From: Myxococcales bacterium
Lineage (GTDB): Bacteria > Myxococcota_A > Polyangia > Polyangiales > Polyangiaceae
Assembly: GCA_012514535.1 (NCBI GenBank)
Contig: JAAZAA010000246.1
Coordinates: 1 to 35,073 of the forward strand
Length of the DNA: 35,073 nucleotides
Direction: 5' to 3'
Both the position numbers and the translations under genes were made by a program. The notes beneath the pieces are model-generated. The model was not told where the DNA came from, made no database searches, and worked only from the letters and a program-made list of their open reading frames with translations. Every line of letters begins with the position of its first letter. Positions within the stretch are counted from its first letter, which is position 1. Below are positions 1 through 35,073 of the stretch, in pieces.

Positions 1-459
1 AAGGACGCCGGGGTCACCGAGGAGAGCGACGAGGGGGCCACGGTGTTCCGGCGGGTCGCCGAGGACGCGCTGCGTCAGGTGGCCAGTCTGCTGAGCAGCG
101 CCCTGGGGCAGATGCGGGACGAGGACGTGCGGCGGCTCGACGCGGTGGCGGAGCTGCTGAGCACGAGCGAGTGTCGCCGGGCCTTCTTGGAGACCTACCT
201 GGGCGCCACGGAGGCGACCCCCTGTGGCCGCTGCGACGTGTGTGCGTCCGGGGCGCGCGTCACCGAAGGAGCGCGAACCGCCGTGAGGAAGGGCGCGGAG
301 CCGCCAACGTCGGCGGCGCAGTCGCCAGCAGCAGAGGTGCCCGCGCGGCGCCGTGCCGCGGCGCGGACGTGGAGCGTGTCGTCCCCGTCCGTCGAGACGT
401 TGCGCGTCGCCACGCCCACCGTGACGGCGCGGACGCCCCGGCGCGCGCTGCCGCGCTGA
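1..459 (+). CDS. recQ: RecQ-family ATP-dependent DNA helicase, C-terminal part (5' truncated by window)
   Basis: The reading frame is open from base 1, so only the last 152 codons are present. The recognisable part is the RecQ zinc-binding subdomain: a Cys in SECRRAFLETYLG, then PCGRCDVC, giving the four-cysteine pattern that follows the helicase core in RecQ enzymes. After the last cysteine comes a roughly 75-residue Ala/Arg/Pro/Thr-rich tail with no recognisable fold. No winged-helix or HRDC domain follows the zinc module, so this would be a short-form RecQ with a disordered basic tail. RecQ enzymes unwind DNA 3'-5' during recombination and fork repair. The helicase motifs lie outside the window, so the family call rests on the zinc module alone. 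Confidence 0.75.
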   Translation, partial: KDAGVTEESDEGATVFRRVAEDALRQVASLLSSALGQMRDEDVRRLDAVAELLSTSECRRAFLETYLGATEATPCGRCDVCASGARVTEGARTAVRKGAEPPTSAAQSPAAEVPARRRAAARTWSVSSPSVETLRVATPTVTARTPRRALPR

Positions 460-520
460 GTGAGCGCGGCCGTCCCGGGCGCCCCCAGGCGCCCTCCGAA
501 CGAGCGCGTTTCGAGGTCCG

Positions 521-555
521 GGTGCGGCGCTCGGGTGCGGCGTTCCGGTGCTCGG
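521..555. repeat. Short tandem repeat, 13-bp unit, about 2.7 copies
   Basis: GGTGCGGCGCTCG at 521-533 is followed by GGTGCGGCGTTCC at 534-546 and a partial third copy GGTGCTCGG at 547-555. It lies in the 131-bp gap between the RecQ-like gene and the CHAD gene. It is one of many short tandem repeats in this window. Confidence 0.6.
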
Positions 556-575
556 CCGGCATTCGAAAATGGGGC

Positions 576-584
576 TGCTAGGCT
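576..584 (+). promoter_or_regulatory. Extended -10 element, possible leaderless promoter of the CHAD gene
   Basis: TGC followed by TAGGCT ends six bases before the ATG at 591. No Shine-Dalgarno sequence is present between it and the ATG. Transcription starting about 6-7 nt after the hexamer would begin at or next to the A of the start codon. No convincing -35 is visible. The promoter role is inferred from position and from similar arrangements at other genes in the window. Confidence 0.4.
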
Positions 585-590
585 TGCTCC

Positions 591-1445
591 ATGGCCCCGC
601 GACTTGGACGAGGCCCGCTCGCCGCGGAGCTTCATCAGCTATCGCTCACCCTCTTGGACGAGTGCCTGGCGTTCCTGGAGGATGGACACCCGGAGTTCCC
701 GGTCACCTTGCACGAGTGTCGCAAGCGTCTCAAGCGCTTGCGGGGGATCCTCCGGGGCTGCCGCCCGGGTCTGCGCAAGCGCAGGTACACCGAGCAAGAT
801 CGGCTGCTCCGGGACGCCGCTCGGCTCCTCTCCTCCTGGCGGGCGCAGATCGCCCAGGCGGGAGCGCTGCGTCGGCTCGCCGCGCACTTCGGTCTCCCCG
901 AGCCTCGCACCCCCGAGGAGTGGGCGAGCGCCGCGGCAGCGGAGAACGCGGCCGCCCTGGAGCTCGACAGCGCCGTCGCGCGCCGTGCCGCGGCGAGCCT
1001 GCTCGAGCGCAGTCGGGAGGAGGTGCACACCTGGTTCGACGTCTCGGATCTTCCCGAGACCTTTGCTCGGGGCGTGCGCGCCGAGTGGCGCCGCGCGCAG
1101 CGCGGCTACCACGCGTCCCTGCGTCGTCCGGACGCCGACGTGCTCCACGAGTGGCGTAAACACGTCAAGTATCACCTCCACCACGTCCAGCTCCTGCGGC
1201 GGAAGGGCCACGACCACGAGGCCCGCATCCGAGAGCTGAAGGAGCTCGGCGAGCTCCTCGGCGACGCGCACGATCTCGCCGAGGTGAGGCAGCTGCTGCC
1301 GGCGCAGGAAGCCGAGGCGCCGCGCTGGAACGCGCTGCTCCGGGCGCGGGAGGCAGAGCTGAACCTGATGGCGCTCGAGCGGGGCGGCCCCCTCTTCACG
1401 GAGTTTCCCGCCGAGCTGGCGACGCAGATCCGGCGTTGGGGCTGA
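591..1445 (+). CDS. CHAD domain-containing protein
   Basis: This 284-residue, all-helical protein is rich in Arg, Glu and Leu. Two conserved His/Lys-rich helices mark the CHAD (conserved histidine alpha-helical) fold: one near the N-terminus (LHECRKRLKRLRGILR) and a second in the C-terminal half (LHEWRKHVKYHLHHVQLLR), followed by LGELLGDAHDLAEVRQLL. CHAD domains present a basic surface that binds inorganic polyphosphate, and they often accompany polyP granules or CYTH phosphatases. No CYTH domain is fused here and no ppk or ppx gene is next to it. The start ATG at 591 has no Shine-Dalgarno sequence but has a TAGGCT hexamer six bases upstream. The stop codon abuts the stop of the convergent isocitrate dehydrogenase gene with no base between them. 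Confidence 0.85.
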   Translation: MAPRLGRGPLAAELHQLSLTLLDECLAFLEDGHPEFPVTLHECRKRLKRLRGILRGCRPGLRKRRYTEQDRLLRDAARLLSSWRAQIAQAGALRRLAAHFGLPEPRTPEEWASAAAAENAAALELDSAVARRAAASLLERSREEVHTWFDVSDLPETFARGVRAEWRRAQRGYHASLRRPDADVLHEWRKHVKYHLHHVQLLRRKGHDHEARIRELKELGELLGDAHDLAEVRQLLPAQEAEAPRWNALLRAREAELNLMALERGGPLFTEFPAELATQIRRWG

Positions 1446-2477
1446 TCAATCCCCGAGGCGGTCGATGACCGCCTGGGTGAACTCGCGCGTCCCGAGGTCG
1501 CCCCCCAGATCCCGGGTCTTCTGCCCCTCGGCGAAGGCGCGGGTGTAGGCGCGTCGGATGCGGGTGGCGGCCTCCTGGCACCGCGGGTCCTGCCGCCTCT
1601 CTGCCAGGTGCTGGAGCATCATGGTGCTGCTCATGAGCAGCGACGTCGGGTTGGCGAGGTTCTTCCCGGCGATGTCCGGGGCCGAGCCGTGCACGGCTTC
1701 GAAGACCGCGTCGTCGTCCCCGATGTTCGCGCCTGGGGCGACACCGAGGCCGCCCACGAGCCCCGCGCACAGATCGGACACGATGTCCCCGTAGAGGTTC
1801 TCGCAGAGGATGATGTCGAACTGGGAGGGGTCCTGGACGATGCGCATGTGCGCGGCGTCGATGATCACCTCTTCGTAGGCGATGTTCCGATAGTCCCGCG
1901 TGTGCACCTGGCGGGCCGCCTCCAGGAGCATGCCGTCGCTCAGCTTCATGATGTTCGCCTTGTGGAACACCGAGACCTTCTTGCGCTTGCTCTGGGTGGC
2001 GTAGCGGAAGGTCCACCGGGCGATGCGCTCGCAGGCGGCGCGCGTCGCGACCTTCATCGACACGACCACGCCGTCGGTGATCAAGTTCTCGATGCCGCTG
2101 TACAGGCCCTCGGTGTTCTCGCGGACCACCACGAGGTCGACGTCCTCGAACCGCGTGTGGATGCCCTCCACCGAGTGCACGGGGCGCAGGGCGGCGTAGA
2201 GATTGAGCTCGCGGCGCAGCGCGACGTTCACGGAGCTGAAGCCGTGTCCCACCGGGGTCGTGCACGGCCCCTTGAGGGCGACGTGGTGCTCACGGATGGT
2301 GGCGAGCGTCTCCTCGGGGAGCACGTCCTCGCTGCCTTGCTCCAACGCCGCGAGGCCCGCTTGGCGCACGACGAACTCGAGGGGCGCCTCCGCCGCCCGC
2401 AGGATGCTCAGCACGGCATCGCTCACCTCTGGACCAATGCCATCCCCGGGAATCAGCACGACCGTGTGGGTAGTCAT
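1446..2477 (-). CDS. NAD-dependent isocitrate dehydrogenase (IDH/IPMDH family)
   Basis: The 343-residue protein is a single-domain beta-decarboxylating dehydrogenase. Visible family signatures are LIPGDGIGPEV at the N-terminus, the substrate-binding arginines in NVALRRELNLYAALRP, RENTEGLYSGIE, the FHKANIMK lysine segment, the metal-binding aspartate region CENLYGDIVSDLCAGL, and the nucleotide-site loop FEAVHGSAPDIAGKNLANP. The length and the RENTEG segment match the NAD-linked mitochondrial-type isocitrate dehydrogenases, which convert isocitrate to 2-oxoglutarate in the TCA cycle. Isopropylmalate or homoisocitrate dehydrogenase is the main alternative and cannot be fully excluded by eye. The start is supported by GGGAG six bases upstream of the ATG. 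It follows the AcpH-like gene with a 14-bp gap, so the two are probably co-transcribed. Confidence 0.82.
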   Translation of the reverse strand: MTTHTVVLIPGDGIGPEVSDAVLSILRAAEAPLEFVVRQAGLAALEQGSEDVLPEETLATIREHHVALKGPCTTPVGHGFSSVNVALRRELNLYAALRPVHSVEGIHTRFEDVDLVVVRENTEGLYSGIENLITDGVVVSMKVATRAACERIARWTFRYATQSKRKKVSVFHKANIMKLSDGMLLEAARQVHTRDYRNIAYEEVIIDAAHMRIVQDPSQFDIILCENLYGDIVSDLCAGLVGGLGVAPGANIGDDDAVFEAVHGSAPDIAGKNLANPTSLLMSSTMMLQHLAERRQDPRCQEAATRIRRAYTRAFAEGQKTRDLGGDLGTREFTQAVIDRLGD

Positions 2478-2491
2478 ACTTTCTCCCTAAC

Positions 2492-3166
2492 TCACCCATG
2501 TGTCGGGAAAAAGTCTCGAGCCCTCTCCTGCTCCCGAAGGGCGAGGCCGTGACGCAACTCCGTCAGCAGTGATTCGGCCGCGCGGACGACCCTCGGGCGC
2601 TGCTGGTCGAGCCACCGGGTGATGGCGGCGAGCTCGGTCGGGTTGGGTTCGAGCCGAGGGCGTCCCTCCAGGGCGCGGGCGAGCCGCTGGGCGATGCGCT
2701 CGGGATCTCCCTCGTGGAGGGAGACGCCACGCCCGTGCAGGCGCGCAGTGAGCCAGAGGAAACCTTCCGCTGCCCTGGTATCTCTCCAGGATAGCTCGCG
2801 CGCCGCGTCTCGGGCGTGCTCGAGGGCGGCGAGGTAGCAGCGGCGGTAGGCGTCCTGGTCGGCGAGCACGGCGTCCAGCAGCAGCTCCGTGCCGAGGTGG
2901 GCCGCGGCGCGGGCGGGCCCACGTCCCACACCGCCTGCGCGCAGCTCACGTAAGCCCGTCAAGTTGAGCGCGCCGAAGGTGGGGCAGTCGTGGAAGACGG
3001 CGTCCGTGTCGTGATGAAAGCTCAACCCCGCCCGCAGAGGCTCGCTCGCGGCGTCGGGGCAGACGGTGCGGAGCATCGCCGCGAAATCCGGGAGCATCGC
3101 GCCCAGCACGAAATCGGCGTCCCGGCGGCGCTCGGAGGCGATGGCGGCGTGTCCGAAGTAGTTCAC
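2492..3166 (-). CDS. ACP phosphodiesterase-like (AcpH-like) hypothetical protein
   Basis: The protein is 224 residues from the GTG start. It opens with NYFGHAAIAS and continues with LGAMLPDFAAM and a GLSFHHDTDAVFHDCPTF segment. These resemble the N-terminal layout of acyl-carrier-protein phosphodiesterase (MNFLAH..., LLGNFIADFVKG, GIRLHRRIDAFTDSHP), where conserved His and Asp residues bind metal. The similarity is partial, so only family-like status is claimed. I chose GTG at 3166 because AAGGGGA lies about five bases upstream. An upstream ATG at 3229 would overlap the divergent flavoprotein gene and adds a segment unlike the family. The isocitrate dehydrogenase gene follows 14 bp downstream. 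Confidence 0.6.
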   Translation of the reverse strand: MNYFGHAAIASERRRDADFVLGAMLPDFAAMLRTVCPDAASEPLRAGLSFHHDTDAVFHDCPTFGALNLTGLRELRAGGVGRGPARAAAHLGTELLLDAVLADQDAYRRCYLAALEHARDAARELSWRDTRAAEGFLWLTARLHGRGVSLHEGDPERIAQRLARALEGRPRLEPNPTELAAITRWLDQQRPRVVRAAESLLTELRHGLALREQERARDFFPTHG

Positions 3167-3227
3167 CCGATCCCCTTGTAGCAGGGCAGTGGCGTTGTGG
3201 CCTCGAAGGTGATTACTTCGGACGGGC

Positions 3228-3929
3228 ATGCTGGAGGAACGTACTTGGACCGCTCGGCTCAGGACGGACGCCCCCCTCGCGCCCTCCGTGCGCCACTTGA
3301 GCTTCGAGGTGGACGCCCCCCGCGGGTTCCACTGGCTCCCCGGGCAGTACGTGGAGCTCTTCGACTTGGAGGCCCCGGAGCGACGCTTCGCCTACTCGGT
3401 GGCGAGCGCGGAGCGTCCGTCGTCGCCGGGGCGGTTCGAGCTCGCGGTGCGCCGTGGCGGGGCCGCGTCGATCATCGAGGAGCTCCGCCCCGAGGATCGG
3501 ATCGGCGTGGCGGAACCTCGGGGAGCGTTCGTGCGGCCCGGGGACACGCTGGCGCCAGCGGTGCTCGTGGCCAACGGCACGGGGGTGGCCCCGATGCGCG
3601 CGATGATCCAGAGCGCGTTCGCCCATGCCGGGACCGCCAGGCTGCTGTTGTTGTTCGGCTGTCGCTCGGAGGCCGATCTGCTCTGGGGCGAGGAGCTGAC
3701 GGAGCTGGCGCAGGATCCGCGCTTCGTGTTCATGCCCACGCTCTCGCGCCCCGGCCCGGAGTGGCGGGGGCGTCGAGGTTACGTGCAGGCGCACGTCGAC
3801 GAGCTCGAGAGCGCGGTGCGCGATGCGGACGTGTTCGTGTGTGGCTCCCGGGATATGGTCTCCGAGGTGAGCGACCGGCTCCGACAGCTGGGCGTGGCCG
3901 AGGAACGCCTCCTCATCGAGAGCTACTGA
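3228..3929 (+). CDS. Ferredoxin-NADP reductase-like FAD/NAD(P) oxidoreductase
   Basis: The 233-residue protein has the two-domain layout of the ferredoxin-NADP+ reductase superfamily. Residues about 1-100 form the FAD-binding barrel, with PGQYVELF, FAYSVAS (the RxYS flavin motif, with the arginine shifted) and a PRGAF loop. Residues about 105-233 form the NAD(P) domain, with VANGTGVAPMRAM, FGCRSEADLLW and VCGSRDMVSEV. The terminal LIESY resembles the C-terminal aromatic that stacks on the flavin. It probably moves electrons between NAD(P)H and a one-electron carrier, but no fused ferredoxin or hydroxylase domain and no neighbouring partner gene is present, so the physiological acceptor is unknown. 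Confidence 0.8.
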   Translation: MLEERTWTARLRTDAPLAPSVRHLSFEVDAPRGFHWLPGQYVELFDLEAPERRFAYSVASAERPSSPGRFELAVRRGGAASIIEELRPEDRIGVAEPRGAFVRPGDTLAPAVLVANGTGVAPMRAMIQSAFAHAGTARLLLLFGCRSEADLLWGEELTELAQDPRFVFMPTLSRPGPEWRGRRGYVQAHVDELESAVRDADVFVCGSRDMVSEVSDRLRQLGVAEERLLIESY

Positions 3930-3988
3930 TCGCGCCGGGTTCGGAGCCGGGGCGCGCTTCGTTCACGCTCCGGCTCCGTCCAGGCTCC

Positions 3989-4020
3989 GTTCAGGCTGCG
4001 CTGCGTTCAGGCTGCGCTGC
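3989..4020. repeat. Perfect tandem duplication of 16 bp spanning a stop codon
   Basis: GTTCAGGCTGCGCTGC occurs at 3989-4004 and again, identical, at 4005-4020. Degenerate copies continue leftward to about 3962. The TGA of the minus-strand gene at 4007-4315 lies inside the array (4007-4009). Confidence 0.8.
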
Positions 4021-4315
4021 GACTCAGGGGCACGATGACGTGCAGGCCCAGGCGCTCGCACTCGCTGGCGAGGGTCGTCGCGCTCGGTCGCTCGCGATCG
4101 AGCAGCTCGCACAGCTCCGCCGCCGCGGCGCCGAGCTCGCGGGCGGTGGGCAGGTTCGAAGGAAGGGAGTGCACACGGCAGCGTGCGCGAGCCAGGCGGT
4201 AAGCCGCGCGGGTCAAGCAGCCCGAGTGCTCGAGCAGTTGGTGATAACCGTCGGCGGTCTCCAGCAGGTGCCGGAGCCATTCGGAGGGGCGATGGTCCTC
4301 GAGGTAGTCGTTCAT
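4007..4315 (-). CDS. Small hypothetical protein
   Basis: This 102-residue protein begins MNDYLEDHRPSEWLRHLLET and is predicted largely helical, with three cysteines (HSGCLTRAAY, RARCRVHSL, ELCELL). I do not recognise a family. The ORF extends upstream in frame to 4459, but that part is Arg/Pro-rich and looks non-coding, so the internal ATG at 4315 is preferred. The gene lies downstream of the beta-mannosidase gene on the same strand, about 210 bp from its stop. Its 3' end is embedded in a 16-bp tandem duplication that includes the stop codon. Confidence 0.5.
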   Translation of the reverse strand: MNDYLEDHRPSEWLRHLLETADGYHQLLEHSGCLTRAAYRLARARCRVHSLPSNLPTARELGAAAAELCELLDRERPSATTLASECERLGLHVIVPLSRSAA

Positions 4316-4491
4316 CTCGGTTCTCGTGAGGAAGCGATGGGTGCGCCGCGCTCGGCCGCGCGGAGGACGTGTCCACCGGCGGTGAGTCGCGGGCGAAGGA
4401 GGGCGACACCCATGTTCCGATACACCATGACACCGGCCGCGCGGGCCCGCCACGCGCACACCTCGTGCGTGGGTAGGTAGAGACGGACAGG

Positions 4492-4533
4492 AGCGTCTTC
4501 AGAGAAGCGTCTTCAGAGAAGCGCCTTCAGAGA
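4492..4533. repeat. Three tandem copies of a 14-bp unit spanning the beta-mannosidase stop
   Basis: AGCGTCTTCAGAGA at 4492-4505 and 4506-4519, then AGCGCCTTCAGAGA at 4520-4533. The TGA of the minus-strand beta-mannosidase (4527-4529) lies in the copy nearest the gene. The 14-bp period is not a multiple of three, so the extra copies lie in the 3' untranslated region. Confidence 0.85.
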
Positions 4534-7202
4534 AACGCGGCCTCGTTGCGGCGCAGCACGGTCCGCGCGCCGAAATCCGCGACGAGCCACAGGTGCTCCG
4601 GCTGCCCATGGACGAGCTCGAGGGTGCGCTCCTCCCCCGGCACGAGATCGACGTAGTTGTCGTCCCAGAGTACCGGCGCTTCGTAGGACTCCAGCCCGAC
4701 GCGGAGGCGCCACGCCTTGGACACCAGGTGGACGCGATCGTTCCGCCAGATCGCCCGGAGGGTGCCGGCACGCGCCGCGTCGGGCGCGTCTCCCGTGAGC
4801 CGGAGGAGGCGTCGCGGGGCCAGATAGCGGATCTCGCGCAGCTCTCGCGGCTGGCCCTCTTCGGTCAGGGATCGCGTCGACGTCTCGGGACGTACGTCGT
4901 CTCGCACGCGGTGCGTCGACGTGGCGACCAGCGCGTACCGCCGGCGATCCCAGCGCTCGTCCAGTTCCGGGATCTCGGCGAGGGCCGGGATCTCGGCGAG
5001 GGGCGGGAGCTCGGGGAGGGAGAGCGTGACCGCTGCGATGGCCCCGGGCCCGCGCAGCTGGATCGTTTCGGTGCGCTCACCGACGGACGCGCCGGTGGCG
5101 AGATCGCGCAGGGAGAGGGTCACGGAGCCCTCGAGCTCGCCGGCGCGATCCAGGCTGACGTGCAGCGCGAAGCTCTGCTCCGACCCGTCGACGGGCTCGA
5201 TGGCGAGGAGGACGTCCGCGAAGGCGCGGCGCGCCGCATAGAAGGCCTGCTTCGGGCGTCGATACCAGTCCACGAGCGCCCAGCACACGCTTGGCCAGGC
5301 GCTGGTGTAGTTCCAGAGGATCACCCCACCGGAGCCCTGGACGCGGTGCCGTCGGATCACGCTCGCGACGGTGTCGGCCTGCAGGGCCTGGGACGCGGCG
5401 ATGAAGGCGTCGAGGTTGCGCGGGAAGGCGTAGTCCGCGCTGCGCGACAGGAGCTTGTCCAGCTGGGCGCCGTGGCGCGCGAGCAGGGCGCCGGGGCTCG
5501 GGCCGTGGGGCGCGCCGACGGCGCCGGGCGACCAGAGATCCTCGACGGGGAGGAACGTCTCCAGGCTCTCGCGCTGGGGGAGCGACTGGGCGCCGCACTC
5601 GGAGCAGAAGAGCGCCCCGTCTCCGGGACGGTCCACCTCTCGCCACCCGTACCACACGTCCCAGTCGTGCCGATCGCCCTCGCGTGGACCGTTCGGCGGC
5701 TCCTCGGGGGACACGCTGGCGGGGCTGCTGGGCCAGTAGGGCCGCTCGGGGTCGAGGCGCGCGAGCACGTCCGGCAGAATTTCGTAGAAGAGCGGGTGGC
5801 GACGCAGCTCGGGGTGCTCACGAACCGCCAACACTTCCCCCTCGTTGTTCCCACACCAGAGGGCGACGCTGGGGTGGCTGCGCAGGCGCCGGATCACGTC
5901 CTCGGCCTCGAGGCGGGCCTCGTCCAGGAAGCGCTCGTCGGTCGGGTACACCCCGCACGCGTAGGGGAAGTCCTGCCAGACCAGGAGCCCGAGCTCGTCG
6001 CAGGCGTCGTAGAAGGCGCGGCGCTCGACGATGCCGCCCCCCCAGACGCGCACGAGGTTGACCCCGCCCGCGATCAACAGCTCCAGATACGCCCGGAGCT
6101 CCGCGTCGCTGGTGCGCGTGTGGAGAAGATCCATCGGGATCCAGTTCTCGCCGCGGACGAACAGCGGCTCGCCGTTCACGACCAGGCGGAAGGCGGGTGC
6201 GGCGCTCGTTCCGAGATCGAGGGCGACGCTGCGGATGCCGACGCGCCCCTGGAGCACGTGGACGATCCGGCCGTCTCGCCTGACACGGAGCTCCCCCGTG
6301 TACAGATGCGCGGGGCCTCGCTCGCGGGGGTGCCAGCGCCGCGCGGCGGGCAAGGTGCTGGTCAGGGTCAGCGTCTGGGAGTGTCCGGCGTGGAACACGG
6401 CGTGTTCGCGGACCTGCTCCTCACCATCCAGGAACAGGGCGACCTCCCCTTCGAAGCTCTCGTGGGGCATGTACTCGGCTCGCGCCGTGATCGTGCCGCC
6501 CGTCTCGGCGATGGGTTGTCCCGACAGCCAGAGATCGTCCGCGAACACCCCGCGGCTCAGTTCCAACCTGACGGGGCCGGCGATGCCGACGGTGGGCACG
6601 CGGGGGGCCCAATCCCAGCCGAAGCTCATCGCGGACTTGCGCACGTAGAGGCGCTCCCCCGGCGCGTTCCAGTGGGGCAGCTCGGGTCCGGCGCGCCGTA
6701 GGGTGGCAGGCCAGCTCGCGTCGAAGGCGATGGCGATCCAGTTGTCTCCCGGCCGCAGGACGTCGGAGACGTCGACGAACAGGCGGCGGAACTGGTTCTC
6801 GTGGCGCGCCACACACCGACCGTTGACGAACACGGTCGCGAAGGTGTCGAGGGAGTCGAAGACGATGCGCGCCCGGGTGGCTCCGTCGAGATCTTCGGGC
6901 CGGAGGATCACGCGCCGGACGTAGACGAAGTCCTGCTCTTCGATGAAGCGCGCCGCGGCTGCCCGATCGGCGAAGTAGGGATCCGGGATGCGCCCGGCGC
7001 GCAGCAAGTCCTCGGTGACGAGGCCAGGCACGGTGGCGGGCAGCCATCCGGCGGGCGAGGTGCCGCGCAGGCTCACTTCGGCTGCCCGACGTTCCCCCGA
7101 GCGGTGCGGGAACGCGCGGAACGTCCAGCTCGCGTCGGCCAGATCGTAGGGCTCGAACTCCTCCCGGGGCGCCGCGGAGCGCCCGTGATCTCCACCCACC
7201 AT
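4527..7202 (-). CDS. Beta-mannosidase, glycoside hydrolase family 2
   Basis: The 891-residue protein has the GH2 layout: an N-terminal jelly-roll sugar-binding domain (with FVYVRRVIL, FDSLDTFATVFVNG and FGWDWAPRVPTVG), an immunoglobulin-like sandwich, then a TIM-barrel with FVRGENWIPMD and LVRVWGGGIVE. The acid/base glutamate is E454 in WCGNNE and the nucleophile is E535 in SECGAQS. FGWDWAPR and WCGNNE separate beta-mannosidases from beta-galactosidases. The enzyme would release terminal beta-mannose from mannans or N-glycan cores. I see no convincing signal peptide, so it is probably cytoplasmic. A GTG at 7205 sits directly before the ATG. The ATG at 7202 is preferred because TACTCT lies exactly six bases upstream. 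It appears monocistronic, with no sugar transporter nearby. Confidence 0.9.
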   Translation of the reverse strand: MVGGDHGRSAAPREEFEPYDLADASWTFRAFPHRSGERRAAEVSLRGTSPAGWLPATVPGLVTEDLLRAGRIPDPYFADRAAAARFIEEQDFVYVRRVILRPEDLDGATRARIVFDSLDTFATVFVNGRCVARHENQFRRLFVDVSDVLRPGDNWIAIAFDASWPATLRRAGPELPHWNAPGERLYVRKSAMSFGWDWAPRVPTVGIAGPVRLELSRGVFADDLWLSGQPIAETGGTITARAEYMPHESFEGEVALFLDGEEQVREHAVFHAGHSQTLTLTSTLPAARRWHPRERGPAHLYTGELRVRRDGRIVHVLQGRVGIRSVALDLGTSAAPAFRLVVNGEPLFVRGENWIPMDLLHTRTSDAELRAYLELLIAGGVNLVRVWGGGIVERRAFYDACDELGLLVWQDFPYACGVYPTDERFLDEARLEAEDVIRRLRSHPSVALWCGNNEGEVLAVREHPELRRHPLFYEILPDVLARLDPERPYWPSSPASVSPEEPPNGPREGDRHDWDVWYGWREVDRPGDGALFCSECGAQSLPQRESLETFLPVEDLWSPGAVGAPHGPSPGALLARHGAQLDKLLSRSADYAFPRNLDAFIAASQALQADTVASVIRRHRVQGSGGVILWNYTSAWPSVCWALVDWYRRPKQAFYAARRAFADVLLAIEPVDGSEQSFALHVSLDRAGELEGSVTLSLRDLATGASVGERTETIQLRGPGAIAAVTLSLPELPPLAEIPALAEIPELDERWDRRRYALVATSTHRVRDDVRPETSTRSLTEEGQPRELREIRYLAPRRLLRLTGDAPDAARAGTLRAIWRNDRVHLVSKAWRLRVGLESYEAPVLWDDNYVDLVPGEERTLELVHGQPEHLWLVADFGARTVLRRNEAAFL
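4967..5020. repeat. In-frame 18-bp tandem repeat (three copies) inside beta-mannosidase
   Basis: CCGGGATCTCGGCGAGGG at 4967-4984 and 4985-5002 is followed by a degenerate third copy at 5003-5020. It encodes the hexapeptide repeat LAEIPA-LAEIPE after LPELPP, in the linker between the barrel and the C-terminal domain. The unit is a multiple of three, so the frame is preserved. Confidence 0.85.
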
Positions 7203-7208
7203 CACGGG

Positions 7209-7214
7209 AGAGTA
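7209..7214 (-). promoter_or_regulatory. -10-like hexamer, possible leaderless promoter of beta-mannosidase
   Basis: On the minus strand TACTCT is followed by CCCGTG and then the ATG at 7202. The six-base spacing is the same as at the CHAD, Hsp15 and holA genes. No Shine-Dalgarno sequence is visible. Confidence 0.4.
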
Positions 7215-7271
7215 TGGACCTGGCGGGCCACTCCATCACCCGCGGAGCGAACCGGCCCCGTCGCCTGGGCG

Positions 7272-7301
7272 TTGGAAGAGCCGGGAGTTCGCGGATAAGC
7301 T
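7272..7301 (+). promoter_or_regulatory. Putative sigma-70-type promoter of the Hsp15-like gene, leaderless
   Basis: TTGGAA at 7272-7277 and TAAGCT at 7296-7301 are separated by 18 bp. Six bases (GCCCGC) then lead to the ATG at 7308. The -35 matches four of six consensus positions. There is no Shine-Dalgarno sequence. The function is inferred. Confidence 0.4.
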
Positions 7302-7307
7302 GCCCGC

Positions 7308-7664
7308 ATGGACGCCGTCCGGGTGGATCGTTGGCTGTGCGCGGCGCGCATCTTCAAGTCGAGGACGGCCGCCCAGGACGCCTGCGTGGGCGGCCACGTC
7401 CGCGTCAACCAACATGCGGTGCGGGCGAGCCATCTGCTCCGGGTGGGCGATCGCGTCGAAGCGTCGGCTCCGCGCGGTCGCGTGGTGCTGATCGTGGTGG
7501 CGCTCGCCGACAAACGCCTGTCCCCACCCGCGGCGCGACTCCTCTACGAGGATCACTCGCCGCCCCCGCCTCCCCCGGAGCCGAAGATCGGCGTGCGCGA
7601 TCGAGGCGCGGGGCGCCCGACGAAGGCGGACCGCCGCCAGCTCGAGCGGCTGCGGGGTGGGTGA
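7308..7664 (+). CDS. hslR: S4-domain RNA-binding protein, Hsp15/HslR-like
   Basis: The 118-residue protein has an S4 RNA-binding domain at residues about 4-60. It has the typical VDRWLCAARIFKSRTAAQDAC opening and a GGHVRVNQHAVRASHLLRVGD loop. A short basic Pro-rich tail follows (EDHSPPPPPPEPK, then GRPTKADRRQLERLRGG), as in the Hsp15 family. E. coli Hsp15 binds 50S subunits that carry a stalled nascent chain after heat shock and helps recycle them; the same role is likely but not shown here. No Shine-Dalgarno sequence precedes the ATG. The stop codon lies in an 18-bp tandem duplication that provides a second in-frame TGA downstream. Confidence 0.85.
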   Translation: MDAVRVDRWLCAARIFKSRTAAQDACVGGHVRVNQHAVRASHLLRVGDRVEASAPRGRVVLIVVALADKRLSPPAARLLYEDHSPPPPPPEPKIGVRDRGAGRPTKADRRQLERLRGG

Positions 7665-7692
7665 GCTGGGATGGGGGGGTGAGCTGGGATGG
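7657..7692. repeat. 18-bp tandem duplication spanning the Hsp15-like stop codon
   Basis: GGGTGAGCTGGGATGG occurs at 7659-7674 and again at 7677-7692, an 18-bp period. The first copy holds the gene's TGA (7662-7664). The second copy holds another TGA in the same frame at 7680-7682. Confidence 0.8.
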
Positions 7693-7706
7693 TCACCCCG
7701 AGGGCT

Positions 7707-8381
7707 CTACTCGACCTCTTCGTCGGGGACGTCGAGGGGCGGCGCGTTGGCGTTCTGCCCGTCGTCTTCGGGGGGGCGCGCCGGCTGCGCGGAGTCGTCC
7801 GCGGGCTGCTCGGGGGCCTCGCTCGCGGCGGCCGCCTCGGGAGGTTCGGTGTTCGCTTCCGCCGGCGCCGCGAGGCCACGTCGATTCGGACCGAAGGGGC
7901 GCCCCGCCACCGCGGAGGCGTGCCGGGCCGCGCGCGTCGCGGCGCGTGCGGCGGCGGCCTGCCCTTCGCTCCAACGACGCTCCTCCTCTTCCGTGCGCTG
8001 CACCATCTCGACCTGCGCGACGGCCTCGTCTTCGGTCTCGGGCGGGGTCGGTCGCGCGGGCGGTGCGTCCGCGCGGATCACGGGAGAGAACCCGCGACGT
8101 CGTTCCGCACGGGGCGCGCGCGGCGCGGGTGCGGAGGAACGCGTGGGGCGCGCCGCCGGCTCGTCGTTCTCCGCGGCGGGCTCGACGTCGGTGTCCGGAG
8201 AGGGCGCGACCGTAGTCGTCAGCGACGGCGTCCGCCGCGCGGGCGGCTCGAGGACGTCGCCGAAGCGCTCGGGCACCAGGGTGGCCATGCCGATGACGAG
8301 CGTGGCGGTGCCTCCCGTGAGCCCCGCGAGCGGAGTCCATCGCCATCGAGCGATCGCCAGGAGTCGTTCCACCGCCGACAT
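7707..8381 (-). CDS. Single-pass membrane protein with long disordered Pro/Ala/Glu-rich tail, hypothetical
   Basis: The protein is 224 residues from ATG 8381. After a short basic N-terminus (MSAVERLLAIARWRW) one hydrophobic helix lies at residues about 16-36 (LAGLTGGTATLVIGMATLV). The rest is low-complexity sequence rich in Pro, Ala, Glu and Arg, with a short charged, possibly helical stretch (EAVAQVEMVQRTEEEERRW). The topology suggests a cytoplasmic N-terminus and a periplasmic disordered arm. No family is recognised; TonB-like or spacer-type envelope proteins share this composition. An upstream ATG at 8441 is in frame but adds a Pro/Ser-rich leader before the helix. Low-complexity GC-rich ORFs can be spurious, but the clear helix and the tail's coding-like composition favour a real gene. 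Confidence 0.55.
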   Translation of the reverse strand: MSAVERLLAIARWRWTPLAGLTGGTATLVIGMATLVPERFGDVLEPPARRTPSLTTTVAPSPDTDVEPAAENDEPAARPTRSSAPAPRAPRAERRRGFSPVIRADAPPARPTPPETEDEAVAQVEMVQRTEEEERRWSEGQAAAARAATRAARHASAVAGRPFGPNRRGLAAPAEANTEPPEAAAASEAPEQPADDSAQPARPPEDDGQNANAPPLDVPDEEVE

Positions 8382-8550
8382 GTGTGCGCCAAAGCTTGAC
8401 CCGGACCCGCGCGGAGGGAAAGAGGGGAGCGGGGGGCGCATCTCCGCCGGGGCGCCAGCGTCGCCTCCTCGAGGGGGGCCCGTTCAGGGCGCGCCTGCGC
8501 CGGGTCCGGCGCCGCCTGGGCGGGGGCGGAGCCGTGGACGGGCGGGGATC

Positions 8551-9741
8551 TCAGCCCCCCGAGAAGGCGTCTTCGGCCGAGGGGTCGGGAGGTGTGGCGT
8601 CCTCTCGATCCTCGAGGTACCCCGCCGGGAGGCTGACCTTTTGGGTCCCGGCGGTCTTCCCGCGGGGGACCCGCATCGCGCCCGGGGGGAACGGCTCGCT
8701 TCGGTCGACGTCCGCCACCAGGGCCTCCAGCTCCGCCAGGGTCCTGGCTTGCATGAAGCTCTGGCGCAGGCGGGCGCTGCCGCGGAAGCCCTTCGTGTAC
8801 CAGGTGGTGTGCCGTCGGAAGGCGGGGATGGCGTGCTCTTCACCCATCCAGCTGCAGAGCAAGCGCGCGTGCTCGAGCATCGTGTCGATCACCTCGCCCA
8901 GGGTCGGCGGATCGCTCGGAGTTCGTCCCTGGAACACGTCCGCCAAGTCCCGGAAGAGCCAGGGCCGGCCGAGGCAGCCGCGCCCGACGATCACGCCGTC
9001 GCAGCCCGTCGTGCGCATCATGCGCAGGGCGTCCTGGGCCTCCCAAATGTCTCCGTTCCCGAGCACCGGGATCCGCACGAGGCTCTTCAGCTCGGCGATG
9101 TGCTCCCAGCGGGCGACGCCGTCGTACAGCTGGGCGGCGGTGCGCGCGTGCAGCCCGACCGCCGCGCAGCCCTCCTCTTCCCCCACGCGGCCAGCGTCGC
9201 GGAAGGTGATGAGCTCATCGTCGATGCCGAGGCGGAACTTGATGGTGACGGGCACCTGCTGCCCGTTGCTGCCCGCGGCCTGGACGGCTGCGCGGACGAT
9301 GGCGGCGAGCAGTCGTGGCTTGACGGGGATCGCCGAGCCTCCGCCGCGCCGGGTCACCTTGGGGACGGGGCAGCCGAAGTTCATGTCGATGTGGTCGACG
9401 CGCCCTTCGCCGACCAGGCGCCGGACGGCGCCGTCCACGTAGTGGGGATCCACCCCGTAGAGCTGGAGGCTCCGGGGCGTCTCGTCGGGGCCGAAGTCTG
9501 CCAGGCGCAGGGTCTTCTGGTTGCCCTCCACCAGGGGGCGGGCGGTGATCATCTCACTGACGTACAGCCCCGCCCCGAAGCGACGGCACAGGGCGCGGAA
9601 CGGGTAGTTCGTGACGCCCGCCATCGGGGCGAGCACGACGGGCGGCCAGACGCGGAGCGGGCCGAGCTGCAGGGCGGCGAACTCCCCCTCCGCGGCGGGA
9701 GGTACGTCTCGATTGATGGGGCTCTGATAACGGGGATCCAC
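8551..9741 (-). CDS. dusB: tRNA-dihydrouridine synthase (Dus family)
   Basis: This FMN-dependent enzyme of 396 residues reduces uridine to dihydrouridine in tRNA D-loops. Signatures are LAPMAGVTNYPFR at the start of the TIM barrel, SEMITARPLVEGN, LQLYGVDP, IDMNFGCPVPKVTRRGGGSA (with the catalytic cysteine in GCP), VTIKFRLGIDD, VGLHARTAAQLYDG, PVLGNGDIW and GCDGVIVGRGCLGRPWLF. The C-terminal helical tRNA-binding domain follows, then a short disordered tail. The NFGCPVPKV and HARTAAQ motifs fit DusB-type enzymes. The start is uncertain. GTG at 9741 is chosen because GGAG lies about five bases upstream. An in-frame GTG at 9783 has no Shine-Dalgarno sequence. A 170-bp gap containing a four-copy repeat separates it from the next gene upstream. 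Confidence 0.9.
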   Translation of the reverse strand: MDPRYQSPINRDVPPAAEGEFAALQLGPLRVWPPVVLAPMAGVTNYPFRALCRRFGAGLYVSEMITARPLVEGNQKTLRLADFGPDETPRSLQLYGVDPHYVDGAVRRLVGEGRVDHIDMNFGCPVPKVTRRGGGSAIPVKPRLLAAIVRAAVQAAGSNGQQVPVTIKFRLGIDDELITFRDAGRVGEEEGCAAVGLHARTAAQLYDGVARWEHIAELKSLVRIPVLGNGDIWEAQDALRMMRTTGCDGVIVGRGCLGRPWLFRDLADVFQGRTPSDPPTLGEVIDTMLEHARLLCSWMGEEHAIPAFRRHTTWYTKGFRGSARLRQSFMQARTLAELEALVADVDRSEPFPPGAMRVPRGKTAGTQKVSLPAGYLEDREDATPPDPSAEDAFSGG

Positions 9742-9880
9742 GGACACTCCGCGCGGCGATCGGCGAGTCGCTCCTCGAAGCACGCGGGCAGCGGCTCGGT
9801 GGCGGACACATAGCGGGCGCAGCGATCCTCGGCAAAGATCGCGCGCCGGGAGGGAACGAACCAGCAGACGTCGGCGACGG

Positions 9881-9971
9881 GCGCTCAGCCTTTGGCGCCG
9901 GTGACGTTCAGCGTTTGGGCGTCGGTGGCGCTCAGCCTTTGGCGCCCTGGCGCTCAGCGTTTGCGTCGGAG
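9881..9971. repeat. Four imperfect tandem copies of a 22-24-bp unit spanning a stop codon
   Basis: The units start at 9881, 9904, 9928 and 9950. Each contains the core TCAGC(C/G)TTTG flanked by GCGC or GCGTC. The copies alternate between two subtypes (GCCTTTGGCGCC and GCGTTTGGGCGTC). The TGA of the minus-strand gene 9954-10259 lies in the fourth copy at 9954-9956; the other three are intergenic, upstream of the Dus gene. Confidence 0.8.
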
Positions 9972-10259
9972 GATGCCCGGGAGCACTGCCCTGACCGCCT
10001 CCCGCGCGAGGGCAGGGGTGCGCAGCAACCCCTTGGCGAGCTCGCTGGCGAGGGCCATCGGCGTCGAGGCGTCCGCGCGGAGGGCCACACGCTCGCCGCT
10101 CTGGAGATCCTCGATGGCGCCCCGCGCGACGGTCCGGGAGCCGTCCGAGCGGATCTCCACGACCATGCGTGCCACGACGGGCGGCAGGTCATCGTCGGCG
10201 AGGGCGGTCGTGGGCTCGCGAGTCAGGAGGAACCGGCGAGGCCTGTCGGCGTTGGACAC
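9954..10259 (-). CDS. Small hypothetical protein
   Basis: The protein is 101 residues from GTG 10259. An N-terminal part (ADRPRRFLLTREPTTAL) leads into VVARMVVEIRSDGSRTVARGAIEDL, which looks like two paired beta-strands. The sequence ends with a helical, basic tail (LASELAKGLLRTPALAREAV, then PGILRRKR). No family is recognised. Two GTG starts are possible (10277 and 10259). The inner one has a TATCCC hexamer six bases upstream, matching the leaderless pattern seen elsewhere in the window. The gene lies 49 bp downstream of the pseudopilin-like gene on the same strand. Its stop codon lies in the four-copy tandem repeat. Confidence 0.5.
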   Translation of the reverse strand: MSNADRPRRFLLTREPTTALADDDLPPVVARMVVEIRSDGSRTVARGAIEDLQSGERVALRADASTPMALASELAKGLLRTPALAREAVRAVLPGILRRKR

Positions 10260-10308
10260 TGGCCAGGGATAGCACACGCCGGGAGGTGCCGAGGCCCCTC
10301 AGAGGCCC

Positions 10309-11178
10309 TCAGAGCCCCGGCAAGCTCTCTCGGGGACGTTTGCCGCGCCAGGGAGTCCAGGTCTGGTCGTAGGGAGGGACGAGGGCGTCGTCGCAGGAGG
10401 GCGGGCGCTCCGGGCCGAGGAGGCGCGGCCCTGGCTCGGTGCGCTCGTTGTCCGTCTGCAGAATGCGCTCGTGCTCGTCGATGAAGAAGGCGGTGGGCGG
10501 TGCCTCCGGCCGGGCGGGCCACGCGTAGGCGACGAAGCGTCGTTCGGCGGCGGCTTCGTCGACGGGAGCCTCGGGGTGGGCCGTGAGTCGGCCGTCCGCT
10601 CCGGGCACGCACGCCATGTACAGATAGTCTCCTTCCAGGGCCGCCGCGCCCTCTCGGGTCGGCACGGAGGGGCGCAGGCGGTGCCCCAAGGGCGGTGAGT
10701 CCAGGGGCCCGGAGCTCGACGGTCCCGGACGCACCGGGTCGGTCCCCGCGAGCTCGCCGAGGCGGCCGGCTCCTCCCACCCCGTTCCCGTCCGGATCGAT
10801 GAGCGCGAGGCGCCGGGAGGCGTCCTGGGCGAACAGGATCTCCCGGAGCCGGGACACGGCCCGCTCCCCCGAGGCGCGGGTGCTCGCCGCGACGATGCCC
10901 GGCAGGGCTTCCTGGAGGACGAAGCGCCCCATCCCCAGCAGCGCGGTGACGAAGCCCACGCCCAACGCGATCCGGAGGGCCCGCCGGTGAGGTCCACGGT
11001 GGCGCGTCAGGGCCGCGGAGGCCACGACGAGCAGCAGCACGGAGAACACCGCCAGGCGGGGCTCCCACAACGCCGCGGGGCCGAGCAGGGCCGCGCCGAC
11101 GAGGAGCACCGGGGTGGCGCGGTCGCGAGCGGAGGTGGGAGACGTCGTCGGGTGAGCTGAGGGGGAGAGGTCGGACAC
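10309..11178 (-). CDS. Membrane protein with pseudopilin-like C-terminal domain
   Basis: The 289-residue protein has hydrophobic helices at about residues 23-38, 42-58 and 70-90. A soluble region of roughly 190 residues follows. That region reads RLREILFAQDASRR...IDPDGNGVGGAGRLGELAGT, then GHRLRPSVP, VAYAWPARPEAPPTAFFIDE and ILQTDN. This order (initial helix, DxDGNGxG...GELAG turn, AYAWP, FFID...G/R-ILxTDN) recalls the C-terminal globular domain of type II pseudopilin-like proteins common in Planctomycetes and myxobacteria. The usual prepilin peptidase site and single N-terminal helix are absent and replaced by the multi-helix anchor. The start is GTG 11178. The gene follows the coiled-coil gene by 12 bp, so the two are probably one transcript. 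The domain assignment is from memory of the family pattern. Confidence 0.65.
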   Translation of the reverse strand: MSDLSPSAHPTTSPTSARDRATPVLLVGAALLGPAALWEPRLAVFSVLLLVVASAALTRHRGPHRRALRIALGVGFVTALLGMGRFVLQEALPGIVAASTRASGERAVSRLREILFAQDASRRLALIDPDGNGVGGAGRLGELAGTDPVRPGPSSSGPLDSPPLGHRLRPSVPTREGAAALEGDYLYMACVPGADGRLTAHPEAPVDEAAAERRFVAYAWPARPEAPPTAFFIDEHERILQTDNERTEPGPRLLGPERPPSCDDALVPPYDQTWTPWRGKRPRESLPGL

Positions 11179-11190
11179 CGTGGGCGGGTT

Positions 11191-12333
11191 CTAGCCCGAG
11201 CCTTCGCGCGGCGCAGTGCGGGACCCGTCGGCAGCGACGTGGAGCTCCGAGATCGGCGAGGCCCCCTTCAGCTTCGGCTCCGAGCTCCCCGCGGACTCTT
11301 GCTTGCGCGCGCGCGGCGGAGCCGCGGTGGGCGTCGACTGGGCCGCGGTGGAGGCGGGAGCGGCGGGCGCTGCCTGGGTGGGCGCTGCCTGGGTGGACGT
11401 TGGTCGCGGCGGGGCCGCGGTCGGGGCGGCGCGCAGCTCTGCCGGCGGGGTCGGCGCCGACGGCACTTGCGGCGGCGAAGCGACGGAGAAGGGCGGCGGA
11501 GCCGGCGTGGTCGGATGCGCGATCTCTTCGTCGAGGGGCGCGTCGAAGGGAGCGCCCAGGCGTCGGAGCGCCGCCTGCGCCTCGTCCCGCTGGGAGCGCA
11601 TCCGCTGCACCAGGGCGCGGGATTTCTCCCGCTCCTCCCGGAGCTGGGCGATCTCCCGGCGCAACGCCACGATGGCCTCCTCGTCCTCCCCCGCGCCCGC
11701 GTCGCCGGGGGACGACGCTCCCTGGCTCATCGCGAGGGCTGCGTCCCGCTCCTCGCGCAGACGGGCGAGCTCCTCTTCGTGCTCCTCGAGGAGGGCCCGG
11801 AGAAAAACATCCTGCTCTTCCGTGAGGAAACGACGCTCCGCCTCGAAGGTCTTCCGCTGGCTCCGCAGTTTCTGCTCGAGCTCGAGCACACGCTCCTCGA
11901 GCTCGCGTCGCGTCGCGGTGGCGTCGCGCTCGGTGGCGCTGAGCAGCTCCTGCACTCGGTCGAGCTTCTGCCCGAGGACGTCGTTGGCGTTTCGCGCTGC
12001 CTCCACCCCGCGCGCGAAGTTGTCGATGGCGCTCAGCAGCCCGTTCAACGTGGCGCCGTAGCGACGGGTGCTCACCACCGCATCACGGATGGGATCGAGG
12101 CTGTCGGGTGGTGCGCTCGAGCGCCGGGCGGCGGCGCCGCTCGGCGCGGCCTCCGGCGGCGCCGCCGAACTCGGCTGGGCGCGCGTGCTTGTATCCTGCG
12201 CCGGGACGGACGCGGGGTTCCCCCCGGCGGGATTGACTCCAGCGCGATTCACCCCCGAGCGCGGCGTCGGCTCGGAAGCCGTGGAAGGAGGCCGCGGCCT
12301 CTGGAGCGGCGGTCGGCCCCCTGTGACGGTCAT
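11191..12333 (-). CDS. Coiled-coil protein with disordered Pro/Ala/Ser-rich flanks, hypothetical
   Basis: The 380-residue protein has three parts. Residues about 1-80 are Pro/Ala/Ser-rich and disordered. Residues about 85-270 are a long helical coiled coil rich in Glu, Arg and Leu (RELEERVLELEQKLRSQRK, EELARLREERDAALAMS, EIAQLREEREKSRALVQRMR), broken once by a Gly/Ser/Asp linker. Residues about 275-380 are again Pro/Ala/Thr-rich, with a 15-bp in-frame DNA repeat coding TQAAP-TQAAP. No signal peptide or membrane helix is seen, so it is probably cytoplasmic and perhaps a scaffold. No family is recognised. ATG 12333 is preferred over ATG 12345 because TATGCT ends seven bases upstream of 12333, and the outer ATG lies within this element. 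Confidence 0.65.
   Translation of the reverse strand: MTVTGGRPPLQRPRPPSTASEPTPRSGVNRAGVNPAGGNPASVPAQDTSTRAQPSSAAPPEAAPSGAAARRSSAPPDSLDPIRDAVVSTRRYGATLNGLLSAIDNFARGVEAARNANDVLGQKLDRVQELLSATERDATATRRELEERVLELEQKLRSQRKTFEAERRFLTEEQDVFLRALLEEHEEELARLREERDAALAMSQGASSPGDAGAGEDEEAIVALRREIAQLREEREKSRALVQRMRSQRDEAQAALRRLGAPFDAPLDEEIAHPTTPAPPPFSVASPPQVPSAPTPPAELRAAPTAAPPRPTSTQAAPTQAAPAAPASTAAQSTPTAAPPRARKQESAGSSEPKLKGASPISELHVAADGSRTAPREGSG
11365..11394. repeat. In-frame 15-bp tandem duplication within the coiled-coil gene
   Basis: GGGCGCTGCCTGGGT at 11365-11379 is repeated exactly at 11380-11394, with a degenerate third copy beginning at 11395. It encodes the pentapeptide repeat TQAAP in the disordered C-terminal region. 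Confidence 0.75.
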
Positions 12334-12340
12334 CGCGCCA

Positions 12341-12346
12341 AGCATA
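12341..12346 (-). promoter_or_regulatory. -10-like hexamer, possible leaderless promoter of the coiled-coil gene
   Basis: On the minus strand TATGCT is followed by TGGCGCG and the ATG at 12333, a seven-base spacing. No Shine-Dalgarno sequence is visible. No clear -35 is seen, although TTGATC lies immediately upstream. Confidence 0.4.
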
Positions 12347-12413
12347 GATCAAGGGAGCGGCGAGGGCAGCACATCCCGAGCCGCGCGGGTCGTGCCCATC
12401 CCTCGCGAGCCGC

Positions 12414-13967
12414 TCAGGGTTTCTCGCTGGGCTCTGTGGTGAGCGCTGTGGTGAGCGCTGTGGTGAGCCCTGTGGTGGGCGCTGCGGGTGGGCCGGCCCG
12501 GTGGGGCTGGCCACGGGGGGCGGGCTCTGTCGGGGAGACGGTCCCGGTCCCGCTGGCGGCGCCGAAGCGAAAGGCGCGTCCCGTGCCCCTGCGAGCCCGC
12601 GCGCGCCCCCGCTCCCACTCCCGCTGGAGGCGCGGGAGATAGTGGGCCGGCTCGAGCTGGAAGGTGTGCCGGCGCGAGGCGACGAAGCGCTCTCGGATGG
12701 CCGCGGCCTCCGCTTCGATGGCGGCGTCCATTTCGGCTAGCGACGGCAAGGCGTAGCTGCCCGCGAAGTACGCCGCGGCCCACCGCGCCTGCTGCTCCGC
12801 GATGGGCATGATGGCCCCGAGAGGCTGCGCGAAGCCGATGAGCCCCAGCCCCTGGTAGCGCCGCTCGAACACGCGGAAGAACAGGGGCAGCTCGTTGCCG
12901 GGCGCCGAGAGCACCTCCGGGGCGAAGAAGGGGAAGCTCACGTGGTAACCGGTGCAGTAGACGATGGCGTCGATCCTCTCCCGGCTCCCGTCGGTGAACT
13001 GGACCTCGTGGCCGTCGAGGCGCTCGATGGCGGGCTTGGGCACGATGTCTCCGCTGCCCGTGAGGCTCGGCACCTCGCTGGACACGGTGGGGTGGGCCTC
13101 GCCGAGGAGGTGGTCCGGCTCTGGCAACCCGTAGTCGCTCATGCGCCCGAAGAGCAGCGTGAAGCCGCGGGTCACGAGGCGGCGACGCAGCTTGCCGGGC
13201 AGCCAGTGGGGGAAGAGGGAGCCCTGATCCAGCGGTTTGCCGCGGATGTACTTGGGGAGGATCCAGGCGCCGCGGCGGGACGAGAGGAAGAGCCGCTCGG
13301 CCACGCCGGGACGGCAGAGCTCGGCGGCGATGTCCATCGCGCTGTTGCCCATCCCGACGACGACGACCCGCTTGCCGCGCAGATCCAGCGGTGTGGTCGG
13401 ATCGACGTAGCCGTGGGAGTGGAGCACCTCGCCGTGGAAGGAACCCGGGGGGGGCGGATCCGGCCAGGCCGGATCCCAGTGGTGCCCGTTGGCTACCAAG
13501 ACCCCGTCGAAGAGATGCTCTTGGGTCTTCCCCGTCTTCAGATCGCGGACCGTCACGGCCCAGCCGCCCGCGTCGAGGGCGCCGGCGCCCCCTGGCGGGC
13601 TGCCCGCGAGGGGGCGGCAGGAGAGCACTTCGTGTTCGAAGCGGATGGTCTCGTGCAGTCCGAAATGGCGTGCGTAGCTCTCGAAGTACGCCGCCACGTG
13701 GCGGTGGTGGGGGAAGTCCGGCAGGTGATCCGGCATCGGGAAATCCCGGAACTCCATGCACTGGCGGGAGGTGTTGATGTGGAGTGACCGGTAGGCGCCG
13801 CTGCGCCCGTTCTTGTTTCCGAAGACCCAGTTCCCGCCCACCCGATCGCTCATCTCGAAGCAGGTGTGTGGAACACCCACCTCCCGCAGCGCCTTGACGG
13901 CGGTCAAGCCCGAGCAGCCAGCACCGATCACACAGACGCGCGGAAGGAGCCCGAGGCGGGGAGCCAT
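12414..13967 (-). CDS. Flavin-containing monooxygenase (FMO/Baeyer-Villiger type)
   Basis: The protein is 517 residues from ATG 13967. The FAD-binding Rossmann motif GAGCSG lies at residues 15-20. The family fingerprint FxGxxxHxxxY is present as FHGEVLHSHGY, followed by the NADPH-binding motif VVVVGMGNSAMD. SLHINTSRQCMEFRDFPMP and VLVANGHHWDPAWP are further FMO-family segments. Such enzymes use NADPH and O2 to oxygenate soft nucleophiles or ketones. The aromatic at the end of the fingerprint and the INTS segment fit FMO-type N/S-oxygenases better than classical cyclohexanone-type Baeyer-Villiger enzymes, but the substrate cannot be told. The last 20 residues are a TTAL repeat from a 12-bp DNA repeat. 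The gene is divergent from the chemosensory operon across 66 bp. Confidence 0.85.
   Translation of the reverse strand: MAPRLGLLPRVCVIGAGCSGLTAVKALREVGVPHTCFEMSDRVGGNWVFGNKNGRSGAYRSLHINTSRQCMEFRDFPMPDHLPDFPHHRHVAAYFESYARHFGLHETIRFEHEVLSCRPLAGSPPGGAGALDAGGWAVTVRDLKTGKTQEHLFDGVLVANGHHWDPAWPDPPPPGSFHGEVLHSHGYVDPTTPLDLRGKRVVVVGMGNSAMDIAAELCRPGVAERLFLSSRRGAWILPKYIRGKPLDQGSLFPHWLPGKLRRRLVTRGFTLLFGRMSDYGLPEPDHLLGEAHPTVSSEVPSLTGSGDIVPKPAIERLDGHEVQFTDGSRERIDAIVYCTGYHVSFPFFAPEVLSAPGNELPLFFRVFERRYQGLGLIGFAQPLGAIMPIAEQQARWAAAYFAGSYALPSLAEMDAAIEAEAAAIRERFVASRRHTFQLEPAHYLPRLQREWERGRARARRGTGRAFRFGAASGTGTVSPTEPAPRGQPHRAGPPAAPTTGLTTALTTALTTEPSEKP
12435..12482. repeat. Four tandem copies of a 12-bp unit at the 3' end of the monooxygenase gene
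   Basis: TGTGGTGAGCGC at 12435-12446 and 12447-12458 is followed by variants TGTGGTGAGCCC (12459-12470) and TGTGGTGGGCGC (12471-12482). It encodes a tetrapeptide repeat (TTAL) near the C-terminus and stops about 20 bases short of the stop codon. Confidence 0.85.
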
Positions 13968-14033
13968 GGGGGCGAGCGTCGCACTTCCTTGAGGGATCGC
14001 AATCCTGCTAGATTGAGAGCAGAGGATCTGTCG

Positions 14034-14441
14034 GTGCAGCGAATTCTGGTCGTAGAAGACTCGTTCAGCATGCGGGCGTTCGTGCGCGCGGCTCTGGAGG
14101 ACCCCGCCGCGGGGTTGGGCCCCGTCGACGTCGTGGAGGCGGCGACGGGCTTCGACGCCCTGCGCCTGCTCCCGCGGGGGCCCTACCAGCTGGTGATCAG
14201 CGACATCAACATGCCTCACATCAACGGGCTGGAGCTGGTGCGCTTCATTCGGCAGAGTGACCAGCACCGCGAGACGCGGGTGCTCCTCATCTCGACCCAG
14301 GCCTCGGAGCGGGACCGCGAACGGGGGCTCTCCCTCGGCGCCGACGGTTACCTCCCCAAGCCCTTCACGCCCGAGGAGCTGTGGAGCGCGGTGGGGCAGC
14401 ATTTGCCGTCGGACGCGCCCGCCCAGAGGCGCGATGGTTGA
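14034..14441 (+). CDS. cheY: CheY-like single-domain response regulator
   Basis: The 135-residue protein is a complete receiver domain with no output domain. It shows the acidic pocket E8/D9, the phospho-acceptor D57 in VISDINMPHINGLEL, the S87/T88 switch residue in LLISTQAS and the conserved K109 in LPKPFTPEELW. GTG 14034 is chosen because AGAGGA lies about eight bases upstream and the receiver fold begins directly after it (QRILVVEDS). It is the first gene of a seven-gene chemosensory operon and overlaps the cheA start by eight bases. It is presumably phosphorylated by that CheA. The lack of a DNA-binding or enzymatic domain means the output partner is not evident. Confidence 0.9.
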   Translation: MQRILVVEDSFSMRAFVRAALEDPAAGLGPVDVVEAATGFDALRLLPRGPYQLVISDINMPHINGLELVRFIRQSDQHRETRVLLISTQASERDRERGLSLGADGYLPKPFTPEELWSAVGQHLPSDAPAQRRDG

Positions 14442-16521
14442 GATGACCGACAAGGCGCGCGAGGAGTTCTTCTCCGAGGCGCAGGAGATCGTCGAGGCCT
14501 TCTCTCGCAATCTCCTGTCGCTGGACGCGTCTCAGCGGAAGGGCCACCCGGATCCGGAGCTCATCAACGAAGCGTTTCGTGCCGTCCACACGCTCAAGGG
14601 GTTGGCTGGGCTGTTCGGGGCGACGCGCCTCGGATCGCTGTCCCACCGCCTCGAGGACCTGCTGGACGCGCTCAGACTCGGGCGCGTGGAGCTCACGCTC
14701 GACGTACTCGACGTGCTCTTCACCTCGGTGACGGTGTTCACGCGCCTGCTCGAGGCGGAGCAGGCGGGGGAGGTGGAGCCACCGGCGGCCCTGCGCGACC
14801 TGCTCGAGGCCATCCAGGCGATCTCCTCGGAGCAGAAGAAGCGCGGCGGACTCGCGGCCACCTACGACCTGGACCCCGGGATGTTGGCGGTGCTCACGGA
14901 GTACGAGGAGCACCGGCTCCGGGTCAACATCGAGAACAACGTCAACCTCTATCGTCTCCGTGTGCGCTTCGAGTTGTCGAGCATCGACAAGGAGCTCGAG
15001 AGCACGAAGGACAAGGCCCGGGAGTTCGGTGAGATCATCACCTATCTCCCCACCGGGGAAGCGAGCAGCGCCGACTCCATCGAGCTCGATCTCCTGATGG
15101 CTTCCCCCGCCGACTATGCGACGGTCGCGGCTGCCCTGGCGGGGGACAACGCCATCCTCGAGGAGATCCCCCGGCGGCAGGTCGGCGGCGCGAGCGCCTC
15201 GGAGGGTGGGGAGGGGGACGAGCTCGCCGTGTCCGAGGACGGCCTCGAGGCGGATCGACTCGACGAGGACGGGCAGAACATCGAGCGCACGGGCAGCCTC
15301 CGCTCGATCACGCAGACGGTGCGGGTGGACATCCGCAAGCTGGACCACCTGATGAACGTTGTCGGTGAGCTCTCGATCGTCGGCAACACGTTGGCGCAGC
15401 TCAGCGAACGCGTGCGCGCCGAGGGCAGTCGGCAGGTGGCCATGGAACTCCATCGCCTCCAGCGCAACTACGCCCGACGCCTGACGGAGATCCAGGACGG
15501 CATCCTGGAGATGCGCATGGTGCCGCTGGGCCAGGTCTTCGAGCGCTTGGCGCGGGCGGTTCGGCAGATGAGCCGAGAGCTGGGCAAGGAGATCCGGCTC
15601 GTGATCACGGGCGCCGAGACGGAGATCGACAAGCTCATCGTCGAGGAGCTGAGCGATCCGCTCATGCACATGATCCGCAACGCCATCGACCACGGCATCG
15701 AGCCCGTGGAGGAGCGCGAGGCCGTCGGCAAGCCCGCGGCCGGCACGATCGCCCTGAACGCCTACCAGAAGGGCAACCACGTGATGCTCGAGGTGGAGGA
15801 CGACGGGCGCGGCATCGACGAGGCCGCCCTGATCCGGCGGGCGGTGTCCTTCGGGGCGGTGGACAAGGGGGCGGCGGCCGAGCTGACTCGGGAGGAGATC
15901 CTCAGTCTGGTGTTCTTGCCCGGGGTGAGCACGCGGCAGGAGGTCGGCGATCTTTCGGGGCGCGGCGTGGGCATGGACGTCGTGAAGACGAACATCGCCA
16001 AGCTCGGTGGCGTCATCGACCTGCACAGCGAGGCGGGGATCGGCACCAAGGTGACGATCACGCTCCCGATCACGCTGGCCATCGTGCGCTCGCTGCTCGT
16101 GCAGTGCGGCCCCCAGGTGTTCGCCGTGCCACTGTCCACGGTCTCCGAGGCGCTGACCTTCGACGGCACGGGCACCCGCCAGGTCGAGGGACGCGAGGTG
16201 ATGACGCTGCGCGGCAGCACGTTGCCCCTGTGCCGGCTCGCCGATCTGCTCATGATCCCCGAATACCCGAGACCCGCGCGAGAGTTCGTCGTGGTCACCA
16301 CCATGGGCGACCGCCGCCTCGGGCTCATCGTCGACTACCTGGTGGGCCAGCAGGACATCGTCATCAAGCCCCTGGGTGCTTCCTTGGGCTCGGTGCGCGG
16401 CTTCGCCGGGGCCTCGGAGCTCGGCGATCAGCGCGTGGGCCTGGTGCTCGACACGGCGGCCATCATCGAGGAGGTGTTGACGCCCACCGAGATGCGACGA
16501 CACGAGGTGCGCCATGGCTGA
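14434..16521 (+). CDS. cheA: Chemotaxis-type histidine kinase CheA
   Basis: The 695-residue protein has CheA domains in order. The N-terminal HPt domain carries phospho-accepting H52 in AVHTLKGLAG. A region at about 145-265 starting LTEYEEHRLR takes the place of the usual P2 response-regulator-binding domain. An acidic linker is followed by the dimerisation helices (RKLDHLMNVVGELSIVGNTL), then the ATP-binding domain with N box MIRNAIDHGIE, DDGRGID and GRGVGMDVVKTNI, and a C-terminal CheW-like domain. It autophosphorylates and passes phosphate to CheY and CheB. There is no fused receiver domain, unlike FrzE. The start ATG 14434 overlaps the end of cheY; ATG 14443 is an alternative. It overlaps the first cheW by eight bases, indicating translational coupling. 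Confidence 0.93.
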   Translation: MVEMTDKAREEFFSEAQEIVEAFSRNLLSLDASQRKGHPDPELINEAFRAVHTLKGLAGLFGATRLGSLSHRLEDLLDALRLGRVELTLDVLDVLFTSVTVFTRLLEAEQAGEVEPPAALRDLLEAIQAISSEQKKRGGLAATYDLDPGMLAVLTEYEEHRLRVNIENNVNLYRLRVRFELSSIDKELESTKDKAREFGEIITYLPTGEASSADSIELDLLMASPADYATVAAALAGDNAILEEIPRRQVGGASASEGGEGDELAVSEDGLEADRLDEDGQNIERTGSLRSITQTVRVDIRKLDHLMNVVGELSIVGNTLAQLSERVRAEGSRQVAMELHRLQRNYARRLTEIQDGILEMRMVPLGQVFERLARAVRQMSRELGKEIRLVITGAETEIDKLIVEELSDPLMHMIRNAIDHGIEPVEEREAVGKPAAGTIALNAYQKGNHVMLEVEDDGRGIDEAALIRRAVSFGAVDKGAAAELTREEILSLVFLPGVSTRQEVGDLSGRGVGMDVVKTNIAKLGGVIDLHSEAGIGTKVTITLPITLAIVRSLLVQCGPQVFAVPLSTVSEALTFDGTGTRQVEGREVMTLRGSTLPLCRLADLLMIPEYPRPAREFVVVTTMGDRRLGLIVDYLVGQQDIVIKPLGASLGSVRGFAGASELGDQRVGLVLDTAAIIEEVLTPTEMRRHEVRHG

Positions 16522-17005
16522 TCTGGCGCGGGCGATGTCGCGGAGCGCCATTCGGCGCGGCGCGGACGGTCCGGTGCAGGAGTTCCTGGCGTTCACCCTG
16601 GCGGGGGAGCTCTATGGGGTCTCCCTCAACAAGGTGCGTCAGATCGTGACGCCGCCGCCCATCACCTACGTGCCACGAGCGCCGCGGGACGTGCTCGGGA
16701 TCTGTAGCGTGCGCGGGTTGCTCACCACGGTGGTGGATCTGCGACTGCGGCTGCGGGTGGCGGATTCGCCCCTCACGAAGAGAGCACGTATCCTGCTCAC
16801 TCAGGTGGACGACGGCGAGATGATCGGACTGCTGGTGGACGAGGTGCGTCACGTGCTGCGGCTCAGCGACTCCCAGATCGAGGTCGCGAGCCACGCCCTG
16901 GGCGGCGAGCTCTCCGAGCACGTGCGGGGCATCGCGCGCCCCGGGGGGCGTGAGATCATGGTGCTCTTGGATCTGTCGACCATCGTGGCGAGCGAGCACA
17001 GGTGA
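16514..17005 (+). CDS. cheW: CheW-like coupling protein (first copy)
   Basis: This is a 163-residue single CheW domain preceded by a roughly 20-residue N-terminal extension. Recognisable segments are FLAFTLAGELYGVSLNKVRQIV, ITYVPRAPRDVLGICSVRG, TTVVDLRLRL and GLLVDEVRHVLRL. The second Gly of the usual NLRG-type motif region is written SVRG. CheW links CheA to receptors, and here it presumably serves the CheA encoded just upstream. The ATG at 16514 has GAGGTG about four bases upstream and overlaps the end of cheA by eight bases. A second, different cheW follows 25 bp downstream. Confidence 0.9.
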   Translation: MADLARAMSRSAIRRGADGPVQEFLAFTLAGELYGVSLNKVRQIVTPPPITYVPRAPRDVLGICSVRGLLTTVVDLRLRLRVADSPLTKRARILLTQVDDGEMIGLLVDEVRHVLRLSDSQIEVASHALGGELSEHVRGIARPGGREIMVLLDLSTIVASEHR

Positions 17006-17030
17006 GCGGACGGGCATTCGAGGCAAGGTG

Positions 17031-17525
17031 ATGAGCAAGGGTCACGACATGCACGACGAGCGCGGCTTCGTGGGGTTCTCCCTCGGCGACGTGCACTACG
17101 CGGTGCCCATCGGGCGCGTGCGCGAGATCGTCAATCCGCTCCCGCTCACCGAGTTGCCGCACGCGCCCGCCGCCGTCGCGGGGGTCGCCGATCACCGGGG
17201 CGAGGTGGTGCCCGTCGTGGACCTGCGGGCGCGCTTCGGCCTGCCGCGCCAGGAGGATCAGCGCCGGACGAAGTGGGTCCTCGTGGATCTCCAGGGACGG
17301 ACGGTGGGCCTCCGCGTCGACAACGTGACGGAGGTCTTCGGGCAGGCCGGCGCGCCCCTGCGCCCCGCACCCGAGCTCGGCGCCGGCGACGACGTGCGCG
17401 GGCTCGCGGGCGTCATCACCCACGAAGGTCGCATGAAGTTCGTCCTCGATCTGGACCGCATCGAAACCCTGACGCGGGGGCTCCAGGAGCCGAACCTGCT
17501 GGGAGCGGCGGGAGGGGGAGCTTGA
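17031..17525 (+). CDS. cheW: CheW-like coupling protein (second copy)
   Basis: The protein is 164 residues from ATG 17031. It has a CheW domain with FVGFSLGDVHYAVPIGRVREIV, LTELPHAPAAVAGVADHRGE, VPVVDLRARFGLP, WVLVDLQGRTVGLRVDNVTEV and a final GRMKFVLDLDRIE. It is clearly diverged from the neighbouring CheW, so the two are not a recent duplication. Two CheWs in one system can bridge different receptors or CheA sites; which is true here is unknown. GTG at 17028 is an alternative start, and GAGG lies 8-9 bases upstream of the ATG. Its TGA overlaps the TTG start of the HEAT-repeat gene (TTGA). Confidence 0.88.
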   Translation: MSKGHDMHDERGFVGFSLGDVHYAVPIGRVREIVNPLPLTELPHAPAAVAGVADHRGEVVPVVDLRARFGLPRQEDQRRTKWVLVDLQGRTVGLRVDNVTEVFGQAGAPLRPAPELGAGDDVRGLAGVITHEGRMKFVLDLDRIETLTRGLQEPNLLGAAGGGA

Positions 17526-19666
17526 CCCTCACGGAGATCGCCCAAGCGCTCGGCTCGGAGGACCCGGAGGAGCGCCGCGTCGCTGCGGGCCGCCTGGTGG
17601 ACGCCGGTGCCGGCACCGTCCACCTGATTTTGCGCGCCCTGCGCGATCCGGACTGGCGCGTGCGGGAGGAGGCGCGGCAGGTGGCGCGTTTCCGTGCCCC
17701 CGATCCGGAGCTGTTGGCGGCGCTGATCGAGGCCATGTCCGCGCCCGAGGAGATGGGCGTGGAGAGCGTCGGGCTCCGCAACGCCGCGGTGGACGCGCTG
17801 GGCGCCTTCGGGGAAGCCGCCGTGGGGGCGCTCGCGCAGCGCATCCCGGATCTGGACGCCGACGGCCGCAAGCTGGCGGTGGAGGCCTTGGCGGCGACCG
17901 CGCACCCGAGCGCCCTGGCCGTCCTGCGCTCGATGCTCGACGACGAGGACGCCAACGTGCGGGCGGCGGCCCTCGAGGCGGTGGCGAACCTCGGCTCGGT
18001 CTCCGTCGACGAGGCCGTCGGTGTGCTCGAGGCATGCCTCGACGATCCCGATCAGTTCGTGCGGCTGATTGCCCTGAACGGGTTGAACCAGCTGGGCGCT
18101 TCTCTGCCCTGGAGCCGCATCGAGCCTTGCTTCCGGCACACGGTGCTGCGGCGCGCGGCCCTCGAGGCGGCGGGGCGCTCCGGCGCCCCCCAGGCGGCGG
18201 AGGTGCTCGCGGAGCAGCTGAGCGCCCAGCGGGGCTCGGGACCCGAGTTCGTCGCCACCCTGCGCGCGACGGCGAGCCTGGCTCAGCGCGGAGGGGAGGG
18301 GCGCGCCGCCCTCGCCGCGAAGCTGGCCCACCTGCCCGCGCTGGCCCGCAAGCGGCTCCTGGACCTCGCGGCCTCCGACGGCGAGGAGCTGGTCAACCGT
18401 CGCTGCGCGGTCTCCCTCTTGGGGCTGCTGGGAGGAGAAGATGCCGCCCGCGTCGCCGTGGCGGCCTTGGGGGACGATCGGGTGCTCGAGGAGGCCGAGG
18501 TGGCCGTCTGCGATCTGGGCGAGGCGGCGACGGCCGTGTTGGCACGTGCCGTCCAGGCCTCCGAGGGGAGCGAGCGCGCCGCGGCGGTGGAGCTCCTGGG
18601 GCGCGTGGCGGCGGACCTCGACGAGCGCGCCCGCGCCGAGGCGGTGCGGGTCATCCGGGGGAGCTTGCAGGACGAGTCCCTGGAGGTGGTCCGCGCAGCC
18701 CTCGACGTCCTCGGAGACATGGGTGACGCGAGCTGCCTGCACGCGGTGGGCGCCTTGCTGTCCGAAGGCACCGATCCGTTGGTGCACCGGCCCGGGGAGG
18801 GAGCGCTCGCGGCGTTGGCCCAGCGCTGGCCCCGCGAGGCCCTCGCGGTGATCGAGGCGCCGGGGACGGACCCGTACCCCGCTCTGGTGATGGTCAGCGC
18901 GTTGGGGCAGCTGGCCCGCGTCACCGAGGACGCGCCCCTGTCGGTCGAGCGCTGCGTGCCGCGCCTCTGCGGCGGTCTCAGCCACGCTCGGGCCGCGATC
19001 CGCCGCGTGGCCCTCGAGGGGCTCGCCGCTCTCGGCGATCACACCTGCGCGGAGGAGGTCGTCTTCGCCCTCACCGACGAGGAGCCCGAAGTGCGCACCG
19101 CTGCCGTGCAGGCGCTCGGACGGCTCCGCGCCCCGGACGGCACCGCCGTCGGCCTCGAGCAGCTGCTCGCGATCCTCGACAGCGGGCGTGACACGGAGCT
19201 CATGGCCATGGCCGCCGAAGCGCTGGGGGATCTCGGCCCGCCAGACATGCTGCAAGGTCTGGCGCCCTTGGCCCGCGGCTCCGATCCCCGGGTGGCGGTC
19301 GCCGCCGTGGAGGCCATCGCGCGCCTCCCGATGCCGCGGCGCCTGGAGGTGCTCCGCCCCGTGCTCGATCATCGAGACGCGGAGGTGGTCAAGGCCACCC
19401 TGCGGGCCCTCGGGGACGAGCGGGATCCGCGCGTGCTCGTGCAAGTGGGACGCTGCCTCGACCACGAATCCTGGGACGTGCGCCGCCAGGCGGCGGACAT
19501 GCTCGGCCGGCTGGGGGGAGAAGCCGAGGTGCAGCTCTTGCGGGCTCGCCTCGAGGCGGAGCAGGAGCCGCTGGTACGGGAAGCGCTGCAACGTGCTCTC
19601 GAGGAGCTCGGTGCGCTCAAGCGCACCCCGACCCACCCTCAGCCTGGGAGCCATCGAATTCGATGA
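17522..19666 (+). CDS. HEAT-repeat protein within chemosensory operon
   Basis: The protein is 714 residues and consists almost wholly of HEAT/PBS-lyase-type helical repeats. Repeat cores are DPEERRVAAGRLVDAG, DPDWRVREEARQVARF, DEDANVRAAALEAVANLG, DESLEVVRAALDVLGDMG, DEEPEVRTAAVQALGRL, HRDAEVVKATLRALGDE and SWDVRRQAADMLGRLGGE. No catalytic domain, signal peptide or membrane helix is seen, so it is probably a cytoplasmic protein-binding solenoid. The start is TTG at 17522: it overlaps the cheW stop as TTGA and has a strong GGGAGGGGGAG ribosome-binding site. The longer frame upstream only repeats shadow sequence. It overlaps cheR by four bases. Some myxobacterial Che operons (I recall Cpc7 in Myxococcus Che7) also carry a HEAT protein. 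Its role in this system is unknown. Confidence 0.85.
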   Translation: MTLTEIAQALGSEDPEERRVAAGRLVDAGAGTVHLILRALRDPDWRVREEARQVARFRAPDPELLAALIEAMSAPEEMGVESVGLRNAAVDALGAFGEAAVGALAQRIPDLDADGRKLAVEALAATAHPSALAVLRSMLDDEDANVRAAALEAVANLGSVSVDEAVGVLEACLDDPDQFVRLIALNGLNQLGASLPWSRIEPCFRHTVLRRAALEAAGRSGAPQAAEVLAEQLSAQRGSGPEFVATLRATASLAQRGGEGRAALAAKLAHLPALARKRLLDLAASDGEELVNRRCAVSLLGLLGGEDAARVAVAALGDDRVLEEAEVAVCDLGEAATAVLARAVQASEGSERAAAVELLGRVAADLDERARAEAVRVIRGSLQDESLEVVRAALDVLGDMGDASCLHAVGALLSEGTDPLVHRPGEGALAALAQRWPREALAVIEAPGTDPYPALVMVSALGQLARVTEDAPLSVERCVPRLCGGLSHARAAIRRVALEGLAALGDHTCAEEVVFALTDEEPEVRTAAVQALGRLRAPDGTAVGLEQLLAILDSGRDTELMAMAAEALGDLGPPDMLQGLAPLARGSDPRVAVAAVEAIARLPMPRRLEVLRPVLDHRDAEVVKATLRALGDERDPRVLVQVGRCLDHESWDVRRQAADMLGRLGGEAEVQLLRARLEAEQEPLVREALQRALEELGALKRTPTHPQPGSHRIR

Positions 19667-20556
19667 AGTTGGGGGGATTCGGGGCACGCTTTCGGCTGAT
19701 GCCCGAGGAGTTTCGTCTGCTGCGTGATCTCATCAACGAGCGGGCAGGGCTCCACTTCGGCGACGACTCGATGTTCGTGTTCGAGCGTCGCCTCGGAGAT
19801 CGAGCGTCCGCCCTGGGGCTCGACGGGTTCGCCGCCTACTACAAGCACCTGCGTTTCTCACCCCAGGGCGCCGAGGAACTCGAGCTCGCCCTCGAGGTGC
19901 TGACGACGAAGGAGACGTACTTCTTCCGCCAGGAGTACCAGCTCAGGTCGTTCCAGCAGGAGCTGCTGCCGCGGCTGGCGGAGGCCAACGCCTCGCAGCG
20001 TCGCCTCAACGTGTGGAGCGCCGGCTGCTCCACGGGTGAGGAGGTGTATACGCTGGCCATCCTCATCCTGGAGTCCGGGCTCTTCGAGGGCTGGGACGTC
20101 CACGTGATCGGGAGCGACCTGTGCCGCTCCAACGTGGCGGCGGGGCGTCGCGGCGTGTACCGCCCCAGCTCGTTTCGCACCACGACCCCGCTCATGCGAC
20201 AGCGGTACTTCGAGGAGCGCAGCGACGGCACCCACGTGGTCGAGCGCCTCAAGCGCTTCTGCCACTTCGGGCAGGTCAACCTCCTCGACGCGGAGCGAGC
20301 GCGGACCGTGGGGCGCGTCGACGTCGTGTTTTGTCGGAACGTGCTCATCTACTTCGACGAGCGCTCCCGCAGGAAGGTCATCGACACCCTCTACGATCGA
20401 CTGGTCCCCGGTGGCTACTTGCTCCTGGGTCATTCAGAATCCCTGCTGCACGTCTCCACGGCGTTCGAGCTGGTTCACCTCAAGGAAGATCTCGTGTACC
20501 GAAAGCCCGTCTCGCAGCCTCGCGGTAACAGCGCCCCCCAGCGAGGGCGTTCATGA
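19663..20556 (+). CDS. cheR: Chemoreceptor methyltransferase CheR
   Basis: The 297-residue protein has an N-terminal helical domain (residues about 12-80; EEFRLLRDLINERAGLHFG, VLTTKETYFFRQ) and a C-terminal SAM-binding domain with NVWSAGCSTGEEVYTLAIL, VIGSDLCRSNVAAGRRGVY, DVVFCRNVLIYFDE and LVPGGYLLLGHSESL. These are standard CheR motifs. It methylates glutamates on receptor cytoplasmic helices using S-adenosylmethionine. No receptor gene is in this window, so its substrate must be encoded elsewhere or be an unrecognised protein. The ATG overlaps the HEAT gene stop (ATGA) and its own stop overlaps the cheB start by four bases. Confidence 0.95.
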   Translation: MKLGGFGARFRLMPEEFRLLRDLINERAGLHFGDDSMFVFERRLGDRASALGLDGFAAYYKHLRFSPQGAEELELALEVLTTKETYFFRQEYQLRSFQQELLPRLAEANASQRRLNVWSAGCSTGEEVYTLAILILESGLFEGWDVHVIGSDLCRSNVAAGRRGVYRPSSFRTTTPLMRQRYFEERSDGTHVVERLKRFCHFGQVNLLDAERARTVGRVDVVFCRNVLIYFDERSRRKVIDTLYDRLVPGGYLLLGHSESLLHVSTAFELVHLKEDLVYRKPVSQPRGNSAPQRGRS

Positions 20557-21608
20557 CGTCGCCCGGGGCCCCCTCCGAGCTGCGCGTCCTGGTGGTGGAC
20601 GACTCGGCCTTCAACCGGCGGAGCATCAGCGACATGATCTCCGACTCGCCCGGCGTGCGCGTCGTGGGCAAGGCGGCGGACGGCGAAGAGGCGCTGCGGC
20701 TGGTGCACGTCATGGAGCCGGACGTGGTCACCCTCGATCTCGAGATGCCGAAGATGGACGGCTTCACCTTCCTGCGCATCCTCATGAGCCGGACGCCGAT
20801 GCCCGTCATCGTGGTGTCGAGCTACTCGCAGAAGGAGAACGTCTTCAAGGCGCTCGAGCTCGGTGCCCTCGACTTCGTCGCCAAGCCGGACACGATGACG
20901 ACCGACGTCACGGCCGTGCGCCAGGAGCTGCTCGCCAAGATCGGCCTGGCGCGCCAGATCCGCGCGCGGACCCGGCAGGTGGCGCGACCCGTCGTGGAGG
21001 CGACCTCGTCGGCGCGGCTCGTGGCCGACAAGGCGGGCGCTCCGAACCAGGTGGTGGTCATCGGCTCGTCGACGGGGGGCCCCAGCGCGCTGATGGAGAT
21101 CCTCAGCGCGTTGCCCAAGGAGTCCCGGGCGGCGGTGCTCATCGCTCAACACATGCCCGACAAGTTCACGCGGACCTTCGCCGAGCGCCTCGACAAGCGC
21201 TGTCAGGTGACCGTCCGCGAGGCCCAGAACGACGACCCCGTGCTCGCGGGGCACGTGTACCTCTGCCCGGGGCGGCACTGCATGGAGCTGACGCGGGTGG
21301 GGAGCGAGCTGCGGCTGCGTGTGGTGCAGCCCGGTCCGGAAGATCGCTACGTGCCGAGCGCCGATCGGCTCTTCCACAGCGCCGCCGACGTGCTCGCAGA
21401 CAAGGTGCTCGGCGTGGTCTTGACGGGCATGGGCGACGACGGCGCTCGGGGCACCGTGCAGGTCCATGGGCGCGGCGGGCGGGTCATCGCCGAGCACGAG
21501 TCGTCGGCGGTCGTGTACGGCATGCCCCGGGCGGCGGTGCGGACCGGATGTGTCGAGCGCAGCCTGACCATCCGCGGGATCGCCGATCTGTTGGCCACCC
21601 TCGGCTGA
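20553..21608 (+). CDS. cheB: Protein-glutamate methylesterase/response regulator CheB
   Basis: The 351-residue protein has an N-terminal receiver domain with acidic residues D16/D17, phospho-acceptor D62 in LDLEMPKMDGFTF and a lysine in FVAKPD. A linker and then a C-terminal methylesterase domain follow. The catalytic triad is S173 in GSSTGGPSAL, H200 in IAQHMP and D296 in TGMGDDGARG. When phosphorylated by CheA it removes receptor methyl groups, opposing CheR. It is the last gene of the operon and overlaps cheR by four bases (ATGA). No clear terminator directly follows; the downstream gap holds an 18-bp tandem repeat and a small hairpin. Confidence 0.95.
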   Translation: MTSPGAPSELRVLVVDDSAFNRRSISDMISDSPGVRVVGKAADGEEALRLVHVMEPDVVTLDLEMPKMDGFTFLRILMSRTPMPVIVVSSYSQKENVFKALELGALDFVAKPDTMTTDVTAVRQELLAKIGLARQIRARTRQVARPVVEATSSARLVADKAGAPNQVVVIGSSTGGPSALMEILSALPKESRAAVLIAQHMPDKFTRTFAERLDKRCQVTVREAQNDDPVLAGHVYLCPGRHCMELTRVGSELRLRVVQPGPEDRYVPSADRLFHSAADVLADKVLGVVLTGMGDDGARGTVQVHGRGGRVIAEHESSAVVYGMPRAAVRTGCVERSLTIRGIADLLATLG

Positions 21609-21685
21609 GCGCGGGCGTCGGCCCGGTGCTCGCGTCGGCTGGTGTTCGAGGTCCCCGTGCTGGGCCGGGTGCTCGCGGCGACCCG

Positions 21686-21721
21686 TGCCCGGGGGCGTGC
21701 CGGTGCCCGGGGGCGTGCTGG
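21686..21721. repeat. 18-bp tandem repeat in the cheB-htrA gap
   Basis: TGCCCGGGGGCGTGCCGG at 21686-21703 is followed by TGCCCGGGGGCGTGCTGG at 21704-21721 and a partial third copy beginning TGCCCCGG. It is intergenic, about 80-110 bp after the cheB stop. Confidence 0.75.
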
Positions 21722-21774
21722 TGCCCCGGTGCTCGCCGCGGAGGGGCGGTGGCCGTATCCTCGGGGCCCCTCCG

Positions 21775-21795
21775 GGTGTGATTTTTCATCGCACC
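21775..21795 (+). other. Hairpin with T-rich loop between cheB and htrA
   Basis: GGTGTGAT pairs with ATCGCACC (one G-T wobble) around the loop TTTTC. It is locally AT-rich in an otherwise GC-rich gap. There is no trailing T-run, so a classical terminator is doubtful. It lies about 60 bp upstream of the htrA ATG and could be an operator or a processing site. Confidence 0.35.
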
Positions 21796-21857
21796 GAGCC
21801 GGAATGAGCTGCCCCGGTGGACGGTTGGCACCGGGGACGTCACCCAGAGGACCACCG

Positions 21858-23296
<1,439 letters not shown>

Positions 23297-23306
<10 letters not shown>

Positions 23307-23334
23307 CCCGGGGTCGTTGAAGTGACCCTGGGTC
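23297..23334. repeat. 19-bp tandem duplication spanning the htrA stop codon
   Basis: GTTGAAGTGACCCGGGGTC at 23297-23315 is followed by GTTGAAGTGACCCTGGGTC at 23316-23334, one mismatch. The htrA TGA (23304-23306) is in the first copy; the second TGA is in another frame. Confidence 0.85.
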
Positions 23335-23340
23335 CCGCTG

Positions 23341-23369
23341 CGACCGGTCCGACGTGATCGGACCGGTCG
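23341..23369. terminator. Strong perfect hairpin downstream of htrA
   Basis: Twelve-base arms (23341-23352 and 23358-23369, core GACCGGTCCGA / TCGGACCGGTC) are perfectly complementary around the loop CGTGA. It lies 35 bp after the htrA stop. There is no T-run after the stem on either strand, so it may be a rho-independent-like or processing stem, or a protein-binding palindrome. Confidence 0.5.
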
Positions 23370-23451
23370 AGCGATGGACCGCATGACCCGATCGAGTCAG
23401 CCCTGCGGACCGAGGCGGAAAATCAAGAAAGCGGCGCAGAACGCCTGGGAT

Positions 23452-23480
23452 TTGACCTGTTCGGGGCGTGTCGTTAGGAC
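23452..23480 (+). promoter_or_regulatory. Putative sigma-70-type promoter of the mltD-like gene
   Basis: TTGACC at 23452-23457 (five of six consensus -35 bases) and TAGGAC at 23475-23480 are separated by exactly 17 bp. The expected start of transcription is within a few bases of the ATG at 23489. The overlapping AGGA could instead act as a ribosome-binding site. Confidence 0.45.
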
Positions 23481-23488
23481 TGGACGCT

Positions 23489-25492
23489 ATGGTGCGTCGC
23501 TTCCACGCCCCGACGGGTCGCCGCGTGTGTGTTTGGCTGCTGTCGGCCGCGATCGGCGTGGGGTTGGCCTCCGAAGCCCGCGCCGACGCCAGCAAGGCGC
23601 CCACGCATCGCAAGGGGCCCGCTCCCAAGACGCCGAACCCGACGCTGCCGGAGGACGTGCCGTTGCCGGCGCCCAACGCCCGGGCCCGCGCGATCGTGGC
23701 CGCGGGCCCCACCCGTGAGCAGCTCCGGGCCGGGCCCGAGGAAGAGACCTTGATGGAGCTGCGCGACATCGAGGCGACGCTGTTTCCTCGAGTCGTGCGC
23801 GGGCTGCAGAGCGGGTGGTCCTGGGACTTGCCGGAGGCGGATCCCGCGCAGACGGCGGCGGATCACCAGGGGCTCCCGCTGCTGCCCGGGGAGCGCTCCT
23901 CCGAGGTGGCTCACTCCAAGGACTCGGAGTGGCTGCGGTCCCTCACGCTGCCCGATCTGCCGTTGCGTCTCGATCGACGGGTGGTGACGTATCTGCAGTT
24001 CTACCGGGACAACGACCGGGGGCGGGCCATCGCCGCGATCTGGGCGCGCCGGAGCGGTCGCTACGTGCCGGCCATGAAGGCGGAGCTGCGGCGCGCCGGG
24101 CTGCCCACGGATCTCGTGTGGCTGTCGCTGATCGAGAGCGGTCACAACCCGACCATCGTCTCCCCCGCGGGCGCGATGGGTCTGTGGCAGTTCATGCCGC
24201 ACTCGGGCCGCATGTACGGGCTGACCGTGGATCGCTGGGTCGACGAGCGGCGCGATCCGGCGCGCTCGACCCAGGCAGCGATCCGCTTCCTCAGCGACTT
24301 GTATCGCCGCTTCGGCAACTGGGAGCTGGCGATGGCCGCGTACAACATGGGGTACGCGGGGATGTCGAACTCCATCCGCAAGTACAACACCAACGACTTC
24401 TGGACGCTGTCGCGGCTCGAGAGCGGGATCCCCTGGGAGACGACCCTCTACGTCCCCAAGATTTTCGCCATCGCCATCGTGATGAACAACCGCGAGGCGT
24501 TCGGTCTCAAGAACATCCAGCCCGACCCGCCCATCGGCTTCGACACGATCCTCGTCGAGCCCGCCACGCCCCTCGAGGACGTCGCGGCGGCCGCCGGAGT
24601 GAGCATGTCGAGCGTGCGGGAGCTGAACATGCAGTACCTCGCGGATCGGACGCCCCCCGCGGAGGCAGGGGACACGAAGCGCTGGCCTGTCCGTGTCCCG
24701 AAGGGCGCGGGTGAACAGGCCCTGGCCAAGCTGGCGAAGGCGGGCTCACGGAAGCTCGCCACGTATCGCGTGCGCTTCGGGGACCAGCTGGCGGACGTGG
24801 CCGCGGAGCTGGGGACGACGCCGGCCGCCCTGCGCAGCCTCAACGCGCTGGCCGCCGACGAGAAGCTCGAACCGAACACCGTCTTGCTCGTGCCGAAGGC
24901 GCGAGAGGAGCGCCCGGCAGCCGCGGAGCCCGAGGTGGTCGTCGTCGCGGCGGACGTCCCCCCGGGGCCCCAGAGTCGGCGGGTCTTCTTCCGAGCGACG
25001 TCGGATCACGACCTGACGGAGGTCGCGGCCGCCTTCGGTGTGTCCGTGCGCGAGCTGGCCAGCTGGAACGCGATCAACGAAGGGGCGCGGCTGACCGAGG
25101 GGATGGTCCTGCAGATCCTCGTGCCGAAGGATGCGAAGCTCGACGGGGTCCGCTACTTGCCCGAGTCCGACGTCCGCGTGTTGCTCACGGCGAGCAAGGA
25201 GTTTCACGAGTACTTCGAGGGGCTCAAGGGCAAGCGACGCGTCGAGATCGCCGTGAAGGACGGCGACACTCTGGCGAGCGTCGGCGCGCGTTTCGGGATG
25301 AGCGTGGGATCCATGGAGCGCGTGAACCGCAGATCGCGCAACTCCAAGCTCGTCCCCGGCGAGACCCTCATCGTCTACACGGACAAGCCGGTGACCGGCG
25401 TGGAGAGCGCCCTCGAGCCGGAGCCCCTGCCCGAGGTGATCGCGACCCTACCCGAGGCGCTGCCGCCGCTCCCCGTCACCGCGGGGCGCTGA
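23489..25492 (+). CDS. mltD: Membrane-bound lytic murein transglycosylase D-like, with LysM repeats
   Basis: The protein is 667 residues. An N-terminal signal peptide (about 1-33, ending ASEARADA) is followed by a Pro/Ala-rich linker. The SLT domain (about 175-320) carries catalytic E216 in LIESGHNP, then AGAMGLWQFMP and MAAYNMGYAGM, all standard family-1 transglycosylase motifs. Three LysM domains lie in the C-terminal half (about 425-475, 500-550 and 585-630), and a weaker LysM-like segment precedes them. LysM binds peptidoglycan glycans, and the enzyme cleaves the MurNAc-GlcNAc bond with 1,6-anhydro formation. No lipobox is visible, unlike E. coli MltD, so it is likely soluble or signal-anchored in the periplasm. 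It precedes glmU by 23 bp. Confidence 0.92.
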   Translation: MVRRFHAPTGRRVCVWLLSAAIGVGLASEARADASKAPTHRKGPAPKTPNPTLPEDVPLPAPNARARAIVAAGPTREQLRAGPEEETLMELRDIEATLFPRVVRGLQSGWSWDLPEADPAQTAADHQGLPLLPGERSSEVAHSKDSEWLRSLTLPDLPLRLDRRVVTYLQFYRDNDRGRAIAAIWARRSGRYVPAMKAELRRAGLPTDLVWLSLIESGHNPTIVSPAGAMGLWQFMPHSGRMYGLTVDRWVDERRDPARSTQAAIRFLSDLYRRFGNWELAMAAYNMGYAGMSNSIRKYNTNDFWTLSRLESGIPWETTLYVPKIFAIAIVMNNREAFGLKNIQPDPPIGFDTILVEPATPLEDVAAAAGVSMSSVRELNMQYLADRTPPAEAGDTKRWPVRVPKGAGEQALAKLAKAGSRKLATYRVRFGDQLADVAAELGTTPAALRSLNALAADEKLEPNTVLLVPKAREERPAAAEPEVVVVAADVPPGPQSRRVFFRATSDHDLTEVAAAFGVSVRELASWNAINEGARLTEGMVLQILVPKDAKLDGVRYLPESDVRVLLTASKEFHEYFEGLKGKRRVEIAVKDGDTLASVGARFGMSVGSMERVNRRSRNSKLVPGETLIVYTDKPVTGVESALEPEPLPEVIATLPEALPPLPVTAGR

Positions 25493-25515
25493 GCGCTCGA
25501 ACGACGAGGAAGCCC

Positions 25516-26904
25516 ATGGACCTGACCGCAGTGGTGATGGCCGCAGGCCACGGAACCCGCATGAAGAGCGCTCGACCCAAGGTGCTCCACGAAGCGGCGG
25601 GACGCCCCCTGGTGTACTACCCGATCCGCGCCGCCCTCGACGCGGGCGCGACGCGGGTCGTGGTCGTCGTGAACCCGAGCGTCCGCGAGGGGGTCGCCGA
25701 GGCGCTGCGACGTCACCTCCTCGACGTGCCCTTCGAGCTCGCCGTCCAGGAGACGCCGCGGGGCACCGGGGACGCGGCCCGGGTGGGGCTCGAGCAGGTC
25801 ACCTCCGACGCCGTGCTGATCCTGTCGGGGGACACCCCCGTGCTCACCGGCGCGGAGCTCGAGCCCCTCGTCGCGGCGCTGAAGCGTGGCGGGCTCCTGG
25901 CGTTCTCGACCTGCGAGCTCGAGGATCCCACGGGCTACGGCAGGGTGCTCCGCGGGGAGGACGGGCGCGTCCTCGAGATCCGCGAGCACCGCGATCTGAC
26001 GTCCGACGAGCAGCGCCGCGTGCGGGAGATCAACGGGGGAGTGTACGCGGGACGCAGCGCGGAGCTGCGGAGCGCGCTCGGTCGGCTCAGCCCGAACAAC
26101 GCCCAGGGGGAGTACTACCTCACGGACGTGGTCGCGCTGCTCGCCGAGCAAGGCGTCGTGGAGGGCGTGCCCTGCTCCGCGGCGGCCTTGGCGGGCGTGA
26201 ACGACCGCGCCCAGCTCCGGGCCGCGGAGGAGACGCTGTTCGAGCGCATCGCGCGGCGCTGGGGCAGCCTCGGCGTCACCGTCCGGGGGCGCCCGCTCAT
26301 CGACGACACGGTGGAGCTGGCCGAGGACGTCGTGATCGAGGACGGCGCGCGGCTCCGGGGGACGACCCGGATCGCCCGCGGAGCGTTCATCGACGTCGGC
26401 GCGGTGCTCACGGACGCCACCGTTGGACAGGACACGGTCGTGAAGCCGTACTCCGTGATCTCGGAGAGCGCCGTGGGGGCGGCCGCGCAGATCGGCCCCT
26501 TCGCGCACCTGAGGCCCGCGAGCGTCATCGAGGACGAGGCTCACATCGGCAACTTCGTCGAGACGAAGAAGACCCACGTCCGGCGCGGCGCGAAGGCCAA
26601 CCACCTCGCCTACCTCGGGGACGGCGACGTCGGCGAGGGCGCGAACGTGGGGGCCGGCACGATCTTCTGCAACTACGACGGCTTTCGGAAGCACCGCACC
26701 ACCATCGGTCCGGGCGCCTTCATCGGGAGCGACTCGCAGCTGATCGCCCCGGTGCGGATCGGGGCGGGCGCCTACGTGGCGACGGGGACGTCCGTCACGG
26801 AGGACGTGCCGGACGAGGGCTTCGCCATCGGCCGGTGCCGGCAGAGCACCAAGCCCGGCTACGCCCCCGCCCTGAAGGCGCGCCTCGGGCAAGGCAAGGG
26901 CTGA
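25516..26904 (+). CDS. glmU: Bifunctional GlmU: GlcNAc-1-P uridyltransferase / glucosamine-1-P acetyltransferase
   Basis: The 462-residue protein has both GlmU halves. The N-terminal nucleotidyltransferase carries VMAAGHGTRMKSARPKVLHE, QETPRGTGDAAR, ILSGDTPVLTG, GYGRVLR and EINGGVYAG. The C-terminal half is a left-handed beta-helix of hexapeptide repeats with IGPFAHLRPASVI, IGNFVETKKTHV, KANHLAYLGDGDVGEGANVG and GTIFCNYDGFRKHRT, the acetyltransferase active-site region. It makes UDP-GlcNAc, the precursor of peptidoglycan and lipid A. The ATG at 25516 has GAGGAA eight bases upstream. It probably shares a transcript with the transglycosylase gene 23 bp upstream. Its stop lies two bases from the stop of the convergent ketosynthase gene. 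Confidence 0.95.
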   Translation: MDLTAVVMAAGHGTRMKSARPKVLHEAAGRPLVYYPIRAALDAGATRVVVVVNPSVREGVAEALRRHLLDVPFELAVQETPRGTGDAARVGLEQVTSDAVLILSGDTPVLTGAELEPLVAALKRGGLLAFSTCELEDPTGYGRVLRGEDGRVLEIREHRDLTSDEQRRVREINGGVYAGRSAELRSALGRLSPNNAQGEYYLTDVVALLAEQGVVEGVPCSAAALAGVNDRAQLRAAEETLFERIARRWGSLGVTVRGRPLIDDTVELAEDVVIEDGARLRGTTRIARGAFIDVGAVLTDATVGQDTVVKPYSVISESAVGAAAQIGPFAHLRPASVIEDEAHIGNFVETKKTHVRRGAKANHLAYLGDGDVGEGANVGAGTIFCNYDGFRKHRTTIGPGAFIGSDSQLIAPVRIGAGAYVATGTSVTEDVPDEGFAIGRCRQSTKPGYAPALKARLGQGKG

Positions 26905-26906
26905 TC

Positions 26907-28919
26907 TCAGCGGGTGGACGCGTCGGTGGGCACGACGTGCACCGACCAGGCGTCGCCCACCGCGTAGCGCCCCTCCCGCCGCTCCACGAGGGCACGCAGC
27001 AGAGGGAACCCCTGGCTCGCGGGGGCCGCGGCCAGCCCGGGGACGCGATCGTCGAGCTCTTCCCGGGCGCGCCGCTCCTCTCCTCCGCCGAGGCCACCGG
27101 GTGCGTGTCGCTCGAACTTCTCGAGGCGCGCGAGGGCCGTCGCCGGAGGCTCCGGGGCGCGCTGGAGCAGGAGCGCCGCACCCGCCGCGGGGTAGGGGGG
27201 GCGCCGGGTCAGGCGGGTCGGGGCGTCCTCGTCCGCCACGAGCACGGCGACGCGGCCACCGTGAACGGAGAGCCAGGCCGTCGCCTCGAGCAAGCTCATG
27301 GCCCACGTGTCCACGCCCGCCGCCAGCGCCGTCGAGAAGGAGCGGTCGCCGAGGGCGATCGAGATCACCCCGGCGGCGGTGTTGTGCACGCTCGCCTGGA
27401 AGCCGGCGGGGGAGAGGGGTTCGCCCTGCGCCAGCTGATCGAGCAACGCCAGGGTGGTGGCCATCTCGCCCGAGGCCGAGCCACAGACGAGGGGCAGCTC
27501 CGGGCGCTCCGGGGGCGCGATTTGCTCGTACAGCTCCGCGAACACCCGGGTGAGCAGGCTGGCGCGCCCGCGGGCGCGCGCGGGCAGGAGCGCGGCGGGG
27601 GGGCGACGCAGCTCGGGATCGGCGGTGCCCGCGAGGAGCGCCCGAAGGTGCGGATAACCGGGCGTCCAGAACCCCACCGCCTCGACCCAGACGTGTCCGG
27701 GGACGATCCGGTCGCGCGCCGCGCTCTCGGCCTCGGGCGTCGCGACGCCCAGGGCCACGGCGACGTTGCTCCCCCCGAACGCGAAGGAGTTGCTCAGGGT
27801 CGTGCGCAGGGGAGCCGGGCGGCTGTCACTCACGGGGGGCGCGGCGAGCTCGGGATCGACGCGCGTGCCGGGGCGGTTGCCCGGGATCCGCTGAGCCGAC
27901 AGTGCCTCGAGGCAGAAGCCCGCCTCCGTCGCGCCGGCAGCGCCGAGCTGGTGTCCGACGCGGTCCTTCGTCGACGAGTAGGTGACCGCGGGCCCCAGCG
28001 TGGTCGCGAGGGCGAGGGCCTCGGCGGAGTCGTTTTGCCGCGTCCCCGTCCCGTGAGCGTTGACGTAGTCGACCTGCGCGGGCTCGAGCCCCGCCAGGCG
28101 CAGCGCGGCTTCCAGGGCGAGGCGGGCACCGAGCCCCTCAGGGTGAGGGGCGGTGGTGTGGAAGGCGTCGTTGCTCTCGCCAGCGGACAGGAGGCGGAGG
28201 GGGACCCGCGCCGCCCGATCGAGCAGGAGCAGGGCGCTGCCCTCACCGATGTTGATACCGTTGCGCGTGACGTCGAAGGGGCGACAGAGGTCGTCCGAGA
28301 GGATCCCGAGCCCGGAGAACCCCCGCAGGGTCATCTGGCACAGCGCATCGGCGCCGCCGGTGATCACCGCGTCGCACAGGTTCGCCTCGAGGAGCCGCTG
28401 CGCGGCCGCCATGGCCTTGCCGCTGGAGGAGCACGCGGTCGACACGACGTAGCCCGGCCCCGCGAAGCCCAACGCGCGGCGCGCCATCTGGAGCAGCGCG
28501 CCGAAGGGGTGCACCGCGTCGAAGTCGTAGTCGTCGGGGCGCGGCTCACCCCGGTGCTCGAGGGCGATCACCTGCTCGGTGACGTCGATGCCCCCCGTGG
28601 AGGAGCCAATCACGACGGCGACCCGCTCCGGTCCCCAGCGCGAGATGGCGCCGCGGATGTCGCCTTCCAGCGCGCGCAGGGACGCCCAGAGCAGCTGGCT
28701 GCAGCGGCTGCGGTGGCCCGCGACCTCCGGCGGCATCGGAGGCAAGGTCGTCGTGACCGGGCCCCAGTGGGTGGCGAAGGGCAGCTCGGCGGCGGGCCGC
28801 AGCCCCGTCCCCTCGAGCAGCCACGGGGAGGTGGCTTCGGGAGCTCGATAGGTGCGGGCCCCGAGAGCGTTGAGCCACGTGTAAGCGACGATGCCGTAGG
28901 AGTTCAGAGGCTGCTGCAT
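26907..28919 (-). CDS. Fused beta-ketoacyl-ACP synthase and chain-length-factor-like protein
   Basis: The 670-residue protein has two thiolase-fold modules. Residues about 1-400 form a FabF/FabB-type ketosynthase with the full Cys-His-His triad: C163 in STACSSSG, H289 in VNAHGTGT and H323 in STKDRVGHQLGAAG. SNSFAFGGSNVAVALG closes the module. Residues about 410-600 match the smaller ketosynthase-like/chain-length-factor family found in aryl-polyene clusters (my recollection of PF13723): VEAVGFWTP, LPLVCGSASGEM, ASVHNTAAGVISIALGD and FSTALAAGVDTWAMSLLEA, without the active-site Cys. The family members I know are separate proteins. No ACP, ketoreductase or dehydratase gene is adjacent. It probably elongates an acyl chain, and the product is unknown. 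GGGAAGAG lies about eight bases upstream of the ATG. Confidence 0.85.
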   Translation of the reverse strand: MQQPLNSYGIVAYTWLNALGARTYRAPEATSPWLLEGTGLRPAAELPFATHWGPVTTTLPPMPPEVAGHRSRCSQLLWASLRALEGDIRGAISRWGPERVAVVIGSSTGGIDVTEQVIALEHRGEPRPDDYDFDAVHPFGALLQMARRALGFAGPGYVVSTACSSSGKAMAAAQRLLEANLCDAVITGGADALCQMTLRGFSGLGILSDDLCRPFDVTRNGINIGEGSALLLLDRAARVPLRLLSAGESNDAFHTTAPHPEGLGARLALEAALRLAGLEPAQVDYVNAHGTGTRQNDSAEALALATTLGPAVTYSSTKDRVGHQLGAAGATEAGFCLEALSAQRIPGNRPGTRVDPELAAPPVSDSRPAPLRTTLSNSFAFGGSNVAVALGVATPEAESAARDRIVPGHVWVEAVGFWTPGYPHLRALLAGTADPELRRPPAALLPARARGRASLLTRVFAELYEQIAPPERPELPLVCGSASGEMATTLALLDQLAQGEPLSPAGFQASVHNTAAGVISIALGDRSFSTALAAGVDTWAMSLLEATAWLSVHGGRVAVLVADEDAPTRLTRRPPYPAAGAALLLQRAPEPPATALARLEKFERHAPGGLGGGEERRAREELDDRVPGLAAAPASQGFPLLRALVERREGRYAVGDAWSVHVVPTDASTR

Positions 28920-29267
28920 GTGAGGGGCTCTTCCCTTGTCCCGCGCTCCCGCCGAGTCGTTGCTCCTCGTTCCGACGTTGGTCTCGGCGTCGCGCCGCCC
29001 CCCGCGTCGTTACTCACGTCGGGCCTCCACGAGCTCCGGTTCCGTTGCGGAGAGCGGTCTTGCTGCGATCGCCGTACCGCGATCACCCCGCAGCGTCACT
29101 GAGGGGCGTCGCCATCTCCGCGACCCGATGGAGTCGTCACACGGTGACTGGAGCACGGAGCGAGGCGGACCCATGGCGCGACGAGGAGCGGCCCACCCCG
29201 TGAGCGAGCTCGGTCTCCCTGGTGACGACCCAGGGGCGGTGAACCTTGCGGCCTCGACCGCGCGGGA
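28920..29267. other. 348-bp intergenic region between ribA and the ketosynthase gene
   Basis: No credible gene is seen. The ORFs here are short and shift composition. On the minus strand the region holds the 3' flank of ribA, including a 6-bp-arm hairpin CCCTGG/CCAGGG at 29217-29235 with no T-run. It also holds the upstream region of the ketosynthase-CLF gene, including an imperfect 18-bp palindrome at 29067-29084. A promoter for the ketosynthase gene must lie here if it is not co-transcribed with ribA, but none is clear. Confidence 0.5.
29067..29084. promoter_or_regulatory. Imperfect palindrome, possible operator upstream of the ketosynthase gene
   Basis: GATCGC-CGTACC-GCGATC has perfect 6-bp arms around a partly palindromic centre (GTAC). 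It is 148 bp upstream of the ketosynthase-CLF ATG. It could bind a dimeric regulator, but no regulator gene is adjacent. Confidence 0.3.
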
Positions 29268-29945
29268 TCACTCGGCGGGGCTTCCCGCGGGGCTCGGCGG
29301 CACGACTTCCGGGAGAAGATGACGCATCCGCTCCCGCTTGACCGCCAAATAGTACGCCGAGTGCTCGTTGGCGGGGATGTGCACCGGGATGCGCTTCGCC
29401 ACCCGGATCCCCAGCTTCTCGAGGGCCTCGAACTTGTCCGGGTTGTTCGTCATCAGCTCCACCGAGCGGACGTCGAGGGACTGCAGCATGCGGGCAGCCA
29501 CGTCGTACTGACGCGCATCGACCGGCAGGTGGAGCAGCTCGTTCGCTTCGATGGTGTCCGCGCCGGCCGCCTGGAGGGCGTAGGCGCGGATCTTGTTGGC
29601 GAGCCCGATGCCGCGCCCTTCCTGGCGCAGATAGAGGATCACGCCGCGCCCCCGCTGAGCGACGTGTCGCTGCGCCGCCTCGAGCTGGTCCTTGCAGTCG
29701 CACTTGAGGGAACCCAAGACCTCGCTCGTGAGGCACTCCGAGTGCATGCGCACGGGCACGGGATCTCCGTCGGCCACGTCGCCCATCACCAGGGCCAGGT
29801 GTTCGTCGCTGAGGCCGGGATGCGCGGAGGGATCCCGATAACGAAACACGATCACCTGGAACGTGCCGAACTGCGTGGGGAGGGGTGCCTCTGCCAGACG
29901 CTCCAGAGGAGGGGCTGCGGGCTGGGTGGGGAGCGGGCCGTTCAT
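29268..29945 (-). CDS. ribA: GTP cyclohydrolase II
   Basis: The 225-residue protein is a single RibA domain and is not fused to RibB. The zinc site is HSECLTSEVLGSLKCDC (three cysteines), followed by the catalytic segment ILYLRQEGRGIGLANKIRAY and the substrate-contact region LMTNNPDKFEALEKLGIRV. It opens GTP to 2,5-diamino-6-ribosylamino-pyrimidinone phosphate, the first step of riboflavin synthesis. A short Pro-rich N-terminus precedes the domain. The start ATG at 29945 has no obvious Shine-Dalgarno sequence. A five-copy 16-bp repeat lies about 125 bp upstream. ribF lies 1.5 kb away on the other strand, but no ribB, ribD, ribE or ribH gene is in this window. Confidence 0.93.
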   Translation of the reverse strand: MNGPLPTQPAAPPLERLAEAPLPTQFGTFQVIVFRYRDPSAHPGLSDEHLALVMGDVADGDPVPVRMHSECLTSEVLGSLKCDCKDQLEAAQRHVAQRGRGVILYLRQEGRGIGLANKIRAYALQAAGADTIEANELLHLPVDARQYDVAARMLQSLDVRSVELMTNNPDKFEALEKLGIRVAKRIPVHIPANEHSAYYLAVKRERMRHLLPEVVPPSPAGSPAE

Positions 29946-30070
29946 GGCGAGGTGGGGAGCGCTGGGTGGGCCTGTCAGAGGCGTCTGGGCCCTCGAAGCT
30001 CGCCCTCGGGGGGGCAGAGCGACGAGGTCGTCGGAAGCGGGGCCGACGAAGAACCGGCCGCCAAAGCATC

Positions 30071-30150
30071 AGGCGCCCAGGGAGTGACGCCAGAGACATC
30101 GAGCGCCGAGAACGAGCGGCGCCAGAAACACGCGGCGCCGGAAACATGGG
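30071..30150. repeat. Five tandem copies of a degenerate 16-bp unit upstream of ribA
   Basis: Strict 16-bp periodicity runs through units starting at 30071, 30087, 30103, 30119 and 30135. The last two are GCGCCAGAAACACGCG and GCGCCGGAAACATGGG. The shared core is GCC(A/G)GA(A/G)ACA. It lies between the holA 3' end and the ribA start. Confidence 0.75.
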
Positions 30151-30202
30151 GCGTCAGGCCGAGTCGGTCAAGCCTGCTGGGGGAATCGGGCCACGGAGGC
30201 AG

Positions 30203-30242
30203 AAAAAATCCTCCTCCCTCCGGAGATCCGGCCCGAAGGCCG
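30203..30242 (-). terminator. Candidate rho-independent terminator of holA
   Basis: On the minus strand, directly after the holA stop, CGGCC-TTCG-GGCCG forms a 5-bp stem with a stable TTCG tetraloop (30242-30229). A second possible small stem (CCGG ATCT CCGG) and a run of six T (30208-30203) follow. The T-run is about 20 bases from the first stem, so the geometry is imperfect. Confidence 0.5.
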
Positions 30243-31253
30243 TCAAGCCCCACTGCATAGATCGATGAGCCCTCGCTCCAGGATCGCCCGGGGAGGGACC
30301 TTCGAGCCTCCTTTGAGCGCGAGATCGAGCTCCGCCAGGCGCTCGAGCCACGTCTCCAGCACGGCGCGGGGCACCGCCCGCACCTGCTGCGCCAGCTCCC
30401 GGGCCTTGAACGGGGGCGCTCCGGCGGCCTGCGCGGCCCGTTGGGGGTCCGCCCCTTGGCGCATGGCCGACTCGAACTTCAGCAGCTGCCGAGTGGCCCA
30501 GGCGAGCACGCCGACCAGGCGCAACCCTCGGTCCTGCGGATCGAAGACCTCGTCCAGGGCGGCGAGGGCGCCCCCGACGTTGCGCGCTCCCACCGCCCCG
30601 ACCAGCTCCCACACCGTGGCGGAGCGCACACGAACCACGCACTCCGCGACGGCGGCCTCGGTGACCTCCGCGCCCTCACCGACGTAGAGGCAGACGCGCT
30701 CCAGGGCGTCCGCGAGGGGGCCCAGCTCGGGCCCGCTCAGCTCCGCCAGCAGATCCGCGACTGCGGGGGAGATCGTGTTGCCGCGCTCCTTCGCACGCTG
30801 CATCACCCAGCGGGGGAGCTCCTGACGCTTCGGGCTCTCACAGGTGACGAGCCACCCCTGCTTGCGCGCGAGGTTCACGAGGCGACGCCGCTTGTCCAGC
30901 TTGGGCCCGAGCAGCACGAGGACCGTGGAGGGGGCGGGATGGTCCGCGTACTCCGCGAGGCGATCGAGGGACTGCTTCTTCGCTTCCGAGTCCCAGCGCT
31001 CCAGGTTGCGTACGAGCACCCAGCGGCGGGGGGCCATCATGGGCAGCGTGCGCGCCGCCGAGAGCACTGCGTCCGCGTCCACGTCCCCGGCGTTGAGCTG
31101 GTCTTCGTTGAGCCCCGCCATGCCCCCTTCCATGGTGGCCTCTTTGAGCGCGCGCACGACCTGATCGGCGAGGTGACGTTCCTCGCCCACCAGCAGGTAC
31201 ACGGGGCGGAGTCGGCCCGCGCGGGCCTCGGCCAGAACGTCGTCCGGGCTCAT
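30243..31253 (-). CDS. holA: DNA polymerase III delta subunit
   Basis: The protein is 336 residues from ATG 31253. The N-terminal part (MSPDDVLAEARAGRLRPVYLLVGEERHLADQVVRAL) is the typical HolA opening, with the PVYLLVGEE strand-loop. It is followed by LNAGDVDADAVLSAARTLPMMAPRRWVLVRN, VLLGPKLDKRRRL and the C-terminal clamp-loader helical collar domain (TVWELVGAVGARN, LRLVGVLAWATRQLLK, PFKARELAQQVR). Delta opens the beta sliding clamp in the clamp-loader complex. The longer frame upstream to 32060 is shadow of ribF. TATAGA lies six bases upstream of the ATG with no Shine-Dalgarno sequence, so it may be leaderless. It is divergent from ribF. Confidence 0.9.
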   Translation of the reverse strand: MSPDDVLAEARAGRLRPVYLLVGEERHLADQVVRALKEATMEGGMAGLNEDQLNAGDVDADAVLSAARTLPMMAPRRWVLVRNLERWDSEAKKQSLDRLAEYADHPAPSTVLVLLGPKLDKRRRLVNLARKQGWLVTCESPKRQELPRWVMQRAKERGNTISPAVADLLAELSGPELGPLADALERVCLYVGEGAEVTEAAVAECVVRVRSATVWELVGAVGARNVGGALAALDEVFDPQDRGLRLVGVLAWATRQLLKFESAMRQGADPQRAAQAAGAPPFKARELAQQVRAVPRAVLETWLERLAELDLALKGGSKVPPRAILERGLIDLCSGA

Positions 31254-31259
31254 GGGGCT

Positions 31260-31289
31260 TCTATAGGCCCGGGGTGGGGCGTCGGCCAA
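31260..31289 (-). promoter_or_regulatory. Putative sigma-70-type leaderless promoter of holA
   Basis: On the minus strand TTGGCC (31289-31284) and TATAGA (31265-31260) are 18 bp apart, and six bases then lead to the ATG at 31253. The hexamers match four of six consensus positions each. Confidence 0.45.
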
Positions 31290-31417
31290 GGGCTCGCACT
31301 GGGACGTCGCGGTGGACCTCGGCGCGCTCCGGGTGACGAACGTCGGTCGGTGTGGTCGGCGGAGGCGCGCGGTGCCCCGTGCGTCCGGCGGGGCGTCGTG
31401 CATAGCGCGGCGCGCTG

Positions 31418-31423
31418 TAGTAT
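31418..31423 (+). promoter_or_regulatory. -10-like hexamer upstream of ribF
   Basis: TAGTAT (five of six consensus bases) ends ten bases before the GTG at 31434. No convincing -35 is seen. It would give a very short or no leader. Confidence 0.35.
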
Positions 31424-31433
31424 CCAGCGCCCT

Positions 31434-32459
31434 GTGACGGCCGAGGCCGATGAACCGGGCGGAGCGGCGCCGGCGCTCCCGCATCCCTGTGAGCCAGACC
31501 GCTACGTGGAAGGGGCGGAGCGCCTCCATTTCCCTGCGCGATCGACGCTGGTCGCCATCGGCAATTTCGACGGCGTGCACGCGGGGCATCGCGCGGTGCT
31601 GGGGCGAGCCTGCGAGGAGGCCCGCGCCCGCGGGCTCCGCCCCTGTGTCCTGACCTTTCACCCCCACCCGTCGGAGGTGCTCGGTCGGGGAGGGCTGCCG
31701 CGCCTGACGTCCCTCGAGCGCAAGGTGGAGCTCATCCTCGGGCTCGCGCCGGAGCTCCAGGTCGTCGTGCAGCCTTTCGATCGGCGGCTCGCCGCCTTCA
31801 GCCCCGAGACTTTCGTGCGCGAGCTGCTGGTGGGGCACCTGGGGGCGGCGCTCGTCCAGGTCGGCCACAACTTCCGCTTCGGGCACCGCCGAAGCGGCGA
31901 CCTGACCACCCTCCGTGACCTGGGCCAGGAGTACGGCTTCGAGGCCCGCGCCGAGCCCCTGTCCGGCGATGACGCAGGGAGCTACTCGAGCACGCGGGTG
32001 CGTCGCGCCGTCGCAGAGGGAGCGCTCGACGAGGCCGCGAGGATCCTCGGGCGTCCGCACATGCTGAGCGGCTGTGTGATCGAGGGCCAGCGCCGCGGCA
32101 GGACCCTGGGATTCCCGACGGCGAACCTCTCCGGCGTGGACGAAGCTCTACCGCCCGATGGCGTCTACGCGGTGTTGGTCGATTGGGAGCAGGAGCCATG
32201 CCGACCGCGGGCCCTCGGGTGCGGCGTGATGAACCTCGGGAAGCGCCCCACCTTCGACGCGGGCCGGAGCGCCGAGGTCTTCGTGCTCGATCGGGACGTC
32301 GATCTCTACGGCCAGAAGCTGCGGGTGCACCTGGTCGCCCGTCTCAGGGACGAGCGACGCTTTTCCGGGGTCGAGGCGCTCCGCCAGCAGATCCAGGAGG
32401 ACGTGCGGCAGGCACGGCAGCTCCTCCCGGCGGACGTGCCCGCGGGCCCCTGGTACTGA
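31434..32459 (+). CDS. ribF: Bifunctional riboflavin kinase / FAD synthetase
   Basis: The protein is 341 residues from GTG 31434. The N-terminal adenylyltransferase domain has VAIGNFDGVHAGHRAVL (the nucleotide-binding HxGH-like motif), LTFHPHPSEVL, VGHNFRFGHRRSGD and SSTRVRRAV. The C-terminal riboflavin kinase domain has GRTLGFPTANLSG and the GVMNLGKRPTFD segment. It phosphorylates riboflavin to FMN and adenylates it to FAD. About 30 residues precede the domain (VTAEADEPGGAAPALPHP). The in-frame extension to 30441 is shadow of holA. No Shine-Dalgarno sequence precedes the GTG, so the exact start is uncertain. A small GAGAG/CTCTC stem follows the stop. Confidence 0.9.
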   Translation: MTAEADEPGGAAPALPHPCEPDRYVEGAERLHFPARSTLVAIGNFDGVHAGHRAVLGRACEEARARGLRPCVLTFHPHPSEVLGRGGLPRLTSLERKVELILGLAPELQVVVQPFDRRLAAFSPETFVRELLVGHLGAALVQVGHNFRFGHRRSGDLTTLRDLGQEYGFEARAEPLSGDDAGSYSSTRVRRAVAEGALDEAARILGRPHMLSGCVIEGQRRGRTLGFPTANLSGVDEALPPDGVYAVLVDWEQEPCRPRALGCGVMNLGKRPTFDAGRSAEVFVLDRDVDLYGQKLRVHLVARLRDERRFSGVEALRQQIQEDVRQARQLLPADVPAGPWY

Positions 32460-32548
32460 GAGAAACGGCTCTCCGGGGGCGTGGCCGTGCGTGGGCTCGC
32501 TCCCGGCGCTCGGAGCTGGCCGCGCGATGGCGCCGGGCGGCGCGGACG

Positions 32549-33301
32549 TCAGGGCGCGGGGCGTTCGTCGGCGGCGGCCAGCGTCCCCGCGACGTCGCGC
32601 TGCGTGGCGCTGCGTCCGACGTCGTCCTTCTCCACCTTGCCGTCCTTCATGCGGACGACCCGCGGCATGCTCTCGGCGAAGCCGGGGTTGTGGGTGACCA
32701 CGACGATGGTCGTGCCGTGCTCTCGGTTGATCTCGAAGAACAGGTCGTGGACGGCCTCACCAGTCCCGCTGTCCAGGTTGCCCGTGGGCTCGTCCGCGAG
32801 GAGCAGCTTGGGTCCGAGCACGAGCGCCCGCGCGACGGCCACCCGTTGCTGCTCGCCGCCGCTCAGCTCGCCGGGGCGATGGCTGGCGCGGTGGGACAGC
32901 TCCACCTCGTCGAGGAGGGCCCGCGCGCGCTTCTCCATTTCCCTGCGCGAGCGACCCTGGATGAGGCCCGGCAGCATCACGTTCTCCAGGGCGTTGAACT
33001 CCGGCAGCAGGTGATGGAACTGGAACACGAACCCGATCTCGCGGTTGCGCACCGCCGCGAGCCGGTTGCCGTTCATGGTCGTGAGCTCCTCGCCGGCGAG
33101 GCGAATGCGACCGCTGGTCGGCAGATCCAAGGTGCCGATGCAGTGGAGCAGGGTGCTCTTCCCGGCCCCCGACGGCCCCACGATGGACAGGATCTGCCCC
33201 GGGTAGATGTTCAGATCGATGCCCTTGAGCACGTGGAGGGTCTGCCCCATGTGCTGGAAGGACTTGTGCAGGTCTTCGATGATGACGAGTGCTTCGGCCA
33301 C
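32549..33301 (-). CDS. lolD: LolD-type lipoprotein-releasing ABC transporter ATPase
   Basis: The protein is 250 residues from GTG 33301. It has Walker A GPSGAGKST, Q-loop FVFQFHHLLPEFNALENVMLP, signature LSGGEQQRVAVARAL, Walker B LLLADEPTGNLD and H-loop VVTHN. The FHHLLPEFxALENVMLP stretch and 1:1 pairing with a LolC/E permease support LolD over generic MacB ATPases. It powers release of lipoproteins from the inner membrane. GTG 33301 is chosen because AGGAG lies eight bases upstream and overlaps the permease stop codon, with a 10-bp gap. A longer frame to 33358 would extend into the permease gene. Confidence 0.9.
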   Translation of the reverse strand: MAEALVIIEDLHKSFQHMGQTLHVLKGIDLNIYPGQILSIVGPSGAGKSTLLHCIGTLDLPTSGRIRLAGEELTTMNGNRLAAVRNREIGFVFQFHHLLPEFNALENVMLPGLIQGRSRREMEKRARALLDEVELSHRASHRPGELSGGEQQRVAVARALVLGPKLLLADEPTGNLDSGTGEAVHDLFFEINREHGTTIVVVTHNPGFAESMPRVVRMKDGKVEKDDVGRSATQRDVAGTLAAADERPAP

Positions 33302-33311
33302 GCTTCGGCTC

Positions 33312-35003
33312 CTATTCGTAGCGAATGCCATCGACCGGGCGCAAAGCGCTCGCGGCACTGGCCGGATACAGGGTGGCGAGGGTGGTGATCGCGAAGGCGC
33401 AGATCGCCACGAGCAGGTAGTCCAAGGGCTCGACGGTCACCGGGAGCTTGGTGATGTAGTAGACCTCGGGATCCAGCCGCACGCCGAAGGCCTTGAGGCC
33501 GTTCATGGCGATGAAGCCCGTGACCACGCCGAACACGGTGCCCACCCCGCCGATGAACATGCCCTCGGCCATGAACACCTGCAGGATGGTTCGGTCGCTG
33601 GTCCCCATCGCCTTGAGGATCGCGATCTCCTTGCTCTTCTCCGTCACCATCAGCAGCAGCGTGCAGATGATGCAGAAGCTGGCGACGGCGATGGCGATGG
33701 AGAGGATGACGAAGGTCATCACCTTCTCGAGCTCGAGGGCGCCGAACAGGCTGCGGTTGAGCTCCTTCCAGTCCCGCACCCGCAGGTCGTCGCGCTCGAG
33801 GGCGTCGCGCACCGCGGGCGTGACCAGCTCCACGCGCTCCACGTCCTTCACGCGCACCTCGATGGCGGTGATGAGGTGCTTGAGATCGAGGAAACGCTGG
33901 GCCTCCTCGAGCTTCACGTAGGCGTGGCTGGCGTCGTACTCGTACATGCCGCTGTCGAAGATGCCAGCGATCCGGAACTTGCGCGTGCGCGGCATCACCC
34001 CCATCGGGCCGAGGTCACCCAGGGGGGAGACGAGGGTCACCACGTCGCCGACGTAGACGTGGAGGTTCTTGGCGAGCTCCTTGCCGACCACGAGCCCGGG
34101 GTAAGCGGTCTCCGGCGCCCCGCCCTTGCCCTGCAGATCGGGGCCCTTGAGGAAAACCTCCCCGCCAGGTCCGATGCCGATGGGGGCGTTCTCCGGGAGG
34201 TCCCGCAGCGCCACGGGGTCGTCCAGGTACGCGAAGTCCCCCACCTCGACGTGCCGAGGCACGTCGATGACCTGCCCCACGGTCTCCATGTCCACGCCCC
34301 GCAGCAAGACTCCCGCGGTGTTGGTGGAGCTCGACGCCATCACCTCGCCGGTCGCCACGGGTGTGGCCGCGTGGACTCCGGGCACCAGGCGCACGCGATC
34401 GAGGGTGTCGCGCCAGAAGTCGAATCCCCCTGGCTTCTCCGCCTCGACGCGGATGTGGGCGTTGTTGTCGAGGATCTTCTCCTTCAGGTCGGCCCCGAAG
34501 CCCCCCATGATGCTGATCACCGCGCAGAGGGCGAAGGAGCTCACCCCCACGCCGGCGATGGAGAGGAACGAGATCACCGTGAGGAAGCCGCTCTTCTCCG
34601 AGCGCACGTGGCGGGCGGCCACGAAGGTCACGAAGCGGTTTCCCTCGAAGAAGTTCAGGACCCGCGGGACGGCGAGGCCCAGCAAACCGATGACGGTGGC
34701 TGTGGCGCTCAGGGTGGCGCCCACGCGCACCACCTGGTGGCTCAAGATGAACTGGGAGCCCCGGGTCTCCGGCAAGAGCAGCGCCCACACGCTGAGGCCC
34801 GTGGTCACGAGGGCGAGGAACACCGTGGTCGCGACGAGGCGGCGTCCGGGCCTCACCCGTCGGTAGGCGGCGACGAAGAGGGTCAGCAGGGCCAGCGCAC
34901 CGACGATCCCCCCCGCGGTCTGCACCCACGGAGGCAGCTCGGCCCAGCGCTCCAGGAGGGGAGCGTACCAGGTGTCCTGCGAGGGGTCGTGGAGGGGGGG
35001 CAT
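33312..35003 (-). CDS. lolC: LolC/LolE-type ABC transporter permease with N-terminal membrane extension
   Basis: The protein is 563 residues. Residues about 125-563 match LolC/E: FVAARHVRSEKSGFLTVISFLSIAGVGVSSFALCAVISIMGGF, a large periplasmic domain (HIRVEAEKPGG, ATPVATGEVM, VGKELAKNL, FRIAGIFDSGMYEYDASHAYV), then three C-terminal helices (MTFVILSIAIAVASFCIICT; GVGTVFGVVTGFIAMNG; YLLVAICAFAITTLATLYP) and ASALRPVDGIRYE. The first 125 residues carry three additional hydrophobic helices (about 30-47, 56-75 and 93-110) that canonical LolC/E do not have. With LolD it extracts lipoproteins from the inner membrane for LolA; a homodimeric LolCE-like permease is likely because only one permease gene is seen. 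The 70 bp after its start show nothing further. Confidence 0.9.
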   Translation of the reverse strand: MPPLHDPSQDTWYAPLLERWAELPPWVQTAGGIVGALALLTLFVAAYRRVRPGRRLVATTVFLALVTTGLSVWALLLPETRGSQFILSHQVVRVGATLSATATVIGLLGLAVPRVLNFFEGNRFVTFVAARHVRSEKSGFLTVISFLSIAGVGVSSFALCAVISIMGGFGADLKEKILDNNAHIRVEAEKPGGFDFWRDTLDRVRLVPGVHAATPVATGEVMASSSTNTAGVLLRGVDMETVGQVIDVPRHVEVGDFAYLDDPVALRDLPENAPIGIGPGGEVFLKGPDLQGKGGAPETAYPGLVVGKELAKNLHVYVGDVVTLVSPLGDLGPMGVMPRTRKFRIAGIFDSGMYEYDASHAYVKLEEAQRFLDLKHLITAIEVRVKDVERVELVTPAVRDALERDDLRVRDWKELNRSLFGALELEKVMTFVILSIAIAVASFCIICTLLLMVTEKSKEIAILKAMGTSDRTILQVFMAEGMFIGGVGTVFGVVTGFIAMNGLKAFGVRLDPEVYYITKLPVTVEPLDYLLVAICAFAITTLATLYPASAASALRPVDGIRYE

Positions 35004-35073
35004 CGTGGGCGGAGAGCGCTGGCTCGGTTCGTCAGGGCGCGGGGAGGCGGGAGGCGGAGCGGTTGCAGCGGAG

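Follow-up and report, generated by a model that had tools for sequence, protein, structure and literature searches.

A single-chain ketosynthase and chain length factor of the aryl polyene type, encoded apart from its candidate partner genes in a Myxococcales bacterium

The window analysed here is a stretch of 35,073 nucleotides from a Myxococcales bacterium (contig JAAZAA010000246.1 of assembly GCA_012514535.1). Its minus strand carries a single open frame that joins a ketosynthase (KS) to a half-size chain length factor (CLF) domain. The gene and its neighbors are:

25516..26904, plus strand: glmU, convergent with the fusion gene and ending 2 bases before its stop codon
26907..28919, minus strand: KS-CLF fusion gene, 670 aa, ATG start, stop codon at 26907-26909
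29268..29945, minus strand: ribA (GTP cyclohydrolase II), upstream of the fusion gene and on the same strand
30243..31265, minus strand: holA (DNA polymerase III delta), same strand as the fusion gene, start approximate
31500..32459, plus strand: ribF (FAD synthetase/riboflavin kinase), start approximate

Family scans covered ribF and 23 of the 27 predicted genes of the window, the other four being short or marginal predictions (1-456, 4010-4459, 7710-8441, and 9957-10277). No ACP, KR-type reductase, dehydratase or thioesterase was seen among the genes scanned, in agreement with an earlier, sequence-only reading that had described the fusion gene as standing alone. Three of the scanned genes gave no family. 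The others include chemosensory, protease, ABC transporter and tRNA-modification genes, with no aryl polyene (APE) partner among them. The chemosensory run (14257-23303) consists of a CheA-like kinase, CheW, a HEAT-repeat protein, CheR, and CheB, followed by a trypsin/PDZ protease; the last three genes are collinear in a congener, G001. The fusion gene shares in this conservation: the order ribF, holA, fusion, glmU, mltD, trypsin/PDZ protease, cheB, cheR is kept in G001 at 44-58% identity, with ribA absent between holA and the fusion.

The domains over cut-off in the 670 residues are those of a KS and PF13723 only. The KS is recognized by PF00109 (residues 98-236, 78.1 bits) and PF02801 (residues 246-348, 88.3 bits). 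The sequence-only reading had staked its view of the C-terminal half on PF13723, and this family matches residues 437-590 at 97.6 bits (cut-off 25), rising to 101.1 bits when the C-terminal 267 residues are scanned alone. The features within the gene, all on the minus strand, are:

27735..28919: ketosynthase domain, residues 1-395, ApeO type (Pfam, sequence match, tree, and fold match)
28431..28433: codon of the nucleophile Cys163, in STACSSS (motif and alignment)
28053..28055: codon of His289, in NAHGT (motif and alignment)
27951..27953: codon of His323, in VGHQLGAAG (motif and alignment)
27699..27734: linker with approximate limits, near residues 396-407 (comparison of the junction with that of split relatives; residues 401-410 at pLDDT 57 as a block)
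26910..27698: half-size CLF domain, about residues 408-670, PF13723, ApeC type (Pfam, sequence and fold match)
27564..27578: basic stretch RARGR, residues 448-452, aligned beside Arg30/Arg31 of ApeC (putative functional role)
27369..27389: VHNTAAG motif of the CLF domain, residues 511-517 (motif and alignments)
27315..27335: STALAAG, residues 529-535, with Leu532 replacing the nucleophile Cys (alignments; placement against STACSSS by eye)

Both halves carry the residues that the earlier reading had assigned to them. In the KS half, STACSSS starts at 160, NAHGT at 287, and VGHQLGAAG at 321, and an alignment of the window's protein with six other fused ones shows no change at Cys163, His289, Lys318, or His323. 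In the CLF half, VHNTAAG starts at 511, GDR at 524, and STALAAG at 529; its only cysteine is Cys479, and the place of the nucleophile is held by Leu532. The best NCBIfam model listed, NF006618 (PRK09185, beta-ketoacyl-ACP synthase), gives 389.7 bits, under its curated cut-off of 407. Identity with FabF was rejected, since the FabF model TIGR03150 gives 211.7 bits against a cut-off of 493.75.

By sequence, the best matches of the whole protein are 6qsp_A (264.1 bits) and then 7f28_B (246.5 bits), and those of the CLF half are 6qsp_B (40.8 bits) and then 7f28_A (36.0 bits). These are chains of the ApeO-ApeC condensing enzymes of Xenorhabdus doucetiae (6QSP) and Acinetobacter baumannii (7F28). 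An AlphaFold2 model, of the kind that the earlier reading had proposed, has a mean pLDDT of 78.5 and a pTM of 0.82 for the two halves together. Its alignment of 31 rows held the window's protein, 10 of 11 fused proteins, and 20 of 45 KS references; L161 was dropped, as were eight CLF-only rows, because the aligner had placed them on the KS half. Confidence is lower in the CLF part of this model, where some segments fall below pLDDT 50. The top two Foldseek matches of the whole model are 6qsp_A and then 7f28_B; they also lead the VIA-align search, whose rows span residues 5-395 only. The CLF half was therefore folded separately, with 12 of 18 CLF references in the alignment, and reached a mean pLDDT of 87.6. 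Foldseek ranks 1-3 for this half are 6qsp_B, 7f28_A, and 7f28_C. By VIA-align, 6kxe_B (Z 21.0) and 6qsp_B (Z 20.2) are tied and many KS chains come close (Z about 19-20), so that the ApeC chains are clearly first by Foldseek only.

A different one-chain arrangement is seen in the PUFA synthase PfaC, whose KS-CLF didomain (6riw) stands at Foldseek rank 44 and covers the whole model (787 columns, rmsd 8.9); its TMq is 0.72, and the single KS chains listed have 0.49-0.55. PfaC has KS and CLF on one chain, as in the window, but the solved chain has 923 residues against 670. We take the 6RIW didomain to come from a larger PUFA synthase; PfaC carries further synthase domains on the same chain. Identity with PfaC was rejected, the window protein having no domain over cut-off beyond the KS and PF13723.

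The likeness to ApeO-ApeC extends to the architecture. As described for the Acinetobacter enzyme (PMC8358021), ApeO-ApeC also pairs an active KS with a half-size CLF, which has one thiolase fold and lacks a nucleophile; Arg30/Arg31 of ApeC are proposed there for ACP docking, and an increase near 460 nm is reported for polyene formation by ApeO-ApeC. ApeO and ApeC, however, are two chains forming a heterodimer, with their genes in one cluster, whereas the window has one chain, encoded apart from the candidate pathway genes. A KS is likewise paired with a half-size CLF-like protein in ORF16-ORF17 of Lysobacter enzymogenes, a system for xanthomonadin-like pigments. The report on them (PMC3691225) gives these as separate adjacent genes, in contrast to the one gene here; in every genome that it compares, the KS comes with a half-size CLF-like protein. 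Deletion of ORF16, which encodes the CLF-like protein, abolishes the pigment, and Gln166 is needed in the ORF16-ORF17 system, according to the same report. It is well supported that the fusion protein is a fused variant of the ApeO-ApeC condensing enzyme rather than a plain member, because KS and CLF share one chain.

A PF13723 match of at least 67 bits was found in 23 of 97 genomes, the window's included. By reading frame, seven of these have fused genes (the window's own genome, labelled G000, and G001, G002, G008, G041, G053, and G077) and 16 have split ones. The sequence-only reading had presented tethering as a departure from separate subunits and had called for a survey of fused against split forms. 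The two domains do share a chain here, and 16 of the 23 genomes are split, but the fusion is recurrent: it is found in relatives, in Bacteroidales, in a rumen deltaproteobacterial MAG, and in other genomes of the phylum, so its uniqueness was rejected. Tethering is a variant, not a new kind, and it has another form in Bacteroidales. A sample of 377 genomes of the phylum gave four whole-profile matches (G008, G000, G077, and G053), as expected by construction, the profile having been built from the seven fused proteins and all four genomes being rows of it. A further fusion from this sample, in G361 (PF13723 at 173.5 bits), is followed by LolA-like and MMPL-like genes, named from sequence. In a literature search that was thin on subscription journals, no publication on a fused APE KS-CLF was found; papers on a "KS-CLF didomain" are, by title, mainly about PUFA synthesis. 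In PMC10132072, KS and CLF matches are paired within 2 kb, overlapping ones included.

The KSs of the window, G001, and G008 form one clade with support 99/97 in a careful tree of 62 KS rows. These were kept from 93 rows, the 31 dropped beforehand being the long-branch L044, other paralogues, the fused proteins of Bacteroidales and L162, L161, L172, two Gastranaerophilales rows, the FabF and FabF-like KS of G000, and near-copies. On this tree the fused state needs six changes, at least four of them forced by well supported branches, a count in which gains and losses look the same. In a quick tree of all 93 rows the window again groups with G001 and G008 (98), and 11 changes are required, 7 of them forced. 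In both trees the window's KS lies inside the clade of KSs that are paired with a clear PF13723 CLF. The KS of the congener has a long branch (1.14 in the careful tree) and its CLF starts later in the profile; the two fusions are about 44% identical over 539 residues.

In Bacteroidales (L157 of Prevotella jejuni, and others) and in the rumen deltaproteobacterial MAG (L162), the fusions have the domain order of the window on one chain, but those of their KSs that were placed in the tree fall outside the clade holding the window's KS, and the four fusions scanned (L157, L158, L162, and L164) give weak PF13723 scores of 40-54 bits. With our own CLF profile, KS-CLF-like fusions were found in Bacteroidota as ORFs of about 590-800 aa at L157, L158, L163-L165, L170, L171, L175, and L212, and PF13723 was confirmed in all three of these scanned (L157, L158, and L164). 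Fused KS-PF13723 proteins of about 640-665 aa at L133, L134, and L135 (G327, G239, and G191; family f40 of the phylum) form their own clade (98) outside the APE clade. Also outside it is a separate fused KS type from five genomes of the family (L040, L041, L042, L043, and L136, in G055, G040, G011, G014, and G050, respectively); its large ORFs, of about 700-1100 aa, are neighbors or overlap, and they contain a KS and in several cases a second KS-like half as well. In G002, labelled as the same genus, the contig with the fused gene (L038, on C680) has 52% G+C against 71% in the window, and its KS sits on a long, separately placed branch; mis-binning or transfer of that contig is possible.

The split loci show how close the two genes usually stand. 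With thresholds of 340 bits or more for the KS and 60 bits or more for the CLF, 56 of 58 loci have a 4-nt overlap between the KS stop and an in-frame CLF start. Eight of the loci show a place already counted, so that the figure by place is 48 of 50; only L056 and L142 depart from the pattern, and the loci fetched favor close relatives. The overlap puts KS and CLF in different frames, and therefore loss of the stop codon is insufficient and fusion needs a change of frame. In the junction comparison, the window, L037, and L049 have linker-like extra residues between two conserved ends, which the split relatives lack. An overlap this close hints at selection for making the two proteins in pairs, and fusion would be the extreme case.

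PF13723 is matched once in the window's genome, by the fusion gene, and the search for APE genes elsewhere that the earlier reading had recommended found candidates on other contigs. On C160, genes for a dehydratase (DH), a KR, and a tryptophan-halogenase-like flavoenzyme lie side by side, the DH scoring 122 bits against a six-row profile of relatives' dehydratases. C151 holds an ACP gene, an AMP ligase gene, and the 5' part of an aromatic amino acid lyase gene. C60 holds the 3' part of the lyase gene, a LolA-like gene, and an MMPL gene, and it shares with C151 an overlap of exactly 127 bp that falls inside the lyase gene. The pathway genes inspected read without stops, the lyase being split between the ends of two contigs. 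The ends that were compared, a set that leaves aside the left end of C160, give no link from the window to C160, C151, or C60. Seven fetched loci, carrying fused genes or, in the case of G001, the lyase genes, served for comparison. Identity to them is 58-62% for the KR (four homologues), 61% for the ACP (best match), 53% for the halogenase-like flavoenzyme, 42% for the ligase, and 40% for the MMPL protein, but only 25-37% for the DH. In G001, ligase, lyase, and dehydratase-like genes lie together on another contig, C78. The fused genes of G008, G077, G041, G053, and G002 adjoin varying sets drawn from an ApeP-like dehydratase, KR, second KS, ACP, ligase, aromatic lyase, and MMPL or LolA. Judged from these sequences, the window's genome appears to encode an APE-like pathway for the most part, spread over three places in the assembly.

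Some expected members were not recognized. The model for ApeP-like dehydratases, PF22817, has no match in G000 or G001, and the six-row profile gave one match in each of six genomes tried, three of which (G001, G002, and G008) had supplied rows. The ApeP-like dehydratase at L130:10599-11060 is caught by no Pfam model at E 1e-4, PF22817 included, and that model seems too narrow for the dehydratase group concerned. For an ApeI-like dehydratase, there is no PF22818 match in G000; the E. coli control was also under the cut-off. An ApeR-type second KS was not recognized among the six PF02801 matches of G000 (442 contigs, 98.76% complete), which are the fusion gene, two in long frames (2,763 and 2,395 aa), FabF, a FabF-like paralogue, and a divergent KS beside a PPTase. 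A very divergent ketosynthase gene at L044:8045-10675 of this genome (C305) is directly followed by a 4'-phosphopantetheinyl transferase gene. The predicted genes at L092 and L093 (C38 and C170), of 2755 and 2325 aa with KS domains, are apparently type I PKS or hybrid synthases. Three 4HBT_2 thioesterases, on C133, C217, and C51, are not near C151, C60, C160, or C172, and their presence says little, the family being common.

We consider it highly probable that the gene encodes a single-chain, elongating KS of the APE type, with its CLF fused C-terminally, that serves a scattered pathway; the tethered enzyme of an unlinked pathway that the sequence-only reading had put forward thus gains the ApeO/ApeC matches and the APE-like partners on other contigs. 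In such an enzyme Cys163 would take the aryl-acyl chain from a dedicated ACP, and malonyl-ACP would be decarboxylated, and the Claisen condensation driven, with the help of His289 and His323. The CLF half, with neither a nucleophile nor a second thiolase half, would pack on the KS as a permanent pseudo-dimer partner, a pairing presumed intramolecular rather than domain-swapped, and may help to shape the acyl pocket and offer a basic surface for ACP docking. The KR and DH of C160 would reduce and dehydrate the beta-keto product, and with no enoyl reduction to follow, a conjugated polyene would build up on the ACP of C151. The aryl starter may be supplied by the aromatic lyase and AMP ligase of C151-C60, and the lipid may be exported via the LolA-like and MMPL proteins. 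Against a joint pathway, genes on three contig groups need not act together. Also counted against the single-chain APE enzyme are the unrecognized ApeR-type KS and ApeI-like DH, the failure of PF22817 to find the DH of G000, the NF006618 score under its cut-off, the lower confidence of the CLF part in the full model, though not when folded alone, and the siting of the 4HBT_2 thioesterases on other contigs.

An unlikely yet serious alternative keeps the mechanism and changes the product: the enzyme may belong to a related aryl-lipid or polyene pathway, for example one for a flexirubin-like or halogenated polyene, instead of classical APE. The aromatic amino acid lyase and the tryptophan-halogenase-like flavoenzyme among the scattered genes fit this, as do the ApeR-type KS and ApeI-like dehydratase unrecognized in G000, but genes of the first two kinds also stand beside KS-CLF genes in relatives (L049 and L066) and so do not discriminate. 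A further alternative, offered in the sequence-only reading, is use of the primary fatty-acid ACP with FAS enzymes, here as an extra elongation for membrane or unusual lipids. Nothing speaks for it beyond the lack of linkage, namely a position amid housekeeping genes that two species of the genus share and the missing ACP gene nearby. The low FabF score, the grouping of the KS with PF13723-paired KSs while the genome's own FabF lies elsewhere in the tree, and the APE-like ACP, KR, DH, and starter enzymes of the genome all make it very improbable.

That the gene is a decaying leftover of a broken-up APE cluster might be read from its isolation from the other genes, from the unrecognized ApeR-type KS, and from the congener copy, with its long branch and late-starting CLF. 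Decay nevertheless appears most improbable, with catalytic residues and both domains intact in both species despite their divergence, the position conserved, and the other pathway genes inspected free of stops. The fusion might also be a frameshift or assembly error joining two overlapping genes, the split genes overlapping in different frames so that an indel could join them. The fused clade, however, comprises three independent genomes (G000, G001, and G008), on which ground an artefact was rejected, and the linker-like stretch at the junction points the same way; we regard such an error as next to impossible.

In G008, of the same family and by tree the nearest fused relative outside the genus, the fusion gene sits inside a cluster with an ApeP-like dehydratase, a KR, a second KS, and an MMPL protein. 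Because of this, its isolation in the window looks like relocation out of a cluster within the genus, the simplest history. As a more tentative proposal, to which we give somewhat less than even chances, the genus would have a self-sufficient APE condensing enzyme: a covalent tether would have replaced the 4-nt coupling and would keep the 1:1 pairing outside the cluster, at a housekeeping locus behind holA and ribA, with the pathway drawn from scattered genes and possibly lacking an ApeR-type KS.

Aryl polyenes are yellow bacterial pigments, and the APE pathway is among the most widespread bacterial pigment pathways. The loci compared here suggest that translational coupling, in the form of the 4-nt overlap, gave way to covalent fusion on more than one occasion. 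With KS and CLF on a single chain, the stoichiometry and the pairing of the condensing enzyme would be fixed, and the way in which a half-size CLF sets chain length could be studied with a simple construct. If the proposal of a scattered pathway is true, such pathways could escape genome mining that is based on clusters.
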